The notes beneath the pieces are model-generated. The model was not told the DNA's origin, made no database searches, and was given only the letters and a program-made list of their open reading frames with translations. From Solirubrobacter phytolaccae (GTDB taxonomy: Bacteria > Actinomycetota > Thermoleophilia > Solirubrobacterales > Solirubrobacteraceae), in NCBI RefSeq assembly GCF_027587195.1, contig NZ_JAPDDP010000009.1, positions 1 through 64,000 of the forward strand: DNA of 64,000 nucleotides. Reading direction: 5' to 3'. This document shows, one piece after another, positions 1 through 64,000 of this stretch. A program made the translations under genes and the position numbers. Each line of letters opens with the position of its first letter. The stretch's first letter is position 1.

Positions 1-81
1 CGGACCGCGCCGGCCGTGGACCCGTCGGTTCGACGCGGGGCGGTCGAATTCATCGAATGGATGACACCGCCGAAGAGCTAA
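1..81 (+). CDS. C-terminal end of a protein cut by the window edge
   Basis: Frame 1 is open from the first base to a TAA at 79-81 and encodes 26 residues ending VEFIEWMTPPKS. Codon third positions are mostly G/C and the composition looks protein-like, so this is probably the tail of a gene that starts before the window. No domain can be recognised from so few residues. From 82 to 135 I see nothing. Confidence 0.35.
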   Translation, partial: RTAPAVDPSVRRGAVEFIEWMTPPKS

Positions 82-135
82 GAGCCGCCAGCGCGGCTGC
101 AGTGCAGAAGTAGTCGTGCTCTTGGACTCCCCGCG

Positions 136-819
136 TTAGGCGGCGGCGTCACCGTCACGGTCGCCGGCGAGTCGGATCGCACGCTCGAGATATTCCGGTG
201 AGTGCTCGAGCACGCTGGCCGGCACAGCATCAAGGATCGGTGATTCCGTCCACCACGATGGGATGCGCGCGCTGTGGTGTTCGTAGTGCAGGCAAGAGCC
301 GCACCACTCCCAGCCGCCGCCGCGGTCGTTGTCGTAGCGACGGAAGTAGCGTCGTAACTCGGATCGGCGGCAGAGAGGGCATGCGGTGGGCACGCGCGCG
401 TGCGAGCTCTCGATTGCGAAGGCGTCCCGCCACTCCGAGCGCGTGTCGTCGGGGACGTCGAGCCAGCGAAGGCGTTCGCCTTCTACTCGGAGACGGACGG
501 ACGCGAGCAACTCCGTGCAGGCGCGTCGAGCCTCGGGCTGGCCTACGGTGCCGGGGTAATCCTGCAGCAGAGCCACCGAGCGGTCCGCGAGCTGGTCGCC
601 ACGATGACGTGCGACAAGCCAGTCGTGTAGCTCACGCGCGTATCGCCTGGAGAGATCGGCGCCGCCGGCGAAGCGCCCGACTCGGACCTGAAAGTCATCG
701 AAGAACTCCGCCTTGGCGGCGGCTACTGCCTCCGGCGATTTCATCGTCCGAGCAAACCACGACACGACCGCTTCTGGGCCACCTGGCTCGTCTGTGCCCC
801 CCGTCGGCCGCCGCTTCAC
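136..819 (-). CDS. Hypothetical protein with C-terminal zinc ribbon
   Basis: This encodes 227 residues of unknown function. The GTG at 819 is chosen because GGAGGAGGAG lies five bases upstream, an excellent ribosome binding site. An open frame continues further upstream but is low-complexity Arg/Ser text typical of antisense high-GC DNA. The C-terminal third carries CPLC followed about 26 residues later by CGSC, a four-cysteine zinc-ribbon pattern, with several aromatic and histidine residues around it (WEWCGSCLHYEHH). The N-terminal half is predicted helical. It is divergent from the two small ORFs at 915-1219. Zinc binding is inferred from the cysteine spacing; partner and process are unknown. 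Confidence 0.6.
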   Translation of the reverse strand: MKRRPTGGTDEPGGPEAVVSWFARTMKSPEAVAAAKAEFFDDFQVRVGRFAGGADLSRRYARELHDWLVARHRGDQLADRSVALLQDYPGTVGQPEARRACTELLASVRLRVEGERLRWLDVPDDTRSEWRDAFAIESSHARVPTACPLCRRSELRRYFRRYDNDRGGGWEWCGSCLHYEHHSARIPSWWTESPILDAVPASVLEHSPEYLERAIRLAGDRDGDAAA

Positions 820-914
820 ACCGTCTCCTCCTCCGCACGACCGCGTGGTTTCCCGCATACCGCTCCGTGGTTGCCGCGCTTGGCGAGCTGGCCCGCACGC
901 GCGAACCTGTGTGC

Positions 915-1040
915 ATGACCCACGCCTCCGCAGCTGGCTCGACCGATCCGAATCGGCGGCGCCCGAAGACGCGCCGCGTCCGCAACGCCGTAAGCCGTCC
1001 CGCAGACGCCGTGGCCGAGGTGTGCGAGGTTCGGTCATGA
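915..1040 (+). CDS. Small basic ORF, 41 residues
   Basis: An ATG-started ORF of 41 residues with a strongly basic stretch (RRRPKTRRVR), about 80 percent G/C at third positions, and a TGA that overlaps the ATG of the next gene in an ATGA tetranucleotide. The overlap and codon bias are the only support; there is no recognisable domain. It could be a small co-translated partner of the following 60-residue protein or a leader ORF. Confidence 0.35.
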   Translation: MTHASAAGSTDPNRRRPKTRRVRNAVSRPADAVAEVCEVRS

Positions 1041-1219
1041 CGTTCAACGCCGAGTGGCACCACACCCACCCGATGCCCCCGAAGGCCACCTTCGAGCAGC
1101 GCGTAACGTGGCACCGCGAGCACGCACGCGAGTGCGCTTGCCGCAAGCCTCCCCGCGACATCGCCGTCCTCCTCGAGCAGGTCGAGCTCACCGATCGACC
1201 GGAACGCGCGTCTGCGTAG
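1037..1219 (+). CDS. Small conserved-looking protein, 60 residues
   Basis: Sixty residues starting MTFNAEWHHTHPMPPKATFE, with a CxC pair in the middle (ECACRKPP) and a hydrophobic helix after it. I recall short actinobacterial and phage proteins of the pattern N-x-EWH-x-x-H-x-MP, then E-Q-R-x-x-WH-x-x-HA-x-x-C-x-CR, and this fits, but no function is known to me. The start is the ATG in an ATGA overlap with the upstream small ORF. The His and Cys residues could bind metal; that is speculation. Confidence 0.6.
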   Translation: MTFNAEWHHTHPMPPKATFEQRVTWHREHARECACRKPPRDIAVLLEQVELTDRPERASA

Positions 1220-1681
1220 GCGGCCTCGCCGGTTCCAACACCGTGACCCGTGCGCGTTGTAGTGCTTTTCGACGGTTCCGCTACTTCGTGGACTGCGACT
1301 CATGCCCACAGCGCGCTGCGATGAGAGTCCCCCGATCGCGGTCTCTCTCTATGCGTCCCACACGCCGCTCGACTCCGTGAGCGACCGTCGCGAACGGCGA
1401 ACACACGACGCTTCTCCAGCACGACGACACTGCTCGCTCTGTCGTCGCCGCCTTCTTGACAGGCTTTAGGCAACTCGACGGCGAGTGCTCCGACGGTGCG
1501 TTCGAGGCCGGCTGGCGCCACCCGTTTCCGCGCGATGCGGTCGCACAACTCGACCGCCTGCTCGACGCGGAAGCGAAGTAGCGTTTTTGACGAGACCGCT
1601 CGACGGTTCCGCGTTTGCGGATCCAGTGAGCACCGGGCACACTGACCGTGTGGGGCACGCTGTATTCCGCCAGGCGAGCCC
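1220..1681. other. Gene-poor stretch with degraded coding remnants
   Basis: This is the only stretch over 300 bases without an intact gene. It contains the fragment described at 1381-1581. Between about 1258 and 1380 there are short protein-like runs in shifting frames (for example VVLFDGSATSWTATHAHSALR, less its last residue, and SPPIAVSLYASHTPLDSV), each closed by a stop. This pattern is what a frameshifted, decaying gene looks like. I see no promoter or terminator. Confidence 0.4.
1381..1581 (+). pseudogene. C-terminal fragment of a decayed gene
   Basis: A 66-codon open stretch with strongly coding-like third positions, from just after a stop at 1378-1380 to TAG at 1579-1581. It has no ATG, GTG or TTG near its beginning. 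The text (NGEHTTLLQHDDTARSVVAA, then GWRHPFPRDAVAQLDRLL) reads like the end of a globular enzyme. The GEHTTLLQHDDTA segment is reminiscent of the end of a hydrolase-type domain, but I cannot name the family. Lack of a start, together with out-of-frame remnants upstream, makes it a probable pseudogene. Confidence 0.4.
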
Positions 1682-2254
1682 GTGAGGATGTCCGTGCGGC
1701 GTCTTCTGGCTCTCGCGGCGCTGGTGCTCCTGGCTGTGGCGGCTGTGGCCGGCGGTCGAGAGTTGAGCGAGGGGGCGCCGCGGGCCGAGTTCCGGCCGCG
1801 TGCGACAGGCTTTGGGCTTGCAGGGGTGGACCGCGTCACGGCGCTCGACCGTGCACGCCAGCAGCGCAGTTTCCAGGCCGTCGTCACGGAGGGCGACTGC
1901 TCGAGGTTCATAGGGTTTCGGTTCCGGGTGACTTCGAACGCGATCACCGCGTGGGCCGAGATGCGAGAGAAGATCCCGCCTCCTGGCGCTGCGTGCCCGG
2001 CCAAGGCATTCGAGCGCCGAACGACACTCACGCTGCCCGAGGCTGTCGGCGACCGCGCGTTGATCATCTACGCCGGCCCGTACGAGTTCAGGACCCTTGT
2101 CATCCCGCCGGCAGGACGCGAGGCCGTGCGGGCGCTGTTGTTGCCGATCCGTCGTGGGGATCGACGTCAGCCGCCGCCGCTGACCTACGGCTCCGCGGTG
2201 TGCGATGCGGTGGACCGCTACATCCGCGACGTGCCGCGACGTGACCGGTGCTGA
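1682..2254 (+). CDS. Secreted or membrane-anchored hypothetical protein
   Basis: Encodes 190 residues. Residues 1-25 (VRMSVRRLLALAALVLLAVA) form a classic positively charged N-terminus plus hydrophobic core, a signal peptide or signal anchor. The mature part has three cysteines, in GDCSRF, AACPAK and SAVCDAV, and a fourth at the very end, which is compatible with disulphides outside the cell. GTG 1682 has AGGCGAG upstream; ATG 1688 is an alternative start two codons later. No family recognised. It is convergent with the propeller gene at 2314-3747. Confidence 0.6.
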   Translation: MRMSVRRLLALAALVLLAVAAVAGGRELSEGAPRAEFRPRATGFGLAGVDRVTALDRARQQRSFQAVVTEGDCSRFIGFRFRVTSNAITAWAEMREKIPPPGAACPAKAFERRTTLTLPEAVGDRALIIYAGPYEFRTLVIPPAGREAVRALLLPIRRGDRRQPPPLTYGSAVCDAVDRYIRDVPRRDRC

Positions 2255-2313
2255 CCCGCCGACATCACTCGGCCGGAGCGCCTTGAAACCTCACCGGGAG
2301 TTGGCCAACGCGG

Positions 2314-3747
2314 TTAGACGGGGCAGCGGACTTCCTTATCGGAGACTCGCACCCCGTCGGGACGCAGCCACGCGCGTGCCCAACCGCGGCAGGTTCCGCG
2401 GTTGGATTCATCGGGGTTGTACCGGTAGTACGTGACGCGGCACGCGACCTCGCGGCGACTGCGGGCGGTGCAGTGGCCGAGCTCCGTGCCCCAACCGTCG
2501 CCACCGTCGCCTTCTCCGCCGACGACCTCTTCGCCGATCGCGCGCCGCGCGGTGCCCATCCGGAGGCGATCGCGAGTGACGAAGCGGCCGGAGGCCTGCA
2601 CAACACCGCCGGGCGGCGTCGTGAGGATCAGCTGGACGTCGAAGACGCCTTTGGGCACGGGACTTGGCAGCCGGATCGTTCCGAGGCCGCCGGACGTCGT
2701 GCCGGTCGTCGTGTGCGATGTGCGCCCGCCGGCCTGGCGAACGGTCAACCGCCACTGCCCCGCGCCATTGGCGAGATAGCGGATCCGGCCTCGAGGGAAC
2801 GACCGCCAGGTCGACGGCAGCAACACGATTCGGGCGCGCGCGCTCGACGGCGGGACAAGCGCCCGCACCGAGCACTCGTCGTCACGGAACACGAGTTCGC
2901 CGTCGCCACCGAGCCACGCGCTCGAGGGCCGGGCCAGGGGAAGCCGACGGTAGCCGTCTCCGTTGCCGTAGATGCCCGTGGCCCCGGTTGCTTGGAGCGA
3001 CTCGCTCTGTCGCGACCCGTGAAAGCGCATTGTGTGAGTCAGCGCCACGCCGTCCTCGTCCGCGGAGATCAACGCGACGAGCTCGTCGCCGTGCGACGCG
3101 AGGGTCGTGCTCGGCCCGCTGTCCGGTGGGAGGTGCGCGAGCACGGTCCGGCGGCCGTTGCGCTCGACACGCACAATGCGGTCGCGCATGAACTCGACAT
3201 AGGCGAACGCGCCACCGCCCAGGGGGGCGACGTCCGTGATCAGCGCGCGACCGGAAGGGCCCGGTACCACGACGCGTGCCTTGCCGTCGACGATGCGCCA
3301 GAGCGCCGAGCCGTTGTCTGCAACCAAACTGCCGTCGTCAAGGGCGATCACCCGCTCGAAGAAGTCCGCGGACCCGGGCAGATCGACGATCACGGACGTG
3401 GTCTGCGCGGCAAGGTCCACGCGCAGGATCCGACGCGACGAGCGGGCGACCGCGACAAACGACGAGGGCCCATCGGGAGCGATGTCCTGAACTGATTCAG
3501 GCAGCGCGGCGACGGGTGTGCGCACACCGTCGAGACCGACCCGCCACACGCGCGGCGGCGAATCATCGGCCACCAGCAGGCTGCCGTCGGGGTACACACC
3601 CACGGGATCACAGCCATGCTCGTCCGCCCCCAGCAGCGTGAACAGCCGACCTCCCGGGCCGCTCGCGCCAACGGCGCCGGGTGACGGGTCAGCGACCGTC
3701 AGTGCCGCGGCCAGTGCCAGAACAAAAGCCGACACCCGTGAGCGCAC
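2314..3747 (-). CDS. Secreted beta-propeller protein
   Basis: A protein of 477 residues. Starting at GTG 3747 gives a proper signal peptide (VRSRVSAFVLALAAALTVAD); the frame remains open to 3843 but the extra 32 residues look non-coding. Residues about 30-330 consist of repeated blades of the type D-G-S-L-V-A-D and R-I-L-R-V-D, typical of NHL/SMP-30-like six-bladed propellers. A beta-sandwich-like region follows (about 340-410). The C-terminus holds three cysteines (GHCTARSRREVACRVTYYRY, then NRGTCRGW) and ends RCPV. Extracellular binding is likely; the ligand is unknown. GTG 3768 is an alternative start. Confidence 0.65.
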   Translation of the reverse strand: MRSRVSAFVLALAAALTVADPSPGAVGASGPGGRLFTLLGADEHGCDPVGVYPDGSLLVADDSPPRVWRVGLDGVRTPVAALPESVQDIAPDGPSSFVAVARSSRRILRVDLAAQTTSVIVDLPGSADFFERVIALDDGSLVADNGSALWRIVDGKARVVVPGPSGRALITDVAPLGGGAFAYVEFMRDRIVRVERNGRRTVLAHLPPDSGPSTTLASHGDELVALISADEDGVALTHTMRFHGSRQSESLQATGATGIYGNGDGYRRLPLARPSSAWLGGDGELVFRDDECSVRALVPPSSARARIVLLPSTWRSFPRGRIRYLANGAGQWRLTVRQAGGRTSHTTTGTTSGGLGTIRLPSPVPKGVFDVQLILTTPPGGVVQASGRFVTRDRLRMGTARRAIGEEVVGGEGDGGDGWGTELGHCTARSRREVACRVTYYRYNPDESNRGTCRGWARAWLRPDGVRVSDKEVRCPV

Positions 3748-3855
3748 CGAACCACTGTTCCACTCGACGCCCAGAGCCGCAAGCCGGCCTCGCGCTCGAC
3801 GGCAGTCGCCTCGCGCAGTCGCGACACGCCATGAGTCCGTCAAGATCGGGCAGAC

Positions 3856-4761
3856 ATGGGTGCTTCACAGCAGATGCGCATCGGGCTCGTGCTTCATCCG
3901 AGCCGGGACGACACCGCGGTGATGGAGACGTTGCTGAGCTGGGTCGGGTCCAGCGGCGGGCACGTGCTCGTGCGGGCCGCGGACGCCGAGCGGTGCCCGC
4001 CCGGCGTCGAGGCGGTCGACGACATGGTGTTCGCCGAGCAGGTCGAGGCGCTGATCAGCCTCGGTGGGGACGGGACGATGCTCGGGGCGCTGCGGCTCAT
4101 GGCGCACCGGCCCGTGCCGGTGCTGGGCGTGAATCTTGGGCACCTGGGGTTCCTGGTGGAGATCCATCCCGACGAGCTGGGGACGGCGCTCGAGCGGCTG
4201 GGCACGGAGGACTTCTCCGTCGAGGAGCACAGCGCGCTGCTCGTCAATGGCGCCGGCGAGGAGCTCGTGGCGTTCAACGACGTCGCGCTCGTGCGGATCC
4301 CGGGGCAGGGCGTCGTGCAGGCGACGTTGTCGGTCGGCGGGCAGCGGATGGGGCGGTTCCGTTGCGACGGGCTCGTGGTCTCGACGCCGATCGGGTCGAC
4401 GGCGTACGCGTACGCGGCGGGCGGGCCGGTGGTGTCGCCGAACCTGGACGCGCTGATCATCGCGCCGCTCGCGCCGATGGCGGGGATCGGCCGGCCGATG
4501 GTGGTCTCGGCCTCGGAGCCGGTCCGGCTCGACCTGCTGCCCGAGAGCGGGCGGCTGGCGATCGAGGTCGACGGCCTGAAGGTGTGCGAGATCGGCGCGG
4601 GCGACGCGCTCGACGTGACGCTGTCACCGGCCGCCGGCCAGGTGGTGCGGCTCGACAGCGATCGCTACCAGCGGCGCAACCAGGTCAAGCTCAGCCTGCT
4701 CGACCTGCCGTTCCTGCCCGAGGAGCTGCGCGAGCTGGCACCCGGCCCGCCGGCTAGCTGA
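3856..4761 (+). CDS. nadK: NAD kinase
   Basis: Phosphorylates NAD to NADP with ATP in the cytoplasm. All family signatures are visible in the 301 residues: GGDGT at 70-74 (the catalytic Asp loop), GVNLGHLGF at 91-99, the NDV motif at 141-143, and the glycine-rich block STPIGSTAYAYAAGGPVVSP at 176-195. Length is normal for the family. A second in-frame ATG seven codons in is an alternative start. Its stop overlaps the end of the convergent DUF892 gene by eight bases. Confidence 0.95.
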   Translation: MGASQQMRIGLVLHPSRDDTAVMETLLSWVGSSGGHVLVRAADAERCPPGVEAVDDMVFAEQVEALISLGGDGTMLGALRLMAHRPVPVLGVNLGHLGFLVEIHPDELGTALERLGTEDFSVEEHSALLVNGAGEELVAFNDVALVRIPGQGVVQATLSVGGQRMGRFRCDGLVVSTPIGSTAYAYAAGGPVVSPNLDALIIAPLAPMAGIGRPMVVSASEPVRLDLLPESGRLAIEVDGLKVCEIGAGDALDVTLSPAAGQVVRLDSDRYQRRNQVKLSLLDLPFLPEELRELAPGPPAS

Positions 4762-5251
4762 GCGCGTCCGCCAGCGCGGGGATCTCGGCGATGATCGCGT
4801 CGAAGCGCTCCTGCTCCTGCGCGCCGAGCCGGGCGGCGAGCGCCTGCGTGGTCGTGTCGCCCGCGCTGCCGGCGATGCGGTCCAAAGCGCGGTAGTCGGC
4901 GATGTTCGCGGCGTGGGCCGCGGCCGCGTGGCGGGCACGCTGCAGCACGCGGTCGCCCGGGTCCGACGGGCGCAAGAGGTCGAGCGGCGTCAAGCGACGG
5001 GCGGTGGCCTGCGCGATCCCCGACTGCACCAGGTGCACGACGCCGGACACCAAGGAGCCGTTGCGGTAACCGAGCTCGCTCAACCGCCCCGCGAGCAGGC
5101 GGATGTGCGTCTGCGTCTCGGCGAGGTGCGCTTCGAGCTCGTCGCGGTAGCCACCGGGCGGCGCGGCGGAGAGCTGCGCGCGGATCTCGGGCACGAGCGC
5201 GCGCTCGCGCTCGTGGATGTCATGCAGGCGGCGGAGGACCCGCGGGGTCAT
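4754..5251 (-). CDS. DUF892-like ferritin-fold protein
   Basis: Encodes 165 residues, almost entirely helical. The start RRLHDIHERERALVPEI and the later EAHLAETQTHIRLL match the YciE/DUF892 pattern, in which Glu/His residues lie on a four-helix ferritin-like bundle. A second helix pair (HAANIADYRALDRIAGSAGD, then LGAQEQERFDAII) completes the fold. ATG 5251 is preferred over 5269 because it forms an ATGA overlap with the upstream gene. It is the last gene of the operon with pit. YciE-type proteins are stress-associated; a link to phosphate or metal is inferred only from the operon. Confidence 0.65.
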   Translation of the reverse strand: MTPRVLRRLHDIHERERALVPEIRAQLSAAPPGGYRDELEAHLAETQTHIRLLAGRLSELGYRNGSLVSGVVHLVQSGIAQATARRLTPLDLLRPSDPGDRVLQRARHAAAAHAANIADYRALDRIAGSAGDTTTQALAARLGAQEQERFDAIIAEIPALADALS

Positions 5252-5493
5252 TTTTGCGTGATCGCCCACAGCCCGAGTCCTAGCAACGCGAGGGTGCAGA
5301 GTGCGCCGAACAACGCCACCGCGCCGTAGCCGACGGCGGTGCCGGTGCGCGCTCCCGAGCGGACCTCCTGGGTGCGCTCCAACCCGAGCAGCAACAGGCC
5401 CCAGGTGACGACGAGGCCGACGCCGCCGGTCAGGCCGACCGCAACGACCTTGCCGAGATCGCCCCAGGCGACCAGCTCCGCGAACACGTTCAC
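5248..5493 (-). CDS. Small two-helix membrane protein
   Basis: An 81-residue protein with two hydrophobic segments (about 15-37 and 53-77) joined by a short charged loop containing LERTQEVRSGART. It starts at GTG 5493, which overlaps the stop of pit (GTGA), and its stop overlaps the start of the DUF892 gene (ATGA), so the three are translationally coupled. No family recognised. The position suggests an accessory subunit or regulator of the Pit transporter. Confidence 0.6.
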   Translation of the reverse strand: MNVFAELVAWGDLGKVVAVGLTGGVGLVVTWGLLLLGLERTQEVRSGARTGTAVGYGAVALFGALCTLALLGLGLWAITQK

Positions 5494-6611
5494 GCCGGCA
5501 CCGCCTTCAGGTCGTTGAGGCTTGCGTCCGCCGAGTCCTCGCGGCGGGTCTTGAGGAACAGCGCGACCGAGCCCGCCAAGGCCAGGCCGCCGACGACGAT
5601 CGGGCCGGCCGTGTCACCCAGCACGGAGACGATCCCGTACGCGCCCGCCGCGACCGCGCCAGCGCCGGGGATGGTCAGCAGCCAGGCGATGCCCATCCGC
5701 CCGGCGATGCCCCAGTTGACCTCGCTCTCACCGCGCCCGATGCCCGAGCCGACGACCGCGCCGCTCACCACCTGCGTGGTCGAGAGCGGGTAGCCGAAGT
5801 AGGAGGAGCCGAGGATCAGCGTCGCGCCCGACGCCTCGGCGGAGAAGCCCTGGGGCGGCGTGATGTCGCCCGTGACCTTCTTGCCGAGCGTGTCGATGAT
5901 CCGCCAGCCGCCCATGAAGGTGCCCAGGGCGATCGCGGTCGCGCAGCTGACCTTCACCCACAGCGGGACGGTGAAGTTGTCGGCGCTCAGGTTCCCGTTG
6001 GCGACGAGCGCAAGCACGATGATGCCCATCGTCTTCTGCGCGTCGTTCGTGCCGTGCCCGAGCGACACGAGCGACGCCGAGCCGATCTGGCCGAGCCGGT
6101 AGCCGCGCGTGGCCATGCCCTCGCCCATCCGGCGCAGGAAGAAGTAGGCGACCTTCGTGCCGATGACGGCGACGCCGCCCGCGATCAACACGGCGAAGAC
6201 GCCCGGGATGAGCACCTTCTCGAGGATGCCGGACCACTCGACGCCGCCCGATCCGACCGCGGCGAGCATCGCGCCGACCATGCCGCCGATCAGCGCATGG
6301 CTGGAGGAGGAGGGCAGGCCGAGGTACCAGGTGGTGAGGTTGAAGCCGATCGCGCCGAGCAGGCCGGCGAAGATGATCGGGAGGGCGATCTGCCCCTGGT
6401 CGACGATGCCGCTCGCGATCGTCGCGGCGACGCTGATCGACAGGAACGCGCCGATGAAGTTCAGGCTGGCCGCGAGGCCGAGCGCCTGCTTGGCCGGGAG
6501 CGCGCGCGTGGCGATCGTGGTGGCCATGGCGTTCGCGGTGTCGTGGAAGCCGTTGGTGAAGTCGAACGCCAACGCGGCTCCCACGACGACGAACAGGAGC
6601 ACGTCGTTCAT
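5490..6611 (-). CDS. pit: Inorganic phosphate transporter, Pit family
   Basis: Low-affinity metal-phosphate:proton symporter in the inner membrane. The 373 residues give about ten membrane segments. Each half carries the inverted-repeat signature of the family: DFTNGFHDTANAMAT near the N-terminus and SLGHGTNDAQKTMG in the second half; SSSSHALIGG is also conserved. ATG 6611 is chosen; the frame is open to 6674, but the extra 21 residues are Pro/Arg-rich and unlike Pit N-termini. It is the first gene of a coupled three-gene operon and is divergent from the HtaA gene, sharing a 176-base intergenic region. Confidence 0.9.
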   Translation of the reverse strand: MNDVLLFVVVGAALAFDFTNGFHDTANAMATTIATRALPAKQALGLAASLNFIGAFLSISVAATIASGIVDQGQIALPIIFAGLLGAIGFNLTTWYLGLPSSSSHALIGGMVGAMLAAVGSGGVEWSGILEKVLIPGVFAVLIAGGVAVIGTKVAYFFLRRMGEGMATRGYRLGQIGSASLVSLGHGTNDAQKTMGIIVLALVANGNLSADNFTVPLWVKVSCATAIALGTFMGGWRIIDTLGKKVTGDITPPQGFSAEASGATLILGSSYFGYPLSTTQVVSGAVVGSGIGRGESEVNWGIAGRMGIAWLLTIPGAGAVAAGAYGIVSVLGDTAGPIVVGGLALAGSVALFLKTRREDSADASLNDLKAVPA

Positions 6612-6720
6612 GCCCACGACGATCCCCCGTCCGGGCCGATCCAACCGGGGCGGTAACGGAACCTTCACGACCATGAGAACGCCGTGAGCGGGGAGCCACC
6701 GGACCGAGCGGTCCGCAAGT

Positions 6721-6750
6721 GTTAGGGCACCCTAACTCCGTTTGTTAGGG
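6721..6750 (+). promoter_or_regulatory. GTTAGGG palindrome plus a third half-site, possible iron-regulator box
   Basis: GTTAGGGCACCCTAAC at 6721-6736 is a perfect inverted repeat with 7-base arms and a 2-base centre. A third GTTAGGG lies at 6744-6750. The sequence sits in the pit/HtaA intergenic region, 38 bases before the HtaA start. The first 15 bases fit the TTAGG-N-N-A-N-CCTAAC part of the DtxR/IdeR consensus, but the right end does not. Iron control would suit a haem-binding protein; the regulator is inferred. Confidence 0.5.
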
Positions 6751-6787
6751 TCGGCGGCTCGACTACTGCTTGGAGCTGACCCTGACC

Positions 6788-9700
6788 ATGTCTCTGACTC
6801 GCCGTGCCCGAAGGCTGCTGGTAGGCCTCGTCGCCGCCTTCGGGCTTCTCTGGACCTCGACCGCCCACGCCGATCCGGTCCCGATCACCGCCGGCGCCGG
6901 CCTCGACTGGGGCGTGAAGGAGTCCTGGCGCAACTACATCACCGCCGGCGGGACGACGTTGAGCGCCGGCGCCACCCGCAACGCCGACGGCACGTTCCAC
7001 TTCCCGGTGACCGGCGGCAGCTACGACGCGGCCACGCGCGCGACGATCGTGCGCTTCGGCGGCAGCGTCGAGTTCCTCGGGCACTGCGAGGGCGCGCAGC
7101 CGTACGAGCGCCCGTGCGCGCTGGACATGACGGTCACCAACCCCTGGGTCGAGATCAACGAGGACCGCGCGATCGTCCACGCGCAGATGCGGAGCCGCCC
7201 GCGCGAGGGTGGTGAGATCACCGACTACCCGGACGTGCCGATCGCGGCGCTCGGCGTCGAGGACGCGACCCCGGTGATCGCCGGCGGCAAGACGACGTGG
7301 AGCAACCTCGCCTCGACGATGACGCTCGCGGGTAGCGACGTGTTCACGTATGCGGTCGGCACCGTGATCGATCCCGTCACGTTCGGCTACGACGGTCCGG
7401 GTGGCAAACCGCTCGGCGAGGTGTTCGCGGAGGCGGGCATCGCGACCTACGCCCGCGAGCCGATCGCCGACGGTGACCGCCCGCGCTGGACGGTCTCCGG
7501 CAAGACGGGCGGGCCGCTCGTCGGCATCCACCTGGGCATCATCTCGAGCGGGCTCTCGCTGATCGATCCGGTGACGTTCGCGGTCGTGCCCGGCAGCCGC
7601 TACACCGGCGCGTACGGCGCGTTCGGCTCCGTCGCGAGCGACCCGACGACCGGCACGGTGTTCAGCACCCAGTCCAGCGGCGGCATCCGCACGTTCACGT
7701 GGGACGGCAGCGCCTGGACGGCCACGGTCCTGGAGAACAGCACGCTCGCCGGCTCCAACGCCGGTGGTGCGACGTGGGACCCGCAGGGCAGGCGCTACCT
7801 GGTCTCGCGCACCGTCGGCAGCGACAACCAGCTGTGGCAGGTCGTGCAGGTTGCGGGGGTGTGGACGGCGTCGAAGGTCGGCTCCGTGCGCCAGACGACG
7901 ACGCTGCCGGCGCCGCTGATCCAGAGCATGATCGCGGTTCCGAACGGCAACCCGGCCAGCACCGCGGTGATCCTTGTGACGTGGTTCGGGCAGATCCACC
8001 GGCTCACGTTCGCGCCGGACGGCATCGTCGCCGAGCCGCTCACGAACGCGCCCGGCGTGACCGGCAACAAGCTGCTCAAGACGGACAACGGCGCCTACGC
8101 GGTCCAGGACGGCCGTGCGACGTTCATCCCGGTTCCCGGCACGGCGACCAACAAGACGATGGGCACTGCGCTCGCGCCGGTGACGATCCCCGGTTCGGCC
8201 GGGCTGAACGCGCTCGACACCGGCTTCGTCGCGGTCGATCCGGCGCGGGACCGGCTGTACGTGCCGTCCCTGAACCTGACGCGGATCATGCGGATCGACG
8301 CGGGCCAGCTCAAGCACTCGTTCGCGGTCCCCGGCGCGACCCGCGTCAACTACTTCGCCGACTTCCTGGCGGGCGTGAACACCGCCGGCAACCTCGTGAT
8401 CGAGTCCGACACCGAGTCAAAGGCGTTCTCGCTCGCCTACCAGAACGCCGCGCCGTCGTTCACGACCGCTCCGGCGGACACGACCGTGGACCTGAAGGGC
8501 GCGAGCGCCACGGCGACGCTCACCGTCGCCGCCACGGGCGACCCCGCGCCGACCGTCCGCTGGCAGACGCGCCTTCCCGGCCAGGCCACGTGGACGGACG
8601 TCGCCGGCGCCACCGCGAACACGCTGACCACGACCGTGACCACCGCCGACGGCGGCCGCCAGTACCGCGTGCTCGCCACGTCGAGCGCCGGAACCGTGGC
8701 CAGTCCGCGCGCGACGCTCACGCTGCACACCGCGCCCAGCGTCGCCGTCCAGCCCGATCCGCAGACGGTGGTGGCCGGATCGTCGGCGCAGTTCAAGGTG
8801 ATGGACGCCGGCAGCCCGGACCCCGTCATCACCTGGCAGCAGCTGGTCGGCGGGTTCTGGCGTGACGTCGACGCGAGCTCCGGCGACTTCGAGGTCGATG
8901 GCGGCTTCCTGACCGTGCTCGAGACCCGCTCCGCGATGACCGGCACGCAGTTCCGGGCGCGGCTTTCCAGCCCGCTCGGCACCGTGTTCTCGCGGGCGGT
9001 GACGCTCACCGTCCAGACGCCGCTCACGGAGCCGGTGACGATCCGCGGCGGGAACCTCGACTGGGGCTTCGCGAACCGCTGGCGCTGCTACGTGGTCGGC
9101 TCGGTCGCGCACGGCGGGATCGAGCTCGGCGGCGGCGTCACGCGCCTCCCGGGCACGCTCGCGACCGGTTCGCTGTGCCCGACCAACGCGGGCTCGGAGG
9201 CGCTGCGCTTCCCGGTCACCGGCGGCGCGTACGACCCGCAGACCAAGAAGCTCTCGGTGAGCCTGGCCGGCACGGTGCGCTTCTGGGGGCACGTGACCGG
9301 CGGCACCCCAGTGCTCGACACGCGCTTCTCGAACCTGCGCCTGGAGGCCGACGGGCAGACCGCGACGCTCTACGGCGACGCGTCCGGCTCAACCATGACC
9401 GACTCGACGGTGAAGACGTGGTCGGGGGTGGCGCTGGTCAGCGTCGACCTCGCGGGCGCCGGGCCGACCGTGCAGGACGGCCGGATCGTCTGGACCGCGG
9501 CGCCGACGACGCTCACCGCGGCGGGCTCGAGCGTGTTCGGCGGCTACCCGACCGGTGAGCCGTTCGACCCGCTGACGCTGTCGGCGTCGGCGGAGCCCAC
9601 GGCGCTTCCGGAGGAGGAGACGCCCACGCCGCCGGTGCAGATCTTGCAGACGATCCAGCACATCACGCAGGTGCTGCCGGCGCCGCTGCCCGCCCCGGCG

Positions 9701-10030
9701 GCCGCGCCGTCGATCACCGCGCGCACCGCGACGCAGGCGCTCGGCAAGAGCCGCGTGGCGACGCTCGCCACGCTGCGCTGCCCGGCCGGCGCGACCGCGT
9801 GCACGGTCAAGGCGCCCAAGCGCGTCAACGTGACGGTCGGCGGCAAGCGCTACGCGTTGACGGTCGTCGCCCCGGCCACGCTCAAGCCGGGCGCGACCGG
9901 GACGCTGCGCGTGCGCGTCCCGGTCGCGGCGGCCAAGCGCCTCGCCGGCCGGACCACCACCGTCACCGTCAAGCTCACCGTGGGCGCCGCGAGCAAGACG
10001 GTGAAGGTGAAGGTCAAGCGGGCGAAGTAA
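6788..10030 (+). CDS. Secreted multidomain protein with two HtaA haem-binding domains
   Basis: Encodes 1080 residues. A signal peptide covers 1-28 (RRARRLLVGLVAAFGLLW, cut near AHA). The first HtaA domain (about 31-210) shows LDWGVKESWRNYI, FPVTGGSYDAAT and FGGSVEFLGH. A propeller-like region follows (about 215-540), then two Ig-like domains (about 545-745). A second HtaA domain (about 745-910) shows LDWGFANRWRCYV, FPVTGGAYDPQT and VRFWGH. A Lys/Arg-rich beta-sandwich tail ends in KVKVKRAK. HtaA domains bind haem in Corynebacterium through conserved Tyr and His; both repeats keep a Tyr after the tryptophan and a GH. Haem capture at the surface is therefore likely. No haem ABC transporter is adjacent. 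ATG 6788 is chosen over TTG 6770. The 3' end overlaps the permease by 17 bases. Confidence 0.8.
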   Translation: MSLTRRARRLLVGLVAAFGLLWTSTAHADPVPITAGAGLDWGVKESWRNYITAGGTTLSAGATRNADGTFHFPVTGGSYDAATRATIVRFGGSVEFLGHCEGAQPYERPCALDMTVTNPWVEINEDRAIVHAQMRSRPREGGEITDYPDVPIAALGVEDATPVIAGGKTTWSNLASTMTLAGSDVFTYAVGTVIDPVTFGYDGPGGKPLGEVFAEAGIATYAREPIADGDRPRWTVSGKTGGPLVGIHLGIISSGLSLIDPVTFAVVPGSRYTGAYGAFGSVASDPTTGTVFSTQSSGGIRTFTWDGSAWTATVLENSTLAGSNAGGATWDPQGRRYLVSRTVGSDNQLWQVVQVAGVWTASKVGSVRQTTTLPAPLIQSMIAVPNGNPASTAVILVTWFGQIHRLTFAPDGIVAEPLTNAPGVTGNKLLKTDNGAYAVQDGRATFIPVPGTATNKTMGTALAPVTIPGSAGLNALDTGFVAVDPARDRLYVPSLNLTRIMRIDAGQLKHSFAVPGATRVNYFADFLAGVNTAGNLVIESDTESKAFSLAYQNAAPSFTTAPADTTVDLKGASATATLTVAATGDPAPTVRWQTRLPGQATWTDVAGATANTLTTTVTTADGGRQYRVLATSSAGTVASPRATLTLHTAPSVAVQPDPQTVVAGSSAQFKVMDAGSPDPVITWQQLVGGFWRDVDASSGDFEVDGGFLTVLETRSAMTGTQFRARLSSPLGTVFSRAVTLTVQTPLTEPVTIRGGNLDWGFANRWRCYVVGSVAHGGIELGGGVTRLPGTLATGSLCPTNAGSEALRFPVTGGAYDPQTKKLSVSLAGTVRFWGHVTGGTPVLDTRFSNLRLEADGQTATLYGDASGSTMTDSTVKTWSGVALVSVDLAGAGPTVQDGRIVWTAAPTTLTAAGSSVFGGYPTGEPFDPLTLSASAEPTALPEEETPTPPVQILQTIQHITQVLPAPLPAPAAAPSITARTATQALGKSRVATLATLRCPAGATACTVKAPKRVNVTVGGKRYALTVVAPATLKPGATGTLRVRVPVAAAKRLAGRTTTVTVKLTVGAASKTVKVKVKRAK

Positions 10031-11750
10031 CCAACACCCGTTCCGGGACCGGCGGCGCCTCCTCGCCCGCCGGTCCCGGGTCGACCCCTTCGACGGCCCG
10101 GTCGACCGCTTCCTCCGGCAGCCGCAGCGCGACCGCCAGGCGGTAGACGACGAGGCTCCAGGCGGCGGAGGCGACCAGCCCGCCGACGAGCCCGAGGGCG
10201 TTGTTCCCGCCGTCCGCGAGCACGTCGTTGAAGGGCCCGACGCCGCCGATGATCCCGCCCGCGCCGAAGCCGCCGAAGTACGAGATCACGAGCATGCCGA
10301 GCAGGTACGGGCCGATCCACAGCGCCGCCCGCCACTCGACCTTCGTCGCCGCCGGGTTGAGCTTGAACGCGTACGAAAAGGCGATCAGCGCGTAGCCGAC
10401 GAGCATCGCCGCCATCAGCGTCGTGAGCGTCTGCCAGCCGGACCAGTACATGATCCAGGTGGCGCACACGAACGCGAGCGGGGCGAGCACACCGGCGGCC
10501 GGCAGCCGGTACACGCGCGGCAGGTCCGGCTTGCTCTTGCGCAGCGCGCCCAACGCCAGCGGCGCCGACGCGTACATCAGCACCGACGCGCTGGTGACGA
10601 TGCCGACGAGCTTGCTCCAGCTCGGGAACGGCAGCAGGAAGAGCAGGCCGATCGCGGTCGAGAACAGCACGCCGAACACCGGGACGAGCGTGCGCCGGCT
10701 CGTACGCTCGAACTGCTCGGGGATCGACCCGTTGCGGGCCATCGCGTGGCTGATGCGCGACGAGGTCGTGAGGTAGATGAGGCCGCTGCCGAACGGCGAC
10801 ACGACCGCGTCCAGCCGCAGGATGAACGCGATCCACGCGAGCCCGGCGACGGACGCGATCGCGTAGAACGGGCCGGCGTTCAGCGCCACCACGGCGGGGT
10901 CGGTGGAGCCCGCGCCGAGGCCCGTCCAGGTGTGCTCGACGAGCAGCTTCGGGTCGAGCGAGCCGATGAACGCGAACTGCAGCAGCGTGTACAGCGCCGC
11001 GCCGATCAGGATCGAGGTGATCACCGCGCGCGGGAGGTCGCGGCCGGGGTTCTTGGCCTCACCGCCGAGTTGCGTCGCCTGCTCGAAGCCCAGCAGCGCG
11101 AACACGATCCCGCCCGTGGGCAGCGAGACGAGGATGGCGTGGATCGCGCCGCCATCGTGGACGAAGAAGCCGCCGCCCGCGGTGAAGTTGCCGGGGTGGA
11201 AGTGCGTCGCGAGCAGCACGACGACCGTGCCGACCGGGATCAGGACCTTCCACACGGTGATCGCGCTGTTGGCGCGCGAGAGCCAGCGGATGCCGATCAG
11301 GTTCAGGATCACGAAGCAGAGCATCAGGCCGGTCGCGACGAGCATCCCCTGGTGGGTCAGCGTGCCGCTCGCGTTGTAGAGGCCGTGGCCCCAGGAGGTA
11401 GTGGACATGTACTGGATGGCGGCGAGCACCTCGATCGGCGCGGTCGCCGCGGCCTGCAGGTAGGAGGCCCAGCCGAACGTCATCCCCGCGAAGTTGCCGA
11501 ACGCGTAGTGGGGGAAGCGGCTCGTGCCGCCGCTGACGGGGAACAGCCCCGCCAGCTCGGCGTGCACGAGCGCGAGCAGGATCACGATCCCCGAGGCGAG
11601 GACCCAGCCGATCAGGGCGGACGGGCCGGCGACGGTCGCCGCGACGAGCGCGCCGAACAGCCAGCCGGAGCCGATGATCGAGCCGACCGAGGTCCAGAGC
11701 AGACCCCAGAAGCCGACGTGGCGCTTGAGCTGTGAGTCGGTGGTGATCAT
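10014..11750 (-). CDS. APC-family amino acid permease
   Basis: A 578-residue cytoplasmic-membrane transporter with about 12-14 hydrophobic segments. The N-terminus (GFWGLLWTSVGSIIGSGWLF) is the unwound TM1 substrate motif of amino acid/polyamine/organocation carriers; GFEQATQLGGEAKNPGRDLP is the typical TM6/loop motif. The C-terminal 35 residues are acidic and proline-rich. Its ATG overlaps the stop of the phosphopantetheinyl transferase gene (ATGA), so it is the third gene of the synthetase operon. It could supply the amino acid monomer or export product; the family mostly imports. The 3' end overlaps the convergent HtaA gene. Confidence 0.85.
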   Translation of the reverse strand: MITTDSQLKRHVGFWGLLWTSVGSIIGSGWLFGALVAATVAGPSALIGWVLASGIVILLALVHAELAGLFPVSGGTSRFPHYAFGNFAGMTFGWASYLQAAATAPIEVLAAIQYMSTTSWGHGLYNASGTLTHQGMLVATGLMLCFVILNLIGIRWLSRANSAITVWKVLIPVGTVVVLLATHFHPGNFTAGGGFFVHDGGAIHAILVSLPTGGIVFALLGFEQATQLGGEAKNPGRDLPRAVITSILIGAALYTLLQFAFIGSLDPKLLVEHTWTGLGAGSTDPAVVALNAGPFYAIASVAGLAWIAFILRLDAVVSPFGSGLIYLTTSSRISHAMARNGSIPEQFERTSRRTLVPVFGVLFSTAIGLLFLLPFPSWSKLVGIVTSASVLMYASAPLALGALRKSKPDLPRVYRLPAAGVLAPLAFVCATWIMYWSGWQTLTTLMAAMLVGYALIAFSYAFKLNPAATKVEWRAALWIGPYLLGMLVISYFGGFGAGGIIGGVGPFNDVLADGGNNALGLVGGLVASAAWSLVVYRLAVALRLPEEAVDRAVEGVDPGPAGEEAPPVPERVLVTSPA

Positions 11751-12124
11751 CGCCAGCACACCCATCCGGTGAAGCCGTCGGGGAGCGGGAGCGGTTCGGC
11801 GTGCCAGGCACCGGTGACGCCTTCGCTGAGCGCCCGCAACCGGCGCGGGTCGTAGTCGACCGCGTCGCCGAGTGCCTTGGCCAGCGCTTCCTTGGCCGAC
11901 CACAGCGAGATGATCTCGGCGTCGGTCTCCGGGACGGTCTCGTCGGGTGTGACGATCGACGCCGCGAACCGCGCGTCGCATTCGACGACGCGCTCGATGT
12001 CGACGCCGACCGGGCCGTCGTGGAAGGCGACGAGCGCGTACGGCTCGCAGTAGGAGCGCGACTGGCCGCCCAGCGCGCGGGCACGTTCGCGGAGGTTCGC
12101 GCCCTCGATCAGCATGACGTTCAT
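11747..12124 (-). CDS. 4'-phosphopantetheinyl transferase, short Sfp type
   Basis: Transfers the phosphopantetheine arm from CoA to the serine of carrier proteins. The 125 residues contain the two hallmark magnesium/CoA motifs: GVDIE at 40-44 and WSAKEALAKALG starting at 75. It is about half the length of two-lobed Sfp enzymes, closer to AcpS-size proteins, with N- and C-terminal extensions reduced. It overlaps the synthetase stop (ATGA at 12121-12124) and the permease start, so it almost certainly activates the carrier domain of the synthetase encoded just upstream. Confidence 0.8.
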   Translation of the reverse strand: MNVMLIEGANLRERARALGGQSRSYCEPYALVAFHDGPVGVDIERVVECDARFAASIVTPDETVPETDAEIISLWSAKEALAKALGDAVDYDPRRLRALSEGVTGAWHAEPLPLPDGFTGWVCWR

Positions 12125-15100
12125 CGCGCCGTCACCGGGGTCCCGTGCCAGCGCGTGCCGGCGGGCAGCTCTTCGCCGCGGAGCACGACGCTGTGGGCTT
12201 CGATGGTGGTCGAGGCGCCCACCCGTGTGTCGGGCAGGACGACCGCGGTCGGGCCGAGCGTCGCGCCCTGCTCGAGATGCGTCGGGCCGATCCGCAGCAG
12301 GCGGTCGTGGAACAGGTGCGTCATCAGGCACGCGCCGCGGTTGACGGCCGCCCCGTCGTCGAGCGTGATCATGTCGTACTCCGTGACGGCGGTCGTCTCG
12401 CACCACACGCCACGCCCGACCTTCGCGCCCATCGCGCGCAGGTACAGCGACATCAGCGGCGTGCCGATCGCCAGGCGCAGGAGCTTCTCGTCGGCGAGCT
12501 GCTCCTGGGCGGCGTTCATCATCTCGTCGCGCCACACGAACGCGGACCACAGCGGGTGCTGGCTGCGCGTGTAGCGGCCGATCAGCAGCCACTTCAGCGC
12601 GACCGTGATCGCGGTGCAGACGACGCCGCCGGCGAGCAGGACGAACGGGGCGGCGAGCACCCCGACCAGCACGCCCGCGTGGACGACGACCCAGACCATC
12701 GCGGTCAGCTCCATGATCTCGACGAAGAGCGCGATCGCGTTCGGGCCGAGCAGGCGCAGCGTGTCCATCACGCCGCGCGCGATCCGCAGCCGCCGGGGCG
12801 GGTTGGTCGTGCGTGCGGCGTCGGCCGCGTCGGGATGGCGCGGCAGCTCGAGCGCGGGGACGCCGAGCCACGAGGTGCCGTTGTCCGGGCGCATCGGGGA
12901 CAGCGTCATCACGCCCAGCAGGCTGTCGTCGCCGAGCCTGGTGTCGCCGCGCAGGATCGAGCCGGGGCCGAGGAACGTGCGGTCGCCGATCGCGATCGGC
13001 TCGACCGCCAGCCAGCCGTCACGCGAGCGGGTGGTGCAGAAGCCGATGTCGTCGGTGCCCTGGGCGAGCTCGCCGAACGAGACGAGCGGGTTGAGCCCGG
13101 TCGAGACGGAGAGCTCGGTGCCCTTGCCGATCTTGATGCCCATCAGCCGGTACCAGTTGCGCGTGAAGCGGGACGCGTAGAGCGGGAACAGCAGCGTGAT
13201 CGAGCTCTTCTTGAGCTCCTCGCCGAACCACAGCGCCCAGCCGGTCGGGCCGTGCTCGCCGTGCCAGCCGGGCTTGACCAGGCGCCACACGAGGCGCAAG
13301 GTGAGCGCGACGATCAGCGCGGTCAGCGGCACCGCGATCACGGTGATGACGAGGACTTCGAGGATGAGCTCGTCGAGCGAGCTGGAGAGCGTCGGCAGCT
13401 CGGAGCCGAGCAGCGCGAGCAGGCCGAGCGCGGGCAGGAACGCGGCGAGGCTGAGCAGCAGCTCCAGGCCGAGGCTGAAGGCGAACGCGAGCGGCCACAG
13501 GCCCTTGTTGGTGGCGGGCGGCTGCGTCTTGGGCCAGTGGTCGCCCGCGTGGCCGACCTTCCTGGCGGGCGCGCCGCCCCAGCGCTCGTGCGCGGGGACA
13601 TGCCCGTCGACGACGGTGCCGGGCTCGAGCTCCGCGCCCGTGCCGATGACGGCGCCGGGGTTGAGCATCGAGCGCGAGCCGATCCGCGCGCCGGGGCCGA
13701 TCTCGATCGCGCCGACGACGAGCTCCTGCCCGTCGATCCACCAGCCGCGCAGGTCGACGTTGCCCTCGATGGTCGCGCCGGCGCCGACCGTCAGCAGCGA
13801 GCCGGCCGGCGGGACGGTGGCGAGGCGGGCGCCGTCGCCGACCTTCGCGCCGACCAGCCGCGCGTACTTCGCGGCCCACGGCGTGCCACCGAGGCGCTCG
13901 TAGCGGGTGACCTCGGCGAGGCGGTCGATGAACCACAGCCGCGCGGCGAGCCATGAAGCGCGCGGGTAGCGGCCGGGCTCGACGTCGCGCAGGAGCACGC
14001 GGGTGGCGACGAACTGGAGCGCGACGTGCGCGGGCGGGCTGGCCAGCAGCACCCAGGCGGCGAGCAGCGCCACCCAGTGCACGTGCGGCGTGCCGATGTC
14101 GACGAGGTTGCCGTACACGAGGGTGCCCAGCAGCCACGGCACGGCCTGGATCGCGAACAGCACGAAGACGCCGACGAGCTGCAGGGCCTGGAGGGTGCGC
14201 ATGCCCTTCAGCGAAAGCTCGGGGATGTCGGTGATCTGTGGGCCCGCGATGGCTTCGAGATGCGTGGCGAAGGCGCTGAGCGTGCGGTGCTCGTACACGT
14301 CGGCGACGGCGACCGCGGGGTGCCCGACGCGCAGCACGCTGATCAGCTTCGCGGCGGCGAGCGAGGTGCCGCCGAGCGCGAAGAAGTCGCTGTCGGGGCC
14401 GATCGCGACCGGGCCGAGCTGCTCGCGCCAGTGGTCGGCGAGAGCGCGCTGGGCTTCGGTGAGCTCGCCGTCGGTGGTGTTGGTCTCCGGCGGTGGCCAG
14501 GGGAGCGCCTTGCGGTCGACCTTGCCGGAGGTGGCGAGCGGCATGTCGTCGAGGACGACGATCATCGGGACGAGGCTCGCGGGGAGGCGGTCGGCGACGT
14601 CGGCGCGCACGTGCTCGGCCGTGACCGCGCCGGTGACGTAGCCGACGAGGAGCTTGTTGCCGGCGGCGGACTCGCGCACGACGGTCGCGGCGGCGCGTAC
14701 GCCCTCGGTCGCGTTGAGCGCGTCGTCGAGCTCGCCCAGCTCGATCCGGCGGCCGCCGATCTTGACCTGGTGGTCGCGGCGGCCGACGAACGCGAGGCCG
14801 TCGCGGGTGCGGCGGACGATGTCGCCGGTGCGGTACGCGCGGTCCCAGCCGAGCGCGGGGAGCGGGCGGTAGCGCTCGGCGTCGAGGTCGGCGCGGAGGT
14901 AGCGGCCGAGGCCGACGCCGCCGATCACGAGCTCACCCTCCTCGGCCGGCTGCTCGTGCTCGTCGACGATCGCGAGCTCCCAGCCGCGCAGCGGATCGCC
15001 GATCGTCACGGGCACGCCGGGCAGGAGGCGGATCGCGGTGGAGACGACGGTGGCCTCGGTCGGGCCGTACGTGTTCCACAGCTCGCGGGTGGGGGCGAGG

Positions 15101-15927
15101 CGCTGGACGAGCGGCTCCGGGCACGCCTCGCCGCCGAGGATGAGCAGGCGCACGGAGGCGAGCGCGGAGTCGTCCCAGATCGCGGCGAGCGTCGGCACGG
15201 TCGAGATGACCGTGACCTCGCGCTCGGCCAGCCACGGCCCGAGCTCCACGCCGCTGCGCACGAGGGCGCGCGGTGCCGGCACGAGCGCGGCGCCGTTGGC
15301 CCACGCGAGCCACATCTCCTCGCAGGACGCGTCGAACGCCACCGACAGCCCGGCGAGCACGCGGTCCTCGGGGTGCACGCGCCACAGCTCGGCCTCGCCG
15401 TCGATGAACGCGACCGCGGCGCGGTGGCTGACCGCGACGCCCTTCGGCGCGCCGGTCGAGCCGGAGGTGAAGATGATCCACGCGTCGTCGTCGGCGTGGG
15501 GCCGGCCGACGCCGCCTTCGGGCTCGCCGCGCCAGGCCAGCTCGAGGTCGTCACCGATCGCGACGCAGGCGTTCGCGTCCGTGAAGATCTGCTCCGCGCG
15601 GGCGTCCGGGTCGTCGCGGTCCACCGGCACGTAGGCGGCGCCCGCCATGAGCGCGCCGAGGATGGCGACGTACAGGTCGGCCGTGCCGCTGGCGACGCGC
15701 ACGCCGACGCGGTCGCCGGGGCCGACGCCACCGTGGCGCAGGCGGCCGGCGAGCTCACGGACGCGCTCGGCGAGGGCCGCGTAGGTCAGCTGCGTGGTCG
15801 GCGTGTCGAGCGCGAGCCGCCCGCCGTGGGCCGCGACCGTCGCCTCGAACACGTCGATGAGCGTCGCCCGCGGGGCGGGCGGGCCCACCGCGGCGGGGTC
15901 GAGATCGGGGATGTCGGTTGTGCTCAT
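12121..15927 (-). CDS. Pls/PosA-type non-ribosomal peptide synthetase
   Basis: Encodes 1268 residues. The adenylation domain (about 20-480) has FTSGSTGAPKG at 153-163, NTYGPTEATV at 285-294, YRTGDIV at 365-371, and the catalytic lysine in SGKVDRKAL at 467-475. The carrier domain has its serine at about 522 in LGGTSLAA. Then come three pairs of membrane helices (about 583-635, 808-880, 1060-1112). They alternate with three hexapeptide left-handed beta-helix-like segments (about 690-790, 925-1020, 1165-1262). There is no condensation or thioesterase domain. This is the architecture of epsilon-poly-L-lysine synthetase and PosA-type enzymes, in which the membrane modules polymerise one amino acid. 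Aligning by eye to GrsA gives the pocket residues D-A-E-S-I-G-T-V-V-K; the Glu at the third position suits a basic amino acid. The substrate is inferred. Confidence 0.85.
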   Translation of the reverse strand: MSTTDIPDLDPAAVGPPAPRATLIDVFEATVAAHGGRLALDTPTTQLTYAALAERVRELAGRLRHGGVGPGDRVGVRVASGTADLYVAILGALMAGAAYVPVDRDDPDARAEQIFTDANACVAIGDDLELAWRGEPEGGVGRPHADDDAWIIFTSGSTGAPKGVAVSHRAAVAFIDGEAELWRVHPEDRVLAGLSVAFDASCEEMWLAWANGAALVPAPRALVRSGVELGPWLAEREVTVISTVPTLAAIWDDSALASVRLLILGGEACPEPLVQRLAPTRELWNTYGPTEATVVSTAIRLLPGVPVTIGDPLRGWELAIVDEHEQPAEEGELVIGGVGLGRYLRADLDAERYRPLPALGWDRAYRTGDIVRRTRDGLAFVGRRDHQVKIGGRRIELGELDDALNATEGVRAAATVVRESAAGNKLLVGYVTGAVTAEHVRADVADRLPASLVPMIVVLDDMPLATSGKVDRKALPWPPPETNTTDGELTEAQRALADHWREQLGPVAIGPDSDFFALGGTSLAAAKLISVLRVGHPAVAVADVYEHRTLSAFATHLEAIAGPQITDIPELSLKGMRTLQALQLVGVFVLFAIQAVPWLLGTLVYGNLVDIGTPHVHWVALLAAWVLLASPPAHVALQFVATRVLLRDVEPGRYPRASWLAARLWFIDRLAEVTRYERLGGTPWAAKYARLVGAKVGDGARLATVPPAGSLLTVGAGATIEGNVDLRGWWIDGQELVVGAIEIGPGARIGSRSMLNPGAVIGTGAELEPGTVVDGHVPAHERWGGAPARKVGHAGDHWPKTQPPATNKGLWPLAFAFSLGLELLLSLAAFLPALGLLALLGSELPTLSSSLDELILEVLVITVIAVPLTALIVALTLRLVWRLVKPGWHGEHGPTGWALWFGEELKKSSITLLFPLYASRFTRNWYRLMGIKIGKGTELSVSTGLNPLVSFGELAQGTDDIGFCTTRSRDGWLAVEPIAIGDRTFLGPGSILRGDTRLGDDSLLGVMTLSPMRPDNGTSWLGVPALELPRHPDAADAARTTNPPRRLRIARGVMDTLRLLGPNAIALFVEIMELTAMVWVVVHAGVLVGVLAAPFVLLAGGVVCTAITVALKWLLIGRYTRSQHPLWSAFVWRDEMMNAAQEQLADEKLLRLAIGTPLMSLYLRAMGAKVGRGVWCETTAVTEYDMITLDDGAAVNRGACLMTHLFHDRLLRIGPTHLEQGATLGPTAVVLPDTRVGASTTIEAHSVVLRGEELPAGTRWHGTPVTAR

Positions 15928-15929
15928 TC

Positions 15930-15970
15930 GGAGGCTCCTGGGGCGTCTGATTCGGCGCTTTGGAGCCTCC
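15930..15970 (-). promoter_or_regulatory. Leader hairpin overlapping the synthetase ribosome binding site
   Basis: Nine-base perfect arms (15930-15938 and 15962-15970, GGAGGCTCC and its complement) enclose a 23-base loop, directly before the synthetase ATG at 15927. In the minus-strand transcript the proximal arm contains the GGAG that would serve as ribosome binding site. The fold would hide it, a simple way to restrain translation. Both arms also contain GGAG, so chance pairing is possible. Confidence 0.4.
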
Positions 15971-16002
15971 CAGCGGGCAGGCGGCGGCTCGACAGTACGG
16001 GA

Positions 16003-16875
16003 CTACGGCAATCCTCTCCGGTCGCTACTTAGGGCACAGCCGATACGGGTTGCGACGTCCTCGGGCTCGGGGACGCGGATGAGCTCGTAGCCGGCGTTGC
16101 GGAACAGCTCGTCGCGCTCGGCGTCGCTGCGGCGGCTCGGCGGGCGCGTGTGCGGCGGGCCGTCGAGCTCGACGATGAGCTTGAGGTGCGGCCAGTGGAA
16201 GTCGACTTCTTCGCCGAGGAACGTGGTGTTGACGATCGGGCGCGGCAGGCCTTGGGCGTCGAGGAGGGCGAGGGCGTGGATCTCGCCGCGGGAACGAGTG
16301 CCGGCTGAGCCCGCCTCGTACAGGGCGATGGCCTCGTCGAGGAGGGCGACGTGGCGTCGTCCGTTGGCTCTTTGTCTGGCGTCCTGGGTGGCGAGGAGCG
16401 AGTAGGCGCCGTTGTAGGCCGCCTGGTGGATGACCGCGGTGATCTCGTGCGGGACGCGGACGACGTCGGTGAGGTCGACGAGGAGGCGGGCGACGGAGGT
16501 GACGGGGATGTCGTCCCGGTCGGTGCGGTCGCGCCAGTGGATCGTCGCGCGGCGGTATCGGGTGCCCGGCGACGACTGGCGCTTGCGTGGGACAACGACA
16601 TCGATGAAGGAGGCGCGCCACTTGATGAGCCCGTGGAGCTCAGCCGCGGCCCAGTGGCTGAGCAGAGCGCCCGGGCCGGCAGCGAGGACCGCCGCGAGCA
16701 GCTCGCCTTGGCGGCTCAGCGGTCCGAGCGAGTAGACGCCGCGTGCCCGCCGGCGAAGAGCGCCGCGGTCCACGCGCTTCTTGACCGCGCTGTCCGAGAG
16801 CCCGGCCGCGTGGAGCTGCGCGAGGGTCACCAGCCCGTGCTGGCGCGCCGCGAAGGCCGAGATGGCGAGGTCCAC
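16003..16875 (-). CDS. AbiEi-like winged-helix protein with C-terminal DUF559 nuclease-like domain
   Basis: Encodes 290 residues. The N-terminus (AISAFAARQHGLVTLAQLHA, then RVDRGALRRRARGVYSL) is the winged-helix opening of AbiEi-type antitoxins. The C-terminal 60 residues (VDFHWPHLKLIVELDG, then RD-x-LFRNAGYELIRV) match the DUF559/very-short-patch-repair-like fold, with E/D residues in nuclease positions. Such fusions are abundant and usually solitary in actinobacteria; their role is unproven. GTG 16875 is preferred because the protein then begins at the family N-terminus; the frame is open to GTG 16923, but that start lies across a hairpin. No toxin gene is adjacent. Confidence 0.75.
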   Translation of the reverse strand: MDLAISAFAARQHGLVTLAQLHAAGLSDSAVKKRVDRGALRRRARGVYSLGPLSRQGELLAAVLAAGPGALLSHWAAAELHGLIKWRASFIDVVVPRKRQSSPGTRYRRATIHWRDRTDRDDIPVTSVARLLVDLTDVVRVPHEITAVIHQAAYNGAYSLLATQDARQRANGRRHVALLDEAIALYEAGSAGTRSRGEIHALALLDAQGLPRPIVNTTFLGEEVDFHWPHLKLIVELDGPPHTRPPSRRSDAERDELFRNAGYELIRVPEPEDVATRIGCALSSDRRGLP

Positions 16876-16878
16876 GGA

Positions 16879-16925
16879 GGGTGCGGTCGGAAACTGTCCT
16901 GAGGGGAAAGTTTGCGACCGCACCC
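16879..16925. promoter_or_regulatory. Long imperfect hairpin in the leader of the AbiEi-like gene
   Basis: GGGTGCGGTCG at 16879-16889 pairs with 16915-16925. After one mismatch the stem continues five more base pairs (16891-16895 with 16909-16913), leaving a 13-base loop. It lies immediately upstream of GTG 16875. It could be an autoregulatory operator for the winged-helix protein or an RNA attenuator. No T-run follows, so it is not a standard terminator. Confidence 0.5.
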
Positions 16926-16939
16926 CCGGAGTTTCCGGG
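16925..16939. promoter_or_regulatory. Short perfect hairpin next to the longer one
   Basis: CCCGGA at 16925-16930 and TCCGGG at 16934-16939 with a three-base loop form a compact GC-rich stem abutting the larger hairpin. Its role is unknown. It may be part of the same leader structure or the end of the region between the two minus-strand genes. Confidence 0.3.
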
Positions 16940-16991
16940 TGATCGGTGTGACGGGTCTAGACGCGTTCGTGCCGAATGTGTGCCGAGATCA

Positions 16992-18812
16992 TCACGCGGT
17001 CGTCACGCGCTGGACGACCGTGCCTCCGGCGGTCACGCGGACGTCGACGCGCCGGGCGGGCCGGTCGAGACGCACGCGGAGGGTGCGCGTCGTTGAAGTG
17101 AGGCGCGCGGTGCGGCGCGCGAGGGTGCGCGGGCGCGCGCCGACGGAGCGCACGACGACCTGGACGCGTCGGCTCGAAGCGTCGCGCAGGCGCAGGGTGA
17201 GTTGACGACCGCGAAGGGTGGCGCGGACCGCGAGGGGCGCGGGCGTGGTGGTGGGCTGCGCCGTCGTGGCGGCGAGCCGCGAGGGGGCGGGGGAGGACGT
17301 CGCCTCGGGCTCCGGGACGCGCGTGGCCGTGGTCGGCGTGGCCGGGGTCGCGGTTGCGGTCGGCGTGGCTGTGGCCGTCGGCGTCGTGGTCGGCGTGGCC
17401 GTGGCCGTCGGGGTCGCCGGTGCGGTCGGCGTGGCCGTCGGCGTCGTGGTCGGCGTGGCCGTGGGCGTCGTGGTTGGCGTGGCCGTTGGCGTCGGGACCG
17501 GCCCGTTGGGCGTGGTCCAGGTCGAGACGAAGATGCGGTGCTGGTAGGTCGGGGCCTGCGTGCCGGTGGGCCAGGCGGCGACGGCGCTGTTGGGACCCGA
17601 GGCCGCGACCCGCGGCGGGTAGCTGATGAGCTCGGTCGCGAGGGCGGTCGCCGAGCCGGTGAACGTCCCACCCGCCGGGCGCACGGCCGCGAACACCTGC
17701 AGCGAGCCGCTGCAGCGGGTCGGCGAGACGTTCCAGATCACGTAGAGGGTGCCGTTCGCGTCGTAGTCCGCGCTGCCGTGGCAGAAGGTGTAGTCGACGA
17801 TCTTCTCGGGCGTTCCGACGCCGGTGGCGCTGACCGGCACCGCCCAGCTGCCGTCGCCGCCTTCGCTCCACCAGCCCGGCATGACGACCGTGGCGTTGCC
17901 GTCGGCGTCGATCGCGGCGGTGCCGCCGTCGCCGATGTCCGGCAGCCGGACGGGCGGGAGGAACTCGCGCGCGCCCGCGGGCTTGTAGGCCGCCATGTGG
18001 CGGTAGCCGCTCTCGACGCCCGGCGACTCGGTCCAGGACAGGATCGTGTCGCCGGCCCGGTTCGTCTTGAGGTCCCCGCCGCCCGGGACGCCGCTGAGCG
18101 GGGCCCCGCCCGGCCGGGTGTTGGAGACGATGACGCTCGAGCTGAACTCGCCGCCGGGCGGGCGGATCGCCGCGTACAGGCCGACGTAGTCGTGCCAGCG
18201 GGCGACGATCGTGCCGTCGTCGGCGATCGTGTAGGAGCCGCCGCTGATCGGTCGCTCGCCGGCCGCGGACGGGATCGTGCGCACCGGACCGAACGCGCCG
18301 CCGCGTGGCGCGTCCGCGTAGAAGTTGTGGTCGCAGTCCGAGCCGAACACCGTGACGTTGCCGGCGGCGTCGAGGAGCACCGCGAGCCCGTTCAGCGTGC
18401 ACTCGCCGAACGTGAGCCGGAACGGCCGGCGCGGGCCGTCGGCGGGCATGATCACCCCGACGAGGCTGAACACGAGCCGGGTGCCGTCGTCCACCGCCTC
18501 CGACCACATGATCGCCGCGTCACCGGCCTCGTTGAGCGAGGCGACCGGGTCCCACGGGCCGGTGGTCAGCAGCTCGACCGGGTCCCAGGTGCCGTCGGCG
18601 TGGCGGCGCTGGAACTCGACCAGGCGCGTCTCGTCACCGACCTTGCGCGCCCACGTCACGAGCGCGTCGCTGGCGTCGTTGCCGTAGACGTCCTGCGCGC
18701 CCTGGCCGATCCGGCCGCTGTCGGACACGGCGACCGGCGCCGTCCAGTCAGCGGCGGCGGGCGCCGCGGCGACCAGCATCACCAGCATGAGAAGCAATAC
18801 CGCCGACCGCAC
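16992..18812 (-). CDS. Secreted propeller-like protein with Thr/Pro/Ala-rich linker
   Basis: Encodes 606 residues. GTG 18812 is supported by GGAGG six bases upstream and by the signal peptide it creates (VRSAVLLLMLVMLVAAAPAA, ending ADW). Residues about 25-430 consist of repeated beta-rich units with D-A-x-G-N-x-T-V and W-T/S-x-x-x-G, like the extracellular propellers common in this group. A linker of about 75 residues built from ATPT and TTTP repeats follows. The last 95 residues form an Arg/Thr-rich beta-sandwich. It probably is a cell-surface or secreted binding protein; the ligand is unknown. It is followed in the same orientation, 44 bases upstream, by another propeller gene. Confidence 0.65.
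   Translation of the reverse strand: MRSAVLLLMLVMLVAAAPAAADWTAPVAVSDSGRIGQGAQDVYGNDASDALVTWARKVGDETRLVEFQRRHADGTWDPVELLTTGPWDPVASLNEAGDAAIMWSEAVDDGTRLVFSLVGVIMPADGPRRPFRLTFGECTLNGLAVLLDAAGNVTVFGSDCDHNFYADAPRGGAFGPVRTIPSAAGERPISGGSYTIADDGTIVARWHDYVGLYAAIRPPGGEFSSSVIVSNTRPGGAPLSGVPGGGDLKTNRAGDTILSWTESPGVESGYRHMAAYKPAGAREFLPPVRLPDIGDGGTAAIDADGNATVVMPGWWSEGGDGSWAVPVSATGVGTPEKIVDYTFCHGSADYDANGTLYVIWNVSPTRCSGSLQVFAAVRPAGGTFTGSATALATELISYPPRVAASGPNSAVAAWPTGTQAPTYQHRIFVSTWTTPNGPVPTPTATPTTTPTATPTTTPTATPTAPATPTATATPTTTPTATATPTATATPATPTTATRVPEPEATSSPAPSRLAATTAQPTTTPAPLAVRATLRGRQLTLRLRDASSRRVQVVVRSVGARPRTLARRTARLTSTTRTLRVRLDRPARRVDVRVTAGGTVVQRVTTA
17371..17464 (-). repeat. Direct repeat encoding Thr/Pro/Ala linker
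   Basis: An identical 34-base segment occurs at 17371-17404 and 17431-17464, within a wider block (about 17320-17510) of degenerate GGCGTGGCCGT units. It encodes the ATPTTTPTATP linker of the secreted protein. Such tracts vary in length by slippage and act as flexible spacers, often glycosylated in actinobacteria. Confidence 0.7.
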
Positions 18813-18856
18813 CGGGAACCTCCATCGTTCGTCGTCGCGGGAGGCTGGTACCCCGT

Positions 18857-19849
18857 TCAGCCGTCGATCACGCTCAGCGCGTACAGGTTCCTCGGGTGCG
18901 TGCCGACCCGCGCGCCGGTCGCGACGTCCAGCACCGCTGGCTGCGCGTAGACCCGGCCTGCCGCCACCGCCGTCGCGTCCCCGGCGGCGCGCCACAGCAC
19001 GCGGCCGGTCGTGCTGCGCGCCGTGATCTTTCCGCGTCCGCCGGCGATGATCGTGCGCCCGGAGACGAAGACGTCCGTGCTCCGTGAGTCGCGCGCGAGC
19101 AGCCGCCACGTCCGCGTGTCGTACATGCGCAGCCCGCGGGTGCCGCCGATCGCGAGCGTGGTGCCGGTGAATGCGGCGGTCGACGCCACCCCGTCGAAGC
19201 GCCGGGTCCGCACGCGCAGCGTCGCCGGGTCGAGCGTCGCGATCCGGCCCTTCCCCACGATGAACGCGCGGCGGTCGCTGCCGGCGAGCGCCACGTCGCG
19301 CGTCATGCCCGGGACCCGGATGAACGTCCGGCGGACGCGCCCCGCCGCCGACACCACGGCGACCTCGATCCCGCGCCCGCGCCGGACCTCGTTGACGAGC
19401 ACGCCGCGGCCCGCGACGACCTCGCCGTCCGGGGTCCCGAACGAGAACCCGATCTGGCGACGGCTGAGGATCTCGCCACTGTCGGGGTCGACGACCACGA
19501 GCGCGCCGCTCTGCAACATCGCGGCGACCATGCCCGGGAACACGACCGCCTCGGCGGCGATGCCCGTGCGGACCTGGCGCTCGATCCGCATCGCCCCGGC
19601 GTCCACGATCCAGAGCCCGACGCGACCCCGGCCAGGCGTCGGCGGGTCGGGCAGGCCGGAGGAGGACAGGCCGATCGCGAACCGTCGCCCGTCCGGCGCC
19701 AGCGCCGGTCTCGCGTGCGGTTCCTCGACCGCGATCGTCGGCCCCACCGGCTGCAGGGTGTCGCGCTCGAACCGGCCCAGGGTGTGCTCGACGACGCCGA
19801 GCGGTTGCGGAGCGAGCACGGCCGACACGAGCGCAAGCGTGAGGCGCAC
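18857..19849 (-). CDS. Secreted beta-propeller protein
   Basis: A 330-residue protein starting at GTG 19849 with a short signal sequence (VRLTLALVSAVLA). The rest reads as seven or eight repeated blades: ALAPDGRRFAIG, ALVVVDPDSGEI, RIATLDPATLRVRTRRFDG, LRMYDTRTWRLLARD and ITARSTTGRVLW are WD40/PQQ-like strands. It lacks catalytic motifs I can recognise. It lies upstream of the larger propeller gene on the same strand and is divergent from the MATE transporter, whose start is 28 bases away. A scaffold or binding role outside the cell is likely. Confidence 0.6.
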   Translation of the reverse strand: MRLTLALVSAVLAPQPLGVVEHTLGRFERDTLQPVGPTIAVEEPHARPALAPDGRRFAIGLSSSGLPDPPTPGRGRVGLWIVDAGAMRIERQVRTGIAAEAVVFPGMVAAMLQSGALVVVDPDSGEILSRRQIGFSFGTPDGEVVAGRGVLVNEVRRGRGIEVAVVSAAGRVRRTFIRVPGMTRDVALAGSDRRAFIVGKGRIATLDPATLRVRTRRFDGVASTAAFTGTTLAIGGTRGLRMYDTRTWRLLARDSRSTDVFVSGRTIIAGGRGKITARSTTGRVLWRAAGDATAVAAGRVYAQPAVLDVATGARVGTHPRNLYALSVIDG

Positions 19850-19876
19850 GGCCGAAAACTACTGTGTGGATGGTCA

Positions 19877-21154
19877 ATGCTCAACCTCGCTCGCAGCGCG
19901 GCGCCGATCTACCTGGCGGTCGTGGCCACGACCATCGGCGCGACCGTCGACGCCGCCGTGCTCGGGCACTACGACACGACCGCGCTCGCGCGGTTCACCG
20001 CGGTGATGGCCGTGTTCATCCCGGCGGTGACCGTCGTCACGGGCGCGCAGCGCGGTGTCGTGCCGTCGCTCGCGCAAGCGGTGGACGACCCGCAGCGGCT
20101 GCGCGCGAACCTGCGGGCCTCGATGTGGCTGGCGCTCGCGGTCGGCGCGCTCGGCGCCGCGGCGGTGCTCGGCACGCGCGGTGTCGGACGGCTCGTCGGG
20201 GCCGCGGAGGAGGTGGCGCAGGTCCCGGTCACGCTGCTGGTCCTGCTCGCCGCGAGCGTCGTGCTGACCGCCGTGCAGGCGACGGGCTCGGCGGTCGCGA
20301 TCGCGCTCGACCGGGCAGGCCTCGTGTTCCGGGCCGGCGTGACCGCGACCGCCGTCGGCGTCGCCGGGACGCTGCTGCTCGTGCCCGCGCTCGGCCTCGT
20401 CGGCACGGGCTGGGCGATGCTCGCCTCGACCGCCACGTACGCCGTCCTCGTGCACGCGACGGTCGCGCGCTCCGCAGGCCTCGGCGCCGCGGCCGTGCGG
20501 ATCGGGCGCCCGCCCGTCGCGGCGATCGTCGCGCTGGCGCGGGTCGGGATCCCGCTCGCGGCGACGGTGCTCGTGAAGTTCGCGGTCCTCGGGGTGGTGG
20601 CGCTCGCGGTGACGCGCCAGGGCGTGGACGCGGCCGCCGCGCACACCGTCGCGCTCTCGCTGGCGAACCTCGCCTTCGCGGCCGCGGTGGCGATCGGGCA
20701 GGCGGTGATCCCACGCGTTGCGCGAGCGGAGGACCGCGCAGGCCGGCGCGCGCCCGTGGTCGACGGCGTCAAGCTCGCGCTGGTGACGCTCGTGGTCGTC
20801 GGCGCGCTCGTGGCCGTGCTCCACGCTCCGATCGTCGGCGTCTTCACGAGCGATCCCGCCGTGGCGCGCGCCGTGACGAACCTGCTGCCGATCGTCGCCG
20901 TGGTGGTGCTCGCCGACGCGGTGCAGGCCGTCGTCGGGTTCGGGCTGGTCGGGCTGCGACGGGCATCCGCGAGCCTGTTGGGCTTCGCCGCGTGTTACGG
21001 GGTCCTGGCCGTGCTCGCGGTCCCGGTCGCGGACGCGGGGGGACTGGAGGCGCTGTGGATCGCCCTCGCGGTCGCGAACGGGTTGCTCGTGGTCATCCAG
21101 TCGACCTTCTTCACGCGCTTGAGTTCGAACGCGCCACCGCGAATTATCTTGTGA
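19877..21154 (+). CDS. MATE-family efflux transporter
   Basis: A 425-residue integral membrane protein with about 12 helices in two similar halves. The opening LARSAAPIYLAVVATTIGAT, then VDAAVLGHYDTTALA, corresponds to the NorM/DinF pattern (P-x-x-x-x-x-x-x-x-x-x-x-D-x-x-x-x-G). GLVGTGWAMLASTATYAVLV is the TM6 pattern. It would export drugs or metabolites in exchange for sodium or protons, or act as a lipid-linked flippase; substrates cannot be predicted. ATG 19877 is chosen because it starts the first helix; the frame is open upstream to 19715 with non-coding-like sequence opposite the divergent gene. Confidence 0.8.
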   Translation: MLNLARSAAPIYLAVVATTIGATVDAAVLGHYDTTALARFTAVMAVFIPAVTVVTGAQRGVVPSLAQAVDDPQRLRANLRASMWLALAVGALGAAAVLGTRGVGRLVGAAEEVAQVPVTLLVLLAASVVLTAVQATGSAVAIALDRAGLVFRAGVTATAVGVAGTLLLVPALGLVGTGWAMLASTATYAVLVHATVARSAGLGAAAVRIGRPPVAAIVALARVGIPLAATVLVKFAVLGVVALAVTRQGVDAAAAHTVALSLANLAFAAAVAIGQAVIPRVARAEDRAGRRAPVVDGVKLALVTLVVVGALVAVLHAPIVGVFTSDPAVARAVTNLLPIVAVVVLADAVQAVVGFGLVGLRRASASLLGFAACYGVLAVLAVPVADAGGLEALWIALAVANGLLVVIQSTFFTRLSSNAPPRIIL

Positions 21155-21157
21155 CTC

Positions 21158-21925
21158 ATGGCACGCACATGGAAGTTGCTCGGGGGCGCCGCCGTCGCGG
21201 TGCTCGTGGCCACGGTCGTCCCGGCCGGCGCGCAGGCCTGCTCGCTCGCGGTCGTCAACGCACAGGTCGTCGCTCCCGCCGAGTCGGCGTCGATCGTCCA
21301 GACCGGGGAGGCACTGCCGATCCGCGTCAAGTTCGGCGACAGCGGGACGTACGCGCCGGCCCAGGTCGGCATCGCGCGGATGAACACGTCGACGCTGCCG
21401 CCGCTCGGCGCCTCCCTGCCGGCTGAGGTCGGGACCGTCGTGGAGACGGTGCCGCTGACGTTCGACCCGGCGACGGGGACCTGGGGCGCGGACGCCAACG
21501 GCAACGACTGGGCGCTGACGCCCGGCGAGTACGTGTGGCAGGCGTCCGCCACCCTGACCGTCCCCGCGCCGCCGCCCCCGGTCGAGGGACAGCCGGTGTC
21601 CAGCTGCGGCGGGCCCTTCACGCTGAGCCTGGACGGTCGGTGGGTGCATCGCTTCACCGTGCTCGGGGCGAGCGCCGTGACCACGAAGGCCGGCAAGGCC
21701 CGCGCGGGGCGCGCGAAGGTCAGCGGGCAGATCGCCAAGACGTTCCCCGGCAAGGTCCGGCTGACGGTCGCGTGCCCGGGCAAGCGCGAGCGCACGACGT
21801 TCGTGCCGACCGCCGACGGGCGCTGGAGTCGCACGGTGCTCGCCAAGCGCGGCTGCACGGTCAAGGCCGCGGTCGCCGCCCGCACGGGGTGGGCCGCGTC
21901 GGAGGCCTCGGCGCGCGTCACCTGA
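21158..21925 (+). CDS. Secreted hypothetical protein
   Basis: Encodes 255 residues with a clear signal peptide (RTWKLLGGAAVAVLVATVVP, cut near GAQA). The mature protein starts with ACSLAV. Two beta-rich domains follow, joined by a proline run (APPPPVEGQPVSSCGGPF). The last 80 residues resemble a carboxypeptidase-regulatory or Ig-like sandwich with paired cysteines (VACPGK and KRGCTVK). It starts three bases after the MATE stop, so it is co-transcribed with it. Family and function are not recognised. Confidence 0.55.
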   Translation: MARTWKLLGGAAVAVLVATVVPAGAQACSLAVVNAQVVAPAESASIVQTGEALPIRVKFGDSGTYAPAQVGIARMNTSTLPPLGASLPAEVGTVVETVPLTFDPATGTWGADANGNDWALTPGEYVWQASATLTVPAPPPPVEGQPVSSCGGPFTLSLDGRWVHRFTVLGASAVTTKAGKARAGRAKVSGQIAKTFPGKVRLTVACPGKRERTTFVPTADGRWSRTVLAKRGCTVKAAVAARTGWAASEASARVT

Positions 21926-22517
21926 TCACGGCGAGCAGCCACGGGCGGCTGCGCTGCACCGTCACGAGCTGGCCGTGCGGCGCGAGCTGGGCCATGAAGG
22001 CGCGGCTCGACCAGTGATGGATGTGGCCGGGCGTGTTGCCGCGCTCGGCCAGGTACGCGCCGCGGGCGACGTTGAGCGCCCGCCACAGCGGCTCGTCGGG
22101 CACCGTCACGACGACGCCGCGGCGGGCGACGCGGGTGGCCTCGGCCAGCGCCTGCGCCGGGTCGGTCACGAGCTGGAGCATCTCGATCAGCGTCACGACG
22201 TCGAAGCTGCCGTCGGCGAACGGCAGCGCGTGCGCGTCGCCCGTGATCAGCTCGACCCGAGCGTCACGGGTCGCCCACGCGGCGCGGAGCTTCGGCACGT
22301 CGCGGTCGAGGCCCACCACACGCGCCCCGGGCGGGAGTCGTGCGGCCAGGTGCTCCGTCACGACGCCTTCACCGCAGCCCACGTCGAGCAGATCGGCCGG
22401 CGCGAGCTCGTCGACGAGCCCGTCGAGCTCCGCGAGAAACCGCGCGACCAGGCGCCGGGTCAGCGGGTTGCGCGAGTCGTACTTGTTGTAGACGTTGCCG
22501 GGATAGGGCTCGGGCAC
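21918..22517 (-). CDS. Class I SAM-dependent methyltransferase
   Basis: A 199-residue protein with the Rossmann-fold SAM site DLLDVGCGEGVVTEHL (motif I), VVGLDRD (motif II acidic residue), GDAHALPFADGSFDVVTLIE (motifs III/IV) and the post-motif RVARRGVVVTVP. This matches UbiE/Methyltransf_11-like enzymes of minimal length. GTG 22517 opens the protein; its start is 17 bases from the divergent epimerase gene. Together with the epimerase and aminotransferase it suggests modification of a sugar or glycolipid. The acceptor is unknown. The end overlaps the secreted-protein gene by eight bases. Confidence 0.8.
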   Translation of the reverse strand: MPEPYPGNVYNKYDSRNPLTRRLVARFLAELDGLVDELAPADLLDVGCGEGVVTEHLAARLPPGARVVGLDRDVPKLRAAWATRDARVELITGDAHALPFADGSFDVVTLIEMLQLVTDPAQALAEATRVARRGVVVTVPDEPLWRALNVARGAYLAERGNTPGHIHHWSSRAFMAQLAPHGQLVTVQRSRPWLLAVIR

Positions 22518-22534
22518 GCGCGGATGATGGCAAC

Positions 22535-23491
22535 ATGCGGGACTTGGGACGGGTCTTGCTCATTGGCGGTGCCGGCTTCATCGGTGCTCACCTCGCCTCC
22601 GAGCTGTCCGGACGTGGGGAGGACGTCGTCGTGCTCGACGACGACCGGACGTGGAGCACGGATGCCGACGGCGCGGCCGCCAGGGCGCGCGAGTGGCGCA
22701 GGCGGATGCTGCTCGGCGACGTGGAGCTCCGGCACGGGGCCGCCGAGCACGCGGCGGCAGTCCTGGCCGCGGTCGAGCCGGAGGTCGTGGTGCACCTGGC
22801 CAACCTCCCGCTGGTCGGCGTGGCGAGCCGCGATCCCGCGCTGGCACGCGCCGCGATCGTGGGGACCACCGCCGCCGTCCTCGCGGGCGTGGAGCGGCAC
22901 GCGCCCGATGCGCGGCTGACCTACGTGTCCTCGAGCATGGTCTACGGGGACTTCGCCGGCGACCCACAGCCCGAGACCGCCCCGCTGGTGCCGCGCGAGC
23001 CGTACGGCGCCGGCAAGCTGGAGGCCGAGCGGCTCGTCCGCGCTTCCCGCACCCGCTGGACGATCGTGCGCCCGTCGGCCGTGTACGGGCCGGGTGACGG
23101 CCACGGCCGCTTCGCCACGCGCCTCGTCGACGCGGCGGTCCACGGCCGCCCGCTGCGGCTGACCGCCGACCCGGACACGCGACTGGACTTCACCGCCGTC
23201 ACCGACGTGGCCCGAGGGCTCGCCGACGCGGCGCTCTCGCCGGCCGCCGAGCACGGCACGTTCAACCTCGCGGCGGGCCGCGCACGGTCGCTCCGTGACG
23301 CGATCGACGCCGTTCGCGCGCTGGGCGGCGACGTCGAGGTCGAGCTGGCGGCCGCGCCCGGCCCGCACCCGCGCCGGGGCACGCTGGACATCACGCGTGC
23401 CCGCGAGACGTTCGGCTTCGCGCCGCGCTTCGCCTTGGAGGACGGCCTGGCCGCGCACCTGGACGTCGCCCGCTCGCTCGCGCCGGCATGA
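22535..23491 (+). CDS. NAD-dependent sugar epimerase/dehydratase
   Basis: A 318-residue extended short-chain dehydrogenase. GGAGFIGAHLA near residue 10 is the NAD(P)-binding glycine motif. YVSSSMVYGDF supplies the catalytic Ser, and EPYGAGKLEAERL supplies the YxxxK pair. VRPSAVYGPGD and LDFTAVTDVARGL are the usual substrate-domain landmarks of nucleotide-sugar epimerases. ATG 22535 follows GGATGATGG. Its stop overlaps the aminotransferase start (ATGA), so the two act together, probably making a keto or epimerised nucleotide sugar that the partner aminates. Confidence 0.85.
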   Translation: MRDLGRVLLIGGAGFIGAHLASELSGRGEDVVVLDDDRTWSTDADGAAARAREWRRRMLLGDVELRHGAAEHAAAVLAAVEPEVVVHLANLPLVGVASRDPALARAAIVGTTAAVLAGVERHAPDARLTYVSSSMVYGDFAGDPQPETAPLVPREPYGAGKLEAERLVRASRTRWTIVRPSAVYGPGDGHGRFATRLVDAAVHGRPLRLTADPDTRLDFTAVTDVARGLADAALSPAAEHGTFNLAAGRARSLRDAIDAVRALGGDVEVELAAAPGPHPRRGTLDITRARETFGFAPRFALEDGLAAHLDVARSLAPA

Positions 23492-24561
23492 GCGAGCCGC
23501 TGCCCTTCTTCGCCGCGCAGCGGACGTGGGCCGAGCACGGCCAGCGCTACGCCGCGTTGATGGCCGAGGCGCTGGCCACCGGGCAGGCGTTGCAGGGGCC
23601 GGCGGTCGCCGCGTTCGAGGCGGCACTCGCGGAGCGCTGCGGGCGGCGGCACGCGGTCGCGGTCGGGTCGGGCACGGATGCGCTGTTCTTCGCGCTCGTG
23701 GCTGCAGGCGTCGGGCCGGGGGACGAGGTGCTCGTGCCCGCGATCTCGTTCATCGCGACCGCGTCCTGCGTGCTGCGCGCGGGCGCGATGCCGGTCTTCG
23801 TCGATGTCGACCCGTGGCTGCGGCTGGACCTCGACGCCGCGCGCGCAGCACGCACGCCGGCGACGAAGGCGCTGATCGCGGTCGACCTGTACGGGCAGAC
23901 CGTGGACCCCGACGCGTTCACCGCCTTCGCGACCGAGCACGGAACCGTGCTGATCGAGGACGCGGCGCAGGCACTCGGCGCGCAGTCCGCCGGCTCGATC
24001 GGCCGGCTGTCGTGCTGCTCGTTCGACCCGACGAAGACGATCGCGGCGCCCGGCAGCGGTGGCGCCGTCCTGTGCGACGACGACGAGGCCGCAACGCGGC
24101 TCCGGCGCTTGCGCTGGCACGGGCGCGACGAGGACGGGCGCTTCGCGACGCTCGGGTACAACTCGCAGCTGCCGAGCGCCTCGGCGGCCGTGCTGCACGA
24201 CAAGCTCGCCTACGACGTCACCTGGACCGCCCGCCGCCGCGCGATCGCCGCCGCCTACGACGAGGCGCTCGCGCACACGGAGCACCGCCCGGTCGGCGTC
24301 GCACCGGGCCGCGACCACGTCTTCCACAAGTACGTCTTGCGCACCCCGGACCGCGCCGCGCTCGCCGACACGCTGGCCGCCGCGGGGATCCCCACGCGCA
24401 TCCACTACGACCGTCCGCTGTACCGCGAGCCCGTGTTCGGAGGCGGTGCGCACGACTGCCCCGCTGCCGAGGCGGCGTGCCGCGAGGTGCTCTCGCTGCC
24501 GATCCACGCGTACCTCAGCGACGCCGAGGTCGAGCACGTGACCGCCGCGCTCCGAAAGTAG
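23488..24561 (+). CDS. DegT/DnrJ/EryC1/StrS-type sugar aminotransferase
   Basis: A 357-residue PLP-dependent enzyme that aminates keto groups of nucleotide-linked sugars. Visible landmarks are GSGTDALFFAL (phosphate-binding region), GDEVLVPAISFIATASCV, DLYGQTVDPDAF, IEDAAQALGA (the Asp that contacts the PLP ring nitrogen) and SFDPTKTIAAPGSGGAV, where the lysine forms the Schiff base. The C-terminus (GIPTRIHYDRPLYREPVF) is also typical. It is coupled to the epimerase gene by a four-base overlap. The product would be an amino sugar for surface polysaccharide or a secondary metabolite. Confidence 0.9.
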   Translation: MSEPLPFFAAQRTWAEHGQRYAALMAEALATGQALQGPAVAAFEAALAERCGRRHAVAVGSGTDALFFALVAAGVGPGDEVLVPAISFIATASCVLRAGAMPVFVDVDPWLRLDLDAARAARTPATKALIAVDLYGQTVDPDAFTAFATEHGTVLIEDAAQALGAQSAGSIGRLSCCSFDPTKTIAAPGSGGAVLCDDDEAATRLRRLRWHGRDEDGRFATLGYNSQLPSASAAVLHDKLAYDVTWTARRRAIAAAYDEALAHTEHRPVGVAPGRDHVFHKYVLRTPDRAALADTLAAAGIPTRIHYDRPLYREPVFGGGAHDCPAAEAACREVLSLPIHAYLSDAEVEHVTAALRK

Positions 24562-24629
24562 ACGCTCGCACATGCATACGCGCACCTGAGCTATTCACGC
24601 GCTCACGCGAACGCGATTCCATTCACGAC

Positions 24630-25115
24630 ATGGACTTCCTACGCGCGCCGTCGCTGGTCGGAGCGACCTTCACCATGGGCCTCGTGACGGGGGCGTTCGC
24701 GCTGTACGCGCACGCGATCATGCCGGGCCTGAAGACCACGGACGACCGCACGTTCGTGGCGGCGTTCCAGTCGATCGACCGGGCGATCATCAACCCCTGG
24801 TTCATGCTCTTCGGCTTCCTCGGCGCGCTCGTGCTCACGCTCGCCGCCACGCTCACGCAGCTCGGCCGCGATCCACTGCCGTGGGTCGCCGTCGCGCTCG
24901 GGCTCTACGTGATCGTCGTCGTGATCACGCTCGCGGTGAACGTGCCGCTCAACGACGCGATCAAGGCCGCGACGGACCTCGACGACGCGGCCGCGATCCG
25001 CGAGCGCTTCCACGAGGCGCGCTGGGCGGCGTTCAACCTCGTGCGCGTCGTCCTGTCGACGGCCGCGTTCGGCTGCCTGCTGTGGGCGCTCGTGGTCTAC
25101 GGTCGCAGCGCCTGA
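24630..25115 (+). CDS. DUF1772 (anthrone oxygenase-like) membrane protein
   Basis: A 161-residue protein with four hydrophobic helices. Landmarks of DUF1772 are the N-terminal GATFTMGLVTGAFALYAHAI, the FQSIDRAIINPWFM segment, VNVPLNDAI and the HEARWAAFNLVRV tail. Members include anthrone oxygenases of polyketide pathways and many uncharacterised proteins. It begins at ATG 24630 without a clear ribosome binding site, so the start is moderately sure. Its 3' end overlaps the convergent regulator gene by 19 bases. The 68 bases before it contain nothing I recognise. Confidence 0.7.
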   Translation: MDFLRAPSLVGATFTMGLVTGAFALYAHAIMPGLKTTDDRTFVAAFQSIDRAIINPWFMLFGFLGALVLTLAATLTQLGRDPLPWVAVALGLYVIVVVITLAVNVPLNDAIKAATDLDDAAAIRERFHEARWAAFNLVRVVLSTAAFGCLLWALVVYGRSA

Positions 25116-28100
25116 GCGCGCCGCGTGTGCTCGAGCCACACGCGCGCGCCCATGCGCTCGTTCATCGCGACCGCGTCGGCGAAATGGCGCTCGGCATCGC
25201 CAAAGCGACCGAGCAGCGTCGCCAGCAACCCGAGCGGCCGGCTCGCCGAGTCCAGCGCGAGCTCGGGCACCGCGACCGCGTTGTGGTCCGCGTACGGCTC
25301 GAGCAGCGCGTACAGCGCAGCGCCGGCCTCGACGTCGCCGACCATCGCGCACGTCTCCGCGAGCAGGCACAGGCTCACGAACCACTGCTCGTCGACGTGC
25401 CAGTCCGCGAGGTCATGGCCCAGCAGCTCGACCACGAGCTCCGCCGCCTCATCCAGGCGATCCAGGTGCGCGAGCGCGTGCGCGAGCACCGAGCGGTGCA
25501 CCAGCGGCGACGGGAACACGTCCTCGCGGTCGCGGACCTCCAGCACGTAGTGGGCGAGCCCGCCCTGCTCGCGGCAGTAGATGAAGCGCTGGAGCGCGCG
25601 CGCGGCCGTCGCATTCCACGCCAGCGTCGGAGCGCCGATCTCGTACGCGCGTGAGATGAGCGCGGGCGCCTCGTCGAAGCGGCCCTGCGCGAGCGCGAGC
25701 GTCGCGCGCGCCGCCGCGAGCATCCACTGCTGAGCGGGCTGGCGCAGCTCGCCGGCGACCCGCGCCATCTCCGCCAGCTCGCGCGCGCGACGGTCGGGAT
25801 CGCCGAGCTCCCAGGACGCCCAGAACGCGTGCTCGTGCCCGTCGAACTCGCGCTCGCGATCCCCGGCACGCACGGCCAGCGCCACGATCTCGCCCGCGTT
25901 GGCGAGTCGCGCGCTCGCCGTGTGGGGCGCGTGCAACGCCGACTCGGCGGCGGTCAGCGCCGACGCGATCGTGACGGGATCGTCGATCCGGCGGGCCATC
26001 AGGATCGCCTCGTCCATCAGCCGCTCGCGCCGCTCCCGGGTCGGGCCGTGGCGCAGGGCGGCGGCCAGGCGCGAGAGCAGCCGGACGCGCAGCTCGCTGT
26101 CGCTGGAGCCGACGGCCACCAGGCCCTCTTCGAGCAGCGGCACGAGCCGCTCGTCGGTGAGCCCGCGCGCCCACAGGAACCGCCCGCCGTACCCCGCCGT
26201 CGCGCGCGCGAGCAGCTCCGACTGCCCGGCCGCGCGCGCCAGCTCGGCGGCCTGCAGGAACGTCGCCTTCGCGCCGCGGTCGTCGCCGCGGCGGCCCTGC
26301 GCGTCGCCGAGCACCAGCAGCAACCCGCAGCGCTGCTCGGGCGTGGCCGCGCCGCCCGCGTCGAGCGCCGCCAGCGCCAGCGCGTAGAGCCGCACGGCCT
26401 CCTCATAGGCGAGCAACGTCACGGCGCGCGCGCCCGCACGCGAGGCGTAGTAGACGGCGCGCACCGGTCCGTCACCGGCGGCGGCCTCGGAGAAGTGGTG
26501 CGCGAGCTCGGCGAGGTGCGGATCCAGATCGGCCTGGTGGATGGCCTCCAGCCCTTCGCCGACGCGCCGGTGCAGCGCCACCCGGCGGGCGCGCGTGAGC
26601 CGGTGGTACGCGGCGTCGCGGATGAGCGCGTGGGCGAAGCGCATGCGCCCGAGCGCGCCGCCCGGCACGTCCGAGACCACGCGCGCGTCCGCGGCCTCGT
26701 CGAGCAGCTCGAGGACGGTGGTGCTCGGCAGCTCGCTCACGTGCCTGAGCAGGCGCAGGTCGAACTCGCGGCCCAGCACCGACGCGGTCGTGAGCAGCGC
26801 GTTGCAGTCGTCGGAGAGGTGCCGGAGCCGGCGGCCGATCGTCTCGCGGACGCTGGCCGGGATCGTCAGCGTCTGCTCCTTCCCGAGCAGCCGGACGATC
26901 TCGCCGACGAACAACGGGTTGCCCTCCGTCTCCGTGTGGACGGACGCGCCCAGCACGGTCGCGGGCACACCGGCGAGCTCGATGAAGCGGGCGACGTCGG
27001 ACTCGGCGAGCCCGGCGAGCGGGACGGTCCGCGTGACCGGCTCGCGCGTGAGCTCCTCCACCGCGGTCCGCAGCGCGTTCGAGAGCGTCGGGTCCACGTC
27101 GCGGTAGGCGCCGACCACCATCACGCGGCTGCGGGCGAGCTCGCGCGCGAGGAACTGGAGCAGCAGCAACGACGGCTCGTCCGCCGCATGCAGGTCGTCG
27201 AGCACGAGCACCAGGGGTTGGGCACCCGCGACGCTCTTCAGGAACGCCGTGAGCGAGTCGAACAGCCGGAAGCGCGCGCCTTCGGAGTCGAGCGCGGCGA
27301 CCGTCGGCAGGTCCGGGAGCACGTCGCGCAGCTCGGGCAGCAGCTGCGCGACGTCCGCCGCACCCGGGCCGAGCTGCGCGCGCAGCGTCTCCGGCTCGGC
27401 CCGGCGCACGTACGCGCGGAGCGACTGCACCCACGGCCAGTACGCGGGCGCGCCGCCCGCCTCCCAGCAGCGGCCGACGAGGACGAGCGCGCCGCGCGAG
27501 CGTGCGTGCGCGCTGAGCTCCTCCGCGAGCCGCGACTTGCCGATCCCCGGCTCACCGACGAGCAGGAACAGCCGCCCGTGCCCCGCGGCGGCGTCGTCGA
27601 GTCCGGCGGTCAGCTCCGCGAGCTCGGCGTCCCGGCCGACGAACGCGCCGGCGGTGGTGGGCTCGGGCGTGGCGGCCGGCGTGATTGGCGCGAGGTCGAG
27701 CCGCGGGTCGTGCGTGAGGATCGCGCGCTCGAGCTCGCGCAGCCGCTCCCCGGGCTCGATCCCGAGCTCGTCCGCGAGCGTGGCGCGCGCGTCCCGGTAG
27801 GCCTGCAGCGCGTCGGCCTGGCGGTCGCAGCGGTAGAGCGCGAGCATCAGCTGCGCGCGGAAGCGCTCGCGGAACGGGTGCTCGGCGACGAGGCGTTCGA
27901 GACGTTCCACCAGGTGCGCGTGGTGGCCGAGCTCGAGCTCGGCGTCCGTCAGCAGCTCGAGCGCGTCGACGTGCAGGTCCTCCAGGCGCGCGATCTCGCG
28001 CTGCACGGGCGGCTCGAAGGCGAGGTCGGCGAGCGGCGTGTCGCGCCACAGGGCCAATGCGCCTTCGAGGGTGGAAGCGGCGCGCGCCGCGCGGCCCTCC

Positions 28101-28441
28101 GCGAGCTCCGCGCGGCCCTCGGCCACGAGCCGCTCGAAGCGGTGCGCGTCGAGCTGCTCGGGATCGACCTGCAGCTCGTAGCCGTGCTCGCGCGTGGTCA
28201 CGCCGCCGTCCGGGCCGAGCGCCTTGCGCAGGCGCGAGATGTAGACCTGCACGGTCTTCCCGGCGGTCGGCGGCGGATGCTCGCCCCACAGCTCGTCGAT
28301 CAGCCGGTCAGGGCTCAGCGTCTCGTTCGCGCGCAGCAGCAGGAGCGCCAGCAGCGCCCGCTGGCGCGCCCCGCCCACGGTGAGCGGGCGGTCGTCGGCG
28401 TGGACTTCGAGCGGTCCGAGGATGCGGAATTCGATGCCCAG
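25097..28441 (-). CDS. AfsR/SARP-like BTAD transcriptional regulator with AAA ATPase and TPR region
   Basis: About 1114 residues. The OmpR-like winged helix (residues 3-95: IEFRILGPLEVHADD, GGARQRALLALLLLRANE, LIDELWG, VQVYISRLRKALG) is followed by the BTAD helices (about 98-245), an FVGRDAELAEL linker, and an ATPase with Walker A GEPGIGKS near 296-303 and Walker B LVLVLDDLHAADE. A long helical TPR-like C-terminus follows; no LuxR HTH is present. The conserved first strands are encoded upstream of the first GTG (28378), yet that frame has no ATG, GTG or TTG back to an in-frame stop near 28523. CTG 28441 is my best start. It probably controls the divergent methyltransferase gene or wider metabolism. 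Confidence 0.8.
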   Translation of the reverse strand: MGIEFRILGPLEVHADDRPLTVGGARQRALLALLLLRANETLSPDRLIDELWGEHPPPTAGKTVQVYISRLRKALGPDGGVTTREHGYELQVDPEQLDAHRFERLVAEGRAELAEGRAARAASTLEGALALWRDTPLADLAFEPPVQREIARLEDLHVDALELLTDAELELGHHAHLVERLERLVAEHPFRERFRAQLMLALYRCDRQADALQAYRDARATLADELGIEPGERLRELERAILTHDPRLDLAPITPAATPEPTTAGAFVGRDAELAELTAGLDDAAAGHGRLFLLVGEPGIGKSRLAEELSAHARSRGALVLVGRCWEAGGAPAYWPWVQSLRAYVRRAEPETLRAQLGPGAADVAQLLPELRDVLPDLPTVAALDSEGARFRLFDSLTAFLKSVAGAQPLVLVLDDLHAADEPSLLLLQFLARELARSRVMVVGAYRDVDPTLSNALRTAVEELTREPVTRTVPLAGLAESDVARFIELAGVPATVLGASVHTETEGNPLFVGEIVRLLGKEQTLTIPASVRETIGRRLRHLSDDCNALLTTASVLGREFDLRLLRHVSELPSTTVLELLDEAADARVVSDVPGGALGRMRFAHALIRDAAYHRLTRARRVALHRRVGEGLEAIHQADLDPHLAELAHHFSEAAAGDGPVRAVYYASRAGARAVTLLAYEEAVRLYALALAALDAGGAATPEQRCGLLLVLGDAQGRRGDDRGAKATFLQAAELARAAGQSELLARATAGYGGRFLWARGLTDERLVPLLEEGLVAVGSSDSELRVRLLSRLAAALRHGPTRERRERLMDEAILMARRIDDPVTIASALTAAESALHAPHTASARLANAGEIVALAVRAGDREREFDGHEHAFWASWELGDPDRRARELAEMARVAGELRQPAQQWMLAAARATLALAQGRFDEAPALISRAYEIGAPTLAWNATAARALQRFIYCREQGGLAHYVLEVRDREDVFPSPLVHRSVLAHALAHLDRLDEAAELVVELLGHDLADWHVDEQWFVSLCLLAETCAMVGDVEAGAALYALLEPYADHNAVAVPELALDSASRPLGLLATLLGRFGDAERHFADAVAMNERMGARVWLEHTRRAQALRP

Positions 28442-28538
28442 TGGCTCGACGGTATCGGACTCGGTGTTACCGCGCTGAAACCGCGTCCGGGGACCATCCG
28501 CCGCGACGTTTCCTCCCCACCGTCATGGAGCTCCCCCA

Positions 28539-29360
28539 ATGTCACTCACCTTCGAGACGATCGATCTCGCCGCGGTCAAGCGCAAGCAGCAGGCCATGTG
28601 GGCCAGCGGCGACTTCGGTGTGATCGCCTCTTTGATCCACGTCGTCGCCGAGCGCCTTGCCGACAGCGCCGACCTCGTCGCCGGCTCCCGCGTCCTGGAC
28701 GTCGCGGGCGGCACCGGCAACATGGCGATCGCGTCCGCCCGCTGCGGCTGCGACGTCACCTGCACCGACTACGTGCCCGGCCTGCTCGAGCGTGGCCGTG
28801 AGCGCGCGTCGGCCGAGGGCTTCGACATCAAGTTCGCCGAGGCGGACGCGGAGGCGCTGCCCTGCGAGGACGGCGAGTACGACGCCGTCACCTCCGTGTT
28901 CGGCGTGATGTTCGCGCCGCACCAGCACCAGGCCGCATCCGAGCTGGTGCGCGTGTGCCGCCCCGGCGGGCTGATCGCGCTCGCGGCGTGGACGCCGGAC
29001 GGCTTCCTCGGCGAGCTGTTCCGCGCGACGGGCGCCCATGTCCCGCCGCCGGCCGGCGTGCCGTCGCCGCTGTTCTGGGGCACGGAGGCCGGGGTCGCCG
29101 AGCTGCTCGGCGACGAGGTCGACTCCATCCGCACGCGCCGGCGCATGTTCATGTGGCGCTTCCGCGACGCGGCCGAGTTCATCACCACCATGCGCACCTA
29201 CTACGGACCGACGCTCAAGGCCTTCGAGGCCGTCGGCGAGGCCGGAGCCGAGGCGCTGGAGCGCGACCTGATCGCGGTCGTCGAGCGCTGCGCGCGCCGT
29301 CGCGACGGCGGCATCGCCGTGCCGGCCGAGTACCTGGAGGTCGTGGCGGTTCGTCGCTGA
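28539..29360 (+). CDS. Class I SAM-dependent methyltransferase
   Basis: A 273-residue cytoplasmic enzyme. LVAGSRVLDVAGGTGNMAIA is motif I, VTCTDYVPGLLERG motif II, AEADAEALPCEDGEYDAVTS motifs III/IV and LVRVCRPGGLIALAAW the post-motif; all fit UbiE/Methyltransf_11 proteins. GGAG lies eight bases before the ATG. The substrate is unknown. It is divergent from the BTAD regulator with a short shared intergenic region, an arrangement often seen for a regulator and its target. Confidence 0.85.
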   Translation: MSLTFETIDLAAVKRKQQAMWASGDFGVIASLIHVVAERLADSADLVAGSRVLDVAGGTGNMAIASARCGCDVTCTDYVPGLLERGRERASAEGFDIKFAEADAEALPCEDGEYDAVTSVFGVMFAPHQHQAASELVRVCRPGGLIALAAWTPDGFLGELFRATGAHVPPPAGVPSPLFWGTEAGVAELLGDEVDSIRTRRRMFMWRFRDAAEFITTMRTYYGPTLKAFEAVGEAGAEALERDLIAVVERCARRRDGGIAVPAEYLEVVAVRR

Positions 29361-29385
29361 TCGCCGGAGGGCGTACGCTTGGGCG

Positions 29386-29565
29386 ATGCTTGATTCAGCG
29401 CACGCCCTGATGCTTCGTGGAGTGGCCGAGGGCGTGGCGGACGGCAAGCCGCCCGCGCCGGCGCTCCGCGCACTGATCGACGCGGGGCTGGTCGAAGAGC
29501 AGTCGGGCCAGGCCTACGTCGTGACCGTGCCCGGCCGCCGCGTGCTCGCTGCCCAAGAGCAGTAG
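29386..29565 (+). CDS. Small winged-helix-like protein, 59 residues
   Basis: An ORF of 59 residues 25 bases after the methyltransferase. It reads MLDSAHALMLRGVAEGVADG, then LRALIDAGLVEEQSGQAYVV and TVPGRRVLAAQEQ. The segment ALIDAGLVEE plus YVVTVPGRRVL resembles the recognition-helix end and wing of MarR/PadR-like domains, but the protein is too short for a full one. GGAGG lies 14 bases before the ATG, and third positions are coding-like. It may be a truncated regulator or a genuine small protein translated with the methyltransferase. Confidence 0.5.
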   Translation: MLDSAHALMLRGVAEGVADGKPPAPALRALIDAGLVEEQSGQAYVVTVPGRRVLAAQEQ

Positions 29566-29600
29566 GTGTCACGCGCGGGGCCGCTCGCGCAACGATCAGG

Positions 29601-30152
29601 GTGGTGGCCGACGATCGGGACCTGTTGAAGCGGATCGCCCGCGGTGACGAGCGGGCGTTCTCCGCGTTCTACCGCGCGCATCTGGACGCGGTCGTCGCGT
29701 ACCTGCGGCGCCGCGTGCCCGAGCCCGAGCTGGCCTTCGACCTCGCCGCGGAGACGTTCGCCGTGGTCGCGTTGCGCGCCGACACCTACGGCGGCGACGG
29801 GCCGCCCGCCGCGTGGCTGTTCGGGATCGCGCGCAACAAGCTGCGCGAGAGCCTGCGGCGCGGGCGGGTGGAGGACGAGGCGCGCCGCGCGCTCGGGCTC
29901 GAGCCGGTCGCGCTGGAGGACGAGGCGCTCGCGCGGGTGGAAGAGCGCGCGGCGGCGGGCGGACCGGCGTTGGCGCGGCTGCTCGCGCAGCTGCCCGAGC
30001 CGACCCGCGCGGCATTGCTCGCCCGGGTCGTCGACGAGCGTCCCTACGAGGAGATCGCGGTCGTGCTGGAGTGCTCGGAGCAGGTCGTGCGGCAGCGTGT
30101 GCACCGCGGGCTGGCGCGCTTGCGAGCCGGACTGGAGGGCGACGATGCGTGA
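29601..30152 (+). CDS. ECF RNA polymerase sigma factor
   Basis: A 183-residue sigma-70 family protein with regions 2 and 4 only. Region 2: ARGDERAFSAFYRAHLDAVV, LAFDLAAETFAVVALRADTY and AWLFGIARNKLRES. Region 4: LAQLPEPTRAALLARVVDER, PYEEIAVVLECSEQVVRQRV and HRGLARLRAGL, a clear helix-turn-helix. Two consecutive GTG codons (29601, 29604) can start it; no strong ribosome binding site is present. Its end overlaps the following membrane-protein gene by eight bases, the usual arrangement with an anti-sigma factor. Confidence 0.85.
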   Translation: MVADDRDLLKRIARGDERAFSAFYRAHLDAVVAYLRRRVPEPELAFDLAAETFAVVALRADTYGGDGPPAAWLFGIARNKLRESLRRGRVEDEARRALGLEPVALEDEALARVEERAAAGGPALARLLAQLPEPTRAALLARVVDERPYEEIAVVLECSEQVVRQRVHRGLARLRAGLEGDDA

Positions 30153-31194
30153 TCCGTTCGACACGTTCGAGTCCGGTGTGCGGGAGGCGTTGACGCTGCG
30201 ACGGCGTCGGCGGCGCCGCGCGACCTGGGCGATCGGCGGCGTGTTCCTCGCGCTCGGCGGCGCGGCCACGGCGACCGCGGTGGTCGTGCGCGACGAGCCG
30301 TCCAAGCCGCTCCGCGCGCCACTACCGGGCACCCAGTTCGACTATCGCGCCGCGATGCGCCCGGACCTGACCGCCGGGAAGGTGGGCTGGTGCATGACGG
30401 TCGTCGTGCACCGGGGCAAGACCGTGTCCACGGGCGGCAACGGCTGCGGGCCGGCCGCGTCGCCGGACCGCGGCGTCGTGCTGGGCGCGGGCATCGGCTA
30501 CGGCTCGCGCTCGCTCACGGCGCTCGTCGTCGACGGCCGCGCGGCGACGGTCGTGGTCGGCAACCGGCGGATCACGCCGCGCCCGGATCGCGGCGTCCCC
30601 GACGCGTGGAAACTGGCCGTCTACACCGAACGCGAGTCCGTGCAGCCACAGACCACGCCGACGCCGGCGGCGACCGGCGGACCGGCGGAGACGAGCACGC
30701 CGACGCCGAACGCGGCCGGCGGGCCGGCGCCGAGCGGCGCGGAGCCGGTGAGCCCTGTCGTGCTCGACGCGGCCGGGAGCGCGATGGCTTCGGAGGACCC
30801 GAAGGGCAGCTGGGCCGCAGGGCTCGCGCGGTATCCGGTGGACAAGGTCGACCCGGACGACCCGCCGGGGAAGCCGTGCGCGATCCGGGCGGGCGCGCTC
30901 CCGCATCTGCGTGCGGTGTCCGCGAACCTGCTCACGCGCTTCCCGACGACGCCGCCCGTGGTCAAGGAGCCCGCGTTCCTGAGCTGCGCGACGACCGTCT
31001 TCTACATCGGCAAGACGCGACTGCGCGCGGCCGTGCTCGTGGACGCGATCGACCACACGCGGCCGGCCGCGCCGCTGCCGGAGCACTTCCAGCTCAGCAC
31101 GCGGCGGGTCGGCACGGGCTGGCTGGTCGTGTTCGGCGGCGACGCCAAGCTCCGCAAACGACTCCTCGCGGTGCTCTCCACTCGGCTCGAGTGA
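30145..31194 (+). CDS. Putative anti-sigma-like single-pass membrane protein
   Basis: A 349-residue protein. Residues 1-27 are cytoplasmic and arginine-rich (ESGVREALTLRRRRRRRATW), a helix spans about 28-50 (AIGGVFLALGGAATATAVVV), and the rest is outside. A Thr/Pro-rich segment (about 168-205: TTPTPAATGGPAETSTPTP) separates two extracellular regions that contain paired cysteines. I see no canonical zinc-binding anti-sigma motif in the short cytoplasmic part. Overlap with the sigma gene is the main reason to suspect control of it; it could instead be a target or sensor. Confidence 0.55.
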   Translation: MRDPFDTFESGVREALTLRRRRRRRATWAIGGVFLALGGAATATAVVVRDEPSKPLRAPLPGTQFDYRAAMRPDLTAGKVGWCMTVVVHRGKTVSTGGNGCGPAASPDRGVVLGAGIGYGSRSLTALVVDGRAATVVVGNRRITPRPDRGVPDAWKLAVYTERESVQPQTTPTPAATGGPAETSTPTPNAAGGPAPSGAEPVSPVVLDAAGSAMASEDPKGSWAAGLARYPVDKVDPDDPPGKPCAIRAGALPHLRAVSANLLTRFPTTPPVVKEPAFLSCATTVFYIGKTRLRAAVLVDAIDHTRPAAPLPEHFQLSTRRVGTGWLVVFGGDAKLRKRLLAVLSTRLE

Positions 31195-31232
31195 AGGTGG
31201 TGAACGTCCGAAGTGATCGCCACACTCGCCGG

Positions 31233-32186
31233 ATGCTCCGTGCCGCCCTGCTCTCCGCCGTCGTGCTCCTCGCCGCTCCGACGGCCGCCCAGGCCGCCAC
31301 GGCCCGGATCTACTTCACGAAGGGCGAGCAGCTCGCCTACGTCGAGCGGGATCTCCCGATCGGCGTCGAGCCGGCGCTCAAGGCGCTGATGGCGGGCCCT
31401 CCGGCCGGTTACGGCACGACGCTCCCGGCGGGCGTGACCGCGAAGGTCAAGGGCACGAGCATCGACTTCACGCCGAACCTGAAGGACTACGCGGCGCGCG
31501 CCCAGGTCGTCTACACGACGGCGTCCGGCGAGGACGAGGTGAAGATCGACGGCAAGACGTACACGCGCGAGGACTTCGGGCCCGAGCCGTACGTGGAGCC
31601 CGAGCCGCCCGCCCGCAAGGTCCCGGCGCCCGCGAAGCCCAAGGACGTGCAGACCAAGCTCGCGGCCCTCGGCTACCTGCCGACCAGCGCCATCACGGGC
31701 GCGTTCGACTACCGGACGATGCAGGCCGTGCTCGCCTTCCAGGCCTGGACCGGGCTGGACCGTGACGGCGTCGTCGGGCCGATGACGCTGGCCAAGCTCC
31801 AGTCCGCCGGCCGGCCGCTCCCGCTGGACCGCACGAGCAAGGGCCGGCGCGTGGAGATCTACCGCGCCCAGGGCGTCGTGCTGCTGATCAACAGCGGCAA
31901 GGTCGTGCGCGCGATCCACACCTCGACCGGCATCGGCGGCGACAGCCCGGACATCGGCACCCCGCCCGGCAAGTGGAAGATCTACCGCAAGGAGGTCAAG
32001 TCCTGGTCGGTGCCGTACAAGACCTGGCTGCCCTACGCCGCGTACTGGGTCGGCGGCTGGGCGCTGCACGGCTACGCGGACGTCCCCGCCCGGCCCGCCT
32101 CGCACGGGTGCGCGCGGCTGCCACTGCCAGAGGCCAAGTACGTCTACGACTTCGTGTCGATCGGGACGCCGGTCCAGGTGATCTAG
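31233..32186 (+). CDS. L,D-transpeptidase with peptidoglycan-binding domain
   Basis: A 317-residue exported enzyme that would form 3-3 crosslinks or attach proteins to peptidoglycan. A signal peptide (MLRAALLSAVVLLAAPTAAQ) is followed by a GerMN-like region (about 22-115), a peptidoglycan-binding domain (about 133-195: VQTKLAALGYLPTSAITGAF, VLAFQAWTGLDRDGVVGPMT) and a YkuD catalytic domain. The latter has GGWALHGYADVPARPASHGC, with His and the Ser-His-Gly-Cys nucleophile in place, followed by ARLPLPEA. ATG 31233 gives the signal peptide; the frame is open upstream. Stop codons with the convergent gene are adjacent. Confidence 0.85.
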   Translation: MLRAALLSAVVLLAAPTAAQAATARIYFTKGEQLAYVERDLPIGVEPALKALMAGPPAGYGTTLPAGVTAKVKGTSIDFTPNLKDYAARAQVVYTTASGEDEVKIDGKTYTREDFGPEPYVEPEPPARKVPAPAKPKDVQTKLAALGYLPTSAITGAFDYRTMQAVLAFQAWTGLDRDGVVGPMTLAKLQSAGRPLPLDRTSKGRRVEIYRAQGVVLLINSGKVVRAIHTSTGIGGDSPDIGTPPGKWKIYRKEVKSWSVPYKTWLPYAAYWVGGWALHGYADVPARPASHGCARLPLPEAKYVYDFVSIGTPVQVI

Positions 32187-32618
32187 CTAGTCACGCGGCA
32201 CGGGCGGCACGAACACCCTCGTCAGGGAGTCGAAGTAGCCGGCAACCCACGCGTGAATGGCCCCGGCGCCGGCCCGGCGGCGGAAGCGCAGGAGCCCGGC
32301 GGCCACCAGCACGATCCCACCCGCGAAGAGCACTTCTCGGCCCGGCAACTCGTCGCCGGTGGCGACGGTGTACCCGCCCCCGATCATGAACGCGAGCGCG
32401 ACGATCACGATGCCCGCGGTCATGAGCGGATCCGGCGGACGCACGATCCCGCTGTGCAGCATCCACAGCCAGCTGACGCTGACGCCGACGCCGCCGACGG
32501 CGTTCACGCGCGGGTTGTCGAGCACGAGCAGGCCGACGAGGACGATCGCGCCGAGGACGAGCGCCGCGATGGCCCGCGGGCTTTGGCTGCCAAGGAAGTA
32601 GTCGGCGAGGCGCTTCAC
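32187..32618 (-). CDS. Small integral membrane protein
   Basis: A 143-residue protein with four hydrophobic segments (about 16-33, 40-55, 66-84, 95-108) and a short C-terminal region (HAWVAGYFDSLTRVFVPPVP). It starts MKRLADYFLGSQSPRAIAAL at ATG 32618. I do not recognise the family. It is convergent with the L,D-transpeptidase gene, the two stop codons lying back to back at 32184-32189. Confidence 0.6.
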   Translation of the reverse strand: MKRLADYFLGSQSPRAIAALVLGAIVLVGLLVLDNPRVNAVGGVGVSVSWLWMLHSGIVRPPDPLMTAGIVIVALAFMIGGGYTVATGDELPGREVLFAGGIVLVAAGLLRFRRRAGAGAIHAWVAGYFDSLTRVFVPPVPRD

Positions 32619-32655
32619 TCAGCGGAATATAACCGCGCCACGCGGCGACGCGCAA

Positions 32656-33291
32656 TCACTCGATCAGGCCGCGCCGGATGCCCTCGGCGACGGCCGCGGC
32701 GCGGTCGGAGACCTCGAGCCGCTCGTAGATCCGCTGCAGGTGCCCCTTGACCGTCGACGGGCTGAGGTAGACCTCGGCCGCGATCGCCGGGGTGGAGCGG
32801 CCGGCGGCGAGGAAGCGGAGGATCTCCAGCTCACGCACGGTCAGGATCACGGGCGGGTTCTCGCGGCGGCGCCGCACCGCGAGCGCGAGCGCGATCTGGG
32901 CGTCGGACGAGAGCACGGTCTCGCCGGCGGCGACGCGCAGCAGCGTGTCGAGGATCTGGTCGCGGGTGACGCTCTTGTCGAGCACGCCGTGCGCACCGGC
33001 CTCGACCAGCGCGTAGACCGTCTCGCAGTCCAGGTCCTCGGCGAGGCACAGCACGCGGGTGTGGAGGCTTTCGCGGGCGAACGCCTTGAGCACGTCGACG
33101 GCGCCCATGCCCGGCATCTCGACGTCCACGACGGCCAGCTCCGGGCGGTACTCGAGGGCCAGCTCGATCGCCTCGCGGCCACCGCGCGCCTCGCCGACCA
33201 GCTCGAGCTCCGGGTGCGCCTGGATCGTCCTCGCGATCGCGAACCGGAACAGCGGGTGGTCGTCCGCGATCAGTACATCCAGACAGCGCAT
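32656..33291 (-). CDS. NarL/FixJ-type response regulator
   Basis: A 211-residue cytoplasmic DNA-binding protein. Receiver domain: LDVLIADDHPLFRFAIA (acidic pocket), LAVVDVEMPGMGAVDVL (phospho-acceptor Asp) and HGVLDKSVTRDQIL (conserved Lys). LuxR-type helix-turn-helix: ILTVRELEILRFLAAGRSTP, then IAAEVYLSPSTVKGHLQRIY. ATG 33291 starts exactly before the receiver; the frame is open to 33345. No kinase gene is adjacent on the same strand. The closest kinase (35000-35980) has its own convergent regulator, so this one may be an orphan. Confidence 0.85.
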   Translation of the reverse strand: MRCLDVLIADDHPLFRFAIARTIQAHPELELVGEARGGREAIELALEYRPELAVVDVEMPGMGAVDVLKAFARESLHTRVLCLAEDLDCETVYALVEAGAHGVLDKSVTRDQILDTLLRVAAGETVLSSDAQIALALAVRRRRENPPVILTVRELEILRFLAAGRSTPAIAAEVYLSPSTVKGHLQRIYERLEVSDRAAAVAEGIRRGLIE

Positions 33292-33371
33292 CCAAGGTCG
33301 GTTCTCGGAAGAAACCGCGCGCCCTGAACCGGACGAGAAGTTCATCTGTAGCGCGTGAGGTTTCTTGGCGC

Positions 33372-34466
33372 GTGGGGCTGCTGCTCCCGGCGGGCGCGAT
33401 CGGCGACCGCTTCGGCCGCCGCGGCGTGCTGCTGATCGGCCTCGCGATCTTCGGGGGTGGTGCGCTCGTCGCCACCCAGCTCAGCGACCCCACCACGCTG
33501 ATCGCCGTCCGGGCCGTGATGGGCGTCGGCGCGGCGATGATCATGCCGACCACGCTGTCGATCATCACCGCCACGTTCCCGCCGCAGACGCGCGATCGTG
33601 CCGTCGGCGTGTGGGCGGGCGTCGCCGGCGGATCCGCGCTCGACGGCGTCGGCGCCGGCCTGTCCGCGCTCGGCCTCGCCGGCATCGTCTACGGCTTCAT
33701 CGAGGGCCCGAACCACGGCTGGACGTCCACGCCGGTGCTCGCCGCGTTCATGGTCGGCGTCGCGCTGCTCGTCGCGTTCGTCGGCTGGGAGCTCACGCGC
33801 GAGCAGCCGATGCTGGACCCGCGCCTGTTCAAGCTCGCCGGGTTCGCGTCCGGCTCGCTGTCGGTCTTCGTCCAGTTCTTCGCGCTCTTCGGCGTGATCT
33901 TCGTGCTGCTGCAGTACCTGGAGTTCGTGCTCCGGTACACGCCGCTGCAGGCCGGCGCGGCGCTCGCGCCGGCGGCCGCGATCATGGTCGCGCTCGCCCC
34001 GCGCGTGCCGAAGCTCGTCGAGCGCGTCGGCGTCCGTCGCGTCGGCCCGACCGGGCTCGTGCTGATCGCGCTCGGCCTGCTGGTCGCGGCGACGATGAGC
34101 ACGGGCGCGTCCTACTGGACGCTGCTCGGCGCGCTCGTGCTGCTCGGCAGCGGCATGGCGCTCGCCGCGCCGCCCGCCACCGCCGCGATCGTCGGCTCGC
34201 TCCCGGACGACAAGCAGGGCGTCGCGTCGGCCGTCAACGACACGGCGCGCGAGGTCGGCGGAGCGCTGGGCATCGCGGTGCTCGGCTCCGCGCTCGCCTC
34301 GCACGTCGGCCACCTCGGCCCGCACACGGACCCGCTGGTGCTCGTCGACGGCTTCCAAGCGGCGCTGCACGTCGGCGCCGCGGCGCTGCTCATCGGTGCG
34401 CTGCTCGTGTTCGCGCGCGCTCCGCGGCGGGCGCGGCGACCCGTCGCGGCTCCGGCCACGCGCTGA
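33372..34466 (+). CDS. Truncated DHA2-like MFS transporter, probable pseudogene
   Basis: The 364 residues match 14-helix drug exporters (EmrB/QacA type) but are well short of the usual 450-500. The protein begins at GLLLPAGAIGDRFGRRGVLL, which in the family is the end of TM2 and the TM2-3 loop, so the first helix and motif D1 are missing. A second gap is visible where RDRAVGVWAGVAGGSA joins LDGVGAGLSALGLAGIVYG: the helices with motif C (G-x-x-x-G-P-x-x-G) and the W-x-x-x-F-x-x-N-x-P loop, normally about 55-60 residues, are absent. The frame is intact. Transport function is doubtful. The 3' end overlaps the next gene by 77 bases. Confidence 0.65.
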   Translation: MGLLLPAGAIGDRFGRRGVLLIGLAIFGGGALVATQLSDPTTLIAVRAVMGVGAAMIMPTTLSIITATFPPQTRDRAVGVWAGVAGGSALDGVGAGLSALGLAGIVYGFIEGPNHGWTSTPVLAAFMVGVALLVAFVGWELTREQPMLDPRLFKLAGFASGSLSVFVQFFALFGVIFVLLQYLEFVLRYTPLQAGAALAPAAAIMVALAPRVPKLVERVGVRRVGPTGLVLIALGLLVAATMSTGASYWTLLGALVLLGSGMALAAPPATAAIVGSLPDDKQGVASAVNDTAREVGGALGIAVLGSALASHVGHLGPHTDPLVLVDGFQAALHVGAAALLIGALLVFARAPRRARRPVAAPATR

Positions 34467-34950
34467 GCAGCAGCGGCTCGACCAGGGCGGCGAGCGGGCC
34501 GTCCTCCAGCGGGACCCGCGTGACGATGTGCTCGTGCTCGAACAAGAGCGTCGGGCCGTCGCCGAGCTGCAGCGACCGGCCGCGTTGCAGCTCGGCCAGC
34601 GCCCGCTCGCGGCGCGCCGGATGGCGGAGCTCGTCGAACACGCGCGCCGGGTCGAGGCCCACGCGCAGCGCGATGTCGACCAGCACGCGACGGCCGAGCC
34701 GCTCGCCGCGGTGCAGCTCGACCGCGATCGGCAGCGCGAGCGAAGGCGCCGCCGCGCGCAGCGCGCAGAACGCGCGGGCCGAGCGCTCGGAGTCGTGGCC
34801 GAGCCCGAGCCGTGCGGTCGCCGTGCCGGCGTGGGCGGCCTCGAAGCGCACCCGCGCCCGGTGCGAGCGCCACAGCTCCAGCACCGCCGGCGCCGCGGCG
34901 GCACTGCGCGGGTGGTGCGGGTCGAAGACGAAGGTCAGCGTCGGCGCCAT
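34390..34950 (-). CDS. DsbA/FrnE-like thioredoxin-fold protein lacking the CxxC
   Basis: A 186-residue protein starting MAPTLTFVFDPHHPRSAAAA. The FVFDP opening, the long helical insertion (SERSARAFCALRAAAPSLAL, then GERLGRRVLVDIALRVGLDP) and the closing GDGPTLLFEHEHIVTRVPLE correspond to FrnE/DsbA-family oxidoreductases. At the position of the active-site CPWC, however, it has HHPR, so redox chemistry as in DsbA is not possible. It may be a degenerate or binding-only homologue. Its ATG (34948-34950) overlaps an in-frame ATG of the divergent kinase gene. Confidence 0.6.
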   Translation of the reverse strand: MAPTLTFVFDPHHPRSAAAAPAVLELWRSHRARVRFEAAHAGTATARLGLGHDSERSARAFCALRAAAPSLALPIAVELHRGERLGRRVLVDIALRVGLDPARVFDELRHPARRERALAELQRGRSLQLGDGPTLLFEHEHIVTRVPLEDGPLAALVEPLLLSAWPEPRRVAAPAAERARTRAAHR

Positions 34951-34999
34951 GTCCCTAGGATCGACGCTGCCCGCGCCGCCGACCATCGGGTTTTCCCAC

Positions 35000-35980
35000 G
35001 TGACCGACCTTCCGCTCGCCGAAGCCCTGATGGCCAGCCTGGCCGACGCCGTCTACTTCGTCGACGCGGCGGGCGAGGTGAGCTTCGTCAATCCGGCGGC
35101 GCTGACCGTGCTCGGCTACGACGACGAGCTCGAGCTGCTCGGCGTCGACAGCCACGCCACGATCCACTCCCACCACCGCGACGGCAGCCCGTTCCCCGCC
35201 GAGGAATGCCCGCTGCTGCGCCCGCGGGCGACGGGGGAGACCGTGCGCGTCGAGCTCGACTGGTTCATCCGCCGCGACGGCTCCTTCGTCCCGGTGAGCT
35301 ACGTCTCCTCGCCGATGGCCACGCCCGACGGGCGCGGCGCGGTCGTCGTCTTCCGCGACGTGAGCGAGCGCCTCGCGGCGGAGGAGGTCAGCCTCTCGCG
35401 CGCCCGGATCATCCAGGCCGCCGACGAGGAGCGCCGGCGGATCGGACGGGACCTGCACGACGGCGCGCAGCAGCGGCTCGTGTCCGTGCTGATCAGCGTC
35501 GAGGAGGCGCGGCGCGACCCGGCCCGCGCGACCGACGCGCTCACCCGCGCGGCGACCGAAGCGCGCCAGGCGATCCAGGACCTGCGCGACCTCGTCAACG
35601 GCGTCCACCCGCTCGTCCTCACCGACCGCGGTGTCGCGGTCGCGCTGGAGGAGCTGACCGCGAGCGCGCCGATCGCGGTGCATCTCGACGTCACCGAGGA
35701 GCGCTTCCCGCCAGCCGTCGAGGCCGCTGCGTACTTCACGGTCGCCGAGGCGCTCACGAACGTGTTCAAGCACGCCGACGCCACCCACGCCGAGGTCACG
35801 ATCCGCCGCGAGGGCGACACGCTGATCATCGACGTCGCCGACGACGGCCGCGGTGGCGCCGACCCCGCCAAGGGCTCCGGCCTGCGCGGCCTGCAGGACC
35901 GGCTCGCCGTCCTCGGCGGCGCGCTGGAGGTCGCCGACCGCCGCGTGCGGGGCGTGATCCCCCTAGCGGGCGGCGCGTAA
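35000..35980 (+). CDS. PAS-domain sensor histidine kinase
   Basis: A 326-residue soluble kinase without membrane segments. A PAS domain (about 5-125: ASLADAVYFVDAAGEVSFVN, PVSYVSSPMATPDGRGAVVV, FRDVSERLAAEE) precedes a HisKA_3 dimerisation helix with the phospho-acceptor His in ERRRIGRDLHDGAQQRLVSV. The HATPase domain has EALTNVFKHADATHAEV (N box), VADDGRGG (G1) and GSGLRGLQDRLAVLGG (G2). It autophosphorylates and passes phosphate to a NarL-type regulator, presumably the convergent one ending in its last 18 bases. GTG 35000 is chosen; ATG 34949 would add 17 residues. Confidence 0.85.
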   Translation: MTDLPLAEALMASLADAVYFVDAAGEVSFVNPAALTVLGYDDELELLGVDSHATIHSHHRDGSPFPAEECPLLRPRATGETVRVELDWFIRRDGSFVPVSYVSSPMATPDGRGAVVVFRDVSERLAAEEVSLSRARIIQAADEERRRIGRDLHDGAQQRLVSVLISVEEARRDPARATDALTRAATEARQAIQDLRDLVNGVHPLVLTDRGVAVALEELTASAPIAVHLDVTEERFPPAVEAAAYFTVAEALTNVFKHADATHAEVTIRREGDTLIIDVADDGRGGADPAKGSGLRGLQDRLAVLGGALEVADRRVRGVIPLAGGA

Positions 35981-36622
35981 CAACGCCAGCACCGCGAGCA
36001 CGCGCTGGTTCTCGGCGCGGTCACGCGCGATGCCGAGCTTGCTGAAGATCGCGGTCGCGTGCTTCTCCACCGCCGGTGGCTGCACCGTCAGCCGCTCCGC
36101 GATGCCCTGGTTGGAGAGCCCCTCGGCCATCAGCGCGAGCACCTCACGCTCACGCGGCGTCAACGCCTCCAGCGGGTCCTCGCGCCGGCGCCGCCCGAAC
36201 ATCCGCGCGACGACCTCCGGGTCCAGCGCCGTCCCGCCCTGCGCCACCGACCGCACGGCGTCCACGAAGTACCCGAGGTCCGCGATCCGGTGCTTGAGCA
36301 GGTAGCCGACACCGCGCGCGTCCTCACCCATCAGCTCGGTGACGAACCGCTCGACCAAGTGCTGGGAGAACACGAGCACGCCGACCTCGGGCAGCTCGCG
36401 CCGGATCTCGATCGCCGCCCGCAATCCGTCGTCGGTCAGGTCCGGCGGCATCCGCACGTCAACGATCGCGACGTCCGGCTTGTGCCCGCGCACCCGCCGC
36501 AGCAGCTCGGGCGCGTCGGCCGCCCGGGCGACGACCTCGATCCCCGCCTCCTCGAGCACGCGCGCGACCCCTTCGCGGAGGAGCAGCTCATCGTCGGCGA
36601 TCACGGCGCGGAGGGGTTCCAC
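35963..36622 (-). CDS. NarL/LuxR-type response regulator
   Basis: A 219-residue DNA-binding protein. Receiver: LRAVIADDELLLREGVARVL (acidic pair), DVAIVDVRMPPDLTDDGLRA (phospho-Asp), VLVFSQH and RGVGYLLKHRIADLGYF (Lys). C-terminus: LEALTPREREVLALMAEGLS, then NQGIAERLTVQPPAVEKHAT, a LuxR helix-turn-helix. It is the likely partner of the PAS kinase at 35000-35980, with which it overlaps tail to tail by 18 bases. GTG 36622 is chosen because it begins just before the receiver; ATG 36658 would add 12 residues. Confidence 0.85.
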   Translation of the reverse strand: MEPLRAVIADDELLLREGVARVLEEAGIEVVARAADAPELLRRVRGHKPDVAIVDVRMPPDLTDDGLRAAIEIRRELPEVGVLVFSQHLVERFVTELMGEDARGVGYLLKHRIADLGYFVDAVRSVAQGGTALDPEVVARMFGRRRREDPLEALTPREREVLALMAEGLSNQGIAERLTVQPPAVEKHATAIFSKLGIARDRAENQRVLAVLALLRAAR

Positions 36623-36739
36623 GACCGCGGAGTATGTCCAGTGCCCCGCCTTTCTCATGATCCGCGCGGCCACTTTGGCGCTACGTCGCCACTTTTGCCC
36701 GACTCGATGAGAGATGTGACCCGGTCGGTGGACCTGGAC

Positions 36740-36769
36740 TTGACAACACATCACGTGTAAGCAGATAGT
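36740..36769 (+). promoter_or_regulatory. Sigma-70-like promoter of the export operon
   Basis: A perfect TTGACA at 36740-36745 is followed by an 18-base spacer and GATAGT at 36764-36769 (four of six matches to TATAAT). The spacer contains CACGTG, and ACAC/GTGT half-sites flank it, so an operator may overlap. Transcription from here would give a leader of roughly 130 bases before the ATG at 36908, in which I see nothing else definite. Confidence 0.6.
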
Positions 36770-36907
36770 TGCGCCGGGTCTGGGACGCGCTTCTGGCGCG
36801 TTGTCATACAAAAGGGTTAAGAGGGCACGGTCGATGGAGTGACCGCGTACGGCGCCATGCCCGCGCCGCGATGCCCCCTGTCCATGTCGCGGGCAGCGAG
36901 GAGATAG

Positions 36908-38209
36908 ATGGCCGTGAACTCGGAAGAGCTCCGCCTGGATCGACGTAAGTTCCTGATGGCCGCCGCAGGAGTCGCCGGGACGGCGGCCCTCGGCTCGTGG
37001 GCACCGTGGGCGCAGAGCCGCCCCGGAGGCCCGAACGCCCCGATCGTCTTCAAGCAGACGCTCGCGGCGCAGCACTTCTCCATCCGTGACTCGATCACGC
37101 GGGTGGACAAGGCAGTGATGGGGTACCTCGGCGGGCCGAACTTCCCGGAGGACCCGACCGACCTCGGCCCGCTCGTGCCGCTGCCCGGCGGCTACCAGGC
37201 CGTGTTCCAGTTCCTGGGCGAGTGCGGCTACGGCGGGTTCGAGTTCTACCAGTTCACCCAGGCCGCGGGGAACCCCGGCGGGGCGAACCCCGGCAACACG
37301 CTGATCAAGCAGTGGCTGGACTCCGCGGGCCTGAAGTCCGTGGGCACGCACACGGGCGGCCTCGGCCTGCTCAACACCACGACCGGCGGTCTGAGCACGA
37401 ACGGCCAGACGCAGCTCGCGATCGCCGACGCGCTCGGGCACCGGATGCTCGGCACCGCCGGCGACCCGGTCAGCGGCAACGCGGCGAACACGCTCGCCGG
37501 CTGGCAGACCGCGTGCGAGAACTACAACAAGCTCGGCGCGCTGCTGATGGAGAACTACGGGATCAAGGCGTACCTGCATCCCGAGCAGAACAACTGGGAC
37601 TTCATCCGTGACGCGGCGCACCCGGAGCTCGCGCGCAAGCACCGGATCGACTTCTTCGTCGAGAACACCGACCCGCGCTACGTGTTCCTGGAGCCGGACA
37701 CGTTCCACATGTACAACGCGCGCGGGCGCTTCCCCGACCCGGTCGACGGGTCGCTGTGGGACCCGGTGCCGTACATGACCAAGAACTGGAAGCGACTGGT
37801 CGGCTGGCACGTCAAGGACGCCGTCCGCGCGGCCACGCCGGTCGCGGCGCCGGGCAACCCGTTCGAGCAGACCAAGGTCCGTCCGGGCTTCCCGCTCGCG
37901 GGTGGCGTCGACGTCATCTACTCGACCGAGGGCCACATCGGCAACGGCGCGCAGGCGGCCGCGCAGCCCGGCACGTCGCCGCGCGCCTACGGCTACGACC
38001 CGGGTGCCACCGCGCCGTCGGCCCAGCCCGGCCCGGACCCGAAGGTGTGGGGCCTGCGGCGGATGTTCACCGACGTGAAGGCCAACCGCGCGAAGGGCTT
38101 CGCGTACCACATCGTCGAGTCCGACAGCGGCCCCGGGCCGGCCACCGACCCGGGCCGCAGCCTGCGCCACGCCAAGTACAGCGCGAAGCTCCTGCTCGGG
38201 CAGAAGTAG
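36908..38209 (+). CDS. Tat-exported TIM-barrel (sugar isomerase/epimerase-like) protein
   Basis: A 433-residue protein. The N-terminus has a twin-arginine signal (DRRKFLMAAAGVAGTAALGS). After it, the residues fit a xylose-isomerase-like TIM barrel of the sugar phosphate isomerase/epimerase family: LGECGYGGFEFYQFT, LKSVGTHTGGLGLL, IKAYLHPEQNNWDFI, IDFFVENTDPRYVFLEPDTF, WHVKD near 305, and FAYHIVESDSGPG close to the end. These Glu, Asp and His residues are in the positions of the usual metal ligands. AGGAG lies six bases before the ATG. As first gene of an export operon that includes tatA, it probably folds in the cytoplasm with metal and acts outside on a sugar. Confidence 0.8.
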   Translation: MAVNSEELRLDRRKFLMAAAGVAGTAALGSWAPWAQSRPGGPNAPIVFKQTLAAQHFSIRDSITRVDKAVMGYLGGPNFPEDPTDLGPLVPLPGGYQAVFQFLGECGYGGFEFYQFTQAAGNPGGANPGNTLIKQWLDSAGLKSVGTHTGGLGLLNTTTGGLSTNGQTQLAIADALGHRMLGTAGDPVSGNAANTLAGWQTACENYNKLGALLMENYGIKAYLHPEQNNWDFIRDAAHPELARKHRIDFFVENTDPRYVFLEPDTFHMYNARGRFPDPVDGSLWDPVPYMTKNWKRLVGWHVKDAVRAATPVAAPGNPFEQTKVRPGFPLAGGVDVIYSTEGHIGNGAQAAAQPGTSPRAYGYDPGATAPSAQPGPDPKVWGLRRMFTDVKANRAKGFAYHIVESDSGPGPATDPGRSLRHAKYSAKLLLGQK

Positions 38210-38875
38210 ATGCGACCGATGCGGCTCATCGTGGCCGCGGTGCTGGCCCTGCTGTGCGTGCCCGCCGCGGCGCTCGCGCACGGCGACGCGTCCACCCACT
38301 ATCTCGAGACGGGTGACTTCTACCCGGGGTTCGGGGCGCGCGCGTCCCAGGACACCGAGCTGGAGTTGATCGGGTTGCTGGACGCGGCGAAGGCCGCGGG
38401 CTACCCGATGAAGGTCTCGATCCTGGGTGACGCGTCCGACGTGATGGACACGCCGGACATGCTCCAGCACCCCCAGCGGTACGCCACGTTCGTCGCCACC
38501 GAGCTCGAGCGCTCGCACGTCAAGCTGGTCGGTCCGGTCGTGATCGTGTCCCCGTACGGCGTCGGCGTGGCCGGCCCGGGCGCGGAACGGCTCGACCTGC
38601 CGACGGGTACCGACGGCGAGCAGCTCGTCGCCGCCGCGACCACCGCGGTCCGCACGCTGGCGGAGACGGCCGGGCACCCGCTGCCCGCGACCGTCGCGGC
38701 CGCGAGCGTCCCGGTTCTCACACCGCCCGAGCCTGCCGGCGATGGCTACGACCTCAGCGGCCTGACGCCGTTCGCGGTCTTCATCGCGATCTTCGGCAGC
38801 GCGCTGCTCTTCGTCCGCCTCCGCGAGCGGGCCCACCATTCCCGACTTTTCGTTTCCAAGGAGAACAATGCCTAG
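38210..38875 (+). CDS. Exported protein with C-terminal membrane anchor
   Basis: A 221-residue protein starting directly after the previous stop. It has a signal peptide (MRLIVAAVLALLCVPAAALA), an extracellular alpha/beta domain of about 150 residues (TELELIGLLDAAKAAGYPMK, then VSILGDASDVM), a hydrophobic helix near the C-terminus (LTPFAVFIAIFGSALLFVRL) and a short basic cytoplasmic tail. The layout is similar to membrane-anchored TPM-domain proteins, but I cannot confirm the family. It overlaps the following gene by eight bases, and its neighbours are all exported. Confidence 0.55.
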   Translation: MRPMRLIVAAVLALLCVPAAALAHGDASTHYLETGDFYPGFGARASQDTELELIGLLDAAKAAGYPMKVSILGDASDVMDTPDMLQHPQRYATFVATELERSHVKLVGPVVIVSPYGVGVAGPGAERLDLPTGTDGEQLVAAATTAVRTLAETAGHPLPATVAAASVPVLTPPEPAGDGYDLSGLTPFAVFIAIFGSALLFVRLRERAHHSRLFVSKENNA

Positions 38876-40106
38876 CCGACTGAAGGCCTTCACGGCCACG
38901 GCGGGGGCGCTGCTCGCGGCCGGGGCGCTGTGCGCGTCCACCGCGTCGGCGGCGCCCGTCCTCTACGGCGCCACCGGCGTCGCCGAGGACGACAGCCTGC
39001 CGGCGTCCAACCTGTACACCGTCGATCCCGCCACCGGCGCGACGACGAGCATCGGCTCGATCGGCAAGGCCATCACCGGCCTCGCGGTCGACAACGCGGA
39101 CGGCGGCAAGCTCTACGGCGTCACCGCCGGCGTGTACCTGGACGGCAAGGAGCGCCAGCTGCTCCGGATCAACCCGGCGACCGGCGCGAGCACCGTCGTC
39201 GGCTCGCTCGGCCCGAACGAGATCGAGGACATCGCCTTCAACGCGCTCGGCCAGCTCTACGGCTGGAACGAGACGGGCGACGACCTGTACGCGATCAACA
39301 AGGGCACGGGCGCGATCACCAAGACCGGTGAGTCCAACCTCGGCGTGACCTACGGCGACGGCCTCGCGTTCGACAAGAACGGGTGGCTGTGGGCCGCGCT
39401 CGACGGCGACTCCGGCAGCCTCTACACGCTCAACCCGGCGACGGGCGCGGCGGCCAAGGGCGTGCGCATCACCGGCTCGCCGAACTCGACCGGCAACCTG
39501 ATCTCCAGCGCGGACTTCGCCTGCGACGGCTCGACGCTCTACGGCGTCGTCAACGACTTCGGCGGCGCGGCCAACCTGGTCACGGTCGACACGGCCACCG
39601 GCAAGATCACCAACAAGGGCGCGCTGCCCGCGGGCCTGGACTCGATCGCGTGGGGCGGCTGCCCGCCGCCGCCGCAGACCGATGTCGGCGGCAGCGTGCC
39701 GGCGACCCTCTCGCTCGGCCTCAAGGGCGGGAGCCCGGTGCTCGGCCCGTTCGTCCCCGGCCTCGCCGCCGAGTACCAGGCGTCGGTCGACGCGAACGTG
39801 ATCAGCACCGCCGCGGACGCGACGCTGTCGGTCGCCGACGCGAGCGCGGTCAGCCCCGGCAAGCTCGTCAACGGCGCGTTCTCGCTGCCGCAGCCGCTGC
39901 TCGCGAAGGCGACCACGGTGAGCGCTCCGGCAGCGGCCTTCGCGGCGCTGAGCGGGACCCCGCTGACCCTGACCACGTGGTCCTCGCCCGTCAGCAACGA
40001 CACCGCGACGATCGCGTTCAAGCAGGCCATCGGCGCGACCGACGCGCTCCGCACCGGCGTCTACGCCAAGACGCTGACCTTCACGTTGTCCACGACGACC
40101 CCGTAA
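38868..40106 (+). CDS. Secreted beta-propeller with shared C-terminal surface domain
   Basis: A 412-residue protein with a signal peptide (LKAFTATAGALLAAGALCAS, cut near ASA). Residues about 30-265 consist of propeller blades such as NLYTVDPATGATTSIGSIG, LLRINPATGASTVVGSLG, DDLYAINKGTGAITKTG and LYTLNPATGAAAKGVRI. From about 272 begins a domain (VGGSVPATLSLGL, then FVPGLAAEYQASVDANVIST, ending KTLTFTLSTTTP) that also ends the proteins at 40282-44544 and 57389-62743. AGGAG precedes the ATG. It is probably a surface protein of the same apparatus as the ThuA proteins. Confidence 0.7.
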   Translation: MPSRLKAFTATAGALLAAGALCASTASAAPVLYGATGVAEDDSLPASNLYTVDPATGATTSIGSIGKAITGLAVDNADGGKLYGVTAGVYLDGKERQLLRINPATGASTVVGSLGPNEIEDIAFNALGQLYGWNETGDDLYAINKGTGAITKTGESNLGVTYGDGLAFDKNGWLWAALDGDSGSLYTLNPATGAAAKGVRITGSPNSTGNLISSADFACDGSTLYGVVNDFGGAANLVTVDTATGKITNKGALPAGLDSIAWGGCPPPPQTDVGGSVPATLSLGLKGGSPVLGPFVPGLAAEYQASVDANVISTAADATLSVADASAVSPGKLVNGAFSLPQPLLAKATTVSAPAAAFAALSGTPLTLTTWSSPVSNDTATIAFKQAIGATDALRTGVYAKTLTFTLSTTTP

Positions 40107-40120
40107 CCCAGGAGCCCCCA

Positions 40121-40285
40121 ATGCCGAACATCGGCCCCATGGAACTCGTCGTCGTGCTCGTGGTCGCCCTGCTCGTCCTGGGCCCCAAGCGGCTTCCCGC
40201 CGCCGGGCGCTCACTGGGTCAGGGCATCCGTGAGTTCCGCCAGTCGATCACTGGCGCATCGACCCACACAGAGGAGAAAGCATGA
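40121..40285 (+). CDS. tatA: TatA-type twin-arginine translocase subunit
   Basis: A 54-residue protein, typical of short actinobacterial TatA. It begins MPNIGPMELVVVLVVALLVL, a single membrane helix preceded by the conserved IGP-x-EL. It then has GPKRLPAAGRSLGQGIREFR, the hinge and amphipathic helix with the FGP-x-KLP-like motif. TatA oligomers form the pore for folded Tat substrates. AGGAG lies seven bases before the ATG, and its stop overlaps the ATG of the ThuA gene. Its place in an operon that starts with a Tat substrate suggests a dedicated translocase component; tatB/tatC are not in the window. Confidence 0.85.
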   Translation: MPNIGPMELVVVLVVALLVLGPKRLPAAGRSLGQGIREFRQSITGASTHTEEKA

Positions 40286-43200
40286 AGAGGGGATTGGGTG
40301 CGGCTCTACTGAGCCTTGCCCTCGTAGCGCCCGCCACGGCGGCAGCGCAACCGAAGGCCGCGCCGGCCGACCCGTACAAGGTGCTCGTGGTCACGAGCAC
40401 GCAGGACGCCGCGTCCACGGCGGGCATCAGCGCGATCACGAACGCGGTCGGCAGCGCCGGCACGGTCACCGCGCCGGCCCCGGCGGAGGTCGGCGCGCAG
40501 TTCACGCCGGCCGGCCTGGACGCCTACCGCACGGTCGTCTTCCTGAACACGGGCCAGGCCAGCCCGCTGAACGACGCGCAGCGCGCGAACTTCGAGGCGT
40601 ACTTCAAGAAGGGCGGCGGCTTCGTCGGCATCGGCTCCGCCGTCGAGACCGACTCGAGCTGGGCGTTCCTGACGAACGTGCTCGGCACGCGGTCCTCGGG
40701 CCGCACCAGCTCCCAGAGCGGCACCGTGAAGGTCTTCGACCGCGTTCATGATGCGACGAAGAACCTGCCGGAGTACTGGGATCGCACCGAGGCTTGGTAC
40801 AACTTCTCGACGAACGTCCGCGGGCTGTCGCACGTGCTCGCGACCGTGGTCGAGGACCCGTTCGGCCCGCAGCCGGGCGGCAACACGCTCGACGGCATCG
40901 CCGGCGGCACGATGGGCGCCAACCACCCCGTGTCCTTCTGCAAGGACTTCAACGGCGGTCGCTCGTTCTACACCGCGCTCGGCACCGACGCGTCGTCGTT
41001 CGACGCGCAGTGGCAGACGCACCTGAAGGGCGCGATCAGCTGGGCCGCGGGCCAGAGCGATCCGGCCTACAGCGACTGTGGCGCCACCGTCCTGAAGAAC
41101 TTCCAGCAGGTCAAGGTCTCGGCCCCGCCGAACCTGAACGAGCCGATCGGCTTCGACCAGCTGCCGGACGGCCGCCTGATCCAGACCGCTCGCCGTGGCG
41201 AGCTGCGCCTGCACGACCCGGTCAAGGGCACGACGCAGGTCATCGCCGACTTCTCGTCGACGAGCCTGCCGACCACGCAGCGCATCTACACGCACTCCGA
41301 GGACGGCCTGTACGGCCCGGCGGTGGACAACGACTTCGCCACCAACCACTGGGTCTACCTCTACTACTCGCCGCAGACGGTCACCGACGTCAAGCTCTCC
41401 ACGGGCGAGATCGTCACGCAGACCACCCCGAACACGACCCCGCCCACGAGCGCGGCGTCGAAGACGGCGTGGGACCCGTACGTCGGCTACTTCCAGCTCT
41501 CCCGCTTCAAGTTCATCGACGGCGACGGCACCAATCCGCCGCGGCTCGACCTGACCTCGGAGCAGCAGATCCTCCGCGTCTCCAACAACCGCCAGCAGTG
41601 CTGCCACGTGGCGGGCGACATCGACTTCGACTCCCACAACAACCTGTGGTTCGTCACCGGCGATGACAACGAGGCGAACGGCATCAACGGCGCCGGCTGG
41701 GCCCCGATGAACGATCAGCTCACCGACGAGCAGCAGACCGTGCGCAACACCAACGCGACCGGTGGCACGTTCACGCTGTCCTTCAAGGGCCAGACGACCG
41801 CGCCGCTGCCCTACAACGCGACGCCACTCCAGGTCGACGCCGCGCTGGAGGCGCTCTCCACCGTCGGCGCCAACAACGTCCAGGCGTCGGGCGCCAGCAC
41901 GGCCAACGCGGCCGTCGTCAACGTGTTCTTCCGGCGCGGGCTGCAGCAGGCCGACCAGGAGCAGGTCACGATCAACGGCGCGGGCCTCACCGGCAACTCG
42001 CCGACGGTCACCGCGGCCACGACGCAGCAGGGCGGCTGGTTCCTGAACCCGATCGGCGACACCCGCCGCGGCGCCGCCAACACGAACGACCTGCGCGGCA
42101 AGGTCAACCGCATCAAGGTCAAGGACGGCGCGATCCCGGCCGCCGACTTCAACAAGGCCGACCTCGGCTCGGGCGGCGCGTACACGATCCCGGCCGGCAA
42201 CCTGTTCCCGCTCCAGGGCGGCCAGCCGCAGGCGAAGACCCGTCCCGAGGTCTACGCGATGGGCTTCCGCAACCCCTACCGCCTGCAGGTCGACGAGGAC
42301 GACGTCGCGTACGTGACCGACTACTCGCCCGACGCGCAGTCCCCGCAGCGCGGTCGCGGCCCGGCCGGTACCGGCCGCGTCGAGATCGTCCGCAAGCCGT
42401 CCAACTACGGCTGGCCGATGTGCTACTCGAAGAAGCTCAGCTACTACAAGTGGAGCTACTCCGAGTTCATCCCGAACTACAACCCCACCAGTCCGGCGCT
42501 CGGCGTGCCGCTCAACGACCCGCCGCAGAAGTGGGACTGCACCGGCGCTTCGGTGCGCAACGAGTCCAAGTGGGTGCGTGACGGCGGCCCGGCCAACGAG
42601 GCCGGCCTCGCCGACCTGCCCCCGGTGACCGATCCGGAGATCTGGTACTCGTACCGCGACAACCCGTCGGCGGCCGTTCCGCAGCCGCTCGGCACGCCGT
42701 GCCCCGAGTACTCGGATCCGACCCCGGGCCCGATCGCGCCGGGCTCCACCACGGAGTGCGCGCGCCTGTTCCCGGAGCTGTACGCGGGCCTGGCGCAGGT
42801 CGGCCCGCACGGCGCGGCCAAGTACAACTACAGCGCGGCCAACCCGAACCCGGCCAAGTTCCCGCCGTACTGGGACGACTCGATCATCCTCGGCGAGTTC
42901 ACGCAGGACACCATGCGTGAGATCAAGCTCGACTCGCAGAAGCGGGTCTTCAAGATCAACACGGCGCTGGACTGCGGTGCGGTCGCCGGCTTCGGTGGCG
43001 TCGCCACCGCGCCGTTCGAGTTCGAGTGCGACAACCCGGAGGACCTCCAGTGGGGGGCCGACGGCAACCTGTACCTGCTGACGTACGGTGACGGCTTCTT
43101 CGCCATCAACGGCGACGCCGGCCTGTACAAGTGGCAGTACGTGAAGGGCCAGCGCGCGCCGAAGGCCGTGCTGAGCACGAACAAGACCGACGGCGCGCTG

Positions 43201-44544
43201 CCGCTGACGGTCCAGTTCACCGGCTCGGCCTCGAGCGACCCGGATCCGGGCGACTCGATCCGCTACGAGTGGGACTTCGGCGACGGCTCCCCGATCTCCG
43301 AGGAGGCCAACCCGAGCCACATCTACACCAAGGCCGGCCGCTACACGGCCGTCCTGAACGTGATCGACTCGTCGGGCAAGAAGACGGCGACGTCCACCGT
43401 CATCACGGCCGGCAACACCGCTCCGACCGTCACGGTCGAGGCGCCGATCCAGGGTGGCCTGTTCAAGTTCGGCGACGTGATCAGCTACAAGGTCACGGTC
43501 ACCGATCCCGAGGAGGGCACGATCGACTGCAAGGACGTCGTCACGACGTTCGTGCTCGGCCACGACACGCACGGCCACGCTGAGAACAGCGCGACGGGCT
43601 GCAGCGGGCTGCTGGAGACGATCGCGGACGACGTCGATCACGGCGGCAACGTGTTCGGCGTGATCAGCGCGACGTACGCCGACAAGGGTGCGCCGGGCGC
43701 TCCGTCGCTGGAGACCACCAGCCAGGTGACGATCCGCCAGAAGCACACCGAGGTCGAGTTCGTCGTCAACCAGTCCGGCACGGCGACGGCGACCAACACC
43801 GACGGGATCGCCGGCCTCCACCGGTCGAACCTGGGCGCCGGCGAGTGGCTGCAGCTGAACGGTCCGCTGAACCTGCAGCAGATCGACTCGCTCTCGTTCC
43901 GGGTGGCCGACGCGGCCGCGGGTCGCACGGCCGGCTCGCCGCTGGCCGCGATCGAGGTCCGCGCCGACTCGATCACCGGCCCGATCGTGACCACCGCCAA
44001 CCTCGTCTCCACGGGCGGGACCGGCACGTGGTCGACGCAGACGTTCCCGATCTCGCTGACCGGCACGCACGAGCTGTTCTTCGTGTTCCGGACGGTGACG
44101 AACGGGGCGACGGGCAACAACCTGTTCAACTTGAACTGGGCGGAGTTCGGCGGCAACGGCGTCACGACCACCCTGACCAAGGCGAACGGCGACGTGGGCG
44201 GTGCGGTTCCGGCCACGCTGTCGCTGTCCCTGGGCGCTCCGGCCACGTTCGGCGCGTTCACGCCGGGCGTGGAGAAGACGTACACGGCCAAGACGGACGC
44301 GAACGTCATCTCGACCGCCGGTGACGCGTCGCTGACGGTCAGCGACCCGGGTCACCTGACCAACGGGACGTTCTCCCTGCCGCAGCCGCTGCAGGTCGCG
44401 TTCTCGAAGTCCAGCTGGACCGGCCCGACCTCCAACGAGAAGGTGGACATCACCTTCTCGCAGAAGATCGGCGCCAACGACGCGCTCCGCACGGGCGCGT
44501 ACAGCAAGACGCTGACGTTCACGCTGAGCACGACTCAGCCGTAG
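40282..44544 (+). CDS. Secreted ThuA / sugar-dehydrogenase-like / PKD protein
   Basis: Encodes 1420 residues. After a signal peptide (MKRGLGAALLSLALVAPATA) come a ThuA domain (about 31-255: YKVLVVTSTQDA, FKKGGGFVGIGSA, GRSFYTALG) and a soluble-glucose-dehydrogenase-like propeller (about 273-953). The propeller has QCCHVAGDIDFDSHNNLWFV, AANTNDLRGKVNRIKV and AMGFRNPYRLQV. A module of about 90 residues (493-583: TFTLSFKGQTTAPLPYNATP) is inserted in the propeller. Then follow a PKD domain (about 958-1043, YEWDFGDGSP), a beta-rich domain (1050-1150), a CBM6-like domain (1156-1293) and the C-terminal domain shared with two neighbours (1300-1420). It probably binds and oxidises sugars outside the cell. 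Its ATG overlaps the tatA stop; the signal itself looks Sec-type. Confidence 0.85.
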   Translation: MKRGLGAALLSLALVAPATAAAQPKAAPADPYKVLVVTSTQDAASTAGISAITNAVGSAGTVTAPAPAEVGAQFTPAGLDAYRTVVFLNTGQASPLNDAQRANFEAYFKKGGGFVGIGSAVETDSSWAFLTNVLGTRSSGRTSSQSGTVKVFDRVHDATKNLPEYWDRTEAWYNFSTNVRGLSHVLATVVEDPFGPQPGGNTLDGIAGGTMGANHPVSFCKDFNGGRSFYTALGTDASSFDAQWQTHLKGAISWAAGQSDPAYSDCGATVLKNFQQVKVSAPPNLNEPIGFDQLPDGRLIQTARRGELRLHDPVKGTTQVIADFSSTSLPTTQRIYTHSEDGLYGPAVDNDFATNHWVYLYYSPQTVTDVKLSTGEIVTQTTPNTTPPTSAASKTAWDPYVGYFQLSRFKFIDGDGTNPPRLDLTSEQQILRVSNNRQQCCHVAGDIDFDSHNNLWFVTGDDNEANGINGAGWAPMNDQLTDEQQTVRNTNATGGTFTLSFKGQTTAPLPYNATPLQVDAALEALSTVGANNVQASGASTANAAVVNVFFRRGLQQADQEQVTINGAGLTGNSPTVTAATTQQGGWFLNPIGDTRRGAANTNDLRGKVNRIKVKDGAIPAADFNKADLGSGGAYTIPAGNLFPLQGGQPQAKTRPEVYAMGFRNPYRLQVDEDDVAYVTDYSPDAQSPQRGRGPAGTGRVEIVRKPSNYGWPMCYSKKLSYYKWSYSEFIPNYNPTSPALGVPLNDPPQKWDCTGASVRNESKWVRDGGPANEAGLADLPPVTDPEIWYSYRDNPSAAVPQPLGTPCPEYSDPTPGPIAPGSTTECARLFPELYAGLAQVGPHGAAKYNYSAANPNPAKFPPYWDDSIILGEFTQDTMREIKLDSQKRVFKINTALDCGAVAGFGGVATAPFEFECDNPEDLQWGADGNLYLLTYGDGFFAINGDAGLYKWQYVKGQRAPKAVLSTNKTDGALPLTVQFTGSASSDPDPGDSIRYEWDFGDGSPISEEANPSHIYTKAGRYTAVLNVIDSSGKKTATSTVITAGNTAPTVTVEAPIQGGLFKFGDVISYKVTVTDPEEGTIDCKDVVTTFVLGHDTHGHAENSATGCSGLLETIADDVDHGGNVFGVISATYADKGAPGAPSLETTSQVTIRQKHTEVEFVVNQSGTATATNTDGIAGLHRSNLGAGEWLQLNGPLNLQQIDSLSFRVADAAAGRTAGSPLAAIEVRADSITGPIVTTANLVSTGGTGTWSTQTFPISLTGTHELFFVFRTVTNGATGNNLFNLNWAEFGGNGVTTTLTKANGDVGGAVPATLSLSLGAPATFGAFTPGVEKTYTAKTDANVISTAGDASLTVSDPGHLTNGTFSLPQPLQVAFSKSSWTGPTSNEKVDITFSQKIGANDALRTGAYSKTLTFTLSTTQP

Positions 44545-44554
44545 GCGAGGGTGA

Positions 44555-44581
44555 GCCGGCGCGCAGCTAGTGCGCGCCGGC
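44555..44581. terminator. Perfect hairpin after the export operon
   Basis: Eleven-base perfect GC-rich arms (44555-44565 and 44571-44581) with a five-base loop, ten bases after the TAG of the ThuA gene. There is no T-run on the plus strand. It can terminate the operon and, being symmetric, also transcription arriving from the right. Confidence 0.6.
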
Positions 44582-44791
44582 CAGCTGCCCGGAGAGCGAG
44601 GCGTGCAGCGTCTCGCTCTCCCGGCTCAGCCCGGTGATCTCGACCGCCGTGCCGTGTTTGGCGTAGTGCCGCTCGATCGCGTCGATGATCACGCGCGGCG
44701 GGTCGCCGGCGAAGTCGAACGCGTCGATCAGCGCACCCTCGTCACCGACGTTCGGCAGGTCGGTGCCGGTCACGACCACGGCGACGGTCAA
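44567..44791 (-). pseudogene. Remnant resembling a SulP-type STAS domain
   Basis: A 74-residue ORF reading AVVVTGTDLPNVGDEGALID, AFDFAGDPPRVIIDAIERHY, AKHGTAVEITGLSRESETLH and ASLSGQLAGAH. The second half follows the end of sulphate-permease STAS domains (a strand with VEI-x-GL-x-x-x-S-x-x-L, then a short tail). The central part, which normally holds the phosphorylatable Ser/Thr loop, seems missing between RVIID and AIERHYAKHG. It starts at TTG 44791 with no ribosome binding site, and no permease precedes it. It is most likely a decayed fragment, less likely a small functional protein. Confidence 0.4.
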
Positions 44792-44881
44792 ACAAGCCGA
44801 GCGTGCCGCCGCCGGTCAGGTGCGGGATCTGCGCGCGACGCGCGGGTCGACCCCGGCGCGGCACGCGTCCCAATGTAGGAG

Positions 44882-45718
44882 CTACGCGGTGGTGCGCTCT
44901 GCGAGCTTGTCCGCGATCCGGTCGGGGATGAGCGGGCGGAGCGCCGTCGCCAGCTTGCCGTCCGCGCCGACGACGTAGCGCGTGTCCGGCTTCTTGGTCG
45001 TGAGCGCTTCCGCGATCACCTCGGCCACGTCCTTGGGCGCCTTGCCGTGCTCGTCGGCTGAGTGGAGCGTCTCGCGGAACGACGTCAGCCGCTCGCGGTA
45101 GCGCTTCAGGCGCTTGTCGTCGGAGGCGGTCAGCTGGTCGAGGTAGGCGATCGCCTTGTCCCAGATCGGCGTGGCGATCGTGCTCGGCTCGATCAGGATC
45201 ACGGGGACGTCGTCGGGGTCGAGCTCCTGGCGCCAGACATCGGCGATCGCCTCCAGCGCGAACTTGGACGCGTGGTACGCGCCGGCGAACTGGGAGGCGA
45301 GGATGCCGCCGACCGAGCCGACGATCACCACGCGGCCGTGGCCGAGCCGGATGAGCGGCAGCGCGGCCTGGGTGACCGCGACCTGGCCGAGCACGTTGAC
45401 GTCGAGCAGGCGCCGGAAGTCCTCGCGCGGGAGCAGCTCGAGCGGCGCGGCGTAGCCGATGCCGGCGTTGTTGACGACGCCGTCGAGGCCGGCGTCCCCG
45501 ACCTGGCTCCGGATCGTCTCGAACGCGGCGGCGATCGACGCGTCGTCGCTGACGTCGAGCGTGATGCGCTGCAGCCGCGAGGACGCGCCGGCGAGCGCCG
45601 TGGCCCCGTCGCCCTCGTTCTCGACGCCCGCGAACACGCGCGCGCCCTGCTGGTCCAGGTGCAGCGCCGTCGCCGCGCCGATTCCGCTGGAAGCCCCGGT
45701 GATGACTACGTTCTGCAT
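44882..45718 (-). CDS. Short-chain dehydrogenase/reductase (SDR)
   Basis: A 278-residue NAD(P)-dependent oxidoreductase. VVITGASSGIGAATALHL is the cofactor-binding motif, VVNNAGIGYAAPLEL the structural NNAG, VIVGSVGG gives the catalytic Ser, and AYHASKFALEAI gives the Tyr-x-x-x-Lys. The C-terminal 60 residues (AEVIAEALTTKKPDTRYVVG) match classical SDRs related to retinol and steroid dehydrogenases. The substrate is unknown. ATG 45718 is 75 bases from the divergent gene at 45793. Confidence 0.85.
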   Translation of the reverse strand: MQNVVITGASSGIGAATALHLDQQGARVFAGVENEGDGATALAGASSRLQRITLDVSDDASIAAAFETIRSQVGDAGLDGVVNNAGIGYAAPLELLPREDFRRLLDVNVLGQVAVTQAALPLIRLGHGRVVIVGSVGGILASQFAGAYHASKFALEAIADVWRQELDPDDVPVILIEPSTIATPIWDKAIAYLDQLTASDDKRLKRYRERLTSFRETLHSADEHGKAPKDVAEVIAEALTTKKPDTRYVVGADGKLATALRPLIPDRIADKLAERTTA

Positions 45719-45792
45719 GCCTGCGTGCTCTCCACACCGGGCACGGCTGAACCACGTGGTCGCGCCCGGACGGGCGGGTACGGTGGGCGGCA

Positions 45793-47028
45793 GTGGACAT
45801 CGAGACGCTCATCGATCAGACGGCCGCAAGCGTCGCGCCGGGCTACGCGGACCTCGACCTCTCGCGGGCGGTCGGCGTCCTGCTGTGGGAGCAGTACAGC
45901 GGGGACGTCTCGCAGCTGACGCCGCTCGCGCTCGAGCTCACTGAGCTCGACGAGCACGTGCAGCGCGACGGCGAGCAACGCGAGCTGGGGTACCCGCACT
46001 TCGACCCCGCGAGCGAGGCGGGCGCGAGCTGCGCGGCCCTCACCGAGGCCTTGGAGGCCGCGGACGACGGCTACGTCCTGATCGAGACCTACTGGCTCGC
46101 GCTCGCGACGCGGTTGCACGCGTTGCTCGGCATGCCGGTGCTCGTGGACGAGATCGAGACGCCGGTGAGCGAGCAGTTGCGCCGGCAGAGCGAACGGCCG
46201 AACCCCGATCCGCTCGCCGGGCTCGACGTCATCGTCTCCACGCCGGTCGACGAGCACCGCCACGCGGGGCTGTACCGGCGCGACGGCATGACCTTCGGTG
46301 CGGCGCATCTCCCGAACGTGGCCGACGAGTGGCTGGTCGAGCGCGGGCTGACGGAGCTCGGCCGCTCGCCGCAGGTGGTGGCGGGCGGGATGCCGCGCGG
46401 TGCCGTCGCGGCCGAGGTCCGTGACCGCAAGGGCGTCTGGCACGCGGCGGTCACCGCTCCCGGCCTGTGGCTCTGCGTGCTGCCCCAGCGCAGCGGCCAG
46501 AGCGATCCCGAGGTGCGGTTCATGGACGCCGTCCGCGCACCCGTCACCGATCCCGAGGACGACTTCTCGGCCGGCGTGCCCCGCGAGGACGAGGTCGCGC
46601 ACGAGGTGGAACGGCGGGTGCTCGCCGGCGCGCGGGTGCCCGTGCTGTGGCTGCAGGGCCGGGGCCGGCCCGACCTGTACGCGTGGGAGGGCGAACCGCA
46701 CGCGGCCACCGCGCTCGGGGTGGCGGGCAACGGCTGCCGGCTGTGGATCGGGCCGACGGCCCAGGACCCGCGACGCGTGTTCGAGGAGCACCTCGTGCGC
46801 GACTGGGGCTACGGCCCCGAGACCGCGGCGTTGCGGGTGGACGAGCTCCCGATCGGCACACTCGAAGGCACCGTCGACGGACAGCCGGTGACGTTCGCGC
46901 TCGCCGCACCCGGAGAGCCGTGGATGGACGACGAAGGCTGGGTCGCCGTGGCACAGCTGGACAGCTATGCCGTCGCGTTCACCGGCTACGACCGGCCGCC
47001 CGAACGGCTGGATCTGGAGCGCATCTAG
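45793..47028 (+). CDS. Hypothetical protein, 411 residues
   Basis: A soluble, acidic protein with no signal peptide and no family I recognise. Two parts can be seen. Residues about 1-115 are mainly helical and rich in Leu, Glu and Asp (IDQTAASVAPGYADLDLSRA). Residues about 135-411 are mixed alpha/beta with several Trp residues (KGVWHAAVTAPGLWLCVLPQ, GYGPETAALRVDELPIGTLE, PGEPWMDDEGWVAVAQLDSY). GTG 45793 lies about eight bases after a TACGGT that could be a -10 element, so the transcript may be leaderless. Its stop and that of the convergent gene share one CTAG. Confidence 0.6.
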   Translation: MDIETLIDQTAASVAPGYADLDLSRAVGVLLWEQYSGDVSQLTPLALELTELDEHVQRDGEQRELGYPHFDPASEAGASCAALTEALEAADDGYVLIETYWLALATRLHALLGMPVLVDEIETPVSEQLRRQSERPNPDPLAGLDVIVSTPVDEHRHAGLYRRDGMTFGAAHLPNVADEWLVERGLTELGRSPQVVAGGMPRGAVAAEVRDRKGVWHAAVTAPGLWLCVLPQRSGQSDPEVRFMDAVRAPVTDPEDDFSAGVPREDEVAHEVERRVLAGARVPVLWLQGRGRPDLYAWEGEPHAATALGVAGNGCRLWIGPTAQDPRRVFEEHLVRDWGYGPETAALRVDELPIGTLEGTVDGQPVTFALAAPGEPWMDDEGWVAVAQLDSYAVAFTGYDRPPERLDLERI

Positions 47029-48236
47029 CGCGCGAGCTGGCGCAGCAGGCCTTCGGCGAGGCGGTCCGCGAACGCGTCGTCGTTGATGTGCAGGTCGTGC
47101 TCCTCGAAGCGCACGCCGGAGCCGGAGAGCTCGTCGCGCACCGCTTCGCTGAGCGCGGCGCGGGCGTGCGGGTCGTCGAACGGCGCGCCCGCGACGTCGA
47201 GCGCGGAGACGCCCCGGCGCGGCACGACCATCGTGGCGGGCCCGACCGCGGCGCGCAGCTTGTCCCCGATGGCCGCACCGATCGCGGCCGCCTCGTCGAC
47301 CGAGACGCGCAGCAGCGTGCTGTCGGCGGTGTGCTCGTACAGGCGGCGGCCGTGGAAGCGCGCCGGGAGCGTGCGCAGCGGGCCGAAGTTGGCCATGTCG
47401 GTCGCGCCGAGCGAGACGACCTGGGGGACACCGGCGCGGGCCGCGGCCTCGAGCCGGTGCGGGCCGGCCGTGAGGATGCCGCCCAGGATCTCGTCGGCCC
47501 ACTCGGTGGTGGTGACGTCCAGCACGGCGTCGACGAGCCCGTCGTCCACGAGCCGCTCCATCATCTGCCCGCCCGCGCCGCACGCGTGGAAGACGAGCAC
47601 CTCGCAGCCGGCGGACTCGAGCCGGGCCTTGGCGCGCTGCACGCACGGGGTGGTGACGCCGAACATCGTCGCGGCGACGAGCGGCGCGGTGTACGCCTCC
47701 TCGCGCGTGTCCGCGGAGCCCTCGACCATGCCCGCGAGCGCGTCGGCCGCGCGCGCGTAGGAGACGCGGCTGATGCGGTTCACGCCCGCGACGTCGACGA
47801 TCGACGGGAACAGCACGAGGTCGCTCGTGCCGACGAACCGGCTCGTCTCCGCCGCGAGCGTCGAGAGCACGACCTTCGGCAACCCGAGCGGGAGCCCGCG
47901 CAGCGCGGTCGCGCCGATCGTCGTCCCGGCGCCCCCGCCGATCGCCATCGCGCCCGTCAGGCGCCCGCGCGCGTGCAGGTCCGCGAGCACGTGCGTCGCG
48001 CCCGTCGTCATCACCGCCACCGCCGCGGAGCGATCGCGGCGTGCGACGAGCTCCGCCAGCGAGCTGCCGCCGGCCCGCGCCACCGTCGCGCGTGAGACGT
48101 CGGCGGGGAAGCCCGGCTCGCCCAGCACTCCGGTGTCGACCACCGTGACCTCGTGGCCGCGGGACTGCAGGCGGGACGCCAGGAAGTCGGCGTCCTCGGC
48201 CTTCGTGTCCAGCGCGGCGACGAGGGCGACGCTCAC
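47025..48236 (-). CDS. UPF0261 / Tm-1-like ATP-binding protein
   Basis: A 403-residue protein. VALVAALDTKAEDADFLASR at the start is the signature of UPF0261; AIGGGAGTTIGATALRGLPL forms the glycine-rich nucleotide-binding loop, and LVFHACGAGGQMMERLVDDG is also conserved. The family includes the N-terminal part of plant Tm-1, which binds ATP and inhibits viral replication. The bacterial role is unknown, though it is often next to a PEP-hydrolase-like TIM barrel, as here. GTG 48236 overlaps the stop of that partner (GTGA), so the pair is translationally coupled. Confidence 0.85.
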   Translation of the reverse strand: MSVALVAALDTKAEDADFLASRLQSRGHEVTVVDTGVLGEPGFPADVSRATVARAGGSSLAELVARRDRSAAVAVMTTGATHVLADLHARGRLTGAMAIGGGAGTTIGATALRGLPLGLPKVVLSTLAAETSRFVGTSDLVLFPSIVDVAGVNRISRVSYARAADALAGMVEGSADTREEAYTAPLVAATMFGVTTPCVQRAKARLESAGCEVLVFHACGAGGQMMERLVDDGLVDAVLDVTTTEWADEILGGILTAGPHRLEAAARAGVPQVVSLGATDMANFGPLRTLPARFHGRRLYEHTADSTLLRVSVDEAAAIGAAIGDKLRAAVGPATMVVPRRGVSALDVAGAPFDDPHARAALSEAVRDELSGSGVRFEEHDLHINDDAFADRLAEGLLRQLAR

Positions 48237-49072
48237 AAGCCGATCGGGATCGATTTGAAGTGCTCGGTGGTGGAGGAGACCGCCTCCTCGACCGGCAGGC
48301 GCTCCATGCTCGACGCGCCGACGAAGCCGACGGCGTTCGAGCGGCCCATCACCTGGGCGGCGTCGTCGGGCGTGGCGATCGGGCCGCCGTGGCAGAGGAC
48401 GATCGCGTCCGGCTTCTGCGCGAGCGCGGCCTCGCCGATCGCGCCGACCAGCTCGCAGGCGGCGTCGAGCGTCATCGCCTCGTCGACGCTCATGCCGATG
48501 CTCCCGCCGACGGTGAGGCCCATGTGCGCGATGATCGCATCCGCACCGGCCGCGGCCATCGCCGCCGCCTCCTGCGGCGTGAAGACGTAGACGATCGTGA
48601 ACAGCTCGAGCTCGTGCGCGGTGGAGATCATCTCGACCTCGCGCGCGAAGCCGAGGTCGGAGGCCTCGAGCTCCTTGCGGAAGCGGCCGTCGAACAGGCC
48701 GACCGTCGGGAAGTTGTTCACGCCCGAGAACCCGGCCTCGGCGACCTGGCCGAGGAAGCGCCGCATCACCCGCGTCGGATCGGTGCCGTTCACGCCTGCG
48801 ATCACCGGTGTGCGCTGGACGACCGGCAGCACCTCGCGCTCGCCCATCTCCATGACGATCGCGTTGGCGTCGCCGAGCGCGAGCAGCCCGCACATCGAGC
48901 TGTGCCCCGCCATCCGGAAGCGGCCCGAGTTGTAGACGATGATCAGATCGGCGCCGCCGCGTTCGATGAACTTCGCGGAGATGCCCGTGCCCGCTCCCGC
49001 GCACACGACCGCCTGCTTGCGCTCGATCTGCCCCCGCAGCCGGCTGATGATCTCGGCCCTCGTGAACTGCAC
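48233..49072 (-). CDS. Phosphoenolpyruvate hydrolase-like TIM-barrel protein
   Basis: A 279-residue protein of the PEP mutase/isocitrate lyase-related barrel group usually paired with UPF0261. Landmarks are AVVCAGAGTGISAKFIERGG, ADLIIVYNSGRFRMAGHSSM, VIAGVNGTDPTRVM, GVNNFPTVGLFDG and AIIAHMGLTVGGSIGM. GTG 49072 has AGGAGGAGG about six bases upstream. The motif AATTTCGTCGACGAG lies just before that ribosome binding site, which places the pair under the same control as the divergent ROK gene. The reaction is not established; carbon-metabolite turnover is an inference from context. Confidence 0.8.
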   Translation of the reverse strand: MQFTRAEIISRLRGQIERKQAVVCAGAGTGISAKFIERGGADLIIVYNSGRFRMAGHSSMCGLLALGDANAIVMEMGEREVLPVVQRTPVIAGVNGTDPTRVMRRFLGQVAEAGFSGVNNFPTVGLFDGRFRKELEASDLGFAREVEMISTAHELELFTIVYVFTPQEAAAMAAAGADAIIAHMGLTVGGSIGMSVDEAMTLDAACELVGAIGEAALAQKPDAIVLCHGGPIATPDDAAQVMGRSNAVGFVGASSMERLPVEEAVSSTTEHFKSIPIGL

Positions 49073-49085
49073 CCGCCCCTCCTCC

Positions 49086-49141
49086 TAATTTCGTCGACGA
49101 GCAACGTAACTCTTCCGACGGTACGCGTCAACTCGTCCGAC
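49086..49141. promoter_or_regulatory. Probable ROK-regulator operator region between divergent genes
   Basis: TAATTTCGTCGACGAGC at 49086-49102 contains the palindrome GTCGAC. GTCGACGAG (49094-49102, less its last base) recurs inverted, with one extra base, as CTCGTCCGAC at 49132-49141. The same core, GTCGACGAGC preceded by AATTT, returns on the other strand at 50359-50375, before the next operon. ROK proteins bind such inverted A/T-flanked sites near their own genes, so this is a good operator candidate. Confidence 0.55.
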
Positions 49142-49164
49142 TTCCGCCGACGTATGATTGGGCC

Positions 49165-50346
49165 GTGGCGTCCACGAATCCGAGTCCGCTCCGCCTGGCG
49201 CGCACAGGCGAGGTCCTGGACCTGCTCCGCCGCGGCTCCGCGGAGACCACCGCGGACCTCGCGGCCACGATGGGCCTGGCCCGCTCGACCGTCACGGAGC
49301 GCATCGACGTGCTGCTCCGGCATGGCTTGGTCGTCGGCGTGGGGGAGACGAGCGGCGCGCGCGGTCGCCCGGCCAGCCGCTTCGCCTTCAACGGCTCGGC
49401 GGGTGTGACGCTCGCCGCGCAGGTCGGCATGAGCGGCATGCTGATGGCGGTCACCAACCTCGCCGCGGACGTGCTCTGGTACCGCAAGGTCGACATCGAC
49501 GTCGGCGAAGGTCCCGAGGCGCTGCTGTCCGAGCTCGAGCGCCACTTCGACGAGGGCCTCGCCGAGGTCGGCGCCGACGCCGGCCGCCTGTACGGCCTCG
49601 GCATCGGCATGCCGGGGGACCTCGAGATCGCCGGCACCGGCAGCGCGACCGCCGCCTGGCGCTCGTTCCCCCTGGCCGAGCGCCTGGAAGCCCGCTACGA
49701 GCGCCCGGTGTTCATGGACCGCGACGTGAACTTCCTCGCCCTCGGCGAGCACCGCACCTCGTGGCCCGACGCCCGCGTCTTCCTGTGCCTGAAGGTCGGC
49801 ACCGTGATCGCGTGTGGCCTGATCATCGACGGCCAGGTCGTCGGTGGCGCGACCGGCCTGCTCGGCGAGATCGGCCACACCAAGGTCCACGCCCACGAGG
49901 AGCCCTGCACCTGCGGCTCCCGCGGCTGCCTGAACACGGTCGCGGGCGGCGCCGCGCTCGCCGCCCGCCTGCACGCGCACGGCTTCGACATCCACACCGC
50001 CCGCGAGGTCTCAGAGCTCGCGAACCGCGGGGTCCTGGAAGCGGTGCAGGAGGTCCGTGAGGCGGGGCGCGTGATCGGCGACGTCGTGGCCGGCGCGATC
50101 AACCTCCTGAACCCGGACGTGATCGCGGTCTGGGGCTACCTCGTCGACGCCGGCGACCAGTTCCTGGTCGGCATGCAGGAGGCGATCTACAAGACCGCGC
50201 TGCCGGCCTCGGCCCGCGCCGTCACCCTCGCTCGCTCCCCGTACGGCGACGACGCCGGCCTCCGTGGTGCCGCGCTCACGGTGATCGAGCACACGCTGGA
50301 CCCGGACGCGATCGACGCCTTCGTCACCGAAGCGGCGGCGGCATAA
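49165..50346 (+). CDS. ROK-family transcriptional regulator
   Basis: A 393-residue regulator. The N-terminal winged helix (TADLAATMGLARSTVTERID, then VLLRHGLVV) precedes a ROK sugar-kinase-like domain with GLGIGMPGDLEIAG, FMDRDVNFLALGEH, GLLGEIGHTKVH and the zinc site CTCGSRGCLN. The DGEH-like catalytic context is altered (MDRDVN), which fits a regulator that senses sugar rather than phosphorylates it. No ribosome binding site precedes GTG 49165, but TATGAT at 49153-49158 sits six bases upstream, so the mRNA may be leaderless. It lies between two divergent sugar gene sets and probably represses both. Confidence 0.85.
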   Translation: MASTNPSPLRLARTGEVLDLLRRGSAETTADLAATMGLARSTVTERIDVLLRHGLVVGVGETSGARGRPASRFAFNGSAGVTLAAQVGMSGMLMAVTNLAADVLWYRKVDIDVGEGPEALLSELERHFDEGLAEVGADAGRLYGLGIGMPGDLEIAGTGSATAAWRSFPLAERLEARYERPVFMDRDVNFLALGEHRTSWPDARVFLCLKVGTVIACGLIIDGQVVGGATGLLGEIGHTKVHAHEEPCTCGSRGCLNTVAGGAALAARLHAHGFDIHTAREVSELANRGVLEAVQEVREAGRVIGDVVAGAINLLNPDVIAVWGYLVDAGDQFLVGMQEAIYKTALPASARAVTLARSPYGDDAGLRGAALTVIEHTLDPDAIDAFVTEAAAA

Positions 50347-50358
50347 CGCCTATTCGTC

Positions 50359-50375
50359 GCTCGTCGACAAATTAA
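50359..50375. promoter_or_regulatory. Second copy of the operator motif before the sugar operon
   Basis: GCTCGTCGACAAATTAA at 50359-50375 is the reverse-complement version of the motif at 49086-49102: ten identical bases (GTCGACGAGC), and the AATTT flank displaced by one. It lies 62 bases before the epimerase ATG. A possible weak promoter, TTGCAC at 50377-50382 and TAGTCT at 50399-50404 with a 16-base spacer, follows at once, so a bound repressor would block it. Confidence 0.5.
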
Positions 50376-50436
50376 GTTGCACCCCCGCTCTTAATCTGTA
50401 GTCTCTCGCCCGAAGTCCGCTTCGGAGGAGAGAGGG

Positions 50437-51303
50437 ATGAACCAAATTGGGGCGTCGTCCTGGATATGGACCTCGCCATTCAGCGATAGCGACGTGCCGC
50501 TGCTCGTCGCGAACGCGAAAGCGCTCGGGTTCGACCTGCTGGAGATCGCGGTCGAGGACCCGGACGCGTTCGATGTCGAGCGGCTTCGGCAAGCCGGCGA
50601 GTCCGCGGGCATCGGCTTCACGGTGTGCGGCGCGATCGGCCCGGACCGCGACCTCTCGCACGAGGACCCGGAGATCCGCGCCAACGCGCTCGCGTACATC
50701 GAGCGCTGCGTCGAGATCGCGGCCGCGCTCGGCGCGCCGCACTTCGTCGGCCCGCTCTACTCCGCGGTCGGCAAGACGCGCATGCTCGAGCCGCACGAGC
50801 GCGAGGCGCAACGCACCCTCGCGGTCGAAGGCCTCAAGCGCGCCGCCGAGCACGCCGCGAAGCACGACGTCAGCCTTGGCGTCGAGCCGCTCAACCGCTT
50901 CGAGACCGACCTGGTCAACACCGCCGAGCAGGTGCTCGAGCTCGTCGACCGTGTGGACAGCGACCACGTCGGCGTCCTGCTCGACACGTTCCACATGAAC
51001 ATCGACGAGAAGTCGATCGGCGACGCGATCCGCCTCGTCGGTGACCAGCTGCTCCAGGTCCACACGTGCGAGAACGACCGCGGCACGCCGGGCACCGGCC
51101 ACTTCCCGTGGGGCGACCTGTTCGAGGCGCTCAAGGACATCGGCTTCCAGGGCCCGCTCGTGATCGAGTCGTTCACGCCCGGCATCGAGGAGATCGCCAA
51201 GGCCGTCTCCCTGTGGCGTCCGCTCGATGCCGAGCCGGACGAGCTCGCCCGCAACGGCGCCGCCTTCCTGCGAAGCGCCCTGACCCCGCCGATCGCGGCC
51301 TGA
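50437..51303 (+). CDS. Ketose 3-epimerase / sugar isomerase-like TIM barrel
   Basis: A 288-residue cytoplasmic enzyme like D-tagatose/D-psicose 3-epimerases. The metal ligands are visible: Glu in LGVEPLNRFETD, Asp in LLDTFHMNIDE, His in LLQVHTCENDRGTPGTGHF and Glu in LVIESFTPG. The opening NQIGASSWIWTSPFSDSDVP and GAPHFVGPLYSAVGK are also typical. These enzymes invert C3 of free ketoses or act on related keto sugars. GGAGAGAGGG precedes the ATG. It is the first gene of a coupled operon with an oxidoreductase and an ABC transporter. Confidence 0.85.
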   Translation: MNQIGASSWIWTSPFSDSDVPLLVANAKALGFDLLEIAVEDPDAFDVERLRQAGESAGIGFTVCGAIGPDRDLSHEDPEIRANALAYIERCVEIAAALGAPHFVGPLYSAVGKTRMLEPHEREAQRTLAVEGLKRAAEHAAKHDVSLGVEPLNRFETDLVNTAEQVLELVDRVDSDHVGVLLDTFHMNIDEKSIGDAIRLVGDQLLQVHTCENDRGTPGTGHFPWGDLFEALKDIGFQGPLVIESFTPGIEEIAKAVSLWRPLDAEPDELARNGAAFLRSALTPPIAA

Positions 51304-51315
51304 GGAGAGAACGAC

Positions 51316-52449
51316 GTGATTCGAGTGGCGATGATCGGGCTCGGCTTCGGCGCCGAGTTCATCCCGATCTACCAGCGGCACCCGCAGGCGGAGCTGGCCG
51401 CGATCTGCCGGCGGGACCGAACCGGTCTCGACGAGGTGGGCGACCAGTTCGGCATCGACAAGCGCTACACGGACTACCGCGAGCTGCTCGAGGACCCGGA
51501 CATCGACGCGGTCCACATCAACTCGCCGATCCCCGACCACGCGTGGATGACGCTCGAGGCGCTCGAAGCCGGCAAGCACGTCGCGTGCACCGTGCCGATG
51601 GCGACGAGCATCGAGGACTGCAAGCGCATCGTCGAGGCGGTCGAGCGGACCGGCCTCCAGTACATGATGATGGAGACGGTCGTCTACGCCCGCGAGTACC
51701 TGTTCATCAAGGAGCTCTACGACACGGGCGCGCTCGGCAAGCTGCAGTTCCTGCAGGCGAGCCACATGCAGGACATGGACGGCTGGCCCGACTACTGGCC
51801 CGGCCTGCCGCCGATGTGGTACGCCACGCACTGCGTCGGCCCGATGCTGGCGCTCACCGACGCGACCGCCGAAGTGGTGTCCTGCTTCGGCTCCGGCACG
51901 ATCCGCGAGGATCTGATCGAGCACTACGGCTCGCCGTTCGCGGTCGAGTCCGCGCACATCAAGCTGCAGGACTCCGACGTCACCGCGCGCATCTACCGCA
52001 GCCTGTTCGACGTCGCCCGCCAGTACCGCGAGAGCATCGACGTCTACGGCTCCAAGCAGGCGTTCGAGTGGAGCCTGATCGAGGGCGGCAAGCACGTCCT
52101 GCACACGGCGAAGAAGCCCGAGCCGGAGATCCCGGAAGCGATCGACGTGCCCGACTTCGCGCACCGCCTGCCGGAGCCCATCCAGCGCTTCACCACCAAG
52201 GGCGTGTACGACGCCGAGGACGAGCAGCACCTCAGCTTCACCCAAGGCGCGGGCCACGGCGGCTCGCACCCGCACCTCGTGCACGAGTTCGTCAGCGCGC
52301 TCGCCGACACCCGCGAGCCGTTCCCGAACGCCCGCCGCTCGGCCAACTGGACGTGCGTCGGCCTGTGCGCGCATGAGTCCGCGCTCAAGGGCGGCGAGCT
52401 CGTCCGCCTGCCCGAGTTCACGTTGCGGCAGGAGGCCGTCGCGAGCTGA
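51316..52449 (+). CDS. Gfo/Idh/MocA-family sugar oxidoreductase
   Basis: A 377-residue NAD(P)-dependent dehydrogenase. VAMIGLGFGAEFIPIYQRHP is the Rossmann glycine motif. IDAVHINSPIPDHAWMTLEA, LEAGKHVACTVPMATSIEDC (the usual EKP lysine is replaced: CTVPMA instead of CEKPMA) and GGSHPHLVHEFVSAL near the end are family landmarks. The missing EKP lysine is unusual, since that residue is catalytic in many members. GTG 51316 follows GAGGAGAG. Together with the 3-epimerase it would process an imported sugar or cyclitol. Confidence 0.85.
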   Translation: MIRVAMIGLGFGAEFIPIYQRHPQAELAAICRRDRTGLDEVGDQFGIDKRYTDYRELLEDPDIDAVHINSPIPDHAWMTLEALEAGKHVACTVPMATSIEDCKRIVEAVERTGLQYMMMETVVYAREYLFIKELYDTGALGKLQFLQASHMQDMDGWPDYWPGLPPMWYATHCVGPMLALTDATAEVVSCFGSGTIREDLIEHYGSPFAVESAHIKLQDSDVTARIYRSLFDVARQYRESIDVYGSKQAFEWSLIEGGKHVLHTAKKPEPEIPEAIDVPDFAHRLPEPIQRFTTKGVYDAEDEQHLSFTQGAGHGGSHPHLVHEFVSALADTREPFPNARRSANWTCVGLCAHESALKGGELVRLPEFTLRQEAVAS

Positions 52450-53396
52450 TGCAGCAGTTCGTCACGGTCACCCTCAACGGGCTCACGCTCGCCGCGCTGT
52501 ACTTCGTGGTGGCGAGCGGGTTCACGCTGATCTTCGGGCTCATGCGCGTGGTCAACATGGCGCACGGCTCGCTGTACCTGCTCGGGGGCTACATCGCGCT
52601 GGAGATCCAGACGCGCTGGTTCACGAGCGACAGCGGCCTGGGCCTGTCCCTCAGCGGGAAGTCCGACGCCGAGTACAGCGTGTTCGCGTGGCTGATCCCG
52701 CTCGTCCTCGCGACGCTGATCATCGGCGTGATCGGCGTCGTGCTCCAGCAGGTCTTCCTGCGCTGGAACCAGGGCCAGGACCTCCGGCAGGCGCTGATCA
52801 CGATCGCGCTCAGCGTCATCCTCGCCGACCAGATGCTCGCCTACTTCGGCGGCATCTCCAAGGACATCGCGGCCCCGTCCGCGTGGCCGACATCGATCAC
52901 GCTCCCGGGCGAGGTGCGCTTCGGCTTCTTCCGCGGCGTCGTCGTGCTCAGCGCTGCCGTGCTCATCGGCCTCGGCCTCTACCTGATCATCAAGCGCACC
53001 CGCTTCGGCAAGATCGTGCGCGCCGGCGTGGACGACCGCGAGATGGTCTCCGCGCTCGGCATCAACGTCAACCGCGTCTTCATCGGCATGTTCTTCCTCG
53101 GCGCGCTGCTCGCGGGCATCGGGGGAGTGCTCGGCGGCACGATGATCTCGCTCGCGCCCGGCCAGGACACGGCGTTCCTGCTGAACTCGCTGATCGTCGT
53201 GATCATCGGCGGCATGGGCTCGCTCGGCGGCGCCGCGATCGGCGCGCTCGCCCTCGGCCTGGTCGACGCGTACGCGGACGTCTACCTGGTCTTCGGCGAC
53301 CTGGACCTGACGAACTACTCGATCATCGTGACGTTCGCGCTGCTGGTCGGCGTGCTCGCCTTCCGCCCGCTCGGGCTCTACGGGAGGCCGGCATGA
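52449..53396 (+). CDS. Liv-type ABC transporter permease 1 (LivH-like)
   Basis: A 315-residue inner-membrane permease with about eight helices. VTLNGLTLAALYFVVASGFT, LIFGLMRVVNMAHGSLYLLG (the conserved N-x-AHG motif), RAGVDDREMVSALGINVNRV (the coupling loop) and VVIIGGMGSLGGAAIGAL identify it. Its ATG shares one base with the oxidoreductase stop (TGATG), and its stop overlaps livM, so translation is coupled. Such permeases carry branched-chain amino acids in E. coli, but here the neighbours are all sugar genes. Confidence 0.9.
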   Translation: MQQFVTVTLNGLTLAALYFVVASGFTLIFGLMRVVNMAHGSLYLLGGYIALEIQTRWFTSDSGLGLSLSGKSDAEYSVFAWLIPLVLATLIIGVIGVVLQQVFLRWNQGQDLRQALITIALSVILADQMLAYFGGISKDIAAPSAWPTSITLPGEVRFGFFRGVVVLSAAVLIGLGLYLIIKRTRFGKIVRAGVDDREMVSALGINVNRVFIGMFFLGALLAGIGGVLGGTMISLAPGQDTAFLLNSLIVVIIGGMGSLGGAAIGALALGLVDAYADVYLVFGDLDLTNYSIIVTFALLVGVLAFRPLGLYGRPA

Positions 53397-54433
53397 ACCC
53401 CACCGTCAGCACCCGCCGGATCGCGTGGCCGGCCCTGATCGCCGTCGTCGCGCTCGCGGCGATCGCCCCGCTGCTCGTCAGCGACTTCTTCCTGAGCGCG
53501 ATCCTCACGAAGGCGCTGTGGCTCGGCATCGCCGCCGCGAGCCTGATCTTCCTCGCCGCGTACGGCGGGATGGTCTCGCTCGCGCAGGTCGGCATCTACG
53601 GGATCGCGGGCATGGCCTACGCGAACCTCGTGCTCGCCGACGGCGGCGCCGCCGCGGCCGTCAACCCCTACCTGGCGCTCGTCGCCGCGCTGCTCATCGC
53701 CACGCTCGTCGGCCTCGGCTTCGGCTGGATCGCGGCGCGCAGCGAGGGGATCTACTTCCTGATGATCACGCTGGCCTTCAGCGTCCTCGTCTACTACTTC
53801 TTCAGCCAGGTCACCGGGCTGAGCGGCTTCGGCGGCATCAACAGCGTCGACCTGCCGGGCATCGTCGGCTCGCCCGAGCAGGACCCGCTGCCGCGCTACC
53901 TCGTGACGCTCGTCGTCGCGGTCCTGGTGTTCCTCGGCCTCGGCGTGCTCTCGCGGACCGCGTTCGGGCTCGGCATGCAGGGCGTCAGAGACGAACCCGC
54001 CCGCATGCGCGCGCTCGGCTTCGACGTCACCCTGCACCGCACGCTCGCGTTCGGCATCGCCGCCTTCGTGGCCGGGATCGCCGGGGTGCTGAGCGTCTTC
54101 TACAACACGCGCATCACGCCGGGGTCGATCAACCTGGCGCAGACGATCGACGTGCTGATCGTCGCCGTGATCGGCGGCCTGTACCGGCTGGAGGGCGCGT
54201 GGCTGGGCGCGCTCACGTACGCGCTGATCGACAACTACTCGCGCGAGTGGGTCCCGGAGGTCGGCAACGTCCTCGGCCCCGCGCGGTTCAACACGCTCAT
54301 CGGCGTGTTGTTCCTGATCATCGTGCTCGCCTCACCCGGCGGCCTGATCGGGATCGCAGAGCAGCTGAGCAGGAAAGTCAAGACACCACGTCGTGCGCCG
54401 GCACCGATGCCCGCGCCACAGACCGTCGACTAA
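53393..54433 (+). CDS. Liv-type ABC transporter permease 2 (LivM-like)
   Basis: A 346-residue permease with about nine helices. LIFLAAYGGMVSLAQVGIYG, then IAGMAYANL, is the LivM TM2 signature (S-L-x-Q-x-x-x-x-G-I-G-A). GMQGVRDEPARMRALGFDVT is the coupling loop facing the ATPase, and VAVIGGLYRLEGAWLGAL the late glycine-rich helix. The C-terminal 25 residues are basic and proline-rich. It forms a heterodimer with the preceding permease, with which it overlaps by four bases. Confidence 0.9.
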   Translation: MNPTVSTRRIAWPALIAVVALAAIAPLLVSDFFLSAILTKALWLGIAAASLIFLAAYGGMVSLAQVGIYGIAGMAYANLVLADGGAAAAVNPYLALVAALLIATLVGLGFGWIAARSEGIYFLMITLAFSVLVYYFFSQVTGLSGFGGINSVDLPGIVGSPEQDPLPRYLVTLVVAVLVFLGLGVLSRTAFGLGMQGVRDEPARMRALGFDVTLHRTLAFGIAAFVAGIAGVLSVFYNTRITPGSINLAQTIDVLIVAVIGGLYRLEGAWLGALTYALIDNYSREWVPEVGNVLGPARFNTLIGVLFLIIVLASPGGLIGIAEQLSRKVKTPRRAPAPMPAPQTVD

Positions 54434-54454
54434 GCAACACGAGGGGAGAGGGAA

Positions 54455-55873
54455 ATGTTCCGACGTTCACACGTCGCGCTGGTCGCTGCCTTGGCGGCCG
54501 GGGCGGTGGCCGGGTGCGGCAGCGAGAGCGGCTCCGGAAGCGCGAGTGGTGATGGCGCCAAGAAGGCCGCGACCGACGGTGGCGGCGGCGAGCCGATCAA
54601 GATCGGCTTCCTGTCGGACTGCGAGGGCGCGTTCGGCTCGTTCTTCGAGCCGACGGCCTCGGGCGCGAACCTCGCGCTGATCAAGTACGCGGGCGCCAAG
54701 CCCGCCGGCGAGAAGCCGACCGACGGCGTGACCGGCGCGACGATCGCCGGCAAGCCCGTGGAGATCGTCGGCTACGGCTGCGCGGACGACACGGCCGACA
54801 AGGCGATCGAGGAGACCCGGCGCCTGATGGAGCAGGAGGACGCCGACATCCTGATCGGCCCGCTCAGCGGCGACGAGGGCATCGCGGTCGCCAACTACGC
54901 CAAGGAGCATCCCGACAAGACGTTCGTCAACGGCATCGCGGGCGCGCAGGACTCGACGCTGAAGGTCGGCGCCCCGAACTTCTTCCGCTTCCACCCGGAC
55001 GGCGCGCAGTGGTCGGCCGGCCTCGGCGACTACGCGTACAACAAGCTCGGCTGGAAGAAGGCCGCGATCATCGGCGACGACTACTCGTTCCCGTACACGT
55101 CGCTCGCCGGCTTCGTCGCCGAGTTCTGCGCCATCGGCGGCCAGATCCCCAAGCGCGTGTGGGCACCGCTCGGCGAGGAGGACTACTCGTCCTACATCTC
55201 GCAGATCCCCAAGGACGTCGACGGGCTGTACGTCGGCATCGGCGGCTCGGGCCTGATCAGCTTCATCAAGCAGTACGAGGAGCAGCGCGGCCGCGTCGAC
55301 ACCGAGCGGATGCTGGGCAACGTCTTCTGGGACGACCCGCTCGTGCTCAAGGAGGTCGGCAAGTCGCTCGTGGGTGGCGTGACCTCCGCGATGACCGCGG
55401 CCGACTCGGACTCGCCCGACGTCGCCGCCTACATCCAGGGCCTGAAGGACAACTACGGCGACGAGATCGCCGGCGCCGGCCCGTCCGTGTTCACCTACGG
55501 CTACTACACCGGCATGACGGCGCTGATCAAGGGGCTCGAGGCGGCCGGCGGTGACGTCGCCGACCAGAGCAAGCTGCAGGCCGAGCTCGCCAAGGTCACG
55601 CTCTCCGGCGAGGAAGCCCCGTGGGGCGACGTCAAGCTCGACAGCAACCGCCAGGCGATCTCGAACGTCTTCCTGAAGAAGATCGTCGAGGACACGACGG
55701 GCGACGGCGTGCCGGACGTGCAGACGTTCGCGCGCGTGAACGACGTCGACCAGACGTTCAACGGCGCCTTCTCCGCCGACACCCCCGCGCCTGACCGCGA
55801 GAACCCGAAGTGCGAGGCCGGCGAGGCCCCGCCGTGGGTCGGTCAGTCCGAAGACGTGAGCTTCGGCGAGTAG
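54455..55873 (+). CDS. ABC transporter substrate-binding lipoprotein (Peripla_BP_6)
   Basis: A 472-residue lipoprotein. The lipobox AGAVAGC places the lipid-bearing Cys at residue 21, followed by a Gly/Ser linker. The bilobed type-1 periplasmic fold starts at IKIGFLSDCEGAFGSFFEPT and continues with IVGYGCADDTADKAIEETRR, LIGPLSGDEGIAVANYAKEH and FFRFHPDGAQWSAGLGDYAY. It is longer than E. coli LivK (about 370) owing to the linker and an acidic C-terminal extension. GAGGGGAGAGG precedes the ATG. The ligand is probably the sugar-derived compound handled by the adjacent enzymes. Confidence 0.85.
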   Translation: MFRRSHVALVAALAAGAVAGCGSESGSGSASGDGAKKAATDGGGGEPIKIGFLSDCEGAFGSFFEPTASGANLALIKYAGAKPAGEKPTDGVTGATIAGKPVEIVGYGCADDTADKAIEETRRLMEQEDADILIGPLSGDEGIAVANYAKEHPDKTFVNGIAGAQDSTLKVGAPNFFRFHPDGAQWSAGLGDYAYNKLGWKKAAIIGDDYSFPYTSLAGFVAEFCAIGGQIPKRVWAPLGEEDYSSYISQIPKDVDGLYVGIGGSGLISFIKQYEEQRGRVDTERMLGNVFWDDPLVLKEVGKSLVGGVTSAMTAADSDSPDVAAYIQGLKDNYGDEIAGAGPSVFTYGYYTGMTALIKGLEAAGGDVADQSKLQAELAKVTLSGEEAPWGDVKLDSNRQAISNVFLKKIVEDTTGDGVPDVQTFARVNDVDQTFNGAFSADTPAPDRENPKCEAGEAPPWVGQSEDVSFGE

Positions 55874-55880
55874 CGAGCTC

Positions 55881-56663
55881 ATGGCCGCCACGGCAACCCA
55901 CGAAGAGCCGGCGCCGATCCTCCGCCTGACGGGGATCGACCGCCGGTTCGGCGGCGTCCACGCCGTGCGCGGCGTGGACCTCCAAGTGCGGCCCGGCGAG
56001 CGCCGGGCCGTGCTCGGCCCCAACGGGGCCGGCAAGACCACCGTCTTCAACCTCATCTCGGGGGAGTTCCCACCGAGCGCGGGGCGCGTCGAGCTGTTCG
56101 GGCTCGACGTGACCACGCTGCCCGCCCGCAAGCGCGCCCGCCTGGGCCTCTCGCGCACGTTCCAGACGAGCCGCCTGTTCGCCGGGCTCTCCGTCGAGGA
56201 CAACCTGTACCTCGCCGCGCTCGGCGTGAGCGCCGGCCACCTGCGGCTCGTGCCGTCGGGCAAGGACGGGACGTTGCGGGCGGCGGCGCGGGCGATGGCC
56301 GAGCGGATCGGCCTCGACACGCGCCTCGACGACCTCGTGATGGACCTCTCGCACGGCGAGCAGCGCCAGCTCGAGGTGGGCATGGCGCTCGTCGCCGAGC
56401 CGAAGCTGCTGATGCTCGACGAGCCCGCCGCGGGCCTCTCGCGCGCGGAGCGCGTGCGGCTGACCGAGACGCTGATCGGCCTCGACGAGGACATCACGCT
56501 GATCCTGATCGAGCACGACATGGACGTCGCCCTGCGCGTCGCCAAGTGGGTGACGATGATGCACGACGGGCGGGTGATCGTGGAGGGCACGCCGGATGAG
56601 ATCCGCGCCAACCAGACCGTGCACGACCTCTACCTCGGCTCGGGGTTGATCGCGCATGCTTGA
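55881..56663 (+). CDS. Liv-type ABC transporter ATPase 1 (LivG-like)
   Basis: A 260-residue cytoplasmic ATPase. Walker A GPNGAGKTTVFNLISGE, the LivG-typical LGLSRTFQTSRLFAGLSVED, signature LSHGEQRQLEVGMAL, Walker B LLMLDEPAAGLS and the switch His in LILIEHDMDVALRVA are all present, as is the C-terminal GTPDEIRANQTVHDLYLG. The signature has LSHGE rather than LSGGE, as in many LivG proteins. It drives transport with the LivF-like subunit, whose start it overlaps by eight bases. Confidence 0.92.
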   Translation: MAATATHEEPAPILRLTGIDRRFGGVHAVRGVDLQVRPGERRAVLGPNGAGKTTVFNLISGEFPPSAGRVELFGLDVTTLPARKRARLGLSRTFQTSRLFAGLSVEDNLYLAALGVSAGHLRLVPSGKDGTLRAAARAMAERIGLDTRLDDLVMDLSHGEQRQLEVGMALVAEPKLLMLDEPAAGLSRAERVRLTETLIGLDEDITLILIEHDMDVALRVAKWVTMMHDGRVIVEGTPDEIRANQTVHDLYLGSGLIAHA

Positions 56664-57375
56664 GGTCACCGGCCTGAACGCCTACTACGGCACCGCGCAC
56701 GTGCTCCAGGACGTGTCGCTCACGCTGGGCGCCGAGCCGGTCGCGCTGATCGGCCGCAACGGGATGGGCAAGTCGACGCTGTGCAAGGCGCTGTCGGGCG
56801 TGCTCGGTCCGGGCAACCGCGTCACCGGTTCCGTGCGTCTCGAGGGCGAGGAGCTCGGCGGCAAGCCCGCGCACCGGATCGCGAAGGCCGGGATCGGCTA
56901 CGTGCCGCAGGGCCGTCGGCTGTTCCAGTCGCTCACGGTCGACGAGCATCTGCTGATCGTGGGGGCGCGCCGCGACGATGCCTGGACCCCCGAGCGGGTC
57001 TACGAGCTGTTCCCGCGCCTGGCCGAGCGCAAGCACGTCTCCGGCACGTCGCTGTCGGGTGGCGAGCAGGAGATGCTGTCGATCGGCCGCGCGCTGCTGA
57101 CCAACCCGAAAGTGCTCGTGATGGATGAGCCGTCGGAGGGCCTCGCGCCCACGGTCGTGGAGACGCTGATCGAGACGATCAAGGACCTCGCGGCGGCCGG
57201 CATGGGCCTGCTCGTGGTCGAGCAGAACCTCGGCGTGGCGACGTCGCTCGCCGAGCGCGTGGTGGTGATGGTGTCGGGGTCGGTGGCAACCGAGACGACC
57301 TCGCAAGACCTGTTGTCCGACCCCGAGCAGCAGAAGCGCTTCCTCGGGGTCGAGCCCTTGGCCGAAGCCGCGTAG
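56656..57375 (+). CDS. Liv-type ABC transporter ATPase 2 (LivF-like)
   Basis: A 239-residue ATPase beginning MLEVTGLNAYYGTAHVLQDV, typical of LivF. Walker A GRNGMGKSTLCKAL, GIGYVPQGRRLFQSLTVDEH, signature SGGEQEMLSIGRALL, Walker B VLVMDEPSEGLAP and VVEQNLGVATSLAERV (the LivF EQN switch) are intact. With the two permeases, LivG-like ATPase and lipoprotein it completes a five-component importer. Thirteen bases separate it from the following ThuA gene, which has its own strong AGGAGGAGAGAG. Confidence 0.92.
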   Translation: MLEVTGLNAYYGTAHVLQDVSLTLGAEPVALIGRNGMGKSTLCKALSGVLGPGNRVTGSVRLEGEELGGKPAHRIAKAGIGYVPQGRRLFQSLTVDEHLLIVGARRDDAWTPERVYELFPRLAERKHVSGTSLSGGEQEMLSIGRALLTNPKVLVMDEPSEGLAPTVVETLIETIKDLAAAGMGLLVVEQNLGVATSLAERVVVMVSGSVATETTSQDLLSDPEQQKRFLGVEPLAEAA

Positions 57376-57388
57376 GAGGAGAGAGACG

Positions 57389-60300
57389 ATGAGGATGAGA
57401 TGGAAGGCGGCGGCGCTGACCGCCGCGTTGCTGGGCATGAGCGCCACACCGGCGGCCGCGCAGACGCCGCGCTTCGACGTGCTCGTGTTCTCGAAGACGA
57501 CCGGGTTCCGGCACACGGACGCGATCGACGCCGGCAAGGCCGGCATCCAGGCGATGGGCACGGCGCAGAACTTCAACGTGACCGTGACCGAGGACGCCAC
57601 GCAGTTCACGGACGCGAACCTGCGCCCGTACGAGGTCGTCGTGATGCTGCACCCGGACGGCGAGGGCATCCTCACCGCCAACCAGCGCACCGCGTTCGAG
57701 CGCTGGTACCAGCGCGGCAAGGGCCTCGTCGGCATCCACGCCGCGGCCAACGCCGACCGCGACTGGGAGTGGATGAAGGAGGCGCGCGGCGGCTCGTTGT
57801 TCAACAACCACCCGGCGATCCAGCAGGCGACGGTCAACATCGTCGACGGCAATCACCCCGCTACGCAGGGGATTCCGACCAACTGGGCGCGCACGGACGA
57901 GTGGTACAACTTCACCGCCGAGCCGCAGGGCGTCAAGGTCCTGGCCAAGCTCGACGAGGGCACCTACAACGAGGAGGACGGCACGGCCGAGGCCGACGAC
58001 CACCCGATCGTGTGGTGCTCGAACTTCGACCGCGGGCGCTCGTTCTACACCGCGCTCGGGCACTCCGGCACGGCCTGGCAGGAGCCCGACTATCGCAAGC
58101 ACATCCTCGGCGCGATCGAGTGGGCGGCAGGCGCCGCGCCCGGCGACTGCGGGACGCCGCGCGACGGCACCCCGACCGACGCGTCCTTCGACAAGGTCAC
58201 GCTCGACGACAACACCGAGAACCCGATGGAGATCGCCATCGCGCCCGGTGGCAACGTCTACTACGTCGAGCTCGCCGGCAAGGTCAAGTACTACAACGCG
58301 ACCACGCGCTCGGTGCGCACCGTCGGCACGATCCCCGTGCACCGCGGCAACGAGAACGGCCTGCTCGGCATCGCGCTCGATCCGGGCTTCGCGACCAACA
58401 AGTGGATCTACCTCTTCTACAGCGCGCCGTCGCCCGAGGAGCAGCACGTCTCGCGCTTCACGATCGGCGCCAACGGCAACGTCGACCTCGCCTCGGAGAA
58501 GGTGCTGCTGAAGATCCCGCACCAGCGGATCGTCTGCTGCCACTCCGCGGGCTCGATGACGTTCGGCCCCGGCGGGCTGCTGCACATCTCCACCGGCGAC
58601 GACACCGAGCACTCGCAGTCGCAGGGCTACAACCCGATCGACGACGACGTGATCCGCAACAACGCGGGGGACAACCCGGACGCCGACCGCGCGTATGACG
58701 CGCGCCGCACCTCCGGCAACACGAACGACCTGCGCGGCAAGATCCTGCGCATCAAGCCCGAGGCCGACGGCACGTACTCGATCCCGGCCGGCAACCTGTT
58801 CCCGCCCTTCCAGTCGGACCCGGCGAAGACCAAGCCCGAGATCTACACGATGGGCCACCGCAACCCGTTCCGGATCGCGGTCGACCAGCAGACGGGCTGG
58901 GTCTACAACGGCGAGGTCGGCCCCGACGCGAACGCGGAGAACGCGAACCGCGGCTCACGCGGCTACGACGAGCTCAACCAGATCCGCCAGGCCGGGAACA
59001 TGGGCTGGCCGTACTGCATCGCCGACAACAAGGCCTACCGCGACTGGACGTTCCCGAGCGGCCCGGCGGGCGAGACGTTCGACTGCGCAGGTGGCCCGAA
59101 CAACACCTCCAACTACAACACCGGCCTCGCCAAGACGCCGCCCGCGACGGGCGCGCTGCTGTGGTGGCCGTACTCGCCGTACCCGACCGGCTTCCCGTGG
59201 GCGACCGGCCCGACGGCGATCCCGACCGGCAGCGGCCGCACCGCGATCGCCGGCCCGACCTACCACTTCAACGAGGGCACGAGCTCCGACACGAAGCTGC
59301 CCGCCTTCTACGACAAGAAGGTCTTCTTCGCCGACTGGTCGCGCGACTGGATCGCGACGCTGACGCTCGACGCGCAGGGCAAGCCCGCCGAGGTCCGCCG
59401 CTTCATGCCCAATGCCGACTTCCGGCACCCGCAGGACATCGAGATGGGTCCCGACGGCACGCTGTACGTGCTCGAGTGGGGCCGTGACTTCAACTACGCC
59501 GGCTCGGGCATCAACCCCGACTCGGGCCTGTACCGGATCGACTACGTCAAGGGCTCGCGCACGCCGGTCGCCAAGGCCAGCGTGGACAAGGACTCGGGCA
59601 CGACGCCGCTGACGGCGACGTTCTCGAGCGCCGGCTCCGAGGACCCGGACGGCGACGCGCTCACCTACGCGTGGGACTTCGGCGACGGCTCGGCCACGTC
59701 GACGGCCGCGAACCCGACGCACACGTTCACGACCGGTGGCACGTTCACCGTGCAGCTGACCGTCACCGACAGCTCCGGCAAGTCGGGCACCTCGTCCGTG
59801 CTCGTCACGGTCGGCAACACGCGCCCGACGGTCACGCTCGACCTCCCGCAGGGCGGCGTCTACGGCTGGGGTGACGAGCTCGCCTACAAGGTCACGGTCT
59901 CCGACCCGGAGGACGGGACGATCGACTGCTCGAAGGTCGTCGTCTCGCCCGGCATCTTCCACGACGAGGGCGGCAACGCCCACGTGCACCCGGGCGTGAA
60001 CAAGACCGGCTGCGAAGGCACGATCCAGGTCGAGCAGGAGTCCGGCCACGAGAAGAGCGCCAACATCGCGCTCGTCCTCACGGCCACCTACCTCGACAAC
60101 GGCGCGCCCAACTCGACGCCGCTCGAAGGCGCGACCACACGGCGCCTGAACCCGAAGGAGATCCAGGCCGAGCACTTCACCGGCCAGACCGGCACGACCA
60201 CGGTCGACAGCACGTCGGCGGAGGGCGGCCGGCGCGTCGCGCTCGACCCCGGCGACGCGGTGTACTTCGAGCCCGTCTCGCTGAAGGGCATCACCCGCGT

Positions 60301-62743
60301 GCGCGTGCGCTACGCGTCGGCCGGCGCCGGCGGGCTGGCCGAGTTCCGGCTCGACTCGCCGACCGGCCCGCTCGTCGGTACGGCCGACCTGACGGCCAGC
60401 GGCGGCGCGTCGACCGCGAAGACGGTGACCGCGACGCTCACGCCGCCGGACGACGCCAGCCACAAGCTGTACGTGGTCGGCGCGGCGCGCACGGGCGGCC
60501 CGACGAGCGCGCTGTACGAGCTCGACCAGCTGACGTTCTCCGGCAAGGGCATCGCGGCCAACGCGGCGCCCGAGGTGTCGATCACCGCGGACGCGGTCAG
60601 CGGCGTCGCGCCGTTCCCGGTGACGTTCACGGGCAACGTGCTCGACCCGGAGGGTGCGGCGCTCACGTACGCGTGGGACTTCGACTCCAACGGCACGGTC
60701 GACGCGACCACCAAGGACGCGAGCCACGTCTACGCCGCGATCGGGTCCTACACCGCGACGCTGACCGCGACGGACGCGGGCGGCAAGCACCAGAGGGCGA
60801 CGATCCGGATCGACGCGACCGCCGCGGTGGCGGCGTGCCCGGCCGACGACGACTTCGTCGGCTCCGCGCTCAACCGCGACAAGTGGACCGTCGTGCGGGA
60901 GAACGCGGCGACGATGAACGTCGGCGGCGGCTCGCTGAACATCACGTCGGAGAACTTCGACATCCACGCCGGCGCGACGGGGCTGCGCAACCTCGTGCAC
61001 CAGCCGCTCCCGACCTCCGGGCCGTGGACGGCGACGATCAAGGCCAACTGGGACCCGACGACGAACTACAACAACGCCGGCCTGATGGTCTACGGCGACG
61101 ACGCGAACCTGATCAAGGCCGGCATGGTCTACAGCGGCGGCCGGCGCTTCGAGGCGTTCAAGGAGCTGGGCAACACCGCGACGGGCCTCGGCTCGGCCAC
61201 GGGTGTGCTGCCGGCGTCGTTCCCGACCACGTGGTACCTGCGGCTCACGTCCAACGGCACCACGATCCAGCCCGCGTACTCCGCGGACGGGATCACGTGG
61301 ACCAACTACGGCGCCACGACCAACCTGAGCGGGATCACGGCCCCGAAGATCGGCGTCTACGCCACGTCCGCGGCGACCGTGAACCGTGAGCTCAAGGTCG
61401 ACTGGTTCAAGCTCACCACGCCGCAGACGCCGGCGGACGAGTTCGACGGCGCGGGGCTGAACCTGTGCCGCTGGACGGACATCGTGCGCCATGAGCCGGG
61501 CGGCTACACGGTCGCCGACGGCAAGCTCACGCTGCCCGCCGCGCACGGCGACTTCTTCGCCAACGGCGCGAACAACAACCCGAACATGCTTCTGCAGCCG
61601 GCGCCCACCGGGCCCTGGACGATGGAGACGCGGCTCACGTTCAACCCGAACGAGAACTACGAGCAGGCCGGTCTGCTCGTGTACGGCGACGACGCCAACT
61701 ACGTCAAGGCCGACTACGTGTACACCGGCTCGCGCGTCCTCGAGTTCCTCAACGAGACGAACAACACGGCGGCCGGCTTCGACAACGCCGCGAACATCAA
61801 CGGCAAGCCGACGACCGTGAACCTGCGGATCGTCTCGGACGGGACGACGCTGCGCGCGTACTACCGCTTCGACGGCGACGCGGCGTGGACGACGTTCGGC
61901 TCACCGACGGCGCTGTCGATTGCGGGCGCCAACCCCAGGATCGGGCTGTACGCCAACGACAGCAACGCCACCGTGACCACGCGCGACAACGCCGTGTTCG
62001 AGCACTTCCGCATCACCGCGGGCGTGCCCGACACGACGGTGCCGACGTCGGCGGCGACCACCGCCGGCACGGGGCCCGTGACGGTCACGGTGACCGGCGC
62101 GGACGAGGTCGGCGGCTCGGGCCTGGACAAGCTCGAGTACCGGCTGGACGGCGGCGCGTGGACCACCTACGCGGAGCCGGTCGTGGTGAGCGCGGTCGGC
62201 GCGCACACGGTCGAGCACCGGGCGACCGACAAGGCCGGCAACGTCTCTGCGGTCGGGAGCGTGGCCTTCACGATCGCGCCACCGACCACCGGCGAGTCGG
62301 TGCAGGCGAACACCGACCTCACCGGCAGCGTGCCGGGCGTGCTCGCGCTCGCCCTCACCACGCCACCCACGTTCGGGACGTTCACCCCGGGCGTGACCCG
62401 CGACTACACCGCGACCACGCAAGCCCACATCACCTCGAGCGCGGGCGAGGCCAAGCTGACGGTGTCCGACCCCAGCACCGCCCACCCGGGCAAGCTGGTC
62501 AACGGCTCTCTCGCACTGCCGCAAGCGGTGCAGGTCAAGGCCACGAGCGCCCGCGGCGGGACCGGGGTCTTCGCGGCCCTGGGCACCACGAGCGCGCCGA
62601 CCACGCTGCTGACGTACAGCGGCCCGGTCGGCAAGGACACCGCGACGATCGACTTCAAGCAGTCGATCGCTGAGACGGACGACCTGCGTCGCGGCACCTA
62701 CGCCAAGACGCTCACGTTCACCCTGTCGACTACGACCCCGTAG
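57389..62743 (+). CDS. Giant secreted ThuA / sugar-dehydrogenase-like / PKD / DUF1349 protein
   Basis: Encodes 1784 residues. Order: signal peptide (RWKAAALTAALLGMSATPAA); ThuA (about 27-255: VLVFSKTTGFRHTDAI, GLVGIHAAANADRDWEW, GRSFYTALGHSG); soluble-glucose-dehydrogenase-like propeller (about 265-723: IVCCHSAGSMTFGPGGLLHI, NTNDLRGKILRIKP, MGHRNPFRIAVD); PKD (727-809); beta-rich domain (814-920); CBM6-like (924-1052); second PKD (1060-1144); two DUF1349/concanavalin-like domains (1150-1344, 1349-1542, each with Y-x-x-AGL-x-VYGDDAN); an OmpL47-like repeat (1549-1630); and the shared C-terminal domain (1640-1784). It is the last gene of the ROK-flanked operon and probably binds polysaccharide and oxidises released sugar at the cell surface. 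Confidence 0.87.
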   Translation: MRMRWKAAALTAALLGMSATPAAAQTPRFDVLVFSKTTGFRHTDAIDAGKAGIQAMGTAQNFNVTVTEDATQFTDANLRPYEVVVMLHPDGEGILTANQRTAFERWYQRGKGLVGIHAAANADRDWEWMKEARGGSLFNNHPAIQQATVNIVDGNHPATQGIPTNWARTDEWYNFTAEPQGVKVLAKLDEGTYNEEDGTAEADDHPIVWCSNFDRGRSFYTALGHSGTAWQEPDYRKHILGAIEWAAGAAPGDCGTPRDGTPTDASFDKVTLDDNTENPMEIAIAPGGNVYYVELAGKVKYYNATTRSVRTVGTIPVHRGNENGLLGIALDPGFATNKWIYLFYSAPSPEEQHVSRFTIGANGNVDLASEKVLLKIPHQRIVCCHSAGSMTFGPGGLLHISTGDDTEHSQSQGYNPIDDDVIRNNAGDNPDADRAYDARRTSGNTNDLRGKILRIKPEADGTYSIPAGNLFPPFQSDPAKTKPEIYTMGHRNPFRIAVDQQTGWVYNGEVGPDANAENANRGSRGYDELNQIRQAGNMGWPYCIADNKAYRDWTFPSGPAGETFDCAGGPNNTSNYNTGLAKTPPATGALLWWPYSPYPTGFPWATGPTAIPTGSGRTAIAGPTYHFNEGTSSDTKLPAFYDKKVFFADWSRDWIATLTLDAQGKPAEVRRFMPNADFRHPQDIEMGPDGTLYVLEWGRDFNYAGSGINPDSGLYRIDYVKGSRTPVAKASVDKDSGTTPLTATFSSAGSEDPDGDALTYAWDFGDGSATSTAANPTHTFTTGGTFTVQLTVTDSSGKSGTSSVLVTVGNTRPTVTLDLPQGGVYGWGDELAYKVTVSDPEDGTIDCSKVVVSPGIFHDEGGNAHVHPGVNKTGCEGTIQVEQESGHEKSANIALVLTATYLDNGAPNSTPLEGATTRRLNPKEIQAEHFTGQTGTTTVDSTSAEGGRRVALDPGDAVYFEPVSLKGITRVRVRYASAGAGGLAEFRLDSPTGPLVGTADLTASGGASTAKTVTATLTPPDDASHKLYVVGAARTGGPTSALYELDQLTFSGKGIAANAAPEVSITADAVSGVAPFPVTFTGNVLDPEGAALTYAWDFDSNGTVDATTKDASHVYAAIGSYTATLTATDAGGKHQRATIRIDATAAVAACPADDDFVGSALNRDKWTVVRENAATMNVGGGSLNITSENFDIHAGATGLRNLVHQPLPTSGPWTATIKANWDPTTNYNNAGLMVYGDDANLIKAGMVYSGGRRFEAFKELGNTATGLGSATGVLPASFPTTWYLRLTSNGTTIQPAYSADGITWTNYGATTNLSGITAPKIGVYATSAATVNRELKVDWFKLTTPQTPADEFDGAGLNLCRWTDIVRHEPGGYTVADGKLTLPAAHGDFFANGANNNPNMLLQPAPTGPWTMETRLTFNPNENYEQAGLLVYGDDANYVKADYVYTGSRVLEFLNETNNTAAGFDNAANINGKPTTVNLRIVSDGTTLRAYYRFDGDAAWTTFGSPTALSIAGANPRIGLYANDSNATVTTRDNAVFEHFRITAGVPDTTVPTSAATTAGTGPVTVTVTGADEVGGSGLDKLEYRLDGGAWTTYAEPVVVSAVGAHTVEHRATDKAGNVSAVGSVAFTIAPPTTGESVQANTDLTGSVPGVLALALTTPPTFGTFTPGVTRDYTATTQAHITSSAGEAKLTVSDPSTAHPGKLVNGSLALPQAVQVKATSARGGTGVFAALGTTSAPTTLLTYSGPVGKDTATIDFKQSIAETDDLRRGTYAKTLTFTLSTTTP

Positions 62744-62770
62744 GCGACGTAGCTCTCCCCCACAGAGACC

Positions 62771-62798
62771 CGGGCGGCCCGTGCACGCGGGCCGCCCG
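62771..62798 (+). terminator. Perfect hairpin terminating the sugar operon
   Basis: CGGGCGGCCCG at 62771-62781 and its complement at 62788-62798 form an 11-base perfect stem with a six-base loop, 28 bases after the stop of the giant ThuA gene. An AACTTTCTCT stretch follows about six bases later. It is a convincing GC-rich actinobacterial terminator. Confidence 0.7.
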
Positions 62799-62820
62799 TG
62801 GGTGAACTTTCTCTGATCGC

Positions 62821-62850
62821 TTGCGTTGTACTGCGCGTGGCGGAGATAGT
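62821..62850 (+). promoter_or_regulatory. Possible promoter for a leaderless SGNH-hydrolase transcript
   Basis: TTGCGT at 62821-62826, an 18-base spacer and GATAGT at 62845-62850 are followed six bases later by the GTG at 62857. Spacer and -10 hexamer are the same as in the promoter at 36740-36769. With so short a distance the mRNA would start at or next to the start codon. Confidence 0.45.
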
Positions 62851-62856
62851 GGCGAC

Positions 62857-64000
62857 GTGAGCACGTACGTGAGGATCGGGCTTGGCTGCCTGCTGTACGT
62901 GGGCGCGTTCGTCTTGTTCTCGGTCGGCGGGTACGACCGTGACTGGAAGCCGCTGGCGCTTGGTCTGCTCGGATTGGTGGTGGCGACCGGGCTGCTGCAA
63001 CGCGGGCTCGAGCGCGCGCGCAAGGAGGGCAAAGCCCTCGTCCGCGTCCTCGTGCCGGGCGTGATGATCGTGGGCGGCCTGCTCACGAGCGCCGCCTGGT
63101 TGTTCGACTGGTTCGGCGAGCCGACCGGCGGCGTGGGACTGGGCGGCCTGTGCGCGTTCTACCTCGGCGTCGGCCAAGCCGTCACCGAATGGCGCGCGCG
63201 ACCATCGCAGAGTCTCAAGCGCGGGAAGCTGTGGCTGGCAGGGGTCGGCGCAACCGCCCTCGCCGGGTTGGTCGTGACCATCGCGTTCCAGGCGTATGGG
63301 CTGCTCTTCACGGCGCTCGCGATGCTGCTGCTCCCGATCGGGATCACGTTGCTGTCGGAGGACCTGCTTTGGAACGAACTGGTCAAGCCGTGGTGGGCTC
63401 TGGTCGGCGCGGGATCAATCGTCGCGGGGGCGGTGTGCCTGCTCGTGCTCTTCGATGCCACACCGCGCCTCACCCTCGCGATCGTCGGCTTGGCCGTCGT
63501 GCTGATGTGGTTCATCGCCTCGAACACGCAGGCCGACACGCTGCTGGTCGTCGGTCTCATCGCCCTGTTCTGGGTCACGTACCCGACCGGCGAAGCCCCC
63601 GACGACTTCCGTGGGCCGGAGGCCGCCAAGCCCGCGCTCGTAGCCCTGGGCGACTCCTACATGTCGGGCGAGGGCGCCCCGGAGTTCTACGTCCGTACGA
63701 GTGACCCGGCGAAGAACAACGAGTGCAGGCGAGCGCCGACCGCGTACGCAGCCAAAGTCGTGCGCGAAGGGCTAATCGGGATCGACCATCTCGCGTTTCA
63801 CGCATGCTCGGGGGCCGTCGCGGACGAGATCCACGAGAAGGTCAAGTTCAAAGGCGACCCCGTGGACGACGACTGGACCGCAGGTCTCGATCAGCTTGAT
63901 CAGCTGCGAGACGTGCTCGATGAGACGAACGCGCAGGTCCGCTACGTGCTCGTCAGCATCGGCGGCAACGACGCCGGCTTCTCGGACATCGGTACCGCCT
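62857..64000 (+). CDS. Membrane-anchored SGNH/GDSL hydrolase, N-terminal part
   Basis: The 381 codons visible run off the window. Residues 1-250 contain seven or eight hydrophobic helices (RIGLGCLLYVGAFVLFSVGG, LALGLLGLVVATGLL, VPGVMIVGGLLTSAAWLF, and so on). The hydrolase domain begins about 260: LVALGDSYMSGEGAPEF is block I with the nucleophilic Ser, NNECRRAPTAYAAKV follows, and VRYVLVSIGGNDAGFSDIG is block III with Gly-x-Asn-Asp. The Cys in NNECRR and another in AFHACSGA could pair. The family cleaves acyl or acetyl esters of lipids and polysaccharides; here the active site would face outward. The catalytic Asp-His pair lies beyond the window. Confidence 0.75.
   Translation, partial: MSTYVRIGLGCLLYVGAFVLFSVGGYDRDWKPLALGLLGLVVATGLLQRGLERARKEGKALVRVLVPGVMIVGGLLTSAAWLFDWFGEPTGGVGLGGLCAFYLGVGQAVTEWRARPSQSLKRGKLWLAGVGATALAGLVVTIAFQAYGLLFTALAMLLLPIGITLLSEDLLWNELVKPWWALVGAGSIVAGAVCLLVLFDATPRLTLAIVGLAVVLMWFIASNTQADTLLVVGLIALFWVTYPTGEAPDDFRGPEAAKPALVALGDSYMSGEGAPEFYVRTSDPAKNNECRRAPTAYAAKVVREGLIGIDHLAFHACSGAVADEIHEKVKFKGDPVDDDWTAGLDQLDQLRDVLDETNAQVRYVLVSIGGNDAGFSDIGTA

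What the first reader, a model, noticed from the sequence alone, without database searches (positions are those of the whole stretch)
10014..15927. Coupled Pls/PosA-type synthetase, phosphopantetheinyl transferase and permease operon: candidate cationic homopoly(amino acid) system
Seen: three minus-strand genes joined by ATGA overlaps. The first encodes A domain, carrier domain and a C-terminus with six membrane helices alternating with three hexapeptide beta-helix segments, and no condensation or thioesterase domain. Known: this layout defines epsilon-poly-L-lysine synthetase (Pls) and PosA-type enzymes, which polymerise one amino acid. By-eye alignment to GrsA gives a binding pocket of D-A-E-S-I-G-T-V-V-K; the acidic third residue suits a basic monomer. 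Unlike the streptomycete pls locus as I recall it, the carrier-priming enzyme and a permease are in the same operon, and no degrading peptidase is seen. Product identity is inference.
Basis: partly seen in the sequence, partly recalled or inferred. Interest (0 to 1): 0.8.

Follow-up and report, generated by a model that had tools for sequence, protein, structure and literature searches.

The report
Polylysine synthetase with its own activator
A soil actinobacterium carries a gene for the known kind of enzyme that makes the antimicrobial polymer epsilon-poly-L-lysine, and in this bacterial class that gene is regularly followed by an unusually small, apparently dedicated enzyme that switches it on, where other actinobacteria usually keep a polymer-degrading peptidase.

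Summary
Three minus-strand genes joined by ATGA overlaps encode a 1268-aa Pls/PosA-family synthetase (TIGR02353, 514 bits against a cut-off of 423), a 125-aa phosphopantetheinyl transferase (PPTase) and an amino-acid permease. The by-eye pocket DAESIGTVVK is right and identical, 10 of 10, to that of the solved epsilon-poly-L-lysine synthetase (7WEW), so L-lysine is predicted rather than just 'a cationic monomer'. AlphaFold gives a confident C-terminal model (pLDDT 93) with the expected layout.

The new part is the PPTase. In a sample of 399 genomes of the class, all 18 with a lysine-type pls have it directly downstream, and none of the other 381 has a strong match; a phylum sample found none elsewhere. 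It is a minimal Sfp-like enzyme, about half the size of Sfp. In 64 of 75 pls loci from other actinobacteria a PldII-like peptidase lies nearby, usually directly downstream; none lies at the class loci examined.

The permease is not a conserved partner: it is linked to pls only in the window's genus, and survives intact in two congeners where pls and the PPTase are a deletion scar.

Verdict: new variant of a known kind. Activity and product are untested; NAPAA clusters were already reported in Solirubrobacter.

The parts
12121..15927 (-). pls: Pls/PosA-family NRPS-like synthetase, 1268 aa (P0001)
   Evidence: TIGR02353 513.9 bits (cut-off 423.1), TIGR01733, PF00501, PF00550, PF00132; best solved relative 7WEW epsilon-poly-L-lysine synthetase, 560 bits
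14503..15849 (-). adenylation domain, residues 27-475
   Evidence: PF00501/TIGR01733; aligned to 7WEW over 14-480
15043..15333 (-). substrate pocket D199 A200 E203 S242 I263 G265 T286 V294 V295 (with K469 at 14521-14523): DAESIGTVVK
   Evidence: identical 10/10 to 7WEW, GrsA spacing 0,1,4,43,64,66,87,95,96
14257..14445 (-). carrier (thiolation) domain, residues 495-557; attachment Ser522 at 14362-14364
   Evidence: PF00550 1.3e-10; FFALGGTSLAAAKL
12133..14184 (-). C-terminal membrane polymerisation domain (TIGR02353), residues 582-1265
   Evidence: AlphaFold pLDDT 93.1, pTM 0.92
14017..14196 (-). first membrane helix pair, residues about 578-637
   Evidence: hydropathy, model helices
13276..13503 (-). 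second membrane helix pair, residues about 809-884
12577..12741 (-). third membrane helix pair, residues about 1063-1117
12301..12321 (-). THLFHDR motif in the third beta-helix segment, residues 1203-1209; candidate catalytic histidines (inference)
   Evidence: THLFHDR in 95 of the 100 aligned rows that have letters there; T, first H, D and R invariant in the 50-row alignment A3
11747..12124 (-). minimal Sfp-like phosphopantetheinyl transferase, 125 aa (P0002)
   Evidence: PF01648 34.8 bits; G40 D42 E44 and W75 K78 E79 A80 invariant in 21 rows; AlphaFold pLDDT 93.8; best fold match Sfp 4mrt_A, Z 13.3
12121..12124 (-). ATGA stop/start overlap pls-PPTase
   Evidence: sequence
10014..11750 (-). 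APC-superfamily amino-acid permease, 578 aa (P0003); operon neighbour, probably not a dedicated component
   Evidence: PF13520 6.5e-40, nearest solved 5OQT amino acid transporter; linked to pls only in the genus
11747..11750 (-). ATGA stop/start overlap PPTase-permease
   Evidence: sequence

Best explanation
The operon makes epsilon-poly-L-lysine by the known Pls mechanism. The small PPTase puts the 4'-phosphopantetheine arm on Ser522 of the carrier domain (inferred from family, motifs and strict pairing). The A domain adenylates L-lysine and loads it on that arm (inferred from a pocket identical to the proven lysine enzyme). The membrane-embedded C-terminal domain, three helix pairs carrying three beta-helices, repeatedly joins the lysyl thioester to a side-chain amine and lets the chain go without condensation or thioesterase domains (established for Pls and PosA, not tested here). 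In this class the gene slot after pls, which holds a PldII-type degrading peptidase in most other actinobacteria, holds a dedicated minimal Sfp-like PPTase. The permease downstream is a general amino-acid transporter that became attached in one genus.
For: TIGR02353 over its curated cut-off. A domain closest to 7WEW by a wide margin (560 bits; PosA 8G95 175 bits). Ten of ten pocket residues identical to 7WEW; PosA work shows that the acidic residue binds the side-chain amine and that Ala at position 2 goes with Lys enzymes (PMC10522769). The lysine code holds across the clade (91 rows identical, 7 more with one conservative change), and some members in Micrococcaceae have a dapA-like lysine-pathway gene directly downstream. 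All 18 lysine-type pls genomes in a 399-genome class sample have the PPTase directly downstream on the same strand; no strong match in the other 381; none outside in a 296-genome phylum sample. PPTase and pls distances correlate (Mantel r 0.40, 0 of 2000 permutations as high). All three genes are under purifying selection against congener G002 (dN/dS about 0.3).
Against: No biochemical or expression data. Pls genes are often silent: C. variabile makes no detectable polymer natively (PMC8117764). The PPTase lacks most of the first half of Sfp and has SRSY where Sfp-type enzymes have SHS, so its activity must be shown. The genome has two other PF01648 matches, one a full-size Sfp-type protein, so priming could come from elsewhere. 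Two congeners have lost the pls-PPTase pair.
Confidence: 0.8

Rival explanations
1. Same type of synthetase, but a different monomer (ornithine, diaminobutyrate, beta-lysine or a modified lysine).
For: The acidic pocket residue is shared by these enzymes, and PosA tolerates several diamines. No lysine-specific gene lies at this locus.
Against: Known codes differ: PosA DMEHNGTVSK and beta-lysine DGESISVVNK (PMC10522769); the diaminobutyrate-like relative in G371 is DFEVLSVVSK. The window is identical to the Lys enzyme.
Confidence: 0.12
2. The small PPTase is not dedicated to Pls but serves another carrier, or is inactive; its place in the operon is incidental.
For: It lacks much of the Sfp N-terminal half; other PPTases exist in the genome.
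Against: Strict co-occurrence and adjacency over 18 genomes in 7 genera, no strong match without pls, invariant motif residues D42, E44, E79, correlated distances with pls, dN/dS about 0.33.
Confidence: 0.12
3. The three genes form one functional system in which the permease imports lysine for the polymerase or exports the polymer.
For: ATGA overlap with the PPTase in the window and the same order in congener G002.
Against: No permease relative next to any other pls of the class examined. In G001 and G006 the permease stays about 85% identical while pls and most of the PPTase are deleted. Relatives sit unlinked in many genomes without pls. Nearest solved relatives are amino-acid transporters.
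Confidence: 0.15
4. The operon is a relic that is no longer expressed or active.
For: Two congeners carry a deletion scar of pls plus PPTase; the window PPTase is the shortest of the family.
Against: All three frames intact, all motifs kept, dN/dS about 0.3 for each gene against G002.
Confidence: 0.08

Closest known systems
Epsilon-poly-L-lysine synthetase Pls, Streptomyces albulus (A domain 7WEW), with pldII
   Same: A-T-membrane domain order, TIGR02353-type enzyme, identical ten-residue pocket, next gene overlapping pls by 4 bases (PMC4361855)
   Different: the overlapping next gene here is a PPTase, not the PldII peptidase
PosA, delta-poly-L-ornithine synthetase, Acinetobacter baumannii (8G95-8G98)
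   Same: same architecture and acidic pocket residue (PMC10522769)
   Different: different code (DMEHNGTVSK), single-gene operon, much weaker A-domain score (175 against 560 bits)
Corynebacterium variabile Pls (proven epsilon-poly-L-lysine maker)
   Same: family and mechanism (PMC8117764)
   Different: operon with a peptidase gene
Sfp-type PPTases (Sfp, 4mrt/1qr0)
   Same: fold (Z 13.3, 124 residues aligned, rmsd 2.1) and GVDIE / WxxKEA motifs
   Different: 125 aa against about 225; most of the N-terminal half absent; SRSY in place of SHS
In-cluster PPTases of other pathways (e.g. Gra-ORF32, granaticin; PMC9813960)
   Same: a PPTase gene beside the carrier enzyme it serves
   Different: called Sfp-type there; not a class-wide partner of Pls

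Membership tests
Pls/PosA family NRPS (TIGR02353, cationic homopoly(amino acid) synthetases) | TIGR02353 terminal domain over curated cut-off | tested here: met
   513.9 bits against 423.1
Pls/PosA family NRPS (TIGR02353, cationic homopoly(amino acid) synthetases) | A and carrier domains upstream, no condensation or thioesterase domain | tested here: met
   Pfam and NCBIfam scans
Pls/PosA family NRPS (TIGR02353, cationic homopoly(amino acid) synthetases) | three membrane helix pairs alternating with three beta-helix segments | tested here: met
   hydropathy, Hexapep matches, AlphaFold model
Pls/PosA family NRPS (TIGR02353, cationic homopoly(amino acid) synthetases) | makes an isopeptide-linked homopolymer | not testable with these tools
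   needs biochemistry
Epsilon-poly-L-lysine synthetase (Pls) | lysine-type pocket code | tested here: met
   DAESIGTVVK identical to 7WEW
Epsilon-poly-L-lysine synthetase (Pls) | groups with Pls rather than with PDAP, PDAB or ornithine enzymes | tested here: inconclusive
   A-domain score far better to Pls than to PosA and the class sits beside the Streptomyces Pls clade, but the tree holds only one enzyme of another type, on a long branch
Epsilon-poly-L-lysine synthetase (Pls) | pldII peptidase in the operon (a usual neighbour, not a defining property of the enzyme) | tested here: not met
   absent here and at the class loci examined
Epsilon-poly-L-lysine synthetase (Pls) | activates L-lysine and makes epsilon-poly-L-lysine | not testable with these tools
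   needs assay
4'-phosphopantetheinyl transferase superfamily (PF01648) | profile match over curated cut-off | tested here: met
   34.8 bits against 25
4'-phosphopantetheinyl transferase superfamily (PF01648) | motifs G[IV]D.E and WxxKEA | tested here: met
   G40 D42 E44 W75 K78 E79 A80 invariant in 21 rows
Sfp-type PPTase | about 220-aa pseudodimer with both halves | tested here: not met
   125 aa, one compact unit
APC-superfamily amino-acid permease (PF13520) | profile match over cut-off | tested here: met
   137.8 bits against 27

The most novel reading that the evidence does not exclude
A previously undescribed family of minimal, roughly half-size Sfp-like PPTases evolved as obligate partners of polylysine synthetase in one actinobacterial class. 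They may act as homodimers, and may gate the toxic polymer's synthesis by priming, in place of the PldII peptidase that degrades it elsewhere.
Probability: 0.2. Interest if true: 0.6.

Novelty: new variant of a known kind. Interest (0 to 1): 0.42.

Why it matters
Epsilon-poly-L-lysine is an approved food preservative (PMC8117764), and Pls-type enzymes need a primed carrier domain; PosA was treated with Sfp in vitro for this (PMC10522769). A compact PPTase that evolution keeps beside Pls is a natural partner for expressing such enzymes, and the swap of peptidase for PPTase raises a testable question about how these bacteria protect themselves. It also adds about 20 deeply branching lysine-type synthetases for work on the little-understood polymerisation domain.

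Tried and rejected
Permease as conserved partner: rejected. PPTase as ordinary AcpS: AcpS chains align to residues about 35-125 only, with Z 10.0 or less, below Sfp at 13.3. Small PPTase near pls outside the class: none found; the PPTases near pls in Kocuria, Arthrobacter and Nesterenkonia are full-size and on the opposite strand, in 5 loci, with a further hit in L104. A solved structure of the C-terminal domain: the profile search and Foldseek listed only beta-helix acyltransferases, gamma-carbonic anhydrases and the like, with TMq 0.18 or less among the rows shown; absence from the list is not proof of absence. Literature on a PPTase in a pls operon or on polylysine in this class: searches of open papers found none beyond 'NAPAAs' listed by antiSMASH in Solirubrobacter; most subscription papers were not searchable.

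Full report
WHAT IS THERE. The window lies on contig C169 of a 7.7-Mb genome. G030, in the same family, has a contig of the same length (3,458,291 bases) as Conexibacter sp. S30A1, so the class is taken to be Thermoleophilia (inference). On the minus strand, pls (15927 to 12121, 1268 aa), a PPTase gene (12124 to 11747, 125 aa) and a permease gene (11750 to 10014, 578 aa) follow each other with two ATGA overlaps.

THE SYNTHETASE. TIGR02353, which NCBI names 'Pls/PosA family non-ribosomal peptide synthetase', matches residues 582-1265 at 513.9 bits (cut-off 423.1); A and carrier domains precede it, and no condensation or thioesterase domain was reported. The nearest solved sequence is the A domain of epsilon-poly-L-lysine synthetase, 7WEW, at 560.7 bits; PosA (8G95) scores 175 bits. 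The pocket residues stand at the gap-free GrsA spacing and read D A E S I G T V V K, identical to 7WEW. In PosA the equivalent Glu binds the side-chain amine, and position 2 helps set chain length, with Ala in lysine enzymes (PMC10522769). The prediction is therefore L-lysine. Of 104 aligned rows (7WEW included), 91 have the same code and 7 more a single conservative change. AlphaFold on 50 aligned relatives gives a confident C-terminal domain (pLDDT 93.1, pTM 0.92) with three repeats of helices plus beta-helix, as described for PosA. The most conserved histidine motif is THLFHDR at 1203-1209. I suggest it as part of the active site; that is inference.

THE PPTASE. P0002 matches PF01648 above its cut-off. 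In the class, TIGR02353 proteins (E up to 1e-40) occur in 20 of 399 sampled genomes. The same sample was searched with an alignment of the PPTase: 18 genomes have a strong match (E 1e-49 or better), every one with a copy next to and downstream of a pls on the same strand, and none of the other 381 has one. The two exceptions among the 20 are other kinds of TIGR02353 protein: G371 (30% identity, code DFEVLSVVSK, aminotransferase-like gene downstream) and G299 (permuted domain order). A second strong copy in G257 lies at a contig end, so its partner cannot be seen. Loci (G022, G009) and from genome contigs (L036, L037, L038, L039) agree. A 296-genome phylum sample gave no match outside the window genome. 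Pls and PPTase distances correlate over 19 pairs (Mantel r 0.40, 0 of 2000 permutations).

SIZE AND FOLD. The family is about 125-180 aa. AlphaFold on 21 relatives gives pLDDT 93.8. The best fold match is Sfp with CoA and a carrier protein, 4mrt_A: Z 13.3, 124 of 125 model residues aligned, rmsd 2.1, against 225 in Sfp; AcpS chains reach Z 10.0 over about 90 residues. G40, D42, E44, W75, K78, E79 and A80 are invariant. So it is a minimal Sfp-like enzyme. Whether it works as a monomer or dimer is unknown. The genome has two other PF01648 matches, one full-size Sfp-type.

WHAT SITS THERE ELSEWHERE. In 75 pls loci from other actinobacteria, 64 hold a PldII-like M1 peptidase within the fetched flanks, in most cases starting at or near the pls stop, and 5 hold a dapA-like gene. 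S. albulus pldII overlaps pls by 4 bases (PMC4361855). None of the class loci examined has PldII. Genome-wide, 17 of 20 searched TIGR02353-bearing genomes of the class have no PldII-like protein at E 1e-10; the window genome, G002 and G024 have unlinked relatives at 27-39% identity. The gene swap is an observation; that control of priming replaces degradation as self-protection is speculation.

THE PERMEASE. It is an APC-superfamily amino-acid permease. Beside pls it occurs only in the window genome and G002. In congeners G001 and G006 the locus is a scar: a short open frame that joins the start of pls, a piece near its end and the last third of the PPTase, while the permease is intact and about 85% identical. 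Relatives are common and unlinked. I read it as a passenger.

SELECTION AND PHYLOGENY. Against G002, dN/dS is 0.32 (pls), 0.34 (PPTase) and 0.29 (permease) by a simple Nei-Gojobori count. The class's synthetases lie on one side of a branch with support 99 (quick tree).

NOVELTY. Pls-type enzymes are well known and widespread in actinobacteria, and 'NAPAAs' were already listed for Solirubrobacter genomes (PMC10722151). New, as far as the open literature could be searched, are the strict pls-PPTase pair, the small PPTase family, and the replacement in the peptidase slot. I score this a new variant of a known kind, interest 0.42.

LIMITS. Everything on activity, product and dedication is inference from sequence, co-occurrence and models. 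The class sample is 399 genomes, many of them draft. 'Strong' was set at E 1e-49 after seeing a gap between 1e-49 and 1e-13.

Noticed in passing
L181 (G299:C190:9001-25000), frame at 6472-11257 +: A TIGR02353 protein with apparently permuted order: carrier, membrane/beta-helix domain, then an A domain at the C-terminus (1595-aa frame). It has the highest TIGR02353 score of the class sample (716 bits).
   Followed up: partly
L182 (G371:C51:110001-127000): A poly-diaminobutyrate/diaminopropionate-like synthetase (code DFEVLSVVSK) with an aminotransferase-like gene directly downstream (named by eye) and no small PPTase.
   Followed up: partly
L197:4700-5000 (G001) and L198:8000-8230 (G006): Deletion scar: a short open frame joining the start of pls, a piece near its end and the last third of the PPTase, still overlapping an intact permease.
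   Followed up: yes
L049, L072, L076, L079, L099: In Micrococcaceae a full-size PPTase lies on the opposite strand about 1.5-3.5 kb past pls; an independent, looser pls-PPTase association.
   Followed up: partly
L041, L049, L057, L104: dapA-like lysine-pathway gene directly downstream of pls, genetic support for lysine as the monomer.
   Followed up: partly
6770-10030 +: Large protein with HtaA and Ig-like domains, convergent with the permease and overlapping its 3' end by 17 bases.
   Followed up: no
40282-44544 + and 57389-62743 +: Two very large proteins with the same mix of ThuA, GSDH, PKD and CBM6 domains, the second downstream of a branched-chain-type ABC transporter set.
   Followed up: no
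16003-16923 -: AbiEi_4 plus DUF559 gene 75 bases upstream of pls on the same strand; no link to the polymer is apparent.
   Followed up: no
L120:12909-15666 +: In congener G002 a second APC-type permease and an arginine-deiminase-like gene lie about 1-4 kb past the operon (named by eye, not scanned).
   Followed up: no
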